Below, piece by piece: positions 1 through 64,000 of a stretch of DNA of 64,000 nucleotides; the stretch's first letter is position 1, and each line of letters opens with the position of its first letter. The stretch is from Cliona cf. orientalis (lineage: Eukaryota > Porifera > Demospongiae > Clionaida > Clionaidae). The notes under the pieces were generated by a model. That model did no database searches. It was not told the origin of the DNA and saw only the letters and a program-made list of their open reading frames with translations. A program made the position numbers and the translations under genes. Where the stretch lies: positions 3,162,001-3,226,000 of the forward strand of contig OZ005703.1 of NCBI GenBank assembly GCA_963930775.1, in the 5' to 3' direction.

Positions 1-1426
1 TACATCCCAATAGTTGCTGCATGGTCTGGAGCTAATTCTCTTTCCGCTTTACTAACTCCTCCAGCATTTAACATCCACCTTTTCTTTCCAATACAAGCTA
101 GTACAGAGGAATTGTTCAAACTTTATCGTAGTTATGCTAGTGTATATTGGCTGTCCCCTCGGGGATCTGAATGGAAAGATACCATACTGATTTCAACCCC
201 CACCAAAAATTATACTGTCAGTGATTATGAAGAACTTTTCACTGATGCTGGCTATCCTCAGGGATACATTCAATTTAGTGAATTTGATGGCGATTGGCCA
301 GCTCCAAACGTGCCCACCTATTGTTTCTACAGCCTGGGATCTCCAACACCACTAACATATGGTTACGGTGATGGCTTTCCCGATACTCAGCCAACACAAG
401 TCATTTATGGTGATGGAGATGGTGTAGTTAACCAACCCAGTCTTGAAGTTTGCCTTCGATGGGCTAACAGTAGCCATCCCTTCATTAGCTCAGTCATTCC
501 TGGCCGAGATCATTTCAACATCACAAGTGACTCATTGTTCCAGCAAAGCCTTGGACGTATCGTCGGAGCTCCAGAAGATTCCATTAATGGTTAGCAAATT
601 AACATAATATGTAAATCAATGCCAAACATATAAATTATTCTTTTAGTATGTCAGCTTCCCTCTGATCCTGGGTCTTGTAATGAAGCAACACCACGCTACT
701 TTTTCAATACCAGAAAAGGAGTATGTGAGGAATTCACTTACGGAGGATGTGGTGGGAACAGCAATAACTTTGAGACAGTGCAGAACTGTAATCAACAATG
801 CAACCCAAATGGTAAATAATCAGTTGAGATAATTATAATAGCTAAGTTACTACCCTGCATACTCTTCAGGTTGTCCTCCATTGTGCACTCAGGAGCACTG
901 TACGGATATCAGCACAAGGAGGTCATTGTGTACATTGTAAGTTCAAAGCCATCAGCTAGAGTATATAAAATGCCATGTAGCTAATCATGTTTTTTTTTAT
1001 ACCCCATAGCAATTATGCTCATAAGCTAGGTATTGAAGTGCATTACATAATTATAAATCATTTTATTTTAATGACAGGCCAACTCCACAGGGAGAATGTG
1101 ATGCAAAGTGTCGCATCACCTTCTGCCACACCTGTTACTATGCCGATGAATACCGTGCTCTTCCTGGTGACTGCGATATTTGCCCATACTATCCTGAAGT
1201 ACGCCAGGCAGTTAATAGATGCTTTAAACGCTGGGCTGTGTGCACTAGAAGGGCTAATGCACATGAGTATACTAAGGTAATAAAGTACCTCTTCTAATTT
1301 AAAATAGTGTAGTAGTTTAAGGGATAATTATGATTATAGCTACCGCTCTTATATTCACTGTAGGCTCGTGGTAGAAAGGAGAAAATTCCACAGAGATTCA
1401 AGTGCTATGAACATCCCTGCATGTAA
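1..1426 (+). CDS. LCAT / lysosomal phospholipase A2-like protein with C-terminal Kunitz domain (5' end outside window)
   Basis: The C-terminal part of an LCAT-family (PLA2G15-like) alpha/beta hydrolase, which moves or hydrolyses acyl chains of phospholipids. Exons read: 1-589, 647-811, 870-936, 1078-1276, 1364-1426, with GT-AG introns and matching phases. Exon 1 holds the family's late catalytic residues: the Asp in YGDGDGVVNQPS and the His in GRDHFNI. The nucleophile Ser lies upstream of the window. Exon 2 is a complete Kunitz/BPTI domain (FTYGGCGGNSNNF core, six Cys), joined to the enzyme by a phase-1 intron. The last exons encode a Cys-rich tail that I do not recognise, ending CYEHPCM-stop. 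The fusion is unusual, since known LCAT proteins end soon after the catalytic His. The family call is secure; the exon joining rests on phase and splice sites only. Confidence 0.8.
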
Positions 1427-2750
1427 TCATGCAGCCACGGGACAAAAGGACACCATGAACTATTAATAGAGACAACTTGGTAGTGTAGCTATGGTATTCC
1501 TGTATAAATTAACTGCTGTCTATATGTAAGTTTCTGGAACCATTGTGAAATCTCTGGGGAGGTGTTTGCTGCTTAAAAATGAATGCACAGGAGTGCAGAA
1601 CCCTCACCGCTACACGCATGCATGACTCATGCAAATATAGATCTATAGCATATCTCAGTATGTATGCCTGCTCAATATCAGGAGTATTGAACTAGATACA
1701 TACTACCATAGTTATACATACCCTGCACCTGAGATGCTCCAGTTTTCTTCAGAGTCAGTGCATGATATAGGCGTACCTGCCTATGTCACACTATATTATT
1801 AACTGAAAGCCTCTGTGACTATCATGTTTATGCACTTGAGAGCCACTGCCTGTTTACACTGTCACTGCATTGACAACTGACCAGCAAGGCACAGAATGGC
1901 AACCACAGTTGCACACTACTATACCACTGGGCAGGACTTAACGTGACCACTCTTCCTTAATGCCTGGATGCGTACTTTCTCTCAGACGACCCTTACCATA
2001 CGAATAGACGGACGGCCGGACAAAAATCGCCAAATAACCCTCCGCCTACGCTTTGCGGCGAGGGTTAATTAAGGAACAGTGATCATGATCCAGGATGGTG
2101 CATACAATAGTCTTATTGATCAGGAATCTGGCAAAAGTCAAACGTAGGTGCAGTAAAATTTAATTCAGAGCTAGCTCACTATAACATGGCATGCATAAAT
2201 TATTGTATTCCTGATGACCACAATGCATCCAGCCCATACTTGTACTGACAAAGTTTCAAGTTAGATTTTTGGAACTATATGGCTACTGCCACACCAATCT
2301 GGGTACTTAGTAACAGCTGTAGTAGTACCAGCACAGAACTTGACAGTGAAAGTAAAGGGAGTAGTATAGCTAGGTAGTGTTGAAATTTCTGACTCACTTA
2401 CTATAATATTATTTGAGAATTATAAATTTCAGAGCATAATGGATACAACAAAGGGCACAATCAGCTTGGTTGACTACAAGGATATTGCCATAAGGAAAAC
2501 ACACTTATTACAAAATCAAAATCGTTTACGATCAGAATAACGGTGGCAACTTAGTGAAGTAACGGTAGCTGTGTGATAGCAGGTAGCTACTGTAACAAAA
2601 GAGCACTACTTAAAATTAATGCAAGTCGACAATTAAGTGTCATACTTATTGAATAATAAAATTCTGTAGGTGTACACTGACAAGACACCAATCTCATTGT
2701 CAAAAGCTGAACCATAACAATGCAACAAAAAAATAACAACTCCTAGCAGA
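1427..2750. other. Intergenic, mostly a short inverted-repeat element
   Basis: No gene is seen. Positions 1581-2070 are a dispersed inverted-repeat element, described separately. The remainder is AT-rich without supported coding potential. Confidence 0.6.
1581..2070 (+). mobile_element. MITE-like element, AACCCTC family, copy 1
   Basis: The ends carry short inverted repeats: AACCCTCACCGC near 1599 and GCGGCGAGGGTT near 2055. The same order of internal blocks recurs at 24266-24820 (same strand) and 50612-51170 (opposite strand): a TCAATATCAGGAGTATTGAA palindrome, a GAGAGCCACTGCCTG block, then a GGACGGAC run. Partial copies lie near 8.4, 13.3, 14.5 and 23.5 kb. No transposase is encoded, so this is a non-autonomous element. 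Confidence 0.65.
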
Positions 2751-4352
2751 AAATGTTACAATTGCTTCTATGGTACGAAGTGGATCAAGAGCAGAGGTGC
2801 AGTGCTGGTCTTGCTATTGAATTGTTTAGCAGAAAGCACACAAGCTTATCTACTGACAAGGGTGCAGGGACATCCCGTCATACTGGGCATAGGAATGTGC
2901 ACTGTGTTAGTCCTTCTGCCATTGTGCGGATGGCTTGCCGATGTCTACTTCGGTAGGTATAAGGTTATTCATATTAGTCTACTTGCAATGTGGGTGACCA
3001 GTTTATTGAATGCTGTTTGTGTGATTATTAACAGAGCGACAATGTCACAGATACCCATTTATATTGACTATATACTCTTAGTAATAATGGTGGCTGGATT
3101 ATGTGGATTCCAAGCAAATATTATTCAATTTGGTATTGATCAACTTCCTGATGTGTCTTCCACTGAAATAGTATCATTCATACTCTGGCTAGCATGGACT
3201 ATGTCTGTTAGTAGCATTATTGCATACGCCACTTCAAGCAGCTGCTTGAGTGCACGTCTGAAATACTTCCATTTTGCCACTTCCTTAGTTGTTGCTATCA
3301 GTCTGAGCTTATGTATGTGTCTAAATCAGCTTTTCGGACACTGGCTTATCAAGGAGCCGCCTACGCAAGATCCATTCAAATTAGTGCTCAGAGTCATCAA
3401 GTATGCCATAAAAACCAAGCATCCAAGGCAAAGAAGTGCCTTCACCTTTCATGAGGAAGAACTACCCTCTCGATTTGATTTTGGTAAACAAAAGTACGGT
3501 GGTCCTTTCACAACCGAACAAGTTGAGGATGTCAAGACATTTTTAAGGATAGCACTAGTTATTGCTGTTGGTGGCTTTGCTGCTAGTACACAATGGGGAT
3601 TGAGTTATCCACGAGAGCTTGTTGTAAGCCATTTGAATGGCTGGAATCATACTAAAGAAACTCTACTTGCTTGTTTTGAAAAAACAGTTGTGATTCATTC
3701 AGATACTATATTTGTGGCAGGTTCTGTGCCATTATTTGAATTAGTCCATCTTCTATTAAGGAAGCATTTACAGCCGGATCGCTTCAATACATTTAAGAAA
3801 TTTGCTTTAGGAGTGATTTTTTGCCTCCTTCAAATCATCACGCTGTTAATATCAGAAGCAAAAGGTCAACCTGATAGTAACGCAAACTGCATTTTCAGCA
3901 ACAAAAACTACAGTATTGTAAATATTGACTATCGAGTGTCAATTTCCAGTGGGGTACTTGCAGGATCATCTTTCTTAGCAATGTTTACTGCTTCAGTGAA
4001 ACTCATTTGTTCTCAATCACCCTATGCTATGAAAGGTCTCCTGCTTGGAATTGGTTATGGTGCTATTGGTTTTTACAATCTGATCAATACACTCATTATA
4101 GTTGTTTTTACACATTTAGAATCTTGGGAAAAGATCCCGTTATCATGTGGATTTTGGTACTTTCTAGTTCTAATCATTCTCCTTTTAGCTTTCAGTATGG
4201 CTCTATTTGTTATAGTGAAACGAGTGTACAAGAAACGTCAAAGAGAGGATGTACTGCTCAATGAACAAACATTCGCCACAGACTATTATGAAAAGTACAT
4301 CACTAGTAGTAGCTCATCAGATGAAAGCAGCGCTAGCATACACAGTGACTGA
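2751..4352 (+). CDS. Divergent POT/SLC15-like transporter 1 (5' end unresolved)
   Basis: A multi-pass membrane protein of the proton-dependent oligopeptide transporter (POT/PTR2, SLC15) type. It has the PTR2-like CGWLADVYFGRYKVI motif after TM2, the central-loop motif GGPFTTEQVEDVKTF, and SQSPYAMKG matching the APxSMK motif before TM11. The C-terminus is a Ser-rich cytoplasmic tail. It is the most divergent of six paralogues here. The only in-frame ATG is 2802, which falls inside TM1. Homologous sequence (TKWIKSRGAVLV) runs upstream in frame to a stop at 2715 without a start codon. Either a short upstream exon is spliced in (AG at 2748-2749 is a possible acceptor), or the start has been lost. 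Substrate unknown. Confidence 0.75.
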   Translation, partial: KCYNCFYGTKWIKSRGAVLVLLLNCLAESTQAYLLTRVQGHPVILGIGMCTVLVLLPLCGWLADVYFGRYKVIHISLLAMWVTSLLNAVCVIINRATMSQIPIYIDYILLVIMVAGLCGFQANIIQFGIDQLPDVSSTEIVSFILWLAWTMSVSSIIAYATSSSCLSARLKYFHFATSLVVAISLSLCMCLNQLFGHWLIKEPPTQDPFKLVLRVIKYAIKTKHPRQRSAFTFHEEELPSRFDFGKQKYGGPFTTEQVEDVKTFLRIALVIAVGGFAASTQWGLSYPRELVVSHLNGWNHTKETLLACFEKTVVIHSDTIFVAGSVPLFELVHLLLRKHLQPDRFNTFKKFALGVIFCLLQIITLLISEAKGQPDSNANCIFSNKNYSIVNIDYRVSISSGVLAGSSFLAMFTASVKLICSQSPYAMKGLLLGIGYGAIGFYNLINTLIIVVFTHLESWEKIPLSCGFWYFLVLIILLLAFSMALFVIVKRVYKKRQREDVLLNEQTFATDYYEKYITSSSSSDESSASIHSD

Positions 4353-4586
4353 TCAGGTTTATGCTTTCCCTCACTGACTCTATGATATTATTCACCGTAT
4401 TTTGTAGTCCAGACAATTTGTAACAAAGCACAATGTCTTTTAATTATAAGAGTCTTGACTATGATTAGCTATGCAGTTGTGTAATTTCACTTTGTGTATG
4501 TAGCTTTTTGCAATGAAGAGATCCTCTGTTGGATCATTAATACATCAAGAGTCTAAAATTTTATGGCCACTGCTAATTATCATAAT

Positions 4587-5200
4587 AACTAGAGCTTTCT
4601 TGAGCACAAAGCCCTCGGTGTGTTTCATGGCATTAGCTAGCTAGGGCTGGGGACAAGGCTAATGTTATGCTTGCACAGCAGTCTTGTTCAAGGTTCAATA
4701 GCTAGCTCACAGCAATTACAATCTTGGTGTGTTGTATCGAGTGCCACACTGTGGTGCCGGCTATTACATGTCCAATATTATCGCTGCAAGTTGCTCATAT
4801 GTGGGTCCACTGAAGCACTGCATGCATGCATACATGTACAAGCTTAATTAGCTAGCCAGCCTTAGTCTGGATGAAGGAGCTGGCAACTACATGTAGCTAC
4901 AATGTAGACTAGTCCAGCCTATGTTAGCAGCAGTGCATGTGCACTGAACATAGACTCGAGTAATCACAAGAATGCACACACAATGTCAGCAAAATTAATG
5001 TCGCCATGCAGCATTTCTGAATAAAGCATTTTCAACAAAATCCACACAATACACACGTTGAAATCAGCATAGAAAGCCTAATGATACCTGATTTTCAACG
5101 TATAAATGAGGTATATAGCAGCTAGCTCGATAACAGTCAGACATTCACACAAATGACTACCGTAACCCTCCGGCGCATGCACAGAGGGTTAATTATTATA
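4587..5200 (+). mobile_element. Inverted-repeat element, CCCTCGGCGC family, copy 1
   Basis: Starts TAACTAGAGCT...CCCTCGGTG and ends GGCGCATGCACAGAGGGTT. It shares long blocks (GTGTTGTATCGA, CCACACTGTGGTG, GTCCAATATTATC) in the same order with 28842-29652. No coding capacity is seen. Confidence 0.55.
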
Positions 5201-6250
5201 ACTCTATAATACTTTCTGTTGGTACTATTGAGTATGCTAGGATGCGGGTGCAAATCAGGGGGTGATAAACAGGGGTGGCATAATATTATAATAATACTTC
5301 CGTGAATTGAATGCTTGGGTGTGATAATGCACATTGATCACTAAATAATTGCACATACCGGTACGTATGCATCGTACAGAAACTATTTGAGGGTGGGATT
5401 ATTTCAAGTTCAATTGAAAGGGCAGGGAGAATTAAAGGAAATACAGTCTCAGTCAATAATTATCAACTATGGTTGTATATCAATTTGCTCATGCTGCATG
5501 AATGAGCAAACCATGTAAGATGGCATTGATGAATTATACTGAGAGCAATAAAAGAAGGAACAGATTTACTGTCCAGGCCATCTTATAGAGTCTACCGATT
5601 CTGTGTCAGAATCTTGATGGTTTTGAAAGTTTACAGAAGGCTTCAAAAACAAAACCATAGAACATGATTCCCACAAAAATAACATATACCTATATTAAAT
5701 GACTTTAAAATATGCATATAACACATGCACAGATGGAAAACAGAATCTGATTATAGATGAGCACGCTATGCCATCCATGCATGTAGCTAACCGGGGCACA
5801 CTCAGATATTCACGCAAGTTAGTGCAAAGTGTAAAATTCATAGATTTGCAGCTATTGAGCATGCAGCTATAGCTAGAGTGTATTATTCCCAAATACAATA
5901 CTGCAAACACATGCAATTACTGTTTGTTCATCATCATGATATTGTTGTCAATCTTTTCTCCTCTTAGTTTGTGTTATAGCCATAGGTACAGATCATTCCA
6001 TGCAACTAAGTACTCTGACAGTTTATGCATGCACTGCCAGGATGATACAACTAGCAGTGGCTCAAAAAACATTACCAACCATTGGAAAGGTGAGTTATGA
6101 CATTGTAAGCATGGTAGCAAGTTTCAGGTTATGATGAATCAAGCCATCAGTAGCTAATACCAGTAATATTATTTTACTGATTGTATATTATCATAGTGAC
6201 TGTCTTAAATGAAGGTAGATGGCACAACTATCCACTACTGAGACTATTTT

Positions 6251-6347
6251 TAGAATTATCCGTATATGGATGTTAGAAGCATCAGTACAAGCAGTAAATT
6301 AGAATTATCCGTATATGGATGTTAGAAGCATCAGTGCAAGCAGTGAA
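6251..6347 (+). repeat. Tandem duplication, two copies of about 48 bp
   Basis: The segment beginning TTAGAATTATCCGTATATGG occurs twice head to tail, with only a few differences. It lies about 90 bp upstream of the ATG at 6434, that is, in the promoter or 5' UTR of transporter 2. Confidence 0.85.
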
Positions 6348-6433
6348 ATCACTTACATGAGCCGTGTAGAATAACTTCTTTTTTGTGACCACTAAGCGCT
6401 TTGTCATACCATAATTAAGACGTTGTTCTAGCC

Positions 6434-8062
6434 ATGGCTACATCAGTTGAACTTGATACAAGTTTTGAACCTCAGAGTGGAAAGTACTGCTGTAAAAGAG
6501 CCTACCGAGTGAGATGGCTCAAGAACAGAGGGGCTATTCTGATCATAATCTGGAACTTGCTTGTACTGAGTGTATTTCATCTCTTCACAGAAGGTTATAA
6601 GCAAAACCAATGGGAAGATCCTACAAATGTCAATTGGGTAGGACTTGTGATGTGGTGTATGGCATTGCTGTTTCCCATTGGAGGTTGGTTGGCAGATACA
6701 CGTTTTGGAAGGTACAAGGTGATTCATTATAGCATGTGGATAATGTGGACTGGTATGATACTCGCTACACTAGCAGAACTGTTGTTGACTACTGTGGGCA
6801 CCAATTATCCAAAATATATCAAGAATGGGGTATACTTAACTTTAAGTAGCTTCACAGCCATAGGATTGGGTGGTTTTCTATCCAACATTATTCATTTAGG
6901 GATAGATCAACTCATTGATGCTTCAGCAAGTGAAATTACGTCGTTTATTTCATGGTACACTGCGACACTATATGCTAGTGGGCTTGTTTTGCATTTCATC
7001 ACAGACTGTTTTGCAGATACAGGCACCTTTTATATCAAAATATTTTTTGTGGCAGTGTGCCTCACAGTTGCCCTGTTTCTTGATTTTCTATTTCACCATA
7101 TGCTAGTAAATGAGCCAATAGTACAAAGAAAGTCACTACGAGTGATACTGGGAGTTATCAAGTACTCTATCAGAAACAGGCATTTAAGATACAGTCTCTC
7201 AGCCTCAGGTACAGCTAATGATGTTGTTCCATCAAGATTTGAAGTGGCAAAGCACATGCATGGTGGACCTTTCACATCTCAGCAAGTGGACAATGTACGC
7301 ACATTCTTGTGGGTGTTGATAATAATTGCCATATGTTCTTTAGTCTTTGGTTCGTTTGAACCACTACGTTATGTACAAGGAAAGATCAAGCACCATTGGA
7401 CAAATAGGCAAAATGTTGCTGATAGTAAAAGAGTATGCTATAAAAGTTTGATATTGCTCTACAATGACCATTTCATTGTTATAGTACTTGTTACTTTATA
7501 CGAGTTCATTGTACATCCACTCTTCTATCGATGTTTACCTAAACTGCGTATCACAAGCAGATGCTTATTTGCTATAGTTTCATTTTTGCTTTGGATCTTG
7601 TCCCTATCAATTTTGGATGCAGCTATGTATCATCCACAAAATAGTAATGGCACCGCAGAATCATTACACTATTGTATCTTGGAGAATAAAGCTGATATCA
7701 CCATTAGCTACAAACTACTCTTTATTCCATCATTCCTTGAAGCCCTATCCCACTTTCTCCTGGTGTCTTCAGCTCTGGAATACATTTGGGCTCAGACTCC
7801 CTCAACTATGAAAGGATTAATGCTTGGATTTGCATACTTATTCTTGGGCTTGAGTACACTACTTCATTCTGTAATACTATATCCATTTTCCAATAAAAGA
7901 TGGGCAAGAAAAATACCTTGGCAACGTACCCCATTAAGATGTGAAGTATGGTACTTTATTCTAGAGGGAGTGATCATATTAGCTGTATTATTTGTGACTA
8001 CTGTTCTTGTCAAGACTCACAACAAGCAAAAAGAGAAGAGGGCATATGTGTATGCTAGCTAG
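6434..8062 (+). CDS. Divergent POT/SLC15-like transporter 2
   Basis: A 542-residue single-exon membrane protein. TM1 is at about 33-52; the PTR2-type signature PIGGWLADTRFGRYKVI is at 81-97; GLGGFLSNIIHLGIDQL is at 144-160, equivalent to the family's GxGGIK..GADQF region. HGGPFTSQQVDNVRTF near 276-291 is the start of the second bundle, and LEYIWAQTPSTMKG near 448-461 matches the family's LEFxYxQAPxSMK. The TM1 ExxERFxYY motif linked to proton coupling in POT transporters is absent: TM1 reads AILIIIWNLLVLSVFHLF. CCATGG gives a good start context. Very close to transporter 3 (533 residues), with stretches of identical DNA, so a recent duplication or gene conversion is likely. Substrate and coupling cannot be assigned. 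Confidence 0.85.
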   Translation: MATSVELDTSFEPQSGKYCCKRAYRVRWLKNRGAILIIIWNLLVLSVFHLFTEGYKQNQWEDPTNVNWVGLVMWCMALLFPIGGWLADTRFGRYKVIHYSMWIMWTGMILATLAELLLTTVGTNYPKYIKNGVYLTLSSFTAIGLGGFLSNIIHLGIDQLIDASASEITSFISWYTATLYASGLVLHFITDCFADTGTFYIKIFFVAVCLTVALFLDFLFHHMLVNEPIVQRKSLRVILGVIKYSIRNRHLRYSLSASGTANDVVPSRFEVAKHMHGGPFTSQQVDNVRTFLWVLIIIAICSLVFGSFEPLRYVQGKIKHHWTNRQNVADSKRVCYKSLILLYNDHFIVIVLVTLYEFIVHPLFYRCLPKLRITSRCLFAIVSFLLWILSLSILDAAMYHPQNSNGTAESLHYCILENKADITISYKLLFIPSFLEALSHFLLVSSALEYIWAQTPSTMKGLMLGFAYLFLGLSTLLHSVILYPFSNKRWARKIPWQRTPLRCEVWYFILEGVIILAVLFVTTVLVKTHNKQKEKRAYVYAS

Positions 8063-10674
8063 CTATAAACATTTGTGCATTAACTCTGCAATATAGTATT
8101 CCATGTATATGTATGCTAGCGAAATTGAAAGAATATTTTGTTTTTACAACTATCGCTGACTAAACAACAATCACAACTTAAAGGTAATATACTTCTCTCT
8201 ATAGTCATGAATCTCTAGTGTATTATGCATTTTGTAATATTTGCGTGAGAATTAATAATAAAGGTGATTCATTAGATTTATGTTCATGCTACAGTATAGT
8301 AGTTACACACAAGATTTACAATTATACCAAGTGTTCTTATTTTCCAGCCAGTTCCAAATGCACGCATGATACATGCAACAGTACTATTGGTAATAACTAT
8401 CAATCCCCTTAATAATGCAATAAGTAATGAATGCACTTGAGTACAGAATCCTCACCGCAACATGCATGCATGACTCATGCGCATGTACAAGTATAGCATG
8501 GCTCACTGTGTATGCTTGTTCAATATCAGGAGTATTGAACTACATACCCTTCACCTGAACATGGTTATGATACTATTCAAGTCTTCAGAATCATTAGTGG
8601 TAGGGGGAAGGCACCTGGCTATGTCACTACACAAACTGAAAGCTTCTGTGACATACCTAAACTGAATTATGCACTTGAGAGCCACTGCCTGTTTACACTA
8701 TCACTGCATTGACAACTAACCAGCAAAGCACAGAATGGCAATCGGTCATATAGCTGGGGGGCTTCAGCCCCCAAAGCCTCCCCGTGTCTATACCCTTGGG
8801 TAGATTCTGAGGGTTACTGCAATTATCTGGCAATCTTTGTCTGTCCGTCCGTTCGTCCATCCATCCTAACCCTCCTGTGCTAAATGGTATAAGGGTCATC
8901 GTAGAAGAAGTAGGCATTTGAAGCATAAAGGAATAGTGGTGCAGCTGTTGCCCGCCTGTGTTTACACGGCACTTACCTCCCCCCCCCCCCCCCCCCCCCC
9001 CCAGATTTTCAGCTTTACATTATATTTTATTGGGAACAGTTATTGACTTTTATCAAATATTGGCTTTTGTCAGTCTAAAACCTCCAAAATTGTAATTTTA
9101 CACTACCAAATTCACGAGAATTTCTCCTCAAAAGTGCATTTTTCAATAACAGGGCAGAAAATTTTCACGCGCTTCATGCGCAATAATCATTAAGCCCCCC
9201 CCCCCCCCCCCCCCCCCCCCCCCCACATTGTAAACTGTGTCTACGCCCATGCTACCTTAGGGCTACAGTTATTTGGGGGTAAAAATTTAGAGATAGTGCA
9301 TTAAGCAAGCACTCATTTTAGTGAGTTTTCACATTCTGTTTATTCGAAAATGTTGAAAATTCAAATATTTACCTTAGCTAAATCGATAATTTTGCTAAAT
9401 TTAATACCCACAAGCAAAATTGTCCTTAGGGTATGCCCCTTGCAGGTCCATGCCCTTGGTGACATCATAGGTTAGGGGAAATCACTCAATGCTTGGTAAA
9501 TTCACATTATATTCCAAGCTATAGTATATTTCGCTATGAATGTTAGACCACAAAAGCTTGCTATAGTAACACTCCATCCCCTAGTACTAACTATACACTT
9601 TGATTACCCTAGCCATAGCCACAACAAACTTGAAAGCATTCAAAGCATGGAGATCCCTCACTAAAGAAACAAAACATCAAAACTGAAAATACTATAAAAC
9701 ATTTACAACTACATCAAACCATTAGTACTCGGGACAGACGTATACATACACACAAACATCTGCTGGTGCTTCACTTTGCCTAGTTTAGTCACTATAAGCC
9801 ACATCCACACTAGATTACTATAACCTTGATGATCCCATTATATAGCACTCAAACACCATCCACAATTTCTCTGCAGCCCATTATGCAGTATGAGCATCCT
9901 GATAGTGAATTCAAGAAGAAATCATAACACATTCAAATTCCTCAAGTTCAAGGGTGCTGGAAACAAAAACTTTGTGGCAGACTGTTTTGAGTACTTGCAT
10001 TGCTACTAGATGCATGCCTCGCATTTCTAGTTGTATGCAACACATGCTTAAGGGATATCCCATACAATGATCTAGGACTTTAAATTAATTGGTTACTCTA
10101 GATTTCGTGCTTAGAATGCACAACACTGCTGACAGTATCATAACCAACAACATGCAGCCTAGCTAGTGCAACAAACTGAGGAATTTGCACAACAGTGTTT
10201 CATAATAATATTAGGGAAGAGGTGCCAGATAGCTTCTGATCGAAGCCTACCAGATGCTGCTCCTGTCTGTGACTAGACTGATACAAAGTTAATAGTCAGA
10301 CCATGGCCTAAATGATGACATAAAAAAATTCCCTAATTCCCTATATTGATTATTGAAAGTCTTCTGCAAACTTTCAAAAGCAAAAATGATGCTGCAAAAT
10401 TTTCCCGCTTTAGGCATACAATATTTGGCAAGATATATATAGCATCATTTATATGACACCATCTGTGTTTGTTGTAGCAAGCTGTGTATGTGATGATATT
10501 TGCTAAGATGCGGTTTAAAGACAATATTTACCATTGCTTAATATTTGTACCTGTATGAGACTTAGTACAAGAAGTCACATATTGCATAGTAGCTTCATAG
10601 ATATTATTGATTTGTGCAAGACTTAGTGTCATCTGCAATGAGAATAGGATAAAGCTCTTAGAGTATAGTTACCC
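8063..10674. other. Intergenic: nested repeats and two poly-C tracts
   Basis: No gene is supported. It contains a rearranged repeat copy (8429-8960) and long poly-C runs near 8979-9001 and 9195-9223. The remainder is AT-rich. Confidence 0.6.
8429..8960. mobile_element. AACCCTC-family element, two opposed partial copies
   Basis: 8429-8745 matches the left part of the family in plus orientation (GAATGCACTTGAGTACAG... GAGAGCCACTGCCTG). From about 8810 the sequence is another partial copy in the opposite orientation (GAGGGTTACTGCAATTATC ... GTCCGTCCG ... AAGGGTCATCG). It is thus a nested or head-to-head arrangement, not a single intact element. Confidence 0.55.
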
Positions 10675-12276
10675 ATGGCTATGTCAGTTGAACTTGATAC
10701 AAGTTTTGAACCTCAGAATGGCAAGCACTGCTGTAAACTAGCCTACAGAGTGAGATGGCTCAAGAACAGAGGGGCTATTTTGATCATAATCTGGAGCTTG
10801 CTGGTAATGAGTGTTTATCATCTCTTCACGGAAGGCTACAGGCAACAACTGCTGCAAAATCCTTTTAATGTCAATTGGACAGGACTGGTGATGTGGTGTA
10901 TGGCATTGCTGTTTCCCGTTGGAGGTTGGTTGGCAGATACACGTATTGGAAGGTACAAGGTGATTCATTATAGCATGTGGATAATGTGGACTGGTATGGT
11001 ACTTGCTACATTAGCAGAACTATTGCTGGCTAGCATGGGAAACAATTGTCCAAACAGTATCAAGATCGCCATATATTTAAGCCTATGTATTCTCACAGCC
11101 ATAGGATTGGGTGGGTTTCTATCCAATATAATTCACTTGGGCATAGATCAACTCATTGATGCTTCAGCAAGTGAGATCACTTCGTTTATTTCGTGGTACA
11201 CTCTAACACTCTATGCCAGTGGGACTTTTCTTCATTTAATTATAGATTGTGTCATAGATGCAAATAACTTTTATATCAAAATATTTTTTGTGGCAGTGTG
11301 CCTCACAGTAGCCCTGTCTCTTGATTTACTATTTCACCATATACTTGTAAATGAGCCAGTGGTACAAAGAAAGTCACTGAGAGTGATACTGGGAGTTATC
11401 AAGTACTCTATCAGAAATAGACATTTAAGATACAGTCTCTCAGCTACAGCTAACAATATTATTCCATCAAGATTTGAAGTGGCAAAGCACATGCATGGTG
11501 GACCATTCACATCTCAGCAAGTGGACAATGTACGCAAATTTTTATGGATGTTGGCATTAACTGGTGCATTCTCTTTAGGCCTTGGCTCATTGGAAACATT
11601 ACGCTTTGTACAAGAAAAGATCGAGCATCATTGGACAAGCAGGCTAAAAGAAGCTGACATAGGACAATGCTACAAGAGTCTGACACTGCGCTACGAAGAC
11701 CACTTCATCGTTTTAACATTTGTAGCTGTATACGAGTTCATCTTACACCCACTCTTCTATAGGTGTTTGCCAAAACTACGCATCACAACAAGGTGTTTAT
11801 TAGCAATAGTTATGTTGTTTCTTTGGATTTTGTCCCTATTGGCTTTAGATGTAGCTGTCTATAGCTATGACCAACAGAACAATACTTTACACCATTGTAT
11901 CTTCCTGGATGAAAATAATATTAGGATAACTATCAGTTACAAATGGCTCTTTATTCCATCATTCCTTGATGCCCTATCCCACTTTCTCCTGGTGTCTTCA
12001 GCTCTGGAATACATTTGGGCTCAGACTCCCTCAACTATGAAAGGATTAATGCTTGGATTTGCATATACGCTCCTTGGCTTGAGTGCACTAGTTCATGCTG
12101 CACTAGTTTTTCCATTTTTCAACAAAAAAATGGCTGAAAGAGTACAGTGGCAGCGTACCCCATTACGATGTGAAGTCTGGTACTTAATTATTGAGGGAGT
12201 TATCATATTGGTAGTGCTAGTTGTGACTACTACTCTCATTAAGACTCACAATAAACAAAAACAAAGGACTGTATAG
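10675..12276 (+). CDS. Divergent POT/SLC15-like transporter 3
   Basis: 533 residues, single exon, start in ACCCATGGCT context. N-terminus MAMSVELDTSFEPQNG nearly equals transporter 2. Motifs: PVGGWLADTRIGRYKVI after TM2, GLGGFLSNIIHLGIDQL, HGGPFTSQQVDNVRKF in the central loop, and LEYIWAQTPSTMKG before TM11, then a basic tail KTHNKQKQRTV. As in the other paralogues, no ExxERFxYY motif is seen in TM1. DNA around 11996-12066 is identical or nearly so to 7766-7836 in transporter 2, pointing to recent duplication or conversion. Likely a plasma or internal membrane solute carrier; substrate not predictable from sequence. Confidence 0.85.
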   Translation: MAMSVELDTSFEPQNGKHCCKLAYRVRWLKNRGAILIIIWSLLVMSVYHLFTEGYRQQLLQNPFNVNWTGLVMWCMALLFPVGGWLADTRIGRYKVIHYSMWIMWTGMVLATLAELLLASMGNNCPNSIKIAIYLSLCILTAIGLGGFLSNIIHLGIDQLIDASASEITSFISWYTLTLYASGTFLHLIIDCVIDANNFYIKIFFVAVCLTVALSLDLLFHHILVNEPVVQRKSLRVILGVIKYSIRNRHLRYSLSATANNIIPSRFEVAKHMHGGPFTSQQVDNVRKFLWMLALTGAFSLGLGSLETLRFVQEKIEHHWTSRLKEADIGQCYKSLTLRYEDHFIVLTFVAVYEFILHPLFYRCLPKLRITTRCLLAIVMLFLWILSLLALDVAVYSYDQQNNTLHHCIFLDENNIRITISYKWLFIPSFLDALSHFLLVSSALEYIWAQTPSTMKGLMLGFAYTLLGLSALVHAALVFPFFNKKMAERVQWQRTPLRCEVWYLIIEGVIILVVLVVTTTLIKTHNKQKQRTV

Positions 12277-13274
12277 CATCATGATAGCATAATTATATAG
12301 ATCATCAAGAGAGTATGTTATAGCATATATTATTTTATAATCATCATGCAAATTAAGATCACTGACTCAGAGGTGTTTACTTTCTATTGGTTTTAAACAT
12401 ACATGGCCTTGTACTGGATACACTAACATTCAGAAGTTTGCAAACTTACCACAAGAATGTTTCTAAGAAAACTTAATTGGGAGCAATTTAATACTATAAA
12501 CAGAAAGGAGTTTCATTTGCAAACAAGCTCTGTTAAGAGCTACAGGGGCTACACTGAAAGATACATGTTCCTACATCTGTCACTGTCTAAGCAATAACTG
12601 AGACTTGCAGTAATACCCATTACTTTTCTACACACAGCAATAATAGTACAATGTCATAATGAAAGTAAACTGAGTTTGCTACCATGCAGCAACAGTAAAC
12701 GAATGCACGGCTACTGTTACCAAGCTATTTCTTGCATGGCCTGTGTTTAATCCTAGTTCTAACAAATAACATAATGATTCAGACTCATGCAGATACATTG
12801 CACATGTAGAATAATAAATTCCAGATGGAGGGATAAACAACTTAATTGCAAGACTGACTGATGACTATCAATACAAAAACAGGTGATAATCAAATCTTGA
12901 CATAGAACACAGTGTCTTCAAGCACATCTCAATCATTAGCTATGTTCTTGAGGAATAATACTTCCTAATTCTACTGTCTGTGGCATCATACCTTAGAAAC
13001 CCGGGCCCCTCCCCCTCCCCTGTGTACCAATTCCTATGTCAATGTACAAGGTACATAATATGAACTTCTGCATGATTAATACTTGCATTAAATTTTTACC
13101 AAGTTGACATTGCTTGCATGCTAATAATTAATATTTCACATGTACCATAAAATGTGATGGTAGGAATGTCTAGGAGGATCAGTGGCAGGATTTGCAGCAT
13201 GCTGGAACTTCTGTATAATATATGTGAAAAGGCCAGTGAGATTCACCCTTTCAGCAACACTAATAGGGTAATTA

Positions 13275-13375
13275 ACCCTTGTTATAAAGAGGGGTTACTG
13301 CAATCGTTTGGCGATTTTTTGTCTGTCCGTCCGTCTGTTCGTCCGTCGCAACCCTCCTATGCTAAATGTAGGCAT
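13275..13375 (-). repeat. AACCCTC-family terminal fragment
   Basis: GAGGGGTTACTGCAATCG..GTCTGTCCGTCCG..AACCCTCC matches one end of the element at 1581-2070 in reverse orientation. Confidence 0.6.
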
Positions 13376-14449
13376 ATCAATATTTTAGATTATCCCTTAC
13401 ACTTTCTTTAATTTGCCACACATAATAATAAAGGAGGCTTCAAGATACAATTTAGTCTTTGTTCCAATTGAGTGGTTGTGGAGATATGGCTGTTTTAATA
13501 TTTCTAAATACCACAATTTTTCTGCCAGGCACGTGCCAACAGGGGAATGGCACGTAACATGTTGATTGCTTCAGAGGCCTATAACTCAAAAACTATACTA
13601 CTGATTCACTCCAAAATTGAAATATAGCATGTAAGTACCTCTCTGCTTATTCTACTAATGAATTTAACATGCATTAAAAATTTGGCTTGCATACCTGTTT
13701 GGCTGCTATTGTAGCCAACACTTGACTGCCTCAGAATTCCAGAAGCATGACTTCATGCATGAGTTTTTAGTTTAGATGTCTGCTCAAATACATGCATAAG
13801 CTCTTATAGTAGTACACACAAGTGTACATGCACATATTAATGTTGTTTTCTGAAGTGGAATCTATTCTTAAAGTGCAAGACAAGCCCTGAGTTCTTTAGA
13901 AGCAACAAAGAGTCTAAAGTACGTGCACCTTCTATGTAGCAGATTTTTTGATAGAAATAGTCTAGCTAGGGGTAGTTTGAGCCAAAAATTTCATTTATCA
14001 TACTTTCAACGCATTTTCTCATAATATGCTATTTTACACAAAGTAAAATGCTTATTGAGCTCTTTTCGACTGAACACTTCACATATGGTTGAAACTACTC
14101 AAAAAATTTGAAATTAGCACCTTGAGTTACCCTTAGAATGCCCTGGAGAAATGAGAAACGTGGAGCAAGTTGAAGTTAATTATCCATTAGCAATATCTGT
14201 GTGCCAAAGTAGTTGAGTATGTAGTATTTATGGAGTTTCTCTGAAGCTCTGCAATGCCAGAAGTGGTTACAACCCAACGCTCTGGATACTGCAGTGTAGT
14301 ACTACCTTTGCTGAATCCTGTGGTGTGCATTTTGGTGTTCGTAGCACATTGTAGTGAGTAGTTATGATCCCTGAAACTTCATAATATTATTTAAATGTGC
14401 ACAGGTTTTTTATAGGTAATTTTTTGGGATTCTGACATGCCTACTGCCG

Positions 14450-14830
14450 GTAAATGGTAAGGGTCGTCTGAGAGCGAAAGTACGCATTCAGAATAGTAAG
14501 TCCTGCCCAGTGGTGTAGAAGTGCGCAGCTGTTGCCTGTCTGTGTTTACATGGCTCTTACCTCAGCTACATGACTGATTACCATTCTGTGCCCGCTCTCA
14601 AGTGCATAATTCAGTTTAGGTAGTTCTTGTAATAGTGACATAGCCAGGTGCCTTCCCCCTACTCCTAGATCATGCACTGACTCTGAACTGAGAGGCTTAA
14701 ACACCATAAACATTTTCAGGTGCAGGGTATGTGGTTCAATATTCCTGATGATATCATATTGAACTAGAGCTCTGTAGAGCACATACCCCGCACGCACATT
14801 GTGCAATCTATAGATTTATTTTCGGTGCAC
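14450..14830 (-). mobile_element. AACCCTC-family element, partial, reverse orientation
   Basis: Reverse-orientation blocks shared with 24266-24820 include AAATGGTAAGGGTCGTC, the CAGTGG..GCAGCTGTTGCC segment, GACATAGCCAGGTGCCTTCC and TTCAGGTGCAGGGTATG. The terminal repeats are degraded. Confidence 0.55.
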
Positions 14831-15059
14831 TGATGGCTATACTTTTGTGAACTTGAGAGAAATAATGCAAATGCTGCTTAATTGTTCTGGTGACACTTGA
14901 AACAGCGTTCTCTGCACCCAGACTAGGAAGATATGAACTTGTACCTATATTTTGTTGAGATTCCATGGGGCTTCAGATTTCAGTCACTTAGAACATCGAC
15001 GACCTTTACCAGTCATACGCTTGTTAGTTGTGCGCATGAACAGAAAGCATAATGGCATG

Positions 15060-15390
15060 TATTATGCATTGATATGATGGGCACTGTCGATAGGCGTGGC
15101 TACGCAAACATGCACTATTTGTGACGCTCGTGGACCGTATCCCTCGATTTGACGCACACTGAAGCCATTTTTTCGCCGAATTTGATTGATTCCTTGTGTT
15201 TACGAGTCGCTTAGACGCCTACATCTCGAGATATGGCGATTTTTGTGCTAACAACGACAACGACGACGACGACACAATCGATGACTCATGCGCAAGGGGT
15301 AACAAGCAGCCACGCTATGTATACATGCGCATGAGTCGTGCATGCATGTAGCGGTGAGGGTTCTGCACTCAAGTGCATTCGTGCTCATTC
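15060..15390 (-). repeat. Composite repeat: second family plus AACCCTC-family end
   Basis: 15068-15305 matches 62653-62880 in the opposite orientation (CTGTCGATAGGCGTGG, ATCTCGAGATATGGCGA, CTCATGCGCAAGGGGTAAC). It is followed at about 15335-15385 by the reverse complement of the AACCCTCACCGCTAC end of the other family. An (ACG)n-like run sits at about 15252-15275. Confidence 0.55.
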
Positions 15391-15596
15391 TATGTGCAGG
15401 ACTCTGTGTTTAACAGAGCCACACAGTCTGGAGGGAAATAGTCTCAACCTTGTACTGTTACATTACTATGTCTCCTTGTACTATTATTACTACGCTTCAG
15501 AGATTGTTGAATTGTTCCACTCAAAGCTTGAATTATTAGATGAATTCGAAGAGAAAACAATCCCGAAAGCTAGGCAGGGGCGTGGAGGGCTGAGTG

Positions 15597-15604
15597 TATA
15601 AAAG
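15597..15604 (+). promoter_or_regulatory. Candidate TATA box
   Basis: TATAAAAG, 138 bp upstream of the ATG at 15742. It is in the right place for the core promoter of the secreted NIDO/ITIH-like gene if the 5' UTR is about 110 nt. Confidence 0.5.
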
Positions 15605-15741
15605 GGACTCAAAGAGCAGGGATAAGTATGGTCTTTGGCTGGCTTAAGGCCTCAGCAATTGGATCTAGAAGATCTCTGTGAATCCCCATTCCTGCTTCTC
15701 CCCTGATTCATCCTCCCAGCTGACTTAGCGATCGAGCTTCA

Positions 15742-17598
15742 ATGATGCATTCTCGGAACCTGATATTTGGCATTGTCGCACTCTGTTTATGTTTGATGTC
15801 ACTGCCTTGCATGGTCTATACCATTCCTCTGCATCGGTTCTATCGCTATGGTAGAAGGGCTGGAGATGCTGTGCTACCAAGGAATGATGATGGTGTTTCC
15901 CCACCTATTCCACTTGGCTCATCTGGTTTCAGATACTATCGTAACCTTCACTCCTCAATCTTTGTAAGCTTGGTGTCGACATGCAATAGATTGAGGGGGA
16001 AAGCTTGAAATATTGCTTGTGGTTACCGATTGATACTGTTATTGTATTTACTGATTGATACTGTTATTGTATATGCAGGTCAATAACAATGGGCCACTAT
16101 CCTTTGATGGAGGCATGCCTGGTTATATATACACCCGAGCCATTTCCAGTGACTGGAAGCCCACCATTTCTTGCTGCCTACTGGGCTGATATTGATACCA
16201 GACCATTTAATGGAGGCACTGTCTACTACAGAGCAAGTACAGAACCAGCTCTACTGCAGCGGGCCAGCAATCACATTTCACGGTTGTTCACCCTTGGAAG
16301 ACGAAGGTTTCGAGCAACCTGGCTCTTCATAGCAACCTGGGAAAGAGTAGGCTACTATCAACGAAATACCGACAGGGTATGCTCCTAATAATAATAGAAT
16401 TGGCAGAAAGAGTCGACTATGATGTGCACCGACTTTCTGCAGACCAACACATTTCAGGTTGTGCTAATTACGGATGGGGACTGCTCATATGTCACCTACC
16501 TCTATGCTGATGGACTGATTCAGTGGACCACTGGAGATGCTTCGGGAGGTTCTGGTGGACTTGGTGGTACACCTGCTCAAGCTAGCTTTGACGCTGGTGA
16601 TCGAACCAGGTCCTTTTCCATCGATGACTCTCTAACGGCTGATATTATCCACATCGACAGGACTACAAATGTGGGTGTGCCCGGGCAGTGGACATATCGA
16701 GTTGACTGGATCATTGCTCAGCCAGGTAGGTCGTAACTGGCAATAAAAGTGGAATGTGGAACCTTACATTGTGCTATACTCTGACCACAGGAGAGAGTGA
16801 GTTTACGTATGCGTGTGGATCTGACCCACACTTTGCCATCCAGCTGTCTGAAGGAGAGCTGCTCTGCTACACTTTTCAGGGTCGCCACAACACCACCTTC
16901 AACCTACTGGGCAATGAAGACTTTCAGATGAATGCTCTCTTTGTTCCCGATGCCACCAATTACGACAATACCTGGCTGGGCTCCATCGGAGTTGCTGTTC
17001 TCCGTGATGGCAAGAAGACAACCACACTTCAGTTCACAGCTGCTGATCAACTGGTTAGGATTGGAGGGTGAGTCCAGTTCGATGCAAGGACCATCAAGAA
17101 GCTGTCCTTCAACAAGGGAGTGCTATCCACTCTCAAAGTTCCAGCCAATCACTCCCAAAGATATCCCCGTGTTGAGGTAGAGTTCATTGATTCCAAGCTC
17201 TCCTTCACTGTTGGATTCACCAAGAATGGCCACCTTGATCTCTACTGGCACAGCACTGGAATGCCATCCAAAAGATCAACTGGAGTTGTTGGTAGGTTCA
17301 GTAATGATGCACGTGTGCAAGCTAGCTGTAGCCAATTGATATGATCCCTTCTTCTCTTGCAGGTCAGTTCTTCCGTGATGGAGTGAAGATTGATGTGGAT
17401 GCCCAGCTTCTTCATATGCCTGGTCATCCACCAGTCCCAGTGGAGAAGCATGACCTGTGGAAATTTGCGGTGTCTAAAAATATGGTCGGTGATTGCCAGT
17501 GCTGGACGTCGGCTTATCCCAGCAGCCAAGGAGCAGGTGTCGTGGCAGGAACCTACAAGGATTACGTTGTGGATGATCTTCTGGCATCAGGACCATGA
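15742..17598 (+). CDS. Secreted NIDO + inter-alpha-trypsin inhibitor heavy chain C-terminal-like protein (disrupted)
   Basis: Exons read: 15742-15963, 16079-16376, 16443-16725, 16791-17291, 17363-17598. The start encodes a signal peptide (LIFGIVALCLCLMSLPCMVY). Exons 1-3 make a NIDO domain: FVNNNGPLSFDG, FLAAYWADIDTRPF, then NTFQVVLITDGDCSY. Exons 4-5 resemble the C-terminal domain of ITI heavy chains: DPHFAIQL near its start and GVVGQFF, CWTSAYPSSQGAGVV and GTYKDYVVDDLL near its end. Two lesions: the frame shifts by one base around 16122-16135 inside NIDO, and TGA at 17069-17071 is in frame inside the ITIH-like part. A 93-nt in-frame intron (17068-17160) could bypass the stop but would remove conserved-looking sequence. 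Either sequence errors or a young pseudogene. Confidence 0.7.
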
Positions 17599-17830
17599 CT
17601 GATGCCACTAGGCCAAATCATAGCCCATTAGCCGGACCATCCTTCCTGATTTTAACTTGGATCTGAACTTTCAAATTGTGATTTTTGAATTTTATCCGAT
17701 CAAATTGAAACATACATTGTGCAAAAAGTGAAGCCAAAATATTCGTGTGTATCACCGCTTCACCTTATCTAGCTACATGTAGCTATATATTGGGTATCAG
17801 TTGCAAGTGCGCACAACTGACTGTGACCTA

Positions 17831-17868
17831 GCGGAGCCAGACCCTTATACGTAAGGGTCTGGCTCCGC
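17831..17868. repeat. Perfect palindrome, 17-bp arms
   Basis: GCGGAGCCAGACCCTTA and its exact inverse are separated by 4 bp. The GGGTCTGG core also occurs in the element ends at 19137-19452 and near 62900, so it may be a minimal or terminal relic of that family. Confidence 0.85.
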
Positions 17869-17950
17869 GAGACTAGATCTAGCCTCAGGTTAGCTACCAA
17901 CTTCGAATTCGTTTCTGGGGCAAAGGAAGCCAACATCTTTCCTATATGCG

Positions 17951-18020
17951 TTTGACGACCCTTTCCAGTGTTCCAGAGTCCAGGACTCTGGACTCTGGAA
18001 CACTGGAAAGGATCGTCAAA
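17951..18020. repeat. Near-perfect long palindrome, about 33-bp arms
   Basis: TTTGACGACCCTTTCCAGTG... is followed directly by its inverse complement ...CACTGGAAAGGATCGTCAAA with one mismatch and a loop of a few bases. It ends 64 bp before the ATG of the ankyrin gene, within its likely promoter or 5' UTR. Confidence 0.85.
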
Positions 18021-18084
18021 CACATTTTGCGAATTGCTAGCATATCCGAAGCCACGCCCACGGGGGGTCTTCCTTTGTCAAAAC

Positions 18085-18915
18085 ATGTCGGACGAGGTGA
18101 AGGCTTTTCGAGATGCCTGCGCTGACGGCAACACCGAGAAAGCGTGTAAGTCGCTGAAAGAAGGAAAGATCGATCCTTTGTCTGGTTGGGGTCACCGGAA
18201 TATGACACCATTACACTGGGCGTGTAGACACGGATCCCTTGATCTCGTCAAGCTGTTAATAGAGACGTATGGCATAAGCCCAGAGATTAACTTAACAAGT
18301 CAGCACGAAGAGACTCCGCTTCATTTAGCGGCAGTCGAAGGACACTTAGATGTAGTGAAGTATCTGATTGAAGAGGCGGGTTGCGAGCCAGACCCACACA
18401 GCCACGGATACCAGAGGCCACCAATCACCTACACCTGTGGGTTTGCCGACTTTCCACCACACTACTCAGAAGAATCAAAAGCTTTGAATGTTGTAAAGTA
18501 CCTCTACACATCATGCCAGTGCAACCCAGATTGGAGAGATGCTTTTGGAATGACGGCACTTCACAATGCGTGTATCAACAGAAGGCTATCTATGGCGAGG
18601 TATTTGGCCTCTGAGTGCGAGTGTAATGCGAGACTGGTAGACAGCAGAGGAAACACCCCTCTTCATCTCACATGTATGCGATTTCCTTATAAGGATTTAG
18701 AGCACCCCGCTACAGTGGCTGTGGAGATAATACGGCTTCTTGTCTTGCACCTTGATTGTGATCCCAATGCCACTAACTATCTCGGAGAGAGTCCATTGGA
18801 TATCGCGGAAGAGCCTGAGATTGTTGCCGAGCTGGTTAGTTATGGAGCTCAAGGAAGAAAGGCCGGGATGTACAAGAGTCCAAATTCATTCATGAGACAC
18901 TCCAGTTCTCGTTAA
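18085..18915 (+). CDS. Ankyrin-repeat protein, single exon
   Basis: 276 residues starting MSDEVKAFRDACADGNTEKA. The frame is open further upstream to 17968, but that part runs through the palindrome, so I chose the ATG at 18085. Ankyrin repeats are clear: MTPLHWACRHGSLDLVKLLI, TPLHLAAVEGHLDVVKYLI, a divergent repeat ending LNVVKYLYTSCQ, MTALHNACINRRLSMARYLA, and TPLHLTCM with a longer spacer. There is no other domain, signal peptide or membrane segment, so it is probably a cytosolic protein-binding scaffold. The partner cannot be inferred. It lacks introns, unlike the neighbouring NIDO gene, and looks intact. Confidence 0.85.
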   Translation: MSDEVKAFRDACADGNTEKACKSLKEGKIDPLSGWGHRNMTPLHWACRHGSLDLVKLLIETYGISPEINLTSQHEETPLHLAAVEGHLDVVKYLIEEAGCEPDPHSHGYQRPPITYTCGFADFPPHYSEESKALNVVKYLYTSCQCNPDWRDAFGMTALHNACINRRLSMARYLASECECNARLVDSRGNTPLHLTCMRFPYKDLEHPATVAVEIIRLLVLHLDCDPNATNYLGESPLDIAEEPEIVAELVSYGAQGRKAGMYKSPNSFMRHSSSR

Positions 18916-19136
18916 AAACAACTACATGTTTTGCTTTTTTTTTATCCCTACTTGTTACAGTGGATCATGTAGCTAACTGTGTTATAAACCCGGCATCCAT
19001 GCATGGCATGGTTAGTTACTATCAGGACTCCAGAGTGTCAAATGTTGTTAGTTGTTGTATATTGAATCTGTTATGTTGTGAGATGGTGGTGCCACAGCAC
19101 ATAGTACCAGACCAACACTGTATATATTATGTCCTA

Positions 19137-19452
19137 GTCTCATTCCCAGACCCCACCCCCAAAAAGAGGAAAGGGTCTGGTACACATCGAGCGCTTTTTG
19201 GGTCGCACAAGATGTATGATCGTACATGTGATAGTTATGATAATACATCGCTTCAATTGGCCTTTAGCATCAACGGCTCTCACGTCCGGCAATGGTTGAC
19301 TATAGCTCAGTGTTACATGATAATCACATGCAAGCCACATGGCATAAATCTGATTGGTGCGTCGATAATCAGAGACAAGCTCCAGAAAGTGCTCAATGTG
19401 TACCAGACCCTTTACTCCTTTTGCCATTTGGGGGTGGGGTCTGGGGACGAGA
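19137..19452. mobile_element. MITE with about 50-bp inverted ends (CCCAGACCCC family)
   Basis: The left end GTCTCATTCCCAGACCCC..AAAGGGTCTGGTACAC is mirrored by the right end GTGTACCAGACCCTTTA..GGGGTCTGGGGACGAGA. The interior is short and non-coding. A single end of the same family is at 62897-62945. Confidence 0.75.
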
Positions 19453-20097
19453 TAAAATTATGTCCTTATCAGTGTCCATTTTAGCTGTATTATACAGGGT
19501 AGCTACTCCTTCTGGGTGCATGTGGCAGTTCTGACCACCAGCAACCACATGGGTTCACTTCTCATTGATGCACTTTCCAAAATGGAGTGATTAGTATCAC
19601 TGTCCACAGCTGCCATGCATGGTGTAGTTTCAATGGTCGTTTTCTTTAGCCTACAGGACCCATTGATTGTTGTTTATTGGACTGACTTCTCCAAAAATTA
19701 GGATCTGATCTCAGTAGGTAAAGCAAAGCATGAATATCAATAATAATATACAAAAGGGGGAAGGGCGTTTACATGTCCTAAGCCAAAGCTGCAACACCGG
19801 CCATGTGCCTGTTACAGTAATTTCATAGATCAACAATCACCTAACCCTAACAAAAGTAGGAAATTGAAAAACAAACAAGATTAATCTTGTTAGGTACTAT
19901 CAAACTAAAAGGCAGTTGTTTTTTGAGCATTGTAGATTATATGCTAGGATGAGGAGTGCAGCAGTGCATTTTTCTACATGTACTGAGGTATTATTCTTTA
20001 GAAAGAAAGGACGGTTCAATGTGGTTTTTGGTTGACAAGAGTCTTGATCAGTGAAGGTGACTCAAGGTCCTTATCAGATCAGTGAATAAGGAAAGTG

Positions 20098-20185
20098 AGG
20101 GTAAACCATGCACTGGGGGCATTTTTATACAAACACTGATCAGCAATGCCTAAGAAAACACAATACACTATAATAATATTATGAG
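20098..20185 (+). repeat. Direct repeat, copy 1 (about 80 bp)
   Basis: Begins GAGGGTAAACCATGCACTGG and runs to AACACAATACACTATA. Near-identical to 21127-21205, about 1 kb downstream. Confidence 0.75.
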
Positions 20186-21126
20186 CTCATGCTATGCAAG
20201 GTCCTTATTAGATCAGTGAAGATGGTCCAAGAGTCTATCAGTTTCATTAGCTGTCACAAGTTTGTGTGTGGTTGATGATTCCATTGATGAAGGTGTGCAT
20301 GCCCAGTTTCTCATGTGAGTAAAAAATTTAATGGTACAGGGTTGTTAATCATCATTCCACTATTATGCCGTTCCGATTCCTACGGTAATTTGCTTGCATT
20401 ACTTATACCTCACTTATCTATAGAGTCTTAAGGGAAATACTGTAGTTTAGTTCACTGCATCTCCCCCCCCCCCTTCCCTCTCTCCCTCCCTCCCTCCCTT
20501 CCTCTCCCTCTCTGAGCTGTGGCATCATAATATTATTGTAAGTCAGCCATGATGTACTCCATCAATTCAGAGATCAGAGCACTAGAAGTCAGTGGCATCA
20601 TGGCACAAGTCGGTTTCTGATTTAATATAGATCTATAAACTTCACCTCCACTGATTATGTGCACAATAGGGCTAACTAGTATTGTTGGTTGATTGGGAAA
20701 GGTCAGTATGTCACATGGGACTTTGTAATAATAAACACTATAGACTAAGTGTGGTTCCCAAGTTGCAACTCCTCCTCAACTGTATCTATAAATTAAATAA
20801 TACTCTAGCATCAATATCGATAGTGGGTTGGATCTGGAGAACTACAATAATTACATGACATGGTGTTACTGCAACTGCAGTTCATGATGAGTATAATGTA
20901 AAAATTAATGACACAGTGAGCTAAACATAGTGCAGTTTGTTGACAGTAGCTTTAATGGATTGTTCATACAATGAAAAATATTCCAATGCACACCTTTCAT
21001 ACTGACATTTTCAGTGCTATGGTTCTCTACAAAGCATTCCCGAGGGGCAAAGCACTGGCCTGGGGGTCTGTGGTATCATAGTGCAAATCAGCTGTACTAT
21101 CGTGTTTCTCTGTAAAGTATACTCCT

Positions 21127-21205
21127 GAGGGTAAACCATGCACTGGGGGAATTTTTATACAAACATTGATCAGCAATGCCTAAGAAAACACAATACACTA
21201 TATGA
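21127..21205 (+). repeat. Direct repeat, copy 2
   Basis: Second copy of the block at 20098-20185, with a few substitutions. Both lie upstream of transporter 4. Confidence 0.75.
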
Positions 21206-21614
21206 GCACATAATAATATGCATGCACTGATGCATGACTATATGATACAATATTATATTTTCATCTGGCCTAGCTGTTTTTCCACAGCTAATTTCTCGTT
21301 ATAACTAAACCCATCATTCAGCATCCCTTCCCAAAGAACATAGAGCCAGATAATTGTCAATGAAACAGCTATGGATAGTAAAATAATTATTGATCTTAAA
21401 GGTGGGATAACAGGGTTTGCTACTGGAATATGACAACCTAAATGTGAAAGTTTACAAATACACCCACTTTCCGAAATGTATACAACATACTATTATATCC
21501 TGAAAAGTATACTTTCAATAAAAACACCATACTTTGTACAACTTTCCATATAAACATAAGCGTCATACTACGTGTACAAATATCATAAAGTTACAACCAA
21601 GAAATTCTGAATCA

Positions 21615-23198
21615 ATGGCTATGGTACCCAAGTCAAGTTCGCTTTTCAAGAAACGTTTCACACCAACTTGTAGAGTTAAATGGCTAAAAAATAAAGGAGC
21701 CATTTTAATCGTAGTTTGGAGCTACCTAACAACAACTGTCTTTCACTTACTCAAAGCTGACTATAGAGAAGGTAGCGGTTATCCTCGTGGAATCATACTG
21801 ATATCCACAGCTCTTCTCTATCCAGTAGGAGGCTGGATTGGCGACACTTGCTTTGGAAGGTACAAGGTCATTCGTTGCAGCATGTGGATCATGTGGATCA
21901 TTGCAATCCTATGTACAATAAATGAAATTTTGGCTGAGGTAATTACCAAGTACGAGGTTCACAGTGAAACCGTTGATCACATTCTGTATGTGATACTGGG
22001 TGTAGGTCTAGCAGGATTTCAGTCTAACATTATCCAACTGGGCATTGATCAACTCGCTGATGCCTCTGCATATGAAGTAACCTCCTTCATATCCTGGTAC
22101 ACTCTGACAACCTATGCCTGCTGGATCATCATTCACTACACTACCGATTGTATAACAGAAGAGCATATTCGGTTATGCTTTCAGTACTTAGTTATAGTAC
22201 TATGTCTCACTATTGCATTATGTTCAGATTTCCTCTTTCAACATGTACTTGTCAAAGAGCACATAGTTGGAAAACCACTTAGCTTAATAATGGGTGTTCT
22301 TAAGCAAACAATTAGAAATCGATGCTTAAAATATAGTATTCACAGTGAAGAAGAGCTCCCATCACGACTTGATGTGGCTAAGCATAGATATGGAGGATCT
22401 TTTACTGCTCTACAAGTTGAAAATGTTGGAATGTTTCTATGGATGCTCTCAGTCATTTCTGTGTGTGCAATAGTCTATGGTGCATTAACACCCATAGAAT
22501 TTGCAAAAGAGCATATAGCACGCCGTCTGTCATCACACAGTGACACAAGCCTTGGAAGCTGCTATGCAAACCTAACCAGCAGCTACAGTGACTATATCTT
22601 TGCTATAATGCTTCTACTCACCTATGAATTTGTCATATATCCCTTCTTCCACAGATGCCTTCCAAAAATAAGCATCATGACCACATTCCTGTATGGAACT
22701 GTATTTCTGTTTCTTCTTATCATTTCACTGTTGGGTATAGAAATCGCTGCATACATCAGTCAGTTGAATTTCAATGACACTACGCGATGTATCTATATAG
22801 ATGATCAATATTCCCTACCACTTGGTATTAGCAACACTTGGATGCTGATTCCGGGATTTCTAAGCGGTCTCTCTCTTCTTCTGCTTGTAATATCAGGATT
22901 TGAATTCATTTGGTCTCAAGCTCCTTCTACCATGAAAGGAATGATTCTTGGTTTGGCCTATGCATTTCTCGGCCTGTATACCTTAGTCCATGCAGCTATT
23001 TCTTCACCTTTTGTGTTCAAGAGTGATTTAATCAAGTGGAAACATACGCTGCTAACTTGCGGAATCTGGTATTTTCTAGTCGAGGGAGCAGTTGTGCTTA
23101 TTGTTCTTATCATAATCAGCACACTTGTCAGGCTACATAAGCTCAAGAGAAAGAAGGATACCGTCCTCTTTGACACATTCTTGGAGTCCAGTACATAA
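21615..23198 (+). CDS. Divergent POT/SLC15-like transporter 4
   Basis: 527 residues from the ATG at 21615 (MAMVPKSSSLFKKRF). An in-frame ATG exists at 21534, but the extra 27 residues match no paralogue. Motifs: VKWLKNKGAILIVVW at TM1, PVGGWIGDTCFGRYKVI after TM2 (Gly-Asp replaces Ala-Asp), GLAGFQSNIIQLGIDQL, YGGSFTALQVENVGMF and FIWSQAPSTMKGMILG. TM1 lacks the canonical ExxERFxYY motif. Basic C-terminal tail. Single exon like its relatives. Closest here to the minus-strand copy at 58646-60196 (both have FQSNIIQLGIDQL and WSQAP). Substrate unknown. Confidence 0.85.
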   Translation: MAMVPKSSSLFKKRFTPTCRVKWLKNKGAILIVVWSYLTTTVFHLLKADYREGSGYPRGIILISTALLYPVGGWIGDTCFGRYKVIRCSMWIMWIIAILCTINEILAEVITKYEVHSETVDHILYVILGVGLAGFQSNIIQLGIDQLADASAYEVTSFISWYTLTTYACWIIIHYTTDCITEEHIRLCFQYLVIVLCLTIALCSDFLFQHVLVKEHIVGKPLSLIMGVLKQTIRNRCLKYSIHSEEELPSRLDVAKHRYGGSFTALQVENVGMFLWMLSVISVCAIVYGALTPIEFAKEHIARRLSSHSDTSLGSCYANLTSSYSDYIFAIMLLLTYEFVIYPFFHRCLPKISIMTTFLYGTVFLFLLIISLLGIEIAAYISQLNFNDTTRCIYIDDQYSLPLGISNTWMLIPGFLSGLSLLLLVISGFEFIWSQAPSTMKGMILGLAYAFLGLYTLVHAAISSPFVFKSDLIKWKHTLLTCGIWYFLVEGAVVLIVLIIISTLVRLHKLKRKKDTVLFDTFLESST

Positions 23199-23499
23199 TT
23201 CTAAGGAACCATGCATGATCTTAGCTAACGCACTGGCAGTACTGTAAATTATACCTACTTTACATACATGATTGTACTATATGATCTGCTCTACACATAT
23301 AGCTAAACAACAAATTATAGATATCCACTACATTGTACACTGTTTGTTACAAGCACAAAGCAATTGAATAAATAGAAGAGTGAAGTATAGGGATGACAGT
23401 ATACAAACAACGATTACATTGTAGGGATATCCTGGTGAGACAAATTTGATTGTGTCCAGGGGTGAATACTGGTGCTCATGATTACTCATCAAAATTAAA

Positions 23500-23650
23500 T
23501 GTGTACTTTCTCTCAGATGCATGACCACTTCCCCTACCAAACGACCCGTGAACACAGGAAGAGTTTGGATGGATGGACGGACGGACAGACAAAAAGCACC
23601 AAACGATTGCCGTAACCCCTCCGTCTGTGCTTTGTGGCGAGGGTTAATTA
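23500..23650 (+). repeat. AACCCTC-family right-end fragment
   Basis: TACTTTCTCTCAGATGCATG..GGACGGACGGACAGAC..CTTTGTGGCGAGGGTTAATT matches the right end of 1581-2070. Confidence 0.6.
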
Positions 23651-24265
23651 TGGTGTTGTGGTGGATCGATGCTTTGCCCCTTAAGTTTTAGTAGCGTAGT
23701 TTTTGTCGATAGGGAACAAAGTTCGAGGCATGATGAATGCAAGTGGTCACATCAAAACTCAATGAGCTCTTCCTAATCCCGTACCAAAGAAATTTGTACA
23801 TTAGGGAATGTGAAATGGGTGGGCTAGCCCTCCACCTACCTTCATTTTTTGTGTGTCCCAGGTAAGCACCCATGGACACTTAAATAAAACACGCAATTTT
23901 GGCCCATATGGGCACTTACCCGGGATATAACTTCCATACGTTTGTATAGAAGCTGCTACATTGACCCCTTGAAACAAGCAATGGGTGCTTACCCAGAAGT
24001 GGGCGCTTGTTCAGGATACTACGGTATTATTATTATAGTGATTCCTATCAAGCTGGCACCCACGATACCTTAACATTAACATTTCTAGTACAAACATAGC
24101 CTTAAATGCAACTACTCTCCTCAAGATGCATAGCTACTGTTTGCATAACCATTTCAGATAGTAAAATACTTACCATTACTGTTTGCATAACTATTTCAAA
24201 TAGCCTAAAAACTTACCATACCTAGTAGCTACCTCAACAATGCAATGTGTATACAACGTTCCACT

Positions 24266-24820
24266 GAACGCATAGGAGTGCAGAACCCTCACCGCTACAT
24301 GCATGCATATAGCATGGCTCACTGTGTATAATACTGTGGATGCTCAATATCAGGAGTATTGAACTACATACCCTGCACCTGAACCAGGTACTGGTACTAT
24401 TGACTACATACCTGCACCTAAATAGGGTTCTGGTACTGCTCTCAGTGATCTAAGTGTTGGAGGAGGCACCTGCCATGGCTATGTCACTATCTAATATAAG
24501 CTGAAAGCCTCTGTGACCTACTTCAACTGAATTATGCACTTGAGAGCCACTGCCTGTTTACACTGTCACTGCACTACAGAATGGCAATCAGTCATATAGT
24601 TGAGGTAGGTGCCATGTATAAAACACAGACTGGCAAGCTGCACACTACCATATATTCCACTAGACATGACCACTGCCACGTATATCTAGAATGCGTATAC
24701 TTGCTCTATGATGACCCTTACCATTAATTTTAACAAAGGAGGGTTGTGACAGACGGACGGATGGACAAAAATCGCCAAACAATCGCAGTAACCCTCTGCC
24801 TACACTTTGCGGCGAGGGTT
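24266..24820 (+). mobile_element. AACCCTC-family MITE-like element, longest plus copy
   Basis: Complete from GGAGTGCAGAACCCTCACCG to CACTTTGCGGCGAGGGTT. It includes an internal partial duplication of the GAACTACATACCCTGCACCT block. Non-coding. Confidence 0.65.
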
Positions 24821-25430
24821 ATATGTTGTCAATAACTGTTTATTATGATTCTGAAACTTTCATTAAGCCAGGCACTATGGTATGAGTGCACATGCATATC
24901 AGCAGATGCAGATTTTAATACTCCGACTGGAGAAGATGCCCAGTTAAGCATTTCTGAGTATAGCTACTTGGTTGATGGAGAAACCGAAGTAGCTGCTATG
25001 TTTACGATGGTGAACAGCTTAGCCCTAAGCATCCATAATGATATTAGTTAATACTGTAACTCTCATAATACTTCAATATGTTACCCCTAAAAAATACAGG
25101 TAAGCATTAAAATGTGTGTTGACGTCGACCCTTTAACTATTTCCAGTTTTGTTCCTGTTTCCCATTCCAGGTTTCATAACATACTACTGAACATAAGAGA
25201 GTAACCATAAACAGCTCATGATATTGGAGATTATACATACATAGTATGTATTGGCAAGAGTATTGGTGATGGCCAAAAGCTAACAGTCTCCCGGGAAAGA
25301 ATTCATGCACAGATGTTTGTAACTCACCAATATAATTTTGGGTACTTGTATTACACACAAAGAATAAATAATATTATGTGGAAGTCGTTATATAGATACC
25401 TTGGATTCGAACATAATATTATTATTATGG

Positions 25431-25714
25431 TACTGTCACGCTGTCAACGGTTCCCCTAAAATGTGGTCCCCCCAGACTGTCCACTGCGCCATATTTGGTC
25501 CCCCCAGGACAAATCCTGGAGACTAACCCTGCCATACAGACCCTGGAGTCTAACCCTGCCATACAAACCTTTGAGACTAACCCCGCTAACCATTTATACC
25601 TGAAACCCAGCCCCTAACCCTCTCGTAAATGGCAGGGGGACTATGCATAGTTGCTATGGACATTCCAGGGGGACCGCTTTCAGGGGGACCACTTATACAT
25701 GTAGTATGACAGTA
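25431..25714. mobile_element. MITE with TACTGTCA ends and internal tandem repeats
   Basis: Ends TACTGTCACGCTGTC... and ...AGTATGACAGTA are inverted repeats. GGTCCCCC motifs point inward from both sides. The interior has three imperfect units of about 29 bp built on AGACTAACCCTGCCATACA (about 25520-25585). No coding capacity. Confidence 0.7.
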
Positions 25715-26128
25715 CATACGTGAGCATCCATGCATGCACCTACAGTTAAAGTCATCCAATCATACCATGGCCCAATCTGAAAGATAAATATTATGAAAAC
25801 AACTACGAATAAAGACAGTACAAACGTATCGATGATTATTTTGCAGAAGGATTTCTCTTAAGAGCGGGCAAATAAATTCAAGGGAACCCCATAAGGCCAA
25901 TATACAAGAGGAATAAAAGGAAATATCACAGAAACTACAACTTGTTAAACACATAGCAATGCATAGTTTTGATTGAGTACAATGCTAAATATAGATAGCT
26001 AGGTCCCAAGCCAAAACTTCAGTATCCTCTTGATTCAGTGCATACATGTAACAAAAGTGATACCGAATATAACGAGTATAGTGTTATTAGACATTGGAGG
26101 TAACCTTCACTATTAGAGAAGAGTAGCC

Positions 26129-27664
26129 ATGGGTTATAAACCAGTTTATAGAGTGAGATGGCTAAAAAACAAAGCAGCAATTCTGATCATTATCTGGACT
26201 TACCTTGTAACTACAGTTTATCATCTACTTAGAAGTGGCTATATCAGTCGCCCACAACACAATTATAGCATCTCAGTGATGGGAATCACGCTGATAGCAG
26301 CAGCCTTGCTGTACCCAGTTGGAGGTTGGTTGGCAGACACACACTTTGGTAGATACAAAACTATTCAGTTCAGCATGTGGGTGATGTGGATTACTACTCT
26401 CCTTATGACAGTGAATGAACTGGTAGCTGATGGGAACGCTTTCAGCAGCAGCCATATCTATCTGGCAATTAGGTACACTCTTTCTCTGATACTTGCCATG
26501 GGGCTTGGTGGTTTTCTATCAAACATAGTGCAGCTAGGTATAGATCAACTCACAGATGCATCAACCACTGAAATAACATCCTTTATTACGTGGTATACCC
26601 TGATGCCATATATCAGTGGAGTCACACTACAGTATGCCACATACTGCACCGTCAGTTCATTTTATGTCAGAACCTTTGCAGTAACACTATTCCTGTCAGT
26701 AGCTTTGTGTTTAGATGGTCTATTCAACCACTGGCTAATCAAAGAATGTGCAAATCGAACATCATTGAATTTAGTCTATAAAGTAGTTAAATTTCTGATC
26801 AAGTACAGGCATGGCGATAGTGTATCTCGATTTGATGCAGCAAAACATATGTATGGTGGACCGTTCACAAATCAACAAGTTGAAGATGTAAAGTCAATTC
26901 TACATATCATACTTTTGATTGCAGTATGCACAACAGTGACAGGCGGAATAACACCAATTGAATATGCAACAGAAAAGCTTCAGCATACAATGCAGGGATG
27001 GTCACACAAACATGGGATCATTGATTGCTATGAGAGTCTAAGCATATGGTACAATGACTATTGGTTCGTTATTGTTCTGGTAACCCTGTACGAATTCATC
27101 ATATACCCACTACACATCAGGTGCTTTGCCAAAATTAAGATCACTAGCAGATTCCTCCTAGGGACAGTGCTATTTTTGCTTCATATCCTAGCATTGCTTA
27201 TCATAGAAATTACTACATCTTATTCTGGAGAGACAAAAGCTAACACAGACAGCACCAAGTGTATCTTTACAACTGATGATAAGAATGAGATGACATTAGT
27301 AAACTACAAGTGGTTACTTGCTCCAGGTTTTATGAGAGGCCTCTCTATTTTTCTATTTTTTACGTCAGCAATTGAATTTATTTGGGCCCAAACACCACAC
27401 TACATGACTGGACTGGCTCTCGGAACTATGTATGCATTTGTAGGCCTAAACACTACCATTCAGGCAGTAATAGCATCCCCGTTCCTCTTCTTTAAGACCC
27501 CATGGAGAAATGTCCCTCTAACATGTGGGATTTGGTACTTCCTTCTCCAAGGAGCACTTGTGGCTATGTTCATGACAGTGGGCATTGTCATGGTCAGCAA
27601 ATACAAGGGCAGAGAAAGAAATGACTCATCACTTAAGTCATACACAGAATCTGTGAACAACTAA
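26129..27664 (+). CDS. Divergent POT/SLC15-like transporter 5
   Basis: 511 residues, single exon, start GCCATGGGT. It has the shortest N-terminus of the set (MGYKPVYRVRWLKNKAAIL). Motifs: PVGGWLADTHFGRYKTI after TM2, GLGGFLSNIVQLGIDQL, YGGPFTNQQVEDVKSI in the central loop, and IEFIWAQTPHYMTGLALG where the family usually has APxSMK. Here the Ser is Tyr and the Lys is Thr, the most altered version among the six. No ExxERFxYY in TM1. About 12 membrane segments can be drawn. Function as a solute carrier is inferred from family only. Confidence 0.83.
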   Translation: MGYKPVYRVRWLKNKAAILIIIWTYLVTTVYHLLRSGYISRPQHNYSISVMGITLIAAALLYPVGGWLADTHFGRYKTIQFSMWVMWITTLLMTVNELVADGNAFSSSHIYLAIRYTLSLILAMGLGGFLSNIVQLGIDQLTDASTTEITSFITWYTLMPYISGVTLQYATYCTVSSFYVRTFAVTLFLSVALCLDGLFNHWLIKECANRTSLNLVYKVVKFLIKYRHGDSVSRFDAAKHMYGGPFTNQQVEDVKSILHIILLIAVCTTVTGGITPIEYATEKLQHTMQGWSHKHGIIDCYESLSIWYNDYWFVIVLVTLYEFIIYPLHIRCFAKIKITSRFLLGTVLFLLHILALLIIEITTSYSGETKANTDSTKCIFTTDDKNEMTLVNYKWLLAPGFMRGLSIFLFFTSAIEFIWAQTPHYMTGLALGTMYAFVGLNTTIQAVIASPFLFFKTPWRNVPLTCGIWYFLLQGALVAMFMTVGIVMVSKYKGRERNDSSLKSYTESVNN

Positions 27665-28181
27665 GTGTCATGATAATTTTGAGTATAATAATATTATACA
27701 TAGTGGTATGCTCATAGCAGCTAATATACTTTTGTTAGTCTTTAAATTAGTTACTTGTGTGCGCACCTCACTTATTCTTTAATACACCTAGCATAGGACT
27801 ATGAAATCATCACTGTTTACTTTCACTCTGCCACTAAAATTACTATAATATCAGCATAATAATACTTAATATTATGATGATTAAAAACACCTCTAAGTGA
27901 TTGAAAACAATAAGGTACATTTTATGTTTGTCACAAGAGAGTACACCATAACAGAAGTGAGATACAGACCACCTCAGAGTCTATACTACAGACCATAGCG
28001 AAGTATGTGCCCCAATTATTGATTTGCTATCTCTGAGAGAGACAACTTTATCAAAGCAATTATCACAAATTCCCTGTATACTATGCCAGTTACATCAAGA
28101 TAGCATTTATACATTGATCATCAGTATTACTTCTTTAATTGGCCCAATCATAATTAAAGCAAAAACCTGTCTTTGAATGTC
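27665..28181. other. Intergenic, nothing recognised
   Basis: AT-rich spacer between convergent genes (transporter 5 and the MsrB gene). No repeat or gene was seen. Confidence 0.5.
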
Positions 28182-29573
28182 CTAAGTAGTAGCAACATCT
28201 TCTTTAAAATTCACCGAGAGAGAATTAATGCAGTATCGGATACCAGTGTCTCGTTTAGGACCATCTTCAAACACATGGCCTAGATGACCCCCACACTGAG
28301 AGAGGGAAGAGAGAGAGAGACAAAAGAGTAGTCAGCAGAGTGAATGGAGAAGGATAGTAACATGTGCTACTCATGGTGTTTGAGGTTCACAAACCTTGCC
28401 GCAAGCCACTTCTATCCTGACTCTGCCCTGATTAGCAAGAGAGTCATCTCTGATCCGAACAACACTACTCCCACTCACCACATCAGAGAAGGAAAGCCAC
28501 CCTTAGTAGTATGATTTTGTGTACATATAATATTATTATGATGTGTGAGTATGTGCGTTAGATTTGGCGATGCACATGCATGTACCGTACTTAATCTAAT
28601 ACAACGCATGGAAATTTTTCAATTTTGAAAAAATGAGCGTTTTTCTGGTAAAGATCGTCAATTGCTCCATGTATAAATGTTATGAGAATTCATAAATTTC
28701 AAGGAATCTTAAGTGAAATCATCAACACTGTAATTCGCGAATATTTCGTGCGTTTAATTTTCACATTAGCCAGGCTGTCCGAAAATATTTTAACAATGAA
28801 ATTTTCGCGATTTATGGTAGTTTCCAACAACAAGGTATAACTAGAGCTCTCTCGAGCACAAAACCCTCGGCGCGCTGCATGGCATTAGCTACACGCTTCA
28901 ACAGTAGCATGCAGAAAAGGGCCGGGGTAGCTAAAGGGCTGGGGCCAGGGCGAGATAGGGATGAGGCTAATGTTATACTTGCACAGCAATGTTATTCAAG
29001 ACGGTTCAACAGCTCATAGCAGCAACAACCCTAGCGTGTTGTATCGAACTCCACACTGTGGTGTCGACGTCAACTCAACCTTCCTCACTGTAGCCTAACC
29101 TCCAATTCTTGGGGACTTAGCTAGCTACATCTTAGCTTAAAGGACTAGCTATGATGCAAAACCTTGGAACAAGAGTGAACAATATTGTAATGCAGCATGT
29201 CCAATATTATCACAGCTCATTTGGTTTCAAGCACTGAAATTCCATGCATGCATAGCTACAAGCCAGAGAGTCAAAGGGTACCACAAGAATACAGGCAGCT
29301 AAGTCTTAGAATTGAAAAGAAGCCACGATCGTCAAAAGCTCACTGGTGGACTGAGCGGCGGGATTGATGCAACCGCGCATGCGCTGAGGGTTATAGACAT
29401 ACATACCGTATATAGCGCGCAACTTAGCTCGGGCAAAGTCAAGAAGCTTAGAAACTGGCAAACAAAGCGTTTTCGGAGAAATCCACACAAATCATGAATT
29501 GGAAACGCCATAAGGAACCTTGCAACACCGCAAATTGGACTCGCAAACGAGGTATGTAGCAGCTAGCGTGGTA

Positions 29574-29611
<38 letters not shown>

Positions 29612-30927
29612 CAACTACAGTAACCCTCGTGCATGCGCCGAGGGTTAATAATAATTCTACATGACTTACCACATCCAGAATCATATTTCTTTTCGGTCCT
29701 ATGTACAGTAACAAAGTAAAATTAAACTCTACAGTTCTTTTCAAATATTGTTTACTTGAACAGTGGAGATCCACACACAACACATGAGAATGTTCCATCT
29801 TCAGTGACACTGAGGTACTCCCCCTTCCACCGCCTAACATCAACAATAAGTTGTTGCTCAACAAATCATGCACAATAACAAAGTCAACAGAAAAGATACA
29901 GTGTAATGCAAATTTGTAGTTGAGGTTTAATTTGGTAAGTTGGAAAATTATTTTATGCTCACCAAACTAACATTACATCAAAAATTGCCACATCCATGCC
30001 ATAGGCGCTCTAATTACATGTCCATTAATACCACACATCCAGGGTAAGCACCTATGGCCACTCTATTACAATTAACGATCTTTCACTACTCTGGGTACTT
30101 ACCTTGTGCTGAATTCTATTTAAAATTAGTGGGCAGAGTCACTGTACAATCACAATCATTATGAGCACAAGGTAGTCATCTCTTTCGTTAAAATTTGTAT
30201 AGAAGCTTCTTATAGAAAATTTGCAACTCTACTGTTTGTTTGTTGCAGGTTGAGGATTAATCTAATTATCAACTATGCCATTGGCTTTATGTACATGATA
30301 GGTTTGTTACCTACATGTAGGTGGAACATATCCTTCGGTGCAAGTGCTCTTTAACTTGCCATACATGGCTATAGCTTCCCCAGGAGGGGAGGTGGGGGGG
30401 GGGGGGGAGGGGGGGGGCTCTCCATTAAATTTATTGTAGCTAGAACAAATTACCTAGTACTATTATGCCATCCATTTTCCCAACTAGTATACATACTGAA
30501 TAGCCGGAAATTTTGGTGGGGAATTAAATTTGGCAGTTTGGTAGTCTATGTTACAATCGCAAAATTAAAATCCGCCAAAATTTCCTACTCGGATATATAC
30601 GTATGGCGATCCCGTACCGAACTACCAAATTTAAATATTCTTGCAATAGTAATTTGGGCTCGACTCAACCGCCAAATTTAATTCCCGCCAATATTTCCGG
30701 CTATATGGTATGCTCACTATAATTATTTTTGTAATCTACCTTTCTGTCCCTCCCTCCTGTGTGACCATGTACTGCTCTGGAGTCAGCTTGCTCCGCAGCT
30801 CATCCTCACTGAATATTACCTACATGTATAATTAATGATAGGCGACAGTGACAATCATATACTACAGAAACAACGTAGTGTTGCTGTACCTCTGGTGTTG
30901 GACGTTCCTGGAAGACTGGCTGTCCAT
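28182..30927 (-). CDS. msrB: Methionine-R-sulfoxide reductase B
   Basis: Reduces methionine-R-sulfoxide residues in proteins. Six exons on the minus strand: 30927-30890, 30808-30740, 29833-29756, 29698-29670, 28501-28395, 28295-28182. They have GT-AG introns and continuous phase and give 144 residues with stop TAG. The N-terminus [12 protein letters not shown] has no obvious targeting signal. Family motifs in order: [16 protein letters not shown], the zinc pair CVVC, YDSGCGWLSFSD, the second zinc pair CGKC followed by [12 protein letters not shown], and RYCINS with the catalytic Cys. It is a Cys, not selenocysteine, form. No long single reading frame covers it because exons are 29-114 nt. Introns 2 and 4 carry inverted-repeat elements. 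All motifs are intact, so it is probably functional. Confidence 0.9.
28560..28720. repeat. Dispersed repeat, also at 47990-48130 inverted
   Basis: GGAAATTTTTCAATTTTGAA, GACGATC/GATCGTC and AATCTAATACAACG blocks occur at 28560-28720 and, reverse complemented, at about 47990-48130. The first copy is in MsrB intron 4 and the second in an intron of the large ADAM-type gene. Confidence 0.55.
28842..29652 (+). mobile_element. CCCTCGGCGC-family element, copy 2, in MsrB intron 4
   Basis: Opens TAACTAGAGCTCTCTCGAGC..CCCTCGGCGCG and closes CGTGCATGCGCCGAGGGTT. Blocks are shared with 4587-5200. Its right end lies about 18 bp from MsrB exon 4 (29670-29698). Contains a (GACA)n microsatellite at about 29574-29608. 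Confidence 0.6.
30499..30706. mobile_element. Short inverted-repeat element in MsrB intron 2
   Basis: TAGCCGGAAATTTTGGTGGG.. at the left is mirrored by ..CCCGCCAATATTTCCGGCTA at the right, giving arms of about 34 bp with mismatches. About 200 bp long and non-coding. Confidence 0.7.
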
Positions 30928-33900
30928 GAAATAGACCAGAACCTGCACATGCATATATACAAAGCCTCAGAAAGGCACAGGATAAGCTACATTATAGTAT
31001 CATGTAGGTATAGCCAACAAGCCATTATACCGCAAGATTAGCATAGTTGTACCATATGGCCTGTATGCATGCATATTTTCGTGGGGCGCTAACTTACGTT
31101 ATTTTGTGGCAGACATGAAAATTTACACCCTGCAAAAATTAATACCTCTACAGCTACAATGATACTTGAATGGAGACCAAGGGGAAGTGGATCAACTGTT
31201 GTCAAGCAATGATCGGTATGATATACTGTCATCCTGATGGTATTCTTCTAGCCCATGCTATTTGTCTGAGCTTCTTTACAGAAGTGGCTCAGTGACAAAA
31301 GGAACCAAGCCACCTCGTGAGCATGTATCAGATACATCATCCACTGGACCAAAAGTAAGATTTCCTTTATGTCGTGCTTACCAAACCATGAGCTTTCCGA
31401 CACATGTTTAGGGCAGCGTTTTTATAAATAAATGAAATGTGTAGAAAATTTTGCCCTATCCTACACATTTCCTACATGCATGAAATCTGAGTTTTTATCT
31501 AGTGATATCATATCAAGGGCTTATTGAACTGCCAGCAGCTTGATAAGCCCTTGATCATAATATTATGTAGTCAGCATCCTACCCCCTCCCTCCCCCCCCC
31601 CCCCCCCCCCCCCCCCAAAGTGCTCAATCACTGTCTGGTATCGCACACTCAATGTATACAGAGCAGGGGCCAATTTAGGAATCAACAAGCACACAAATTC
31701 AATGTCGATATTTTTCCCACTAATGAATGTAAGTAACTACTTAAATCACATGATATTGTATGTAAAGAGATCAAGAAGCAATAAATAGCTGTTCCTGAAC
31801 AAAAATATTATACGTTTCCTTATGTTGGAATGACCATAGTGTAATATGAATGAAAATTAAGGCCAAGGTGGTGGGTTTCAGAAATCAGCCCAAAATTTAT
31901 ACATCCTGCATAGTTGTAGCAGAGATCAATGGAGATGTACAATATTTCAGTGGCCTGGAGGATGTTCCCAGAAGCTCACATTAAGCAATGACCATCAAAA
32001 TTATTATAGAGTGCCGTAAAGATATAAGACTTACTGTCTGTATCAGCAGATGGCCACTTGGAGGAGTCTTCATCATGAGCTGACATTGTCTGCAGTATCA
32101 TAATGGTATACCATAGATTGGGATATTTCGCCGGTAAAATATTTCACTTGTATAGTCTAAATTTCGTCACCAGACTTTAGCGACTAACATAGGTATAGGT
32201 CAACGTACATTATACAAATATTTCGCATGTTTAATTTTCATCGGAAAAGGTCATCAACGAAAAATTTTTAATGGTGAAAATTTCGCGATCTACGGTAATA
32301 GGAAATTTTCAAAGGGATCAACCTTTATAAGACTAGTATAAGCAAAAGTTAAATCTGTGAACTAAGCACATACATAATGACACAATCACACGCATTAAAT
32401 CCGCAAAATTAGATCACTGAATTCCCAGTGTACAATGCTAGTGTGAAGACAGCTAAGTTACTTTATTTCAGTGTATTTAGGCTATTTTCTGGTTTATACC
32501 AGGTAGCTCAAAGAGTTATGAAAATCAAAAGCCCCACCCCTAGGGCGAGGTCAAGAAGTCAATTCCCCCAACAATCCCCTATCTTCCCCCACCTATGCCT
32601 ATACAGAGGGTAGTGGGGCATAATATTGACATGTGCATAAGCACCATTAATTTGGTATTGCACCATGATATTTAATATCAATTGTTGCTCTAATCATAGC
32701 GCCAAACTATGCCACGGTCAGAAATATAATATATAAAAGCTGGTGCCTAAAATAATTTTGAATATTCTAATTAAACTGCCAAAATTAATGCAGCCATAGT
32801 AGCTAGCTACAGGTTTGTTGGCCAGTTTCCCACTCTGGTTGCCACTGAACATAGCGGTCTTCTCCATGCATTGGTTGCAAGAGGATGCTTTGATAGTGCC
32901 ACCCTAATTTACCACTAATTTTGGTATTGCATCATAATAATTAATATCAATTGTAGTTGTTCTTATCATAGCGCCAAACTATGCCACGGTCATAAATGTA
33001 AAAGCTGAACCCCCTTCAATCATGGTGCTGGTTCCCTAGTATTGTATGAGAGGATCCATAGATATTGGCGTCAATTATTCATAGTTATGTAAACTCCAGG
33101 GTCTTTACGCTGGGCAGGGTTCTCCCCAGAAATTTTGAGAAGCTTAACATGTAGCTCGTAGAGCGCATAGATTAAACCCCACACGCACATTGCACAATCA
33201 TGAGCTTGCAGGGTATGTGCTCTATAGAGCTCTAATTAATTATAGAGCAACACCAAAAATTTAATGGTAGCTGTTTCAAGTGTGACAATTAATTCTGATA
33301 AACTTTAGTAAGGGAAAAGTGACAGGAGACATTAAATTGCTTTCTTGGTCTTGCCTCCCATCCGATGACTGGCACAGGGTTCTCTGGTCGGTTCTGGTAC
33401 AAGGTTGACCAGTTCTGGTAAAGGGCCAAGCAGTTGCTAGCTAACTCAAAATTACCACCACCCACCTGGCTACAACAATCAAGCTTGTGTTTCAATGGTT
33501 TAATAGTCAGTGTATGCAGATACAAGCCTACTACAGCCTAGTGGTGACTATAGTAGTGGATTTGTAAACTGAAATTAGTGGGAAGTTATAGGCATGCTCA
33601 AAGCATGATATGAGGTAGTTTAGAACTATTTAATACGGCCAACATAAAAAAAAGTTAATGGGGAGAGGGGAGGACAAGGATAGCACATGTAAAATGGTTA
33701 CTCTCAACAACAGTGGGCACTTGTAGCTACATGTGGCACACACACTATAATTTATTAAAAAGCCCCGGGCCCACCAAGCCCCCATGGCCCAGGGCCACGT
33801 AGCAGGCTATAGATCTACATTTAATATTAGAGTCGCCTGCAAGATATATAAGTTCATGCATAGAAACATATGCTCTATATACATGCTATTAGAAGTAATC

Positions 33901-34184
33901 AATTACTACGACTTACTAGTCTTCCAGTCTAGTAGGTAATGGTCGTCAAATTAGGGCATCGTGACCGCACCCCTAGCCCATATTCCTTCACATATTCAAA
34001 ATTTACTAATGAAGTGCAGCATTAATATGCAAGTTATAGTATTAAGCTCAGCTAGCTAGTAGATCTACACATATATTATTACTGAATTACACAAAAATAA
34101 ATAAATAGTGAGCTACAAAATTAAAAGCAATCAAGCTTGTGTTTCAGTGATTTATATAAAATAGTAGTCAGCCATAGTAGCTAG
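30928..34184. other. Intergenic between the MsrB gene and the 3' end of the ADAM-type gene
   Basis: No supported gene. It contains a poly-C tract near 31590-31615, a repeat at about 32110-32300 related to 28720-28820 (ATTTCGC..GTTTAATTTTCA), a local duplication of about 100 bp (32640-32760 and 32920-33010, sharing CATAGCGCCAAACTATGCCA), and the terminal-exon fragment at 32799-32895. Confidence 0.6.
32799..32895 (-). pseudogene. Duplicated fragment of the last exon of the ADAM-type gene
   Basis: About 97 bp nearly identical to 34174-34272, covering the stop region and last ~30 codons of the terminal exon plus GTAGCTAGCTACAGG flank. It has one base change in the stop-proximal part and no attached upstream exon. 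A truncated copy, not a gene. Confidence 0.75.
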
Positions 34185-37100
34185 CTACAGGTTTGTTGAG
34201 CCAGTTTCCCACTCTGGTTGCCACTGAACATAGCGGTCTTCTCCATGCATTGGTTGCAAGAGGATGCCTTGATGAGGCTTGTCAATGTCAACAGCAGTCT
34301 CCTCTTGAGGCAGCCTAACAGCTTGTGGATTCCCAAGGATGTAATCTGAGCTTGCTGTTCTCGTCTTCACTTGTTTGGGTCGATAGACCAGTGCCCTACA
34401 GCTATTAAAAATTAATGGTGGTTATAACAAAAAGTAATTACTGTAAAACATGTATACAATAATAATTATAATAATAATGTATTATAATATAGCATGTGTG
34501 CCCAAACACTCATACACATGCACACTTGCTGCAGGTGTGTGTTCATGAAGCATAAGCTACAATGTCATTCTTTCTGTGCCCACAAAGGGCCTACGGAGGC
34601 CACCTCCAGCCCAGTACTTTGCATTATGTTATGATACATGATCCTCACCATTTATAGACACCGAGTATACACAATAGAAGCAAAGACACTCCAACTGTGG
34701 CCGCAATGGCAATGCCAATGATGACAAGAAGTGAAGGGCTTGATGAGGATGGGGTTGGTGGTGGGATCAAGTATGCTCCAGTCACAGAAGAAAATCCACT
34801 TTCAGCATATGCATCTTGTGATGTCTAAAGCAATAATACAAGATATAGCTAGCATGTTACTATTAGATAGTTATTACTGTACCTCAATAGCTTGGAGTAT
34901 GTCATCCACAGACAAGATAGCAGCATCACTATTGGTCAGTATGAACATAGAAAACTGTAACTGATTGCTGACATCCTTAAAATCTCTAAGCACAATATCA
35001 TCTGCAGTAACCATCTGAAACTCCTGCCTTTTCCTATTGCACATGTAACATGATTTTCCACAACTTACATAACATTATCTATGCAGCTATATAAACTTAC
35101 TTTTGGGCAAGAGCACTATCTTGACAGTTGCTTGTTTGACAGTAGTCATTGATAATACTTGCAGTGGTCTGCTTGAATTGCTCTTGACGGTCAGCTGAAA
35201 ACTGTATTCAGGTTTTGAATCAGTTAGTCAAAATTAATGCAACCAACTGATCATCTTTAACTTACAGTTGCGACTGAAAATCCCCTCAACATGACAATCA
35301 CAGAATTAGCTTCAAACTCGGGTAATAACTCTGATCAATTATCATAAATGAATAAAGGCAAGTTATTACTGATAATTTTTTTACCATCATCCTCTTCCAC
35401 AGTGATTTGAAGAGTGGCATAATACTGATCTTCTCCAAGAGCTCCTCCAGCAATGTAATTAGTACCATCATCAATAGCAATCGAAAGTAGTGTATTTCCA
35501 TCTGTAGCCACACTATTGCCTTCAATTGTAATCATTACACTCTGAAATGAGGGTGCATCAGTAAGTTAAGTAAATTTTTGTTGTAGTGATAATCATAATA
35601 ATTATGATCATGATAAGTATAATAAACTTACTGCTGTTGTGGCTCCTCTTGTGAAGGTAACCTGCTGACTCACTAAGCCTGTATATGTGCTAGGGTAGAT
35701 GTTCAGAGCCACTGATATCTCATCACTACTGGAAGCAGAAAGAGACAGTTGGATAACTTCACTGTGTGTCTCGGCCCCTTCAGAAAAGGTGACTCGCTCC
35801 ATAGTGAATCCAACAATGGCTGAGAAATAGACCAAAAAGTAAAGCATAATCATCCTTAGAATCTAGTGCATGTTTCTTTGCATCTTACGCCTGCATGGCT
35901 GATTTATGTCATCTTCTTGATGCCTGCCATATCCATCTAAGCAAGGGCATAGCTCATCATCTTGGTTTAGCTGTCGAATGCTGTTGGTAGGGCAAGATGC
36001 ACACCGTGTATTCCTCAGGCGGTAATAGTTCTCAGCACAAACTATAGAGGTACAGATCAGCATCATCAGGTGGTTGCACCAATAAATAAACTTACTTTCA
36101 CTGCACACCCCATCAATAAGTGTTGTTCCACTTGGGCACCGACAGGTAAAGCTGCCTTCAGTATTAATACACACCATTTGGTTTGAACATAGCTGGATAC
36201 CATCCATCGCTCGTAGCAAACACTCATCAATATCTGTTAAGAAAAGAATTCCCACTAGTTAGAGTGTGCTTCATCTCTATTATTAAAATTTTATATTCAG
36301 ATTAGCTATACCTGAATTGTGAAAAATTTTTAGTCCTTACTTACCTTCACAAGATCTTTCATCTAGACCTAATCTGAAGCCAACTCGACAGCCACATTTA
36401 AATCCACCAACGGTATTGTTACAAAGCTGACTGCATGCACCCTCCTGACACTCATCCACATCTATATATTATGGGAAATACACCAAGATATTAATAGCAC
36501 ATGCATGATGTGGATTCTTGTGACAAACCTTGGCAAGTTAATCCGTCCTGAGCGAGGGAATAACCTCTGTTGCAGCTGCAAAGCTCAGCACCATCCAAGA
36601 GCACACAGTTTTGATCACATTCATTAGTATTACTACAAAGACTGCTAGCTGCATGTATTCATGACAGTTTGAAAATAATAGCTAGCAGTCATAATATTAT
36701 TGTGGTAGCTATTCTTGAATCTTCTGTAGTAAGCCACACATTACTCACTCACCTGTGCATGTGATGTTATCTGATTGCAACTCATAACCATCAGCACAGG
36801 AGCAAAAAAAGCTTCCTTTCACATTATTACACACTTGATGACATCCACCATTGAGCTCAGCACATTCATTTACATCTAGATTAACAATAAAGGATATCTG
36901 TAAATTTAATACTCGTGAGTAGTTGGCACCTGGCCAATATATACCTTCACAGTGTGTGCTGTTTGTCAGTGAATATCCAACTGAACAATCACAAGTGTAT
37001 GCGCCATCGGAATTTACACAGACTTGCTGGCAGTTATTTAGTGTGGCATTTGCACACTCATCAATGTCTAAAGGAAAGTAATCTCTCTCATAGCTATTAT

Positions 37101-37778
37101 TCAATAATTACAGCCGAAGTTGCTAAAGGAGTCATTACAACAGCTGCTAATACAATACACAATAACAACAACAATACCAGTGCATTTCATTCCATTGCCA
37201 TCAAATCCATCAGGGCATGGACCACACATAGCTCCTACACCAGGTGCCTGAACATCTTGACAGTCCACCCCCTCAAAGCAGCTGAGGTCGGCACATCCAT
37301 CAACATCTACATCACAGTATCTACCACTGTACGCTACATACAGGGTGAGTACACATGAAAGCCATTACAGCAGTCCAGTATTAGACATGTAGTCGATACT
37401 AACCTGGGCTACAGTCACAATTTAAAATAAGTGGATTTGAGGAGACATTAAGTAGTCCCTCGGCAGTGCAGCTTCCTCCCTCACCACATGCACAGATACG
37501 AATCTGTGGATTGAGTAGAGCTGTTGCATTCAATTCATCCTTAGCAATGATTTCAATGGTCTTGTTGAAAGAGCTTATTTGGTTGAGCGGAAGTGAGAGA
37601 GTCAAAGTGAGAGTATATGAACTGCCGTCCACTTGCAATGTTGCATTATCTGCCAATCCACCTTCTACTGTTAGTATGAAATTGTTGTGATCATCTGTTA
37701 CATTGAAGGTGTAGTATGACCGCTCTCTGATGGTTGCAAGGAAGATGTTATTGCCCATAAGAATAGGAGGACCATTGG
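34185..37778 (-). other. Exons 46-60: membrane-proximal modules, TM helix, cytoplasmic tail
   Basis: Exons: 37778-37404, 37333-37178, 37067-36945, 36875-36753, 36648-36529, 36461-36345, 36233-36096, 36041-35889, 35819-35632, 35541-35385, 35330-35266, 35201-35101, 35033-34883, 34824-34649, 34401-34185. Exon 46 is a beta-rich region with [10 protein letters not shown]. Exon 47 is a thrombospondin-type EGF. Exons 48-52 are EGF domains, and exon 53 is Cys-rich ([19 protein letters not shown]). Exons 54-55 are possibly Calx-beta-like. Exons 56-58 hold a conserved-looking domain with two close Cys (DYCQTSNC) that I cannot name. Exon 59 has [20 protein letters not shown], the TM helix. The tail contains YILGNP and no known catalytic domain. 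Confidence 0.8.
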
Positions 37779-40700
37779 CTAAACCAAGAAACATCAAATT
37801 ATATAAGCATAGTAAAACAATTATAAACTTACCAGTTATCATCTGATCATTGGTATTGGTTATATCAGTTTCCAGAGTATCTAGAGCAATGTCAGTCCTT
37901 CCAGTCTGGATAGCATCAAATATGCACTCAGCATTATCTCCACAGAGCTGACGAATCTCATCAGTAGCTGTGGCTATGACTTCATCAAGAAACACTGGCT
38001 TATGCTCGGGATGGGAGAAACTCTCAGCACTCGTTCCTTCCGGATAAGTGAATAGGCTCTCTGATGGAATTATTTCCCCTACATCAAAATGGAAGCAATA
38101 ATGTTAATTTTAAAGCACATACTCATTATTTTACATGTTTGTCCAAATAAATGAGTCATCCTATCACCAGCTTCAGTACTGAGTGTAGTACCATTAGGGT
38201 ACACTAAATCATCAGTGTCATTCTGATTAAAGTTTCCCAGTAGACCCCTGGTACTGCCCATAAATTCATGAGGTAGAGCTGCCATGAAATTCAATATGCC
38301 AGTCGACAGTGTGACAGTAACAGATACACCATTGAAAAATGATGATGTAATCTTGTTTGCTTCAGTCCTTATGATGTCAACAAAGTCATTGGAGATAGAG
38401 TCATTGACATTTCCAAGATCACCAATGATACGAGTACTATTCAAGAGCACATTTAGGCTGTTACTTTCATCCACTCCCACCTGGATAAGAAAGGAACGAA
38501 AATGCATGTACACTGTAACAGAGTAACAGTAATAGTTCACTAGTGACATCATACCTCAACAATAGCTTCGGTAACTCCAAACGCAAAGGCAGAAAACATG
38601 GTTGCATTAGTGTTGTTGAACGGTGAAGTTCTTCCCTGAAGTTCAAACTGATCCTCTACTTTGAGAAGGACATACTCCCCCCAGCCATTGAAGGTGTACT
38701 GGTAGCCATCGAGTGTTGTGATATGAGGATCTCCCCAGCCCCATGCTACACAGAATGATGAAGAAATTATTAACATGCACACTAAAATTAATTGTGACAT
38801 ACTGAAGCGTGGTGGGAAGTATGAAGCACAATCATCAGGTGGCCTCCGTTCATAGTACAAGCTACAGCGATCACTTTGGTAACAACAAAGAGTTTTGAAT
38901 TCCAAGTCGTATTCCCTGTACTGCCTGTTTTGAAAGAATGGATGGAACAAGAGAAGTGATCCAGTGGACCCAGTGCTATCAGTCTGAGTCAAAAGGGAAC
39001 CAAACCTGTGCAATATAGTATTTACAATGCAGTCCAAATCAACAGATGTTTTAATTCATTCAACTCACGAATCAGGTAATGTCGAGTAGCAGCATTCCTG
39101 TACTGCGCCACGCCGAGATCGAAAGCGCTGAATGAAACAGACAGTAAATGAAGGTGGCTGAGCAATAAAATTGAAGATAAAGCGTCGATCTCTCAGTGCT
39201 TGGAAAGCAGAGCATGGACATGGCCGTGCAAAAGACGCAAGTGAAATGGGATTGGTTCCGAAGATCTCGATATCATCTTCATATTTTCTCAAGCATTTTG
39301 CTCTGCTCTCTTCTACAACATCACCTGAGATATCACCAATCTTGTAAACTAGGTTAGACCACTCAACTCCACGATCCCTATTTGCACAAGCTACAAGGTG
39401 AACATTTGGTTGTCCACTGAGAGGATAGTTATCAAATCTTGGGAAATCATCGGCAACTCCTTCCCCAACATTATAGCCAATGACAGCATGTTCAAACAGA
39501 CCCGTCCATTCGAGCATATCACAATTGTAAGTGAATACAGTGAATGTTTGTTCACCATCTGTTACTATGATAGCCTGGAAGCTGTTCCTCTAAAAATAGA
39601 TGTTATCGATCAGACACTCATCTTATTTGTATTTTTAAAACTCACTTTGTCAGTAAAGGCATCCAATACATTCTCAAATCTAGCCCTTGATCCGTGTGGG
39701 AATGGAGGAACACTCTTCCACTGCACTACTAGCAATGTGCTTGCTGTAAAATTTGCTGGCAATCCCTGCTTGACCAAAACATAGTTACTGATGTAGTTCA
39801 AGAGTATTGTTTCCTGTTCATTTCCAGATGCTCTGAAGAACTGCTTGTAGTGAATTTCACCTTCCGATCTGATATCAATATCACTCCAGAATGGAGCAAC
39901 CACTAATGAGTCACGTATTGCCTGGCGATTTGTTGGAAATAAATCCGGTCTATAGTAACTAAATCCTCTTCTAAAAGATATTATTCCATTATCTCCAACC
40001 TGAAGTGATTAAATTGGTGCTCACTGCTCAATATGAGTGTGCATGCTTAAAACTTGAAATTACTCACAAATGCTCTGGTTTCTGTACTTCTTCCAATGGG
40101 TATTCCATTGCTGAAGTATATGGCTCTAGAGTGTCCATCAGAAGATCTCAGCTCCAGCTTCTTAGTGCCTTCCTGGTCAGCGATGTCGAGAAACCTTATA
40201 CCTGAAGTTGGTATTTAATTTCAACAGTTTGATTCTTAAAAGGATCATTTCTCACCATTCTCGACAATTTCAATACTTATTTGGTTTGGACCCTCAAATC
40301 TGTCTCCACTCTCGACTGTTTGAAATGTGACAAGAAATAGTCTATCTGGTGTATAGAGAAGGTCTTCCTCTATGCTAATGGATACACAGCCAACACGCTG
40401 AATGCCAGTGTCAGAACTGGAATTGAAGTCAATGAACTCTTCATGTTCAAGAACTGAAGCTATAAGGATTGCCAGAAGAGTTAAAATGCAATGGTTATTA
40501 TGGCTGCTCATAAATATACCCGGGCCAAACAAATTTACCATCATCATACTGTGAATCCACTCTACTGACGACTTGAATGATTCTCAATGGCTCCTGTGCG
40601 TCAGACTGAGGTGTGGACTGAATTAGCTGAACACAGAGTGCTATATTTCTTCCTTCAACTAACAATGCAGTTGTGCTGTTTACTAGAGTAAAGATTCTAC

Positions 40701-43700
40701 CAGTCCCTGTGAATTATCAATGTCAGATTAATGCTCTTACACAAAGGCAGTTTGAGAGCTGTAGCTACTTACCAGCACAGGTTCTTTGGTCATTGTTAAG
40801 TACATATCCAGTAAAACATGTGCACTCAAAGCTTCCGATAGTATTGGTACAACCTTGTTGACAGTCATGAATGTCTGTGGTACACTCATTAACATCTTCA
40901 CATGACATTCCGCCGCTAGCCAGAGAATATCCTTCATTGCAGCCACACTGAAATGAACCAATGGTGTTTCTGCAAAGCTGCTCACAATCGTTAGACTCAG
41001 TTTCACACTCGTTTACATCTGAGAAAAGTTAATATCAGTTTCACAGTGCACTAAATGGCATGACTTAAATTTATACCAGAACAAGTTTGCAGATCATCAT
41101 TAAGAATATAGCCAACATAACAACCACATCTGAACTCTCCTTCCGTGTTGACACAGGCCTGCTCACAGCCATGAGTCCCGGTTATACACTCATTAATGTC
41201 AACACAAGTCCTCTCATCATCAGACAGGGCATAGCCATCATCACAGGTGCACATAAATGAACCATCTGTGTTGTTGCAGCCCTGGTTGCATCCATCAGTA
41301 TTGCTTGTACACTCATTAATATCTGTTAATTAAGAGAAGAAGCAAAGATGGAGAGAGATAATAATATGAAGAATCACATAATATTATCACAGATATATAC
41401 CTGAGCAGGTCCTTTGATCAGTGTTGAGGGAGTAGCCAGCAAAACATTCACATCTGAATCCACCATTTTCATTGATACACTGCTGCTGGCAATCATGTGT
41501 ACCCAGCGTACACTCATTGATCTCCACACAAGTCTTTCCATCATCCAATAGAGTGAAGCCACTCCTACAACTGCACTCAAATGAACCTTCTGTGTTAGTA
41601 CAGATCTGATTACAGCCATCAGTGTCGGCAGCACACTCATCAATGTCTGTATAAAAGAAGACTAGTTGAAGAATGGAATTTTATTGGAGTTCTTTCCATA
41701 CCAGTACAAGTGGTTTGGTCAGAGTTGAGTTGAAACCCTGAATTACATTGACATCTAAAGCTCCCTTCCGTATTCACACAGAATTGCTGACATCTATTTA
41801 AATCTGGTGAACACTCATTTATATCCATGCATGTTCTTCCATCATCAGCCAGTGAATATCCATCGTCACAGAGGCAGTTAAATGATCCATTGGTGTTGAT
41901 ACAGGTCTGTTCACATAAGGAGGTATTAGCACACTCATCAATATCTGTAAAAAAGTAAGTATAATGGATAAGCAGTACCCAATTGTAGCTATACGGTATT
42001 ACCTGAGCAAGTGCTATTGTCCAGATTTAACTGAAATCCTGCTAAACATTCACATTGAAATCCTCCCATTGTGTTTACACAGACCTGCTGGCAACCACCG
42101 AGCAACGACATAGCACATTCATTTATATCTGTAGGAATCAATGAAAATAAGTCTCCGATTGTCAGTTCTGCTCTATCAATCACATTTTGCTTTGCCACTT
42201 TATCATGCCTTATAGATTAAGAAAGTGGTAGGTGCATACTAATACACTATACCACAGTTTGCTCTGCAATAATTAATTTTACCTGAGCATGTGCTGCCAT
42301 CATCATTCAGCTCAAATCCTGGGTTACATTCACACCTGAACCCTCCAGCAGTATTCACACAGAGCTGCTGGCACTCATGGAGTCCTGCCTCACACTCATC
42401 CACATCTCTACACGTTACTCCATCCTCAGACAGCATGTATCCATCAAAACAGAGGCAATTAAATGAACCATTAGTGTTATCACAAATTTGATCACAGGCA
42501 GTAGAATTAATAGCACATTCATCAATATCTGCAAGTGAAGATTATTAAATAATTGTCACTTACATAAACAGTAACAGAGTCTACAAAACTTGCCAGCACA
42601 GGTTCTTAGGTCATCATTCAGAGAGTAGCCAGCAAAACATTCACATCTGAATCCACCATTTTCATTGATACACTGCTGCTGGCAATTATGTGTATCCAGC
42701 GTACACTCATTGATCTCCACACAAGTCTTTCCATCATCCAGTAGAGTGAAGCCACTCCTACAACTGCACTCAAATGATCCTTCTGTGTTAGTACAGATCT
42801 GATTACAGCCATCAGTGTCGGCAGCACACTCATCAACATCTATATAAAAGAAGACTAGTTGAAGAATGGAATTTTATTGGAGTTCTTTCCATACCAGTAC
42901 AAGTGGTTTGGTCAGAGTTGAGTTGAAACCCTGAATTACATTGACATCTAAAGCTCCCTTCTGTATTCACACAGAATTGCTGACATCTATTTAAGTCCGC
43001 TAAACACTCATTTATATCAATGCATGTTCTTCCATCATCAGCCAGTGAATATCCATCATCACAGAGACAGTTAAATGATCCATTGGTGTTGATACAGGTG
43101 TGTTCACATAAAGAGGTATTAGCACACTCATTAATGTCTGCAAAGACGTTATATATTGGGATGGGACGATCATACACACAAATAGCAATACATACATACC
43201 TGAGCAAGTGCTGTTGTCGACATTTAGCTGAAATCCAGCCCTGCATTCACATCTAAATCCTCCAATGGTGTTTACACATACTTGCTCGCAACTCAATGGT
43301 AGGTTAGCTGACAATGTACATTCATTCACATCTGCATGAATGAATAATAAGTCGTATCATAAATTTTGTAAGGCCTAGGGAATGAATGTTGTGCAACATA
43401 GAAGAGATATATGGTTGGACTGCATGTTGCTGTACTGGTGCTGATATATACCTGAGCATGTGCTGCCATCATCATCCAGCTCAAATCCTGGGTTACATTC
43501 ACAACTGAACCCTCCAGCAGTATTCACACAGAGCTGCTGGCACTCATGGAGTCCTGCCTCACACTCATCCACATCTCTACACGTTACTCCATCCTCAGAC
43601 AGCATGTATCCATCAAAACAGAGGCAATTAAATGAACCATTAGTGTTATCACAAACTTGATCACAGACAGTAGAATTAATAGCACATTCATCAATATCTG

Positions 43701-46700
43701 CAAATGAAGATTATTAAATAATTGTCACTTACATAAACAGTAACAGAGTCTACAAAACTTGCCAGCACAGGTTCTTAGGTCATCATTCAGAGAGTAGCCA
43801 GCAAAACATTCACATCTGAATCCACCATTTTCATTGATACACTGCTGCTGGCAATTATGTGTACCCAGCGTACACTCATTGATCTCCACACAAGTCTTTC
43901 CATCATCCAATAGAGTGAAGCCACTCCTACAACTGCACTCAAATGATCCTTCTGTGTTCGTACAGATCTGATTACAGCCATCAGTGTCGGCAGCACACTC
44001 ATCAATATCTAGAAGAAGCAAAAAAAAATTATATATAATACCGGTAATAGTGTATAGTTTTTTTTGATAATTTCATGGCACACCAGAACAAGTTGCTTGA
44101 TCAGAGTTTAGTTGATATCCTGAGTTACATTCACATCTGAATCCACCATCGGTATTGACACAGCCCTGCTGACACTGATGTAACTGTGATAAACACTCAT
44201 TGATATCTCCACAGGTCATCCCATCATTTGACAATGAATAACCAGCATCACAAAAGCACTGGAATGATCCATCAGTATTATTGCAGCCTTGGTCACAGAT
44301 ACTGCTATTCATTGCACATTCATCAATATCTGCATATCAATTACGTATATTGCTTACAGAGAATTGATTCAAACTAACAACTTCCTGTTATTTTGATCCA
44401 TTTAAATGATATAATCTAGATATAAATATTTTGTGTACCTGAGCAGGTCCTTTGATCAGCATTGAGAGAGTAGCCAGCAAAACACTCACATCTGAATCCA
44501 CCATTTTCATTGATACACTGCTGCTGGCAATTATGTGTACCCAGCGTACACTCATTGATCTCCACACAAGTCTTTCCATCATCCAGTAGAGTGAAGCCAC
44601 TCCTACAACTGCACTCAAATGATCCTTCTGTGTTTGTACAAATCTGATCACATCCATCAGTATCACTAGTGCATTCATTAATATCTATAAGGAAAGATGT
44701 TACATATCAAGACAAGACAAAAGTTGTGTTTAAACCGTAATTTACCAGAGCAGTTGAGTTGATCAAAATTCAACTGATATCCTGAATTACATTCACACCT
44801 GAATGCACCATCAGTATTGATGCATATCTGCTGACATCCATGAGCATCCGTAGAGCATTCATTAATGTCTGTGCATGTTATCCCATCATTAGATAAAGAA
44901 TATCCACTATTGCAGGTGCACATAAAGGATCCAACTGTATTAGTGCAGGATTGACTGCACTGACTCGTATTAGTAGCACATTCATCAACATCTGAAAGGT
45001 TATCATAAACGTTGTAATATACACCAATACATGTTAAAGTAGCTCCACAGTAGTACCTGAACAAGTGCTTCCATCAGTATTAAGCTGAAATCCTTGGCGA
45101 CATTCACATCTGAATCCTCCATCTGTATTTATACAGTTTTGCTGGCATCCATGAGTACCAGCTACACACTCATTGATATCTCCACATGTTCTGCCGTCCT
45201 CATTCAGTGTGTAGCCCTCATTACAGCCACAGATAAAGGACCCATTCGTGTTGATGCACACTTGACTACATCCGTCAATGTCAGCAGTACATTCATTAAT
45301 ATCTGTAAACAATAACATCAAATTTTTGTTATTAGTAGTGTTAATAAAATTAGTAATATTTTAATACTGCAGCACCTGAACAAGTGCTATTATTCATGTC
45401 TAGTTCAAATCCTGAATCACAGTCACATCGGAATCCTCCATTAGTATTGATGCACACTTGTTGACATCCATGTGTACTGGCACATTCATTGATATCTACA
45501 AAATTAATATTATCATAAAAGGCATTTTCAATGCATATATATACCTAATGTAGTAGTTTAGCTGGAAACATGGAACAATTTCACATGATGCTAGAGGACT
45601 TAAGTTGGCCAAGTAAAGGAGTTTACAAATGCTGAATCAGATACATCTGATTCAGCATAATATAGCTGACTTGATGAAAGCTTAGTATCTTTTCCATTCA
45701 TGCTATGGCTACCATTATTATTTTTATTACCAGAGCAAGTAGTATTATCAGAATTTAGCTGATATCCTGGACGACAAAGGCATCTGAATCCTCCAGCAGT
45801 GTTCTCACAAATGTGCTGGCATTCATGTGTACCCAGAGAACATTCATCAATATCCATGCATGTCCTTCCATCACTAGATAATGTGTAGCCTTCATCACAT
45901 ATGCAGTGAAATGACCCATTGGTATTGACACAGGTCTGTGTACAGCCTCCAGAGTTACTCAAGCATTCATTTATGTCTGCATAAATTTAGTCCCATGTTA
46001 TAATCTACGATAATATTATCCAGGATTTCATCCAGTGGGGGGGGGGGGGGGGGGGGGGGGGGGGAAGCTTCCCCCCCAAACTCCCTAGCTTCCCCCCCCC
46101 CTAAGAATTTGACTTTAATTTAATTGAGCATCATAATATCACAGTAAATCACCAAATCATACCACTAGCATTTACTTTTGATCAAAAATTACCCGAGACA
46201 ATCTGGAGGAATTAAAGAAATTCTCCTAAACATATGCCCCAAGGAACTTGGTATGCTGAATACGCCCACTCATTTATCACGCTTCCACCCCAAAATTTTG
46301 TCACTAGATGAAACGCTGTGTTATCCTCTCAGTATTCAAACCGAGAGAGTATATTATAGCATGCATACCAGCAAGAAAGCAAGGACGGCTTACCAGAGCA
46401 TGTCCTTCCATCACCAGACAGAACATATCCATCACGACAGGTACACAGGAATGAACCAACAGTATTCTGACATCCTTGGTCACAACCATCCGTATTGGCA
46501 ATGCATTCATTGATATCTATGATAGCATAATGCATATCATAATGGAGTTAATTTATAGTATCCCCAAATAAATTACCAGAACAAGATCTCTGATCTGAAT
46601 GACGTTGATATCCAGCGTTACAACTGCAAATAAAGCTTCCGATAGTGTTAATACAGTTTTGCTGGCAACCGTGAGTGTTTGAAGTGCATTCATTAACATC

Positions 46701-49700
46701 TTCACAACTTCTTCCATCACTAGACAATAGGTATCCTTCATTGCATTGACAGGTGAATGAACCGACTGTGTTGTTACATAGTTGACTACAGTTTCCATTG
46801 GCTGCCGCACATTCATCAATATCTACATGTGAGCATAAGAGAGTAGGGACAGTAACAACCAAAGTATGCAACAAAGGTGCAAAGGTGTAATTAACGATAC
46901 TATTGTATAGAAGGCCAACTTGGGAGTCTATTGCACATGCTCAAGCTTCTCTACTATGGGGAATCTACTGCGCATGCTTGAGCTTCTCTACAGTACGTTT
47001 TGCTACTATCTAGAGCACAAAATTAATATGATTTGTAGTCATAGATCTCAGAAGGGAACACATTGAAACGTTTGTGAGCAGCAAGAGGCTGAACGTGAAG
47101 AAAAGAAGCCTCCAAGAAGAGGTATGGGTGATATTAGCACAGCACGCAGGGTATATGCTCTATCAGCTCTAGTAATTCGTGTGTCCGTACATTATTGTAC
47201 TTGTGTTACATGATTCTAGCTATGTTTTTTCTGAGTCCATACTTTTTAATGATTAAATTGTATCCCCTGCACACCAAACAGAATTATAGATAAAAAAAGG
47301 CAGAAATGCAGCATTAGGTAATCGTGCTATGTATATATACCGCTGCAAGATAATCCATCTGAGTCAAGAATATAGCCAGTGTTACAACTGCAATCAAACG
47401 ATGCTTGTGTATCTGTGCAGATCTGGGCACATCCTCCATTATTCACAGCACACCCATTCTCTGTATTACGGTAGTATAGTAATTACATTATTGGAGGCCA
47501 TAGTATTATGGAAATAACATTATTGGTACTTGTTGCATTCAAACAATAATATTGCTAAATCATACCTTGTGGTCCGTTGTATGGCACTTCACAATCAGAG
47601 CCAGTAAATCCAACATCACAGGAGCAGCTTCCATGATTGTTACAAACCTATTAAATAGGAAATAGTGCGTGGGTAAGCTGGGCCACCATACTTAAGCAAA
47701 TCCACGTACACCAGACATAATAATATTTCAAGGGCTAATTCGAAATTGTACTAAATTTTGCCTTTGAAGTTTCAGAGTAGACTATAGCAGTTGTATGATT
47801 TGCAAACTGACAGCCTTGTTGATCAGATAATACATAACACTAGCTTAGCGATCAACTGCACCTCAGACTGCCTAAAAATACACGTTCTTGTTCTATTGAA
47901 CAGTATGTAGTTCATGACGATAACATGGATGCAGGAGCATTAGCAAACAATAATGGTGCGTCCATACATCTCTTCATGTAGATGAGGCTATATATGTCAG
48001 ATAATAGTTAACATACGATTTTCATAACGTTTATAATAATCATATGAGCAATTGACGATCTTTAGCAGGAAAATGCGCATTTTTTCAAAATTGAAATTTT
48101 TTTCCATACGTTGTATTACATTAAGTACGGGGTATGTACTTCATCTTCTTAATAATATCAATAGGCAATTGTTCCAATAACGTACCCCATTCCCTGAACA
48201 GATGAGTCCATTTGAAGCTGCTTCACAAGCCAAGGTTGTTATATCAGTCACAGGAACACACTCTTGAGTCAAACAAACTCGATCATTATCACATTTTGTA
48301 CCATCTTGGACTAGGCCGGGACTCATTACATCCGCTCCAATGTCTGTACTGAATGCTCTGTACAAAGTGTAGCTCCATTGCACATAATATTGTGTAACAC
48401 TAACAAACATTCAACATACCTGCACACGTCACTGCCAATTGTGAATGTGGTAATGGTGACAGATACCCCAGGATTGGCTTGAAAATCACCAGACATGCAA
48501 TGCAACTGCCCACACTGCACATTGCTAAAGGGCAACAATTATAATATTATGGACCTGATCATATATGAAAATTAATACCTGCATGCAAGAACAATCTAGT
48601 TATACTTTATCTTTAATGACATTTTATTCATAGCATCATGCATACCACAATAATATAAGGATGCAACATCATTATTAATTCAATGATAAATTATTATACT
48701 AGGACCTAGCACTTTAACCTTTCTGAGCATGGTATAAAATCGGTAGAAGTTTGACCACAGTGTCCAAAAATATCTCCTCTCACATTAATTCTCTCATAGC
48801 ACACATCTGCTCCCTTATTTGAACCTAGACAATATCGTAACATCTTATTAATAACAATAGACCACAGCAATGAATACTTACCAAATGCATTCTGACATTG
48901 TGCATTATATGTTGGGCAAATCCCTGTATAACAGAAACCTGTAGAATTGGCACATGAAGTACCATCTACAGTGTGTACATCAGCTGGGCAATCAGAGGAG
49001 TTCCCAGAGCAATATTCTGCTATGTCACATTCACCACTGGAGGCTCGACACTGAGTCCCATAAGATATAAAATTGCACGTGCTATTACAGCAAATGCCAG
49101 CACTGCATTGGGCACCAGTTGCCAGCTGGCAGGTATCAGGATTGCAGCAAGGATCTGCACACTCAGCAGGGCTTCCACAGTCACAAATCTCATCCCCTTC
49201 TCTTATTCCATTTCCACACACAGGATCACCCACTGTCATAGTGGGCTCGTTAAAGAGACACATATCCAGATTCATTCCATAGCCTTCGTTTAGGTCAGAT
49301 ACACTGCAGTCACTCCATTGAGTTGGTGGAGGAAAGCCAGATACAGCAGACATGATGCAGCCAGTTGTATCACTGTCAACACAATTACACATTTGACCAT
49401 CAGATCTAGATTCTACAAAGTAGAAAGTCAAACTTATGACTGTACATGTATTATGGATATAATGCAATTTTTACCATCATGCATCATATTGAAAATGTGT
49501 CCTAGTTCGTGGGCAGCTGTGCTTGCAGTTGAGGAGGGATTACGGCCTCCATCTTGCGTTAATCCTACTGAATGTGTTTCAGAGCACATGGTGCCTACGA
49601 ATGCAAAACCGACCGTATTACCAGTCAGATCAATTCCACTGCAAATTTGTGATAAAAGATATGAAAGTGGACGGTAGGTGTGTTAAAGTGTGTTAACTTA

Positions 49701-52700
49701 CGTCAACAGCATGAGACTATCATATGGCGTTGTAACACGTGGCCGATAGACTGATTGGAGACGAGTGAGCAAAATGTTTGGATCTGATGAAACTGTAATT
49801 TCATCTCCGTTAACCCATGTGATGACATCTACTAACACAACTCTGATGTTGAGGGCCCGAAACAACTGAAGTGGAATTTTGTATTACTAATCAAATGGAA
49901 CTTGACATTGTAGCATTAACTTACAGCATCAACATCATTTGCAATGGTAAGAGCTCTTATAACAGTAGCAGTCAGGTTACGATCATTTGCTACATACTGT
50001 AATACAAAAATTTAGTTAATGGGCCTTATTATAAACCTATATTATTAATTATCACATTCACTGCATTAGTGCGAATTGCAAATAATATTATGCATGCCGC
50101 TTAGTGAGAAACTTAGCACAATAGTTATCATAATATTATTATGTCGCCATTAAGGTTGCCAATATGTTTTTGATTTAGGCCTCTCAGAGTTAATTAAATA
50201 AGATTAAACCTGACCACGGTGAAGAATCCAATAGCTGAGTCTACTACTATGATGTGCACTGACCCAGACTCCTAATACAATTGTTTCAAAATCAGCTATA
50301 GCTATGCCTAGTCAGCAACAATACCATAAAATTAATTATCACCCGCCTGATATACTGACACTATGGCCATATTTATAGTTCATCAAACAGAGCTACTACC
50401 TTATTGCATCCATTACAGTATCACATGCACATATCAAAGGCTCTTCAGAGCACATTGATTAGCATGTATCCAGCATAATGAGAATTACCGTATACGTATA
50501 TGAGCCCTTAACCATGATCAATTCATGACCTACTACAGCCTTATGAATGCAAAGAGACTGGAGTAGTACATTATTAGTCTCCATTAGGCATAATAATATA
50601 GTACATAATACAATAACCCTTGCCGCAAAGCGTAGGAGGAGGATTACTGCAATCATTTGGCGTTTTTTGTCCATCCGTCTGTTGCAACCCTCCTTTGCTA
50701 AATGGTAAGGGTCATAAATGTACGTGTTCTAGGCATACGTGGCATAAATGTGGTCATGTTAAGTCCTGGCCAGTGGAGTACAGGGTAGTGTGCAGCTTGC
50801 CAGTCTGTGTTTTACACCTGCCCCTAAACAGGGTTCTGGTACTGGAGTCAGAGTTGGGGGAAGGCACCTGGCTATGCCACTATATAAACTGAAAGCCTCT
50901 GTGACATACTTCAACTGAATTATATGCACTTGAGCCTAGAGCCACTGCCTGTTTACACCATCACTGCATTTACAACTGACCAGCAAAGCACAGAATGGCA
51001 ATCACGGTCATGTAGTTGAGGTAGGTGCCAGGTATGTACCAGTACCCTGTTCAGGTGCAGGGTATGTAGTTCAATACTCCTGATATTGAACATGCACAGT
51101 ATTATACACAGTGAGCCATGCTATATGCATGCATGTAGCGATGAGGATTGTGCACTTCTGAGCATTCATTACTTATTGATACCAATCTAAACATGACTAT
51201 AACAATAACCATGAAACACAATCAAACATGTGGCATCTTATATACCACTCACTAAGTTACCTGACTGTTATCGTTAACTACTATCCATTCAACAATCCTT
51301 TGAGCACTTTGTCGTCGAAGCTGCATAAGAGTACTCAATCATATCAAGTTACACCATGTATCCTTTATTGTAAGAAGATGCTGAAAGATCAGCCTTACTC
51401 GGGTGTGAATGGCACGCTGGGTCTCATCTAGATTTGGCCATGCTACATCTCCTCCAGATGGCATGCTTCCAAAACCAGAACCTATCCATGCACAAATTGG
51501 ATTAATCAGTTTAGCAGAAGTATGCAATTTTTCCGGACAATTGATGAAGCATTTAACATTGTGCACAAACTTGGTATGGACTGGCATAATATGGCAACTG
51601 TTGTGTTCAGATCAATGTTATTGACTTACCACAGGAGCCCGTCTTGTGTTGGTATTCCGAATCAAGGTAGAGGGCGTGCATTTGTTCCAGCTGCAGTTAT
51701 GGGTAGTGTAATGTTAATCACATTGTCATAATTTTGCCTTGTGAATCCATGCTTGTTAACGTTTGGCACATAATAATATTATTATGTGAGGGGTATGATA
51801 GTCATTCTGCATGTCTGTTGCCATACTAGCTGCTACATAATATACTGGTACACACTTCCAATGTCCAAAATTTAATTGTGGTGATATCGAATTTCTAGTA
51901 GGTTTCACTGAAAGTGTTTTATTTAGGGGATATGGCATCATTAAATTTTGTTTGTCAAGATAATATTGTTGGCGTTTCAATTCTTTCTCAATCAAATACC
52001 GTGTTTAAGGTACCATTAAATTGCGTGGGCGTGAGGTGGGGGATATGACACCTAAACCACATCAAAGTCATTAGTGAGGTGCATGTTGTGTAACCACGCC
52101 CTTTTAATTGCACAGGTCTCAGGGGTGTGGCTGCTAGAGCCGGAAGTGTTCATTTAATATCCTCCATGGACCGGAAGCCGAGCCGGAAGGGAGGGGCCAG
52201 GCCACGCCCAAAACAGCCCCACCCTCTTCCCCAAGGACCACCATTCTCAATCAAGTGCCTACTAACCACCGGATGTCCACCGGAAGCCCACAATCAATCC
52301 CAATTAAAACACACAGCTTCCTCAAGGCCAAAACACACACAAACACTTGGAGGCCGTTCTGCCACACCGCCCACGCAAGAGCTCACCTCATTTCCTGTGT
52401 GGGCGGGGCAACAACACGTCATCGCAACCACATCCGCTTCAAACCATCGTCAGCTTCCGTCCAGCCGTACAGGCCCCTCGATCGCACCGCCGTACAGTGC
52501 CTCATTAACAGACATGGCCTCACCTTTGACCTCCTGCCACGCCCCCAAAGCCTCCTCGCGGGGTTCAAAGGTCACCACCGCTTCCGGGACACGCCCACCT
52601 ATCGCCGAGGCCAAGTCCCAGGCGCCGATGTCTAAGCACTGGCCCGTGAAGCCACGCCCAATCGGAAGCAATAAAATCTGCATTAACGCACGCGCACACA

Positions 52701-54879
52701 CTCCACACAGTGCCAGGAACACGCCCACATGCTTAATTAGGCCTATTTAGCTTTTTTTTTTTTTTTTTTTTTTTTTGTCGTTGCGGTTAATAGTTAAGCA
52801 AGAATGCTTTGATCTTGCTTTGATGTGGGCAATTACCGGCCTTTTCTTCAGGGGCCACTTCCGGTCGCTAATTACACGCGCATAATCATCCCTGGCCGAT
52901 TCTGGACACGCCCACCTTCGACCAAAAGCACTCGTATGGCCTCTTCGGCCACGCCCCTTCACGATTCGCTAATTGAATTAGCCATTCCTGACGCTCACGC
53001 CCACGCAATTAAATGGTACCTTAAATGCAAGATCCAATTAGCACAAGAAAATTTGCATTCTAGGACTTTAATATGAGCTAGTAGCTAGAAGTAATGGATC
53101 TAAAATAGAGCGGTTTCTTTGACCATCTTGGGTTCTAACGAGTCATGACATCAATCACATCAACATGTGCATGTGCTTGCCTGAAAATGCCGTGCACACA
53201 TGCTGAATTGAGCTAGTTTCATGGCTACATACACTATACCCAGCAACGCTAACAGACTAAGGCAACTGCGCCGAGGTATTTACATGATAGTATTTCATTA
53301 ATGTTGGTAGTTCTCCTATCAGATTGCATGTAATCCACTCCTGGTCCACTCCCTCTCCCTCCACTGTGGGAAGTCTTAAAGTGCCAGAACTACACAAAGC
53401 AGCCTTTTGTTACAGTTAGTTTATGAAGTGGTAGATTTATAGGTGTATTTTTAATATTTGCATGTACCCATTCCAGGGCCACTCCCTAATACTTGTCTAA
53501 TTAATCTGCGCCCCACCTAGTAATATCATGTAGGTGTGTTAATTCGGGTTGATAGTAGTATATACTACTGAACTTACTGAACCATTTTCCACATCCAGAG
53601 GTTCTAAGTGGAAGTAGTTGTTTTCATCATGAGGATCTCCAAATGCACCCCTATGATAGAAGAAGCCACCACAATTACAATCTGAAGGGCTTGCTTCGCT
53701 TCCCCAATGCTACACCCAGCTACAGTAGTCTTCTGACACTGCTGTTAACTAAAAAGGCTGTGAAAGGGCAGTTCTTGCAAACTCAGTCAGTGTGGTAAGA
53801 AGACAGTGTTGGTCATCATTTGTGTATACAGCATATACATGATATTGCACCAATGCATTGTGGCACAAGCATAATACTATTAATGTTTGGCAAAGAAACT
53901 TGTTACCATCTCTTCTACAAGTTGTATGAAGGAAAACTTAGACCTCTGTGGAGATGACTAAATTGCCTAGCTAGGCATACAAGAAGTACATAGACTATAT
54001 ACATGCCGGACATTAACGGGGACTCAGCCGCCTTGCCCACCACCACCATTTCTCCACCTCTGGTAAGTGTACATTGAAGCCTTTTTCGTAGATCTATCCA
54101 AGGAGCTAGTTAGTATTCAGACCTATATTGACTAATGCCATGACTATCGTGCAGTACAGCTACAGCTGGATGCCACACGGTCTCAGCGAAACTATTATCA
54201 CAATAGCTTGCTACTCACTGTAGTCCATGGCATGTGCTCATAGTAACTGTCCAGTTGGAGTGGTTAACTACCCTTCCGTGATAGAAACAATTGATGTGGC
54301 CCTATAAAATATGCATTTTCACCATAATAAGACTATTACCAGGTGGGGAACATTAATGATTGGTTACCTTAGTAACCACTTCCTGATCATCTTTGTCATA
54401 GTAGCGAGAAGTAAAGTATGGAGATATTAACTGTCTGTAGATAATAATTATGCATAGTTATTGGTATACCATTATGTATGTGCTTTAGTCTTACTCATTC
54501 ATTTGTAGCTGTAGAGAAAAGTTGTACGTCCGAGAATGTAGGGCTATTTGCAGTTGTTTTGGATGTGGCTGCAAGCCACAAACTTTAATCATTAATGTAC
54601 CCTATCAACTAATGCTTTAAGCAACTCACTTGATAGCCATCGCCGTGGATGATAATTGGTACCACAGACTCATAATTAGAAATAATCTCTACAATTATTC
54701 AACAGCATGATAATGATCATGATGTCTCAGCAACATATTAAATTAACACTATCTCAGCCAAAAAAAACAGCCACATACAACTCACCTTTTGGTGCTTTGA
54801 TGCTTTTGAAGCAGTGGCTATCAATGGTTGCTGTTGTAAGACACAATAAGCCAACCCAAACAGCTTTGAGCAACAGCAT
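34185..54879 (-). CDS. Giant ADAM-EGF-NIDO-AMOP-VWD single-pass membrane protein (60 exons, ~3,671 aa)
   Basis: Read by eye as 60 exons with consistent phases from ATG (54879) to stop (34185). Order with rough residues: signal peptide 1-20; ADAM prodomain to 175 with cysteine switch KTGSCG (C144) and furin site RLRR (172-175); zinc peptidase with H314ELGH to H324D; disintegrin; ADAM Cys-rich; ADAM EGF (to ~657); 35 EGF domains (658-2092); Calx-beta-like segment; NIDO (about 2262-2470); AMOP; VWD (2621-2803) with GDPH near 2625; EGF-like modules; second beta-sandwich; membrane helix about 3573-3596; tail of about 72 residues starting [13 protein letters not shown]. The front half is an active-looking ADAM sheddase. 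The back half has MUC4-like order (NIDO-AMOP-VWD-EGF-TM). No internal signal peptide, stop or promoter was seen. Joining of the two halves is inferred from phase-1 continuity and needs transcript proof. Exon coordinates are in the block entries. Confidence 0.75.
37833..39005 (-). other. Exons 42-45: VWD domain with GDPH site
   Basis: Exons: 39005-38803, 38745-38555, 38480-38123, 38078-37833. Exon 42 links AMOP to VWD ([20 protein letters not shown]). Exon 43 opens with [20 protein letters not shown], a classic VWD start. GDPH (about 38734-38723) is the Asp-Pro motif cleaved in several mucins. [14 protein letters not shown] in exon 44 is the other VWD landmark. Exon 45 ([15 protein letters not shown]) matches the region after VWD in MUC4-like proteins. 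Confidence 0.85.
39069..40706 (-). other. Exons 37-41: Calx-beta-like segment, NIDO and AMOP
   Basis: Exons: 40706-40539, 40459-40256, 40201-40068, 39999-39646, 39589-39069. Exon 38 has a Calx-beta-like pattern ([33 protein letters not shown]). [33 protein letters not shown], then [19 protein letters not shown] follows in exon 41, with [22 protein letters not shown] and paired Cys near QECCYS. NIDO and AMOP together are typical of MUC4/SUSD2-type adhesion proteins. Confidence 0.82.
40773..47460 (-). other. Exons 17-36: array of 35 EGF domains
   Basis: Exons, all phase 1-1: 47460-47341, 46822-46577, 46516-46394, 45976-45731, 45495-45376, 45302-45057, 44991-44746, 44684-44439, 44329-44084, 44008-43763, 43697-43452, 43331-43200, 43137-42895, 42839-42594, 42528-42283, 42128-42003, 41944-41702, 41646-41401, 41322-41077, 41018-40773. 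Most exons of 243-246 nt carry two domains; those of 120-132 nt carry one. Nearly all domains open D[IV][DN]EC, the calcium-binding pattern, and many have the C-x-N-T-x-G-[SG]-[FY] hydroxylation-type core. Calcium would make this a long rigid rod. Exons 26-29 and 30-33 are a recent tandem duplicate. Confidence 0.9.
46038..46064. repeat. Poly-G tract in an intron, with C-tracts just downstream
   Basis: A run of about 25 G is followed by short C-runs (CTTCCCCCCC) to about 46100. Able to form hairpin or G-quadruplex structure. Intronic between EGF exons 19 and 20. Confidence 0.8.
50612..51170 (-). mobile_element. AACCCTC-family element in an intron of the ADAM-type gene
   Basis: Reverse-orientation copy of the 1581-2070/24266-24820 family, with the AACCCTTGCCGC end at about 50615 and the GTAGCGATGAGGATTG end at about 51135. 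It lies between exons 8 and 9. Confidence 0.65.
52009..53020 (+). mobile_element. TTAA-flanked non-autonomous transposon, copy 1
   Basis: 1,012 bp. Ends are inverted repeats of about 27 bp beginning GGTACCATTAAATTGCGTGG, flanked on both sides by TTAA (52005-52008 and 53021-53024), as in piggyBac-type insertions. GC-rich, with many CACGCCC/GGGCGTG motifs and an internal T-tract (about 52751-52777). Several overlapping frames are open (207 aa on plus, 92 aa on minus) but resemble no protein I know. Inserted between exons 5 and 6 of the ADAM-type gene. Confidence 0.85.
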
Positions 54880-56242
54880 GGCTGACTACACACTAGTAGC
54901 TAGATCTACTGAAGCTTAATTCTGCTAGCTAGCCTCCAAGCATGATCTAGTCTACTGTCACGGTAATGCCTCTTTATATAGAATTCTGCTTCAGCGGATT
55001 GTGCTTGCTCAGTAGCATCACAAATCCGAGATGCGCAAATAGCTAGTAGCAGTACTATGACCATGATCAATGGAGGCGGTAATGGTAGCTAGTAGTTATA
55101 AAAAATGCAAACATTTCCTTTAACGGTATGCACCCTCCTGCCCTGCATTGTCGCTTGGTCACGTATTAATACGTGGGTGTAACTAAGCTGTAACCTTATA
55201 CGCTTGTATTGTAATGAAAACTTGACCATGCCCTCAGCTGCATAGTGGAAATGGTGTGTGTGGTAAAGGTCATCAACAGAGTGGGTTCACTGTACAGTAC
55301 GATGCCGGCGCCTCAGTCGCAGACTAGCCTTGAATCATCGGGAATCTGAGCGTCAACAGCGCAGTAGACAGCTAGATCGGTCAGGTCGCACGCTGCTCAA
55401 GGTGCGTGCTATATATGTGTAGGGCTATCTATATTAATATATCCACGGGATTAGGTCATCCTAGAGAATGCTTGAAGTTCGGCTCGTCAGAGAAGGCAAC
55501 ACGCTGCTTGTAAGGTATTCGCTGGATACACGCGCAAGATACTCTACATATTTCACTGAATTTCAAGTCCCAGAAGGGCTCCATCATAGATTATATATAA
55601 TCTATGGCTCCATCGAGGCCCTCATAATTACGTCATAGATTACACCATAGGTTTCATCATAATTACTCATAATTACCTAATAATCGCAAAAAAAGTAAGT
55701 TGTTACCGAGGGCATAACATCACCAAACTGGAAATGATTGTCAATATTATAGGGTGCGGTGCACTCCCCTGCGCATGTGTAGTATGGTTAGCTCAGTGTG
55801 TGGACACAATCTTATAGCTGATTTGTGTGTACCGCATTGAAACCAGCAGAGGCTGTATGATGTAAGGTAAAGGGTCCTATCATTGGACAGCACCATTTTA
55901 TTGTACATGGTACGGAATATCACGTACCACAAAAGTTACGAGCATGCTGTATGCGCGGGAAAGTGGTTCTAAATAACGTATAGGTATCTGGGTATTTCTA
56001 TGTGCAAAAAAACCCTGGATAGTTTAATTACTAACTGTTGTCTCCAGCACTGAACGAAAGCGGTAGCTAAGAGTTAAACACAAATGCCGGTATTTTCCAA
56101 GACGAAAAAGAGTTCAGTGAACTTCAACAGGTTGTAAAAGTTTAACCGCCTGAGTAAAACTTATTCATGTTTTTGTAGTCATTTTAGAGAGAATTTAGTG
56201 CTCTTTTGTGCTATCTGCTGTATTGCTGTTATAAAGCATTAA
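54880..56242. other. Upstream region of the ADAM-type gene
   Basis: TTTATATA on the plus strand at about 54973-54980 reads as TATATAAA on the minus strand, about 95 bp upstream of the ATG: a candidate TATA box. A segment at about 55205-55410 is related to 60485-60700 (TTGACCAT..AGCTGCAT..GTGTGGTAAA). A short palindrome ATAGATTATATATAATCTAT lies near 55585-55604. No gene is seen. Confidence 0.5.
54973..54980 (-). promoter_or_regulatory. Candidate TATA box of the ADAM-type gene
   Basis: TATATAAA on the minus strand, about 94-101 bp upstream of the start codon at 54879. Confidence 0.45.
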
Positions 56243-57255
56243 GGTACCATTTAATTGCGTGGGCGTGAGCGTCAGGAATGGCTAATTCAATTAGCGAATC
56301 GAGAAGGGGCGTGGCCGAAGAGGCCATACGAGTGCTTTTGGTCGAAGGTGGGCGTGTCCAGAATCGGCCAGGGATGATTATGCGCGTGTAATTAGCGACC
56401 GGAAGTGGCCCCTGAAGAAAAGGCCGGTAATTGCCCACATCAAAGCAAGATCAAAGCATTCTTTCTTAACTATTAACCGCAACGACAAAAAAAAAAAAAA
56501 AAAAAAAAAAAAGCTTATTAGGCCTAATTAAGCGTGTGGGCGTGTTCCTGGCACTGTGTGGAGTGTGTGCGTGTGCGTTAATGCAGGTTTTATTGCTTCC
56601 GATTGGGCGTGGCTTCACGGGCCAGTGCTTGGACATCGGCGCCTGGGACTTGGCCTCGGCGATAGGTGGGCGTGTCCCGGAAGCGGTGGTGACCTTTGAA
56701 CCCCGCGAGGAGGCTTTGGGGGCGTGGCAGGAGGTCAAAGGTGAGGCCATGTCTGTTAATGAGGCACTGTACGGCGGTGCGATCGAGGGGCCTGTACGGC
56801 TGGACGGAAGCTGACGGTGGTTTGAAGCGGATGTGGTTGCGATGACGTGTTGTTACTCCGCCCACACAGGAAATGAGGTGAGCTCTTGCGTGGGCGGTGT
56901 GGCAGAACGGCCTCCAAGTGTTTGTGTGTGTTTTGGCCTTGAGGAAGCTGTGTGTTTTAATTGGGATTGATTGTGGGCTTCCGGTGGACATCCGGTGGTT
57001 AGTAGGCACTTGATTGAGAATGGTGGTCCTTGGGGAACGGGGTGGGGCTGTTTTGGGCGTGGCCTGGCCCCTCCCTTCCGGCTCGGCTTCCGGTCCATGG
57101 AGGATATTAAATGAACACTTCCGGCTCTAGCAGCCACACCCCTGAGACCTGTGCAATTAAAAGGGCGTGGTTACACAACATGCACCTCACTAACGACTTT
57201 GATGTGGTTTAGGTGTCATATCCCCCACCTCACGCCCACGCAATTTAATGGTACC
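56243..57255 (-). mobile_element. TTAA-flanked non-autonomous transposon, copy 2 (inverted)
   Basis: 1,013 bp, about 98% alike to copy 1 by eye, in opposite orientation. TTAA at 56239-56242 and 57256-57259. It has the same terminal GGTACC and homopolymer run. In this copy the long open frame is broken by a stop where copy 1 is open (GGAGTAAC for GGGGCAAC). Confidence 0.85.
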
Positions 57256-57391
57256 TTAATGCGCCTTAGAGCTTGTTTTGAACAGAGTCTAGTCTTGCAC
57301 CAGATAATGGACACAATTATTCCTTAGAGTAGTTTTGTGATGGCAAGCTACTGCAGAAGAGACAAAACTGGTCTATATGTAGTATATACAC

Positions 57392-57583
57392 ATGAGTAGG
57401 ATTGGTTATGGACGAACAAAAGAACAGATACTGGAGACGGTTAAATCCATAATTGTCAAGGATGGTCGCCCTAACACATTTAATGGTGGAAAATTTGGAC
57501 GAAAGTGGTGGAGACTATATTTAGAAAACGTCATCAAGAACTCTCTCTTAGGAAAGCAACTAGCTAGATTAACTTGTAATTAA
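57392..57583 (+). pseudogene. Relic of a pogo/Tc5-like transposase N-terminal DNA-binding region
   Basis: 63 codons: GYGRTKEQILETVKSII.. followed by GRPNTFNGGKFGRKWW. This resembles the segment of pogo/Tigger-like transposases where GRxxPFxxGxPGxxWxxxF follows a helix-turn-helix. No DDE core follows in any frame. Recognition is by eye and weak. Confidence 0.45.
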
Positions 57584-58613
57584 TTTTGCTATGGTTGCCA
57601 TATGCTTAATAGATTAGTGCTGCAGTGTTATTTTTCCAAAAAAATGTGTACTAAATGCATAGTATCGTGTTTTAATAATGTGTCCAACAATTGGACTTGC
57701 TGTCCAGTAATTGGCAACATGCGTAGCGGTACGAAAAGTGGTACCTTTGTCTAATAAAATTAATGGTCCATTTCCTACAAGATTGTTATAATTGCACGTT
57801 GTTTAAGGTCCCTAGAATGTGGAGCCCGAACTGGTGACACTGTGAGTTTGGTTGACAATGTTGGCCAGAATAGACATTAAATTTGAACCTAAGTGTCCAA
57901 AATTTGGGCACTTTACCTACACATCATCAATGCAGGATAATGAATTAGACTAAGCATCTACATTATATTCATTTAAACGTTCTTTATCCTCACTTTAGTT
58001 ATTGCATTTTTCTTCATTAATTAAATTAGTACCTTACTGAATAGGTAATCATGCTTGTATTCATGTTGAACCCTGATATCAGCATCAGAAATTATTATGA
58101 TAATATTACCGTATATACAAAAAAAGCATTTTGGTCTATGTCCCCAAATAAGTAGCTAGTATTTCCTAGTAGGATTGGTCATGATCATCAGTTCAGTATA
58201 CTTGAATACTTTGACCACTTCAACATTATCATAATAATAATAATAATGACAGTAAGTATTATAATTATTATTATGACATTGTCGCTTCCTTACTCATGCA
58301 TGCACAGTACACTAAATATAGGACCTGGTTTATGATTGTGTTATTATCATGACGGCTGCATTCACTATAATACTAGCCATTGTGAAAGTTTGCTATGCCA
58401 TTGACCCTGGTCTATATGTAGCAATACTGAAGATCGTTTATACAATATACAGTATAGCTATACACAAACATTATTATTGTCAGTTGGGTACTTATCAGTT
58501 TCAAAACAACAATATCAGTAGTTTTGTAGCATAACTCAGCACACTGAATGGTATGTAATTAGCTATTGTAAACAATAAAGGCCTGCACAACACTCAAAGT
58601 CATCATAATACTG
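57584..58613. other. Intergenic, nothing recognised
   Basis: AT-rich. The short frame at 58349-58534 has no motif support. Confidence 0.5.
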
Positions 58614-58619
58614 TTTATT
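58614..58619 (-). terminator. Polyadenylation signal of transporter 6
   Basis: AATAAA on the minus strand, about 26 nt past the stop codon at 58646. Normal position and consensus for a compact 3' UTR. Confidence 0.6.
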
Positions 58620-58645
58620 CATAGAGTCCGATGCTGTATAGACTC

Positions 58646-60196
58646 TTATGCTGTGTACCCACTCTTCTTTTTCTTGTAAATTTGGACTGCTATTGTGATC
58701 AAAGCTGTAGCCATAAGAGTAATCAGTCCTTCCATCACAAAGTACCAAGTCCCACAAGTGAGCTTGGCATGGTTCCATGAAATAGTGACTGGCCAGTCAA
58801 AGATAAACAAAGAAGCTAAAGCTATGTGGAGGAGTGCACTCAACCCCAGAAAGAAGTATCCAAATCCAAACATCATTCCCTTCATAGTTAAAGGAGCCTG
58901 TGACCAGATAAATTTAAATGACGAGAGGATAAAAAGTAGAGAAGCAATGCCATGTATTGATTTTGGAAGCAGAAACCATTTGTGGTCTAATTGTAATTCT
59001 GAGGAAAAACAGTTACTATGATATTTGTATGCAACACTTTCCATTATCAAGAGGGAAATGCTCCACAAAAACACTAATAGGGCTCCCAACAAAAACGTGC
59101 TTACGGTACTAAGTCTTGGAATACAACTTGAGAAGAGAGGACACACAAAAAATTCATATAAAAAGACCACTGCAATCACAAACGTGTAGCCAAAGTAATG
59201 AACACTTAGCTTCACATAGCATGTGAGTAAGGTAGTGTTTCCCTCCCTGCTTATAGTGTTGTACATCATCTTATCTTGAGCATACTCTATTGGATACAGT
59301 ATACCACAAATTACTGCAAACAAAGCAATGATAGTGATCATCCATAAAAAGGTACGGACATTCTCCACTTGTTGGGCTGTATAGGGACCCCCATACCTGT
59401 GTTTAGCGATATCAAAGGTTGATACAGGTTCAGTGTGTATAAAATTGTACTTAAACTTCCTGCTTTTAAAGGTATACAAGAGGACTTTCAATGTGGTTAG
59501 CAAGGGCTTTCCACTAATCTGTTCCTTCGTCAATGTGTAGTGAAAGATAAAGTCGGAGCAAAGAGCTAAGCTAAGACACAGTGAAGAAACAAAGGGTTTG
59601 AAGTACAAAACATTGTAAACTTTTTGTACACAATCTGAAGTGTAGTGCAAAATCACCCCACTTGTAAAGAACGTAACAGTATACCACGTAATGAAGGAGG
59701 TTATTTCAGTTGATGAGGCATCTGAAAGCTGATCAATGCCAAGCTGAATTATATTTGACTGGAAACCTCCCAATGCAATAGCCATAAATATGTATAAACA
59801 TCTATATATCCATACCGTAATAGTCAGCTGCATCGCAAACACATCAGTTAACACTTCATTAGTAGTTAACAATAGACAGCCAATCCACATTATCCGCATA
59901 CTGTACCTAATCACGATGTACCTCCCTAAACGTGTATCACCCAACCACCCCCCAATAGGGTAGAATAAGGTAGAGCTTATCAATATGAGACCAGTATAGG
60001 ATACATGATTTACTGCTTTCTGAGGCTCATTGTAGCCAGCTCTTAGTAGATGAAACACAGTTCCAATCAGAAAGCTCCACAGAATTATTAGAATTGCTCC
60101 TTTATTTTTGATCCATTTCACTTTGCCACATTTTGGAGCACAGTTGATCTCCCTTAATCTTACTGATTCAAAACTTGAATCCAGCTCTACTGACAT
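58646..60196 (-). CDS. Divergent POT/SLC15-like transporter 6 (minus strand)
   Basis: 516 residues from MSVELDSSFESVRL, aligned with MATSVELDTS/MAMSVELDTS of its paralogues. An in-frame ATG ten codons earlier (60226) is possible. Motifs: VKWIKNKGAILIILW at TM1, PIGGWLGDTRLGRYIVI after TM2, ALGGFQSNIIQLGIDQL, YGGPYTAQQVENVRTF in the central loop, FIWSQAPLTMKGMMFG near TM11, and a Lys-rich end. No canonical ExxERFxYY. Single exon. It is the only copy in opposite orientation and is separated from the cluster by the 20-kb ADAM-type gene, so an inversion or dispersed duplication is implied. Closest to transporter 4. Confidence 0.85.
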   Translation of the reverse strand: MSVELDSSFESVRLREINCAPKCGKVKWIKNKGAILIILWSFLIGTVFHLLRAGYNEPQKAVNHVSYTGLILISSTLFYPIGGWLGDTRLGRYIVIRYSMRIMWIGCLLLTTNEVLTDVFAMQLTITVWIYRCLYIFMAIALGGFQSNIIQLGIDQLSDASSTEITSFITWYTVTFFTSGVILHYTSDCVQKVYNVLYFKPFVSSLCLSLALCSDFIFHYTLTKEQISGKPLLTTLKVLLYTFKSRKFKYNFIHTEPVSTFDIAKHRYGGPYTAQQVENVRTFLWMITIIALFAVICGILYPIEYAQDKMMYNTISREGNTTLLTCYVKLSVHYFGYTFVIAVVFLYEFFVCPLFSSCIPRLSTVSTFLLGALLVFLWSISLLIMESVAYKYHSNCFSSELQLDHKWFLLPKSIHGIASLLFILSSFKFIWSQAPLTMKGMMFGFGYFFLGLSALLHIALASLFIFDWPVTISWNHAKLTCGTWYFVMEGLITLMATALITIAVQIYKKKKSGYTA

Positions 60197-60816
60197 TATG
60201 TTGCGGAAACTCACAAATCTCGTCAACTATATGAATAATGTGACTCGCCACTGAGATGCCTCCAGTCACTTTGATGATGATATTAAATAATATTTTAGCC
60301 AAAAACTTAATGCTGGAAAAGTTATTAATTCTCCGTAAATTTTAAACAAGTAGCTACAAGTTCTAGTTCGATGTATTAAAGCCACGAGATTGAATTATAG
60401 CGTGCTCTACAAAGTATATTTATTAATAGCTAATTGATTCAGTTTCCCAATAGACTTTAGTCTATATATAGATGGACTACACTTGCTATTAAAGGAACAC
60501 TTGACCATATCCCCAATAGCTGCATGGTGTAATGGTGCGTGTGGTAAAAGGTCGTCAATAGAATGCGTGCACATCAATGCAGGTGCCTAAGACCGACTCT
60601 CAGCCTCGATAGCAACTAGTTTCGGTGCTTCAATCACAGAGACAAATTCGACAGGGCAGTACATGTGTATACCTTCCGAACTTCAAGTTGGTCGCGCTGC
60701 AGTCTCGCGCGGGGCAGCCCCTTCACAATGATGCGTGCGTGTTATTATTATTAATATTTATTATTATTATTATTTGATAAACACACCACCATAGGTGCAG
60801 CATAAATTAAAGTATA

Positions 60817-61044
60817 AGGCCCCTCCAAATCAATTAGTAGTTTCTCATCCCCCCTTAATTTCCGCCCGCATGCATTTTGTGATTAGGAGCACAATGCAAA
60901 AGTATACCGCATCCTTTTTTGCAAGCGATTTTGACGACCATTTCCATCAAAAATTACACATATTGACGACCATTACCACCGCCCGCCCGCATCAATTTTG
61001 AGCTCAGAGGGGATGAGAAACTACTAATTGATTTGGAGGGGCCT
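60817..61044. mobile_element. Short MITE with 35-bp terminal inverted repeats
   Basis: TAAGGCCCCTCCAAATCAAT.. at the left is matched by ..ATTGATTTGGAGGGGCCTA at the right, with arms of about 35 bp that are nearly perfect. About 228 bp in all; the interior is non-coding. Confidence 0.85.
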
Positions 61045-61522
61045 AAAGGTAATGAGTATGGAAAGAAAGTGAAGATGTTAGGTTGTACGGACATAAATAA
61101 TATTATTTCTTCACTGAAATGTGAGTTCTGGTCTGGTGTATATAGCTAAGTCTAACATCACAAATAAAGCTTGTGACAAAGAATGTCTTGATCTGTGTAG
61201 ATCTTCTTATGATGGGAGCCATAAATTAAGTTATACTCTAGGCTCGCTATTGTGTAAGTAAGGGTTGAGCTCTGAACAGTCACAATTCGAACCAGCAAAG
61301 ATTGAGATTTCAGGGCTGCAGACAGAAGCCTGGATGATCTCCGAACAACAATATTGTACAAGCTGTTGAGTTGAGCTGTACAATGAAGTATGCCAGTGTG
61401 ACACATACAAGGGAGAAGACCAAAAGCTGCAGAGGATACTGTTGAATGTAACCTCAAGCAACCTCAGTTCAGAAGAGGAAGAAAACCAAAGTAGCAAAAG
61501 CTGTCAAATAGCTTAGTTTTAA

Positions 61523-62525
61523 GGTACCATTTAATTGCGTGGGCGTGAGGTGGGGATATGACACCTAAACCACATCAAAGTCATTAGTGAGGTGCATGTT
61601 GGGTAACCACGCCCTTTTAATTGCACAGGTCTCAGGGGTGTGGCTGCTAGAGCCGGAAGTGTTCATTTAATATCCTCCATGGACCGGAAGCCGAGCCGGA
61701 AGGGAGGGGCCAGGCCACGCCCAAAACAGCCCCACCCTCTTCCCCAAGGACCACCATTCTCAATCAAGTGCCTACTAACCACCGGATGTCCACCGGAAGC
61801 CCACAATCAATCCCAATTAAAACACACAGCTTCCTCAAGGCCAAAACACACACAAACACTTGGAGGCCGTTCTGCCACACCGCCCACGCAAGAGCTCACC
61901 TCATTTCCTGTGTGGGCGGAGTAACAACACGTCATCGCAACCACATCCGCTTCAAACCATCGTCAGCTTCCGTCCGGCCGTACAGGCCCCTCGATCGCAC
62001 CGCCGTACAGTGCCTCATTAACAGACATGGCCTCACCTTTGACCTCCTGCCACGCCCCCAAAGCCTCCTGGACGGGTTCAAAGGTCACCACCGCATCCGG
62101 GACACGCCCACCTATCGCCGCAGCCACGTCCCCGGCCGCGATGTCCAAGCACTGGCCCGTGAAGCCACGCCCAATCGGAAGCAATAAAACCTGCAATAAC
62201 GCACACGCACACACTCCACACAGTGCCAGGAACACGCCCACACGCTTAATTAGGCCTAATTAGCTTCTTTTTTTTTTTTTTGTCGTTGCGGTTAATAGTT
62301 AAGCAAGAATGCTTTGATCTTGCTTTGATGTGGGCAATTACCGGCCTTTTCTTCAGCGGCCACTTCCGGTCGCTAATTACACGCGCATAATCATCCCTGG
62401 CCGATTCTGGACACGCCCACCTTCGACCAAAAGCACTCGTATGGCCTCTTCGGCCACGCCCCTTCACGATTCGCTAATTGAATTAGCCATTCCTGACGCT
62501 CACGCCCACGCAATTAAATGGTACC
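61523..62525 (+). mobile_element. TTAA-flanked non-autonomous transposon, copy 3
   Basis: 1,003 bp, same orientation as copy 1. TTAA at 61519-61522 and 62526-62529, with GGTACC ends. Shorter T-tract than copy 1. It shares the GGAGTAAC stop with copy 2 and has extra substitutions around 62070-62140. Confidence 0.85.
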
Positions 62526-62652
62526 TTAACAAGTGGGTTGCAGGGAGAGAATGAGTGGAGCATGCAGTTAGCTTTGTGAACAAGATCTTTCTCACTCTAA
62601 CCATAGATTAGGCCTATATAATCTATGCTCTAACAATATCACATAGTTACCC

Positions 62653-62880
62653 CGCGCGCATGCGCAAGGGGTAAAGTAATCGGTCGTGTCGTCGTTGTCG
62701 TTAGCAGAAAAATCGCCATATCTCGAGATCTAGGCACCTGAGCGACTAGTAAGCACAATGAATCAGTAGCATTTGGCGAAAAACTTAGTGTGTTTCGAAT
62801 CAAGGGATATGGTCCACGAGCGCCACAAATAGTGCCTTTTTGTTAGCCTTCGTAACCACGCCTATCGACAGTGCCCACTC
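62653..62880 (+). repeat. Dispersed repeat, inverted copy of 15068-15305
   Basis: CGCATGCGCAAGGGGTAA, CGCCATATCTCGAGAT and CGCCTATCGACAGTGCCCA blocks match 15068-15305 in reverse. Non-coding. Confidence 0.6.
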
Positions 62881-63505
62881 AACGCATTATGCATGCTAGT
62901 CTCGTCCCCAGACCCCACCCTCGAGGAGGAAAAGGGTCTGGTGAACTTGGGCAGAATCCTTGGGCCTGCGCTAAGGAATTTCCACGCGCCAATGAGATCG
63001 TAGCTTTGGCTCAGTCATATGACAAGCTTACCGCAGGAATGCAACATCGCTATACCGTCTGTATAGCTATTCAATTTCGCCGACCAATCAGATTCAAGGT
63101 TTGTTTTACTGCCGGTTGCGGGCATGCGATCACATGTAAACGCAGCCATAGCGACCAATCAGAACCAAGCTTTGCATGGCCTTGTCGGCACATATGCGCA
63201 TGCGCCGTAGAACGAGAAATGAGGTTTAACGCAGTTAAACCAAGTTAACTGGGAGGCAGGCCGAGCTGGTTGTGAAGGGGTGGGGCGTGTTAACCTAACG
63301 CAGCGCCGCCAGCAAAGGTAGGTGTGATGGTAATCGGTCAACGTGATTGGTGGAATTTAGCAGGTTGCTATGGTACTTAGGATAAAAGGAGTGTTGGTAA
63401 ATACAAACGGCAGTCTGAACAGTCTACTTAGCAACGGATGGTGAGCGAGAAAAAGGAGCATCTGCAGAGTTCTCAGCCTATTCTACTTCATTGCTCAAGT
63501 GCAAA

Positions 63506-63584
63506 ATGGCTCATAGACCTCGGCCCCACTGGAGGCTACGACTCGGTGGCACTTCTATTATCTACTCTCTGTTGTACCTAGGCT
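63506..63584 (+). CDS. Probable first exon (signal peptide) of a gene leaving the window
   Basis: ATG in AAAATGGC context opens MAHRPRPHWRLRL followed by a hydrophobic run GGTSIIYSLLYLG, then a strong donor T|GTGAGTTT at 63585 in phase 1. This looks like a signal peptide or anchor on its own exon. No later exon was recognised to the window end, so the product is unknown. Confidence 0.45.
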
Positions 63585-64000
63585 GTGAGTTTGGTATTTG
63601 ACGGCCGGTTTTTTGAGCAGTATTATCAACTAGCAGTATTGTCAGTGTTCAATGAATCATAACGTACTGGCTAGGATTTAGCATCTTCAAATGCTGTGGT
63701 GGTGGTTATGTTCAAGTCGGTCGGTGTGTATTATTCAGGATAATGTATTCATGCCCAACAGCTGTTAATGGTATCATGGTGTGCTGGTGCTGTACAGTAT
63801 TTATGCAACTGTCGTTCAATCCTCGATTCAGTCAGTGTCGTGTGGACGCTACTAGCAGGTAGGTGGCTAGTATTATGTACGAGACTCGGAGTTGGTGTAT
63901 TCTTCCTAACCATGATAGCCGCTCAGTGATAGCTAGTGCTATAGAGTTTAATTTTTTTTTTTTTTTTTTTTTTTTTTCAAGGCGACCTGAACACTAAGCA
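63585..64000. other. Probable intron, ends in a poly-T tract
   Basis: No exon is seen. A T-run of about 26 bases lies at 63952-63977, near the right edge. Confidence 0.45.

Follow-up and report, generated by a model that had tools for sequence, protein, structure and literature searches.

A single gene on the minus strand of a Cliona cf. orientalis contig very likely encodes a chimeric type I membrane protein in which an ADAM is joined to a MUC4-type protein by phase-1 exon shuffling; judging from the DNA and its predicted translation, we put the probability of this reading at about 0.85. The gene occupies positions 34185..54879 of the window, by which we mean the whole stretch of 64,000 nucleotides analysed (C15:3162001-3226000, from an assembly of 216.8 Mb in 149 contigs); all features described below lie on the same strand of it. 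The reading is very likely because of a comparison with paralogues on contigs C12 and C19 of the same genome, a protein from another species (P0079), and the small size of intron 37. That one gene fuses the two parts had been proposed in a first-pass annotation of this DNA, and the proposal is backed by the paralogue ADAM3 on C12, the C19 paralogues and the 66 bp of intron 37.

From the start at 54879 to the end at 34185 the gene is read as 61 exons, totalling 11,070 nt with in-frame joins, 3,689 codons (3,689 aa) and one stop; no stop or frameshift occurs within the exons. Acceptors are AG in 60 of 60 introns, and donors are GT in 58 and GC in the other two, which occupy equivalent positions in a pair of duplicated exons. 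Introns have a median length of 67 bp. Splice sites and frames of the final exon model were judged by eye. The first-pass annotation had placed the start and end exactly, but its 60 exons and 3,671 codons are replaced by the figures given here. An exon finder based on codon scores alone was abandoned because it broke the gene into far too many exons (197 to 271); with a higher intron penalty it gave 49-72. Searched against Rfam at gathering thresholds, the window gave no match.

The predicted protein begins with a signal peptide, ADAM propeptide, the sequence RLRR, Reprolysin, disintegrin, ADAM cysteine-rich and ADAM EGF domains, and continues with 35 EGF units, a Calx-like pair, NIDO, an AMOP-like region, VWD, C8-3_MUC4 and further EGFs; it ends in a Calx/SEA-like stretch with KKRQ, a transmembrane segment (TM) and a tail. 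Propeptide, Reprolysin, Disintegrin, ADAM_CR, EGFs, NIDO, VWD and C8-3_MUC4 all score over the Pfam cut-offs. An 11-kb spliced frame of 61 exons with no stop and its domains in the expected order is, in our judgement rather than by a computed null, beyond chance.

The N-terminal half has all the parts of an ADAM (M12B) protein from signal peptide to EGF. Exon 1 (54786..54879) holds the start codon and the signal peptide, a leader judged by eye, and exons 2-9 (51261..54688) encode the propeptide, the furin-type site and the start of the catalytic domain; the predicted furin-type site, RLRR at aa 198-201, falls between propeptide and protease. A repeated element lies inside intron 6. The Reprolysin (M12B) catalytic domain found by Pfam (49230..51311) is followed by the Disintegrin domain (Pfam, 48981..49200), the ADAM cysteine-rich region (48236..48966; Pfam ADAM_CR at aa 501-606) and an ADAM-type EGF made by the end of exon 16 together with exon 17 (47566..48200). 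The zinc motif HExxHxxxxxH is intact, within a 12-residue stretch at 49511-49478, as is the Met-turn CIMS at 49359. Among the best 120 of 694 matches, the ADAM part is 42-48% identical to ADAMs of Ephydatia, Halichondria and Amphimedon.

The furin-type site and the intact catalytic motifs predict an active enzyme. Among solved structures, those of ADAM22 and P-III type proteins come nearest in sequence. ADAM22, the best match, lacks HExxH in the alignment; the ADAM part of a single fused protein might thus serve adhesion or ligand display as in ADAM22, and not proteolysis. We consider this unlikely, since the zinc motif and Met-turn are kept by the window protein and likewise by P0079, and ADAM1 on C12, in its matched exons, also keeps the Met-turn and a 12-residue zinc motif. 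A non-proteolytic ADAM would concern function, and is compatible with the single-gene reading.

Where the window protein differs from an ADAM (M12B) is after the EGF, for in place of a TM and Pro-rich tail it has the 35 EGF units and the MUC4-type half. The junction with the array joins exon 17 (47647-47566, ADAM EGF) to exon 18 (47460-47341) across intron 17 (47461..47565) in phase 1, as G+AG; it is as seamless as was first described, except that the exons then numbered 16 and 17 are 17 and 18 in the rebuilt model. The array itself, exons 18-37 (40773..47460), consists of exons that are all phase 1-1 and include tandem duplicated blocks. Its 35 EGF units agree with the count made before, and the calcium-ligand motif is found in 34 of them.

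Relatives of this half are present in the same genome. The disintegrin model matches six places, three on C12, one in the window and two on C19. Frame listings, not full gene models, were the source for the C12 genes ADAM1, ADAM2 and ADAM3; on that basis ADAM1 and ADAM2 look ordinary, with an EGF, TM and Pro-rich tail, and ADAM3 has the ADAM EGF followed by the 14 phase-1 EGF_CA units found, a TM and a Pro-rich tail. The intron between the ADAM EGF and the EGF_CA array of ADAM3 is also phase 1, the same junction as in the window gene, whereas the window gene goes on to 35 units and a MUC4-type half. No NIDO-VWD was seen after ADAM3 before the next ADAM gene. The junction of ADAM EGF with EGF_CA was therefore rejected as the site of the fusion, since ADAM3 has it without a MUC4 half. 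In a tree of 22 rows the window ADAM groups with ADAM3 and ADAM2 (96/94) and P0079 comes next (89/92). ADAM2 is the sister of ADAM3 (99/97) yet has no EGF array, which means either that ADAM2 has lost it or that it was acquired more than once.

The same junction occurs in P0079, a protein of 541 aa from a 1,736-base ENA contig in which Pfam finds Reprolysin, Disintegrin, ADAM_CR and EGF_CA. P0079 covers the ADAM to the first EGF_CA only, and reads straight from the ADAM EGF into EGF_CA across the equivalent of intron 17. It stays in one frame across nine intron positions of the window gene; eleven intron marks fall in its span, of which one at the extreme start and one in an adapter-like tail were left out. 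The last letters of P0079 are presumably translated sequencing adapter. Being unbroken across intron positions and ending in such a tail, P0079 is most likely cDNA, and it would then place the ADAM EGF/EGF_CA junction in the RNA of another species.

The array resembles that of ADAM3. Its first EGF, in exon 18, has the first array EGF of ADAM3 as its best match (identity 0.68). Averaged over the 35 units, best identity is 0.662 to the 14 EGFs of ADAM3 and 0.648 when ADAM3 is cut to 10 units; it is 0.538 to 10 EGFs of P0026, an Ephydatia MUC4-like protein, and 0.521 to five EGFs from the gene's own C-terminus. The comparison with P0026 leans to ADAM3 because a paralogue from the same genome is set against a protein of another species. 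ADAM3 is nearer than P0026 for 33 of the 35 units, with one tie and one reverse, and in exon 19 one unit is marginally closer to the gene's own C-terminal EGFs (0.64) than to ADAM3 (0.63). At the DNA level, ADAM3 gives the block 42895-44008 its strongest match beyond the window (126 bits; the runner-up scores 59.9). This search, made within the sponge's own genome, is free of the between-species bias.

From exon 38 onwards the resemblance is to two genes on C19. These are the nearest MUC4-like paralogues, picked among eight of the twelve other C8-3 loci; the genome has thirteen C8-3_MUC4 loci including the window, and the other twelve lie on different contigs from any disintegrin match or at least about 2 Mb away from one. 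C19a has Calx-beta units, a last Calx-like pair, NIDO, an AMOP-like region, VWD, C8-3, EGFs, an RKRQ basic site and a TM, and C19b is like it from the Calx-beta units at least through C8-3. Their gene models are partial at the 5' end, that of C19b also at the 3' end. Neither stretch has a match to the ADAM query at 1e-4, and no EGF-like cysteine-rich frame (at least 28 aa with at least 5 Cys) was seen upstream of either paralogue in C19:857501-866501 and C19:876001-886000 or in the gene models. As the array is ADAM3-like to exon 37 and the protein resembles the C19 paralogues from exon 38 on, the fusion point falls in intron 37 (40707..40772), a phase-1 intron between the ADAM-EGF part and the Calx-MUC4-like part. 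At 66 bp it leaves no room for the end of one gene and the start of another, and its donor score of 8.4 is one of the gene's two highest. The first-pass annotation was very probably right that an ADAM is joined to a MUC4-type part, but it had placed the joint at its exon 16/17, the rebuilt 17/18.

Exons 38-39 (40256..40706) are read as a degenerate Calx-beta-like pair. The term, which was used of them before, stands by homology to the C19 paralogues and not by Pfam, which gives no match at E up to 5: in these paralogues the pair homologous to the two exons is the final one ahead of NIDO, and the units upstream of it are Pfam Calx-beta, a domain recognised in the array of C19a. The NIDO domain follows (Pfam E 2.4e-25; approximate bounds 39391..40256), and after it an AMOP-like region with equally approximate bounds (38806..39391). 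The AMOP domain named in the earlier annotation fails the Pfam cut-off (9.4 bits against 25) and is matched by profile-profile comparison only; hhalign, with 7 sponge rows against 12 NIDO-VWD proteins, nine of which have Pfam AMOP, gave 99.1% and E 1e-18, both sets having been cut at the start of VWD and so sharing an end by construction. Pfam then finds VWD (38138..38803), with the sequence GDPH at 38734-38725, and C8-3_MUC4 (37848..37965).

Juxtamembrane EGFs and a cysteine-rich segment are encoded by exons 48-54 (35889..37333). Exons 55-59 (34883..35819) form a Calx-like and SEA-like stretch, so named by resemblance, with no Pfam match over cut-off; it contains KKRQ at aa 3511-3514, and a basic site stands at the equivalent place in C19a and in P0025. 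Exons 60-61 (34185..34824) encode the TM (34731-34665, by hydrophobicity and by eye) and a tail of about 74 residues. There is no mucin-like stretch in the protein, the highest share of Ser, Thr and Pro in any 60 residues being 37%; lacking a long Ser/Thr/Pro mucin repeat domain, the C-terminal half is best called a MUC4-like core and not a true mucin. It matches the MUC4-like family, whose order is NIDO, AMOP, VWD, C8-3, EGF and TM, in its NIDO, VWD, C8-3, EGFs and TM and in having GDPH in the VWD as in MUC4. Among the matches listed its relatives include P0025 (45%), Ephydatia Em0010g757a and Em0005g97a, and the Amphimedon mucin-like protein P0028. The family differs in its N-terminal part: of 54 MUC4-like homologues listed as matches (from candidates of 954-3036 aa with the most words in common), none has a Reprolysin or Disintegrin model, and the window gene has both.

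If the locus were instead two transcripts, the ADAM would end by intronic polyadenylation within introns 17-21, and a protease-free EGF-MUC4-like transcript would start within the array. The introns from 22 up to the fusion point at 37 measure 55-154 bp, not enough to hold both the end of one gene and the beginning of another. A boundary could hide only in introns 18, 20 and 21 (518, 417 and 235 bp), the only array introns above 154 bp. Intron 18 (46823..47340) is the largest, and it holds the only candidate first exon seen in introns 16, 18, 20 and 21. This is an ATG at 47314 that encodes 13 residues resembling a short hydrophobic leader and would be spliced in phase 1, from a donor at 47274, to exon 19; an ATTAAA stands at 47250, and the MUC4-like proteins P0027 (Ephydatia) and P0028, which contain no ADAM, each begin with a leader-like sequence. 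The donor, however, scores 3.0 and is weaker than 51 of the gene's 60 donors, a candidate like this one turned up 16 times when intron 18 was shuffled 400 times, and across the four introns tested the expected number with one is 0.115. The leader also lacks, in our judgement, a small-residue cleavage site between its hydrophobic stretch and the first EGF cysteine. We therefore regard two transcripts as improbable, and since the array itself is ADAM3-like they would still amount to a fusion. The earlier statement that no second start region is visible was slightly too strong; apart from this weak candidate, which could drive a protease-free isoform, the introns tested hold nothing of the kind.

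The array is repetitive enough, with tandem blocks 89-90% identical over 699-826 bp, that two loci might have been misjoined within it during assembly. We give this hardly any weight, because beyond the window the genome offers no close copy of the EGF block used as query, the best match there being 73% over 207 bp. Intron 37, with the joint, is also outside the strongest repeats, and the locus lies within a contig of 8.35 Mb. It is also very improbable that the fusion gene is unexpressed or decaying, given the uninterrupted exons and the intact HExxHxxxxxH, Met-turn and RLRR. Duplicated EGF exons likewise show dN/dS of 0.12-0.33 in those pairs that give a ratio, with few changes; exons 28 and 32 differ by 4 non-synonymous and 0 synonymous changes.

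The preferred reading, a single chimeric gene, describes a protein for which we found no counterpart. With the ADAM part as query, 24 matches among proteins of 1417-4510 aa include none with NIDO or EGF_CA models, and the best 120 of 694 matches among proteins of about 440-1400 aa include none with NIDO and one, P0079, with EGF_CA. The full fused length falls inside the former range. These searches need shared five-residue words and existing gene models, so that absence from them is no proof. The literature searched, in its titles and abstract openings, describes no ADAM that is joined to NIDO/VWD. The first-pass annotation knew of no protein with this domain order, and among the matches listed we found none either.

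It had also held that known ADAMs have one EGF and then a TM, a rule that is not universal. The window protein does not have its ADAM EGF directly before a TM and cytoplasmic tail, and several ADAM relatives also depart from that arrangement. Among database gene models of ADAMs, Geodia P0085 has Calx-beta; Oscarella P0092, Corticium P0091 and Sycon P0110 have PF00090, which we take to be TSP1; and the anemone models Nematostella P0009 and Actinostola P0007 have PF00090, PF00147 and PF00754. Thr-rich extensions also occur among sponge and anemone ADAMs. The C-termini of these proteins have thus been lengthened repeatedly, as in the window gene, although by modules other than an EGF array plus NIDO-VWD, and the principle of ADAM extension is already known, at least in databases. 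The closest named relatives of both halves, among the matches listed, are from the demosponges Ephydatia, Halichondria, Amphimedon and Geodia. On the MUC4 side, the mucin4-like proteins of Actinia tenebrosa also combine a MUC4-type core with variable N-terminal modules, namely CUB, ZP or FN3, according to PMC9080433; the words ADAM, protease and reprolysin are absent from the main text of that paper.

The gene probably arose in two steps. An ADAM gene would first have gained an EGF_CA array, like ADAM3 on C12, and a MUC4-type gene like those on C19 would then have been attached, by its last Calx-beta-like unit, to the resulting ADAM-EGF_CA gene at the present intron 37. Its product would be directed by the signal peptide into the secretory pathway, where a furin-type protease would cut at RLRR and free an active ADAM, and the calcium-bound EGF array would act as a long spacer. 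The NIDO-AMOP-VWD-C8-3 block would fold as in MUC4, with self-cleavage at GDPH possible; cleavage at this site in human MUC4 is described as putative in PMC8660890. Such a cut would leave the protease on an alpha chain, bound non-covalently to a beta chain anchored in the membrane, and the basic site in the juxtamembrane domain would allow a second release. The protease, which could be shed, would then be kept at a distance from the membrane, either inside the surface coat or up against an adjacent cell. The protease first proposed for this locus was surface-tethered, but tethering need not be permanent: with GDPH in the VWD, the putative self-cleavage site of MUC4 (PMC8660890), the protease arm may be non-covalently held or shed. 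We tentatively suggest, as a possibility that falls short of an even chance, that the protein is a MUC4-type surface molecule with a built-in release protease, its own ADAM, carried on a 35-unit calcium-stiffened EGF arm, protease and coat being shed jointly through predicted cuts at GDPH and KKRQ. No description of an adhesion/shedding design of this sort was found in the titles and abstract openings searched.

The gene offers a clear case of the building of a new surface protein, with relatives of both parent gene types in one genome and a joint located to a single phase-1 intron of 66 bp. It also revises the idea of a fixed ADAM C-terminus, several models from sponges and anemones having added C-terminal modules. 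If the full protein is made, an ADAM protease is tied to a MUC4-type core, which are otherwise separate molecules among the proteins found. If the suggested release protease is true as well, protease and surface coat would be deployed and shed as one unit, an adhesion and shedding design that sponges made by exon shuffling.

Two GC-AG introns lie in the minus-strand fusion gene model, at 43762 and 42593 of the window, and occupy equivalent positions in tandem-duplicated EGF exons; the non-standard GC donor therefore appears to have been copied by duplication and then retained. The model also contains a second GDPH motif, at residue 130, which falls in the ADAM propeptide, not within any VWD domain, and is presumably a coincidence. 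Intron 6 (1,887 bp) of the same gene contains one of three copies of a repeated element of approximately 1 kb, found by repeat comparison at 51992-53028, 56236-57259 and 61504-62529, with 96.5-98.4% identity among the copies. An open frame within this element had no match in a Pfam search.

A six-frame search identified a further, strong NIDO match on the plus strand at 16125-16706 (E 9.9e-48), which is interrupted by internal stops and probably represents another, multi-exon NIDO gene close to the fusion gene. Six long single open frames were located at 2718-4352, 6419-8062, 10669-12276, 21522-23198 and 26117-27664 on the plus strand and at 58646-60226 on the minus strand. They are mutually similar, encode 515-558 amino acids each, and are rich in hydrophobic stretches. 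In Pfam searches of all six, one passed the cut-off for POT (PTR2), one fell slightly under it, one matched only DUF4220, below threshold, and three had no match. Within this set, 6429-8032 and 10670-12261 are 82% identical. The six appear to be divergent POT-like transporters, arranged as a tandem family that surrounds the fusion gene.

Elsewhere in the same genome (G000), positions 6058001-6108000 of contig C12 carry a cluster of three ADAM genes, of which ADAM3 combines an ADAM, at least 14 EGF_CA domains, a transmembrane segment and a long proline-rich tail, a layout that itself departs from the standard ADAM. The Calx-beta model is present in P0085, a predicted ADAM of Geodia barretti, which by its predicted domain content is a further case of sponge ADAM extension.
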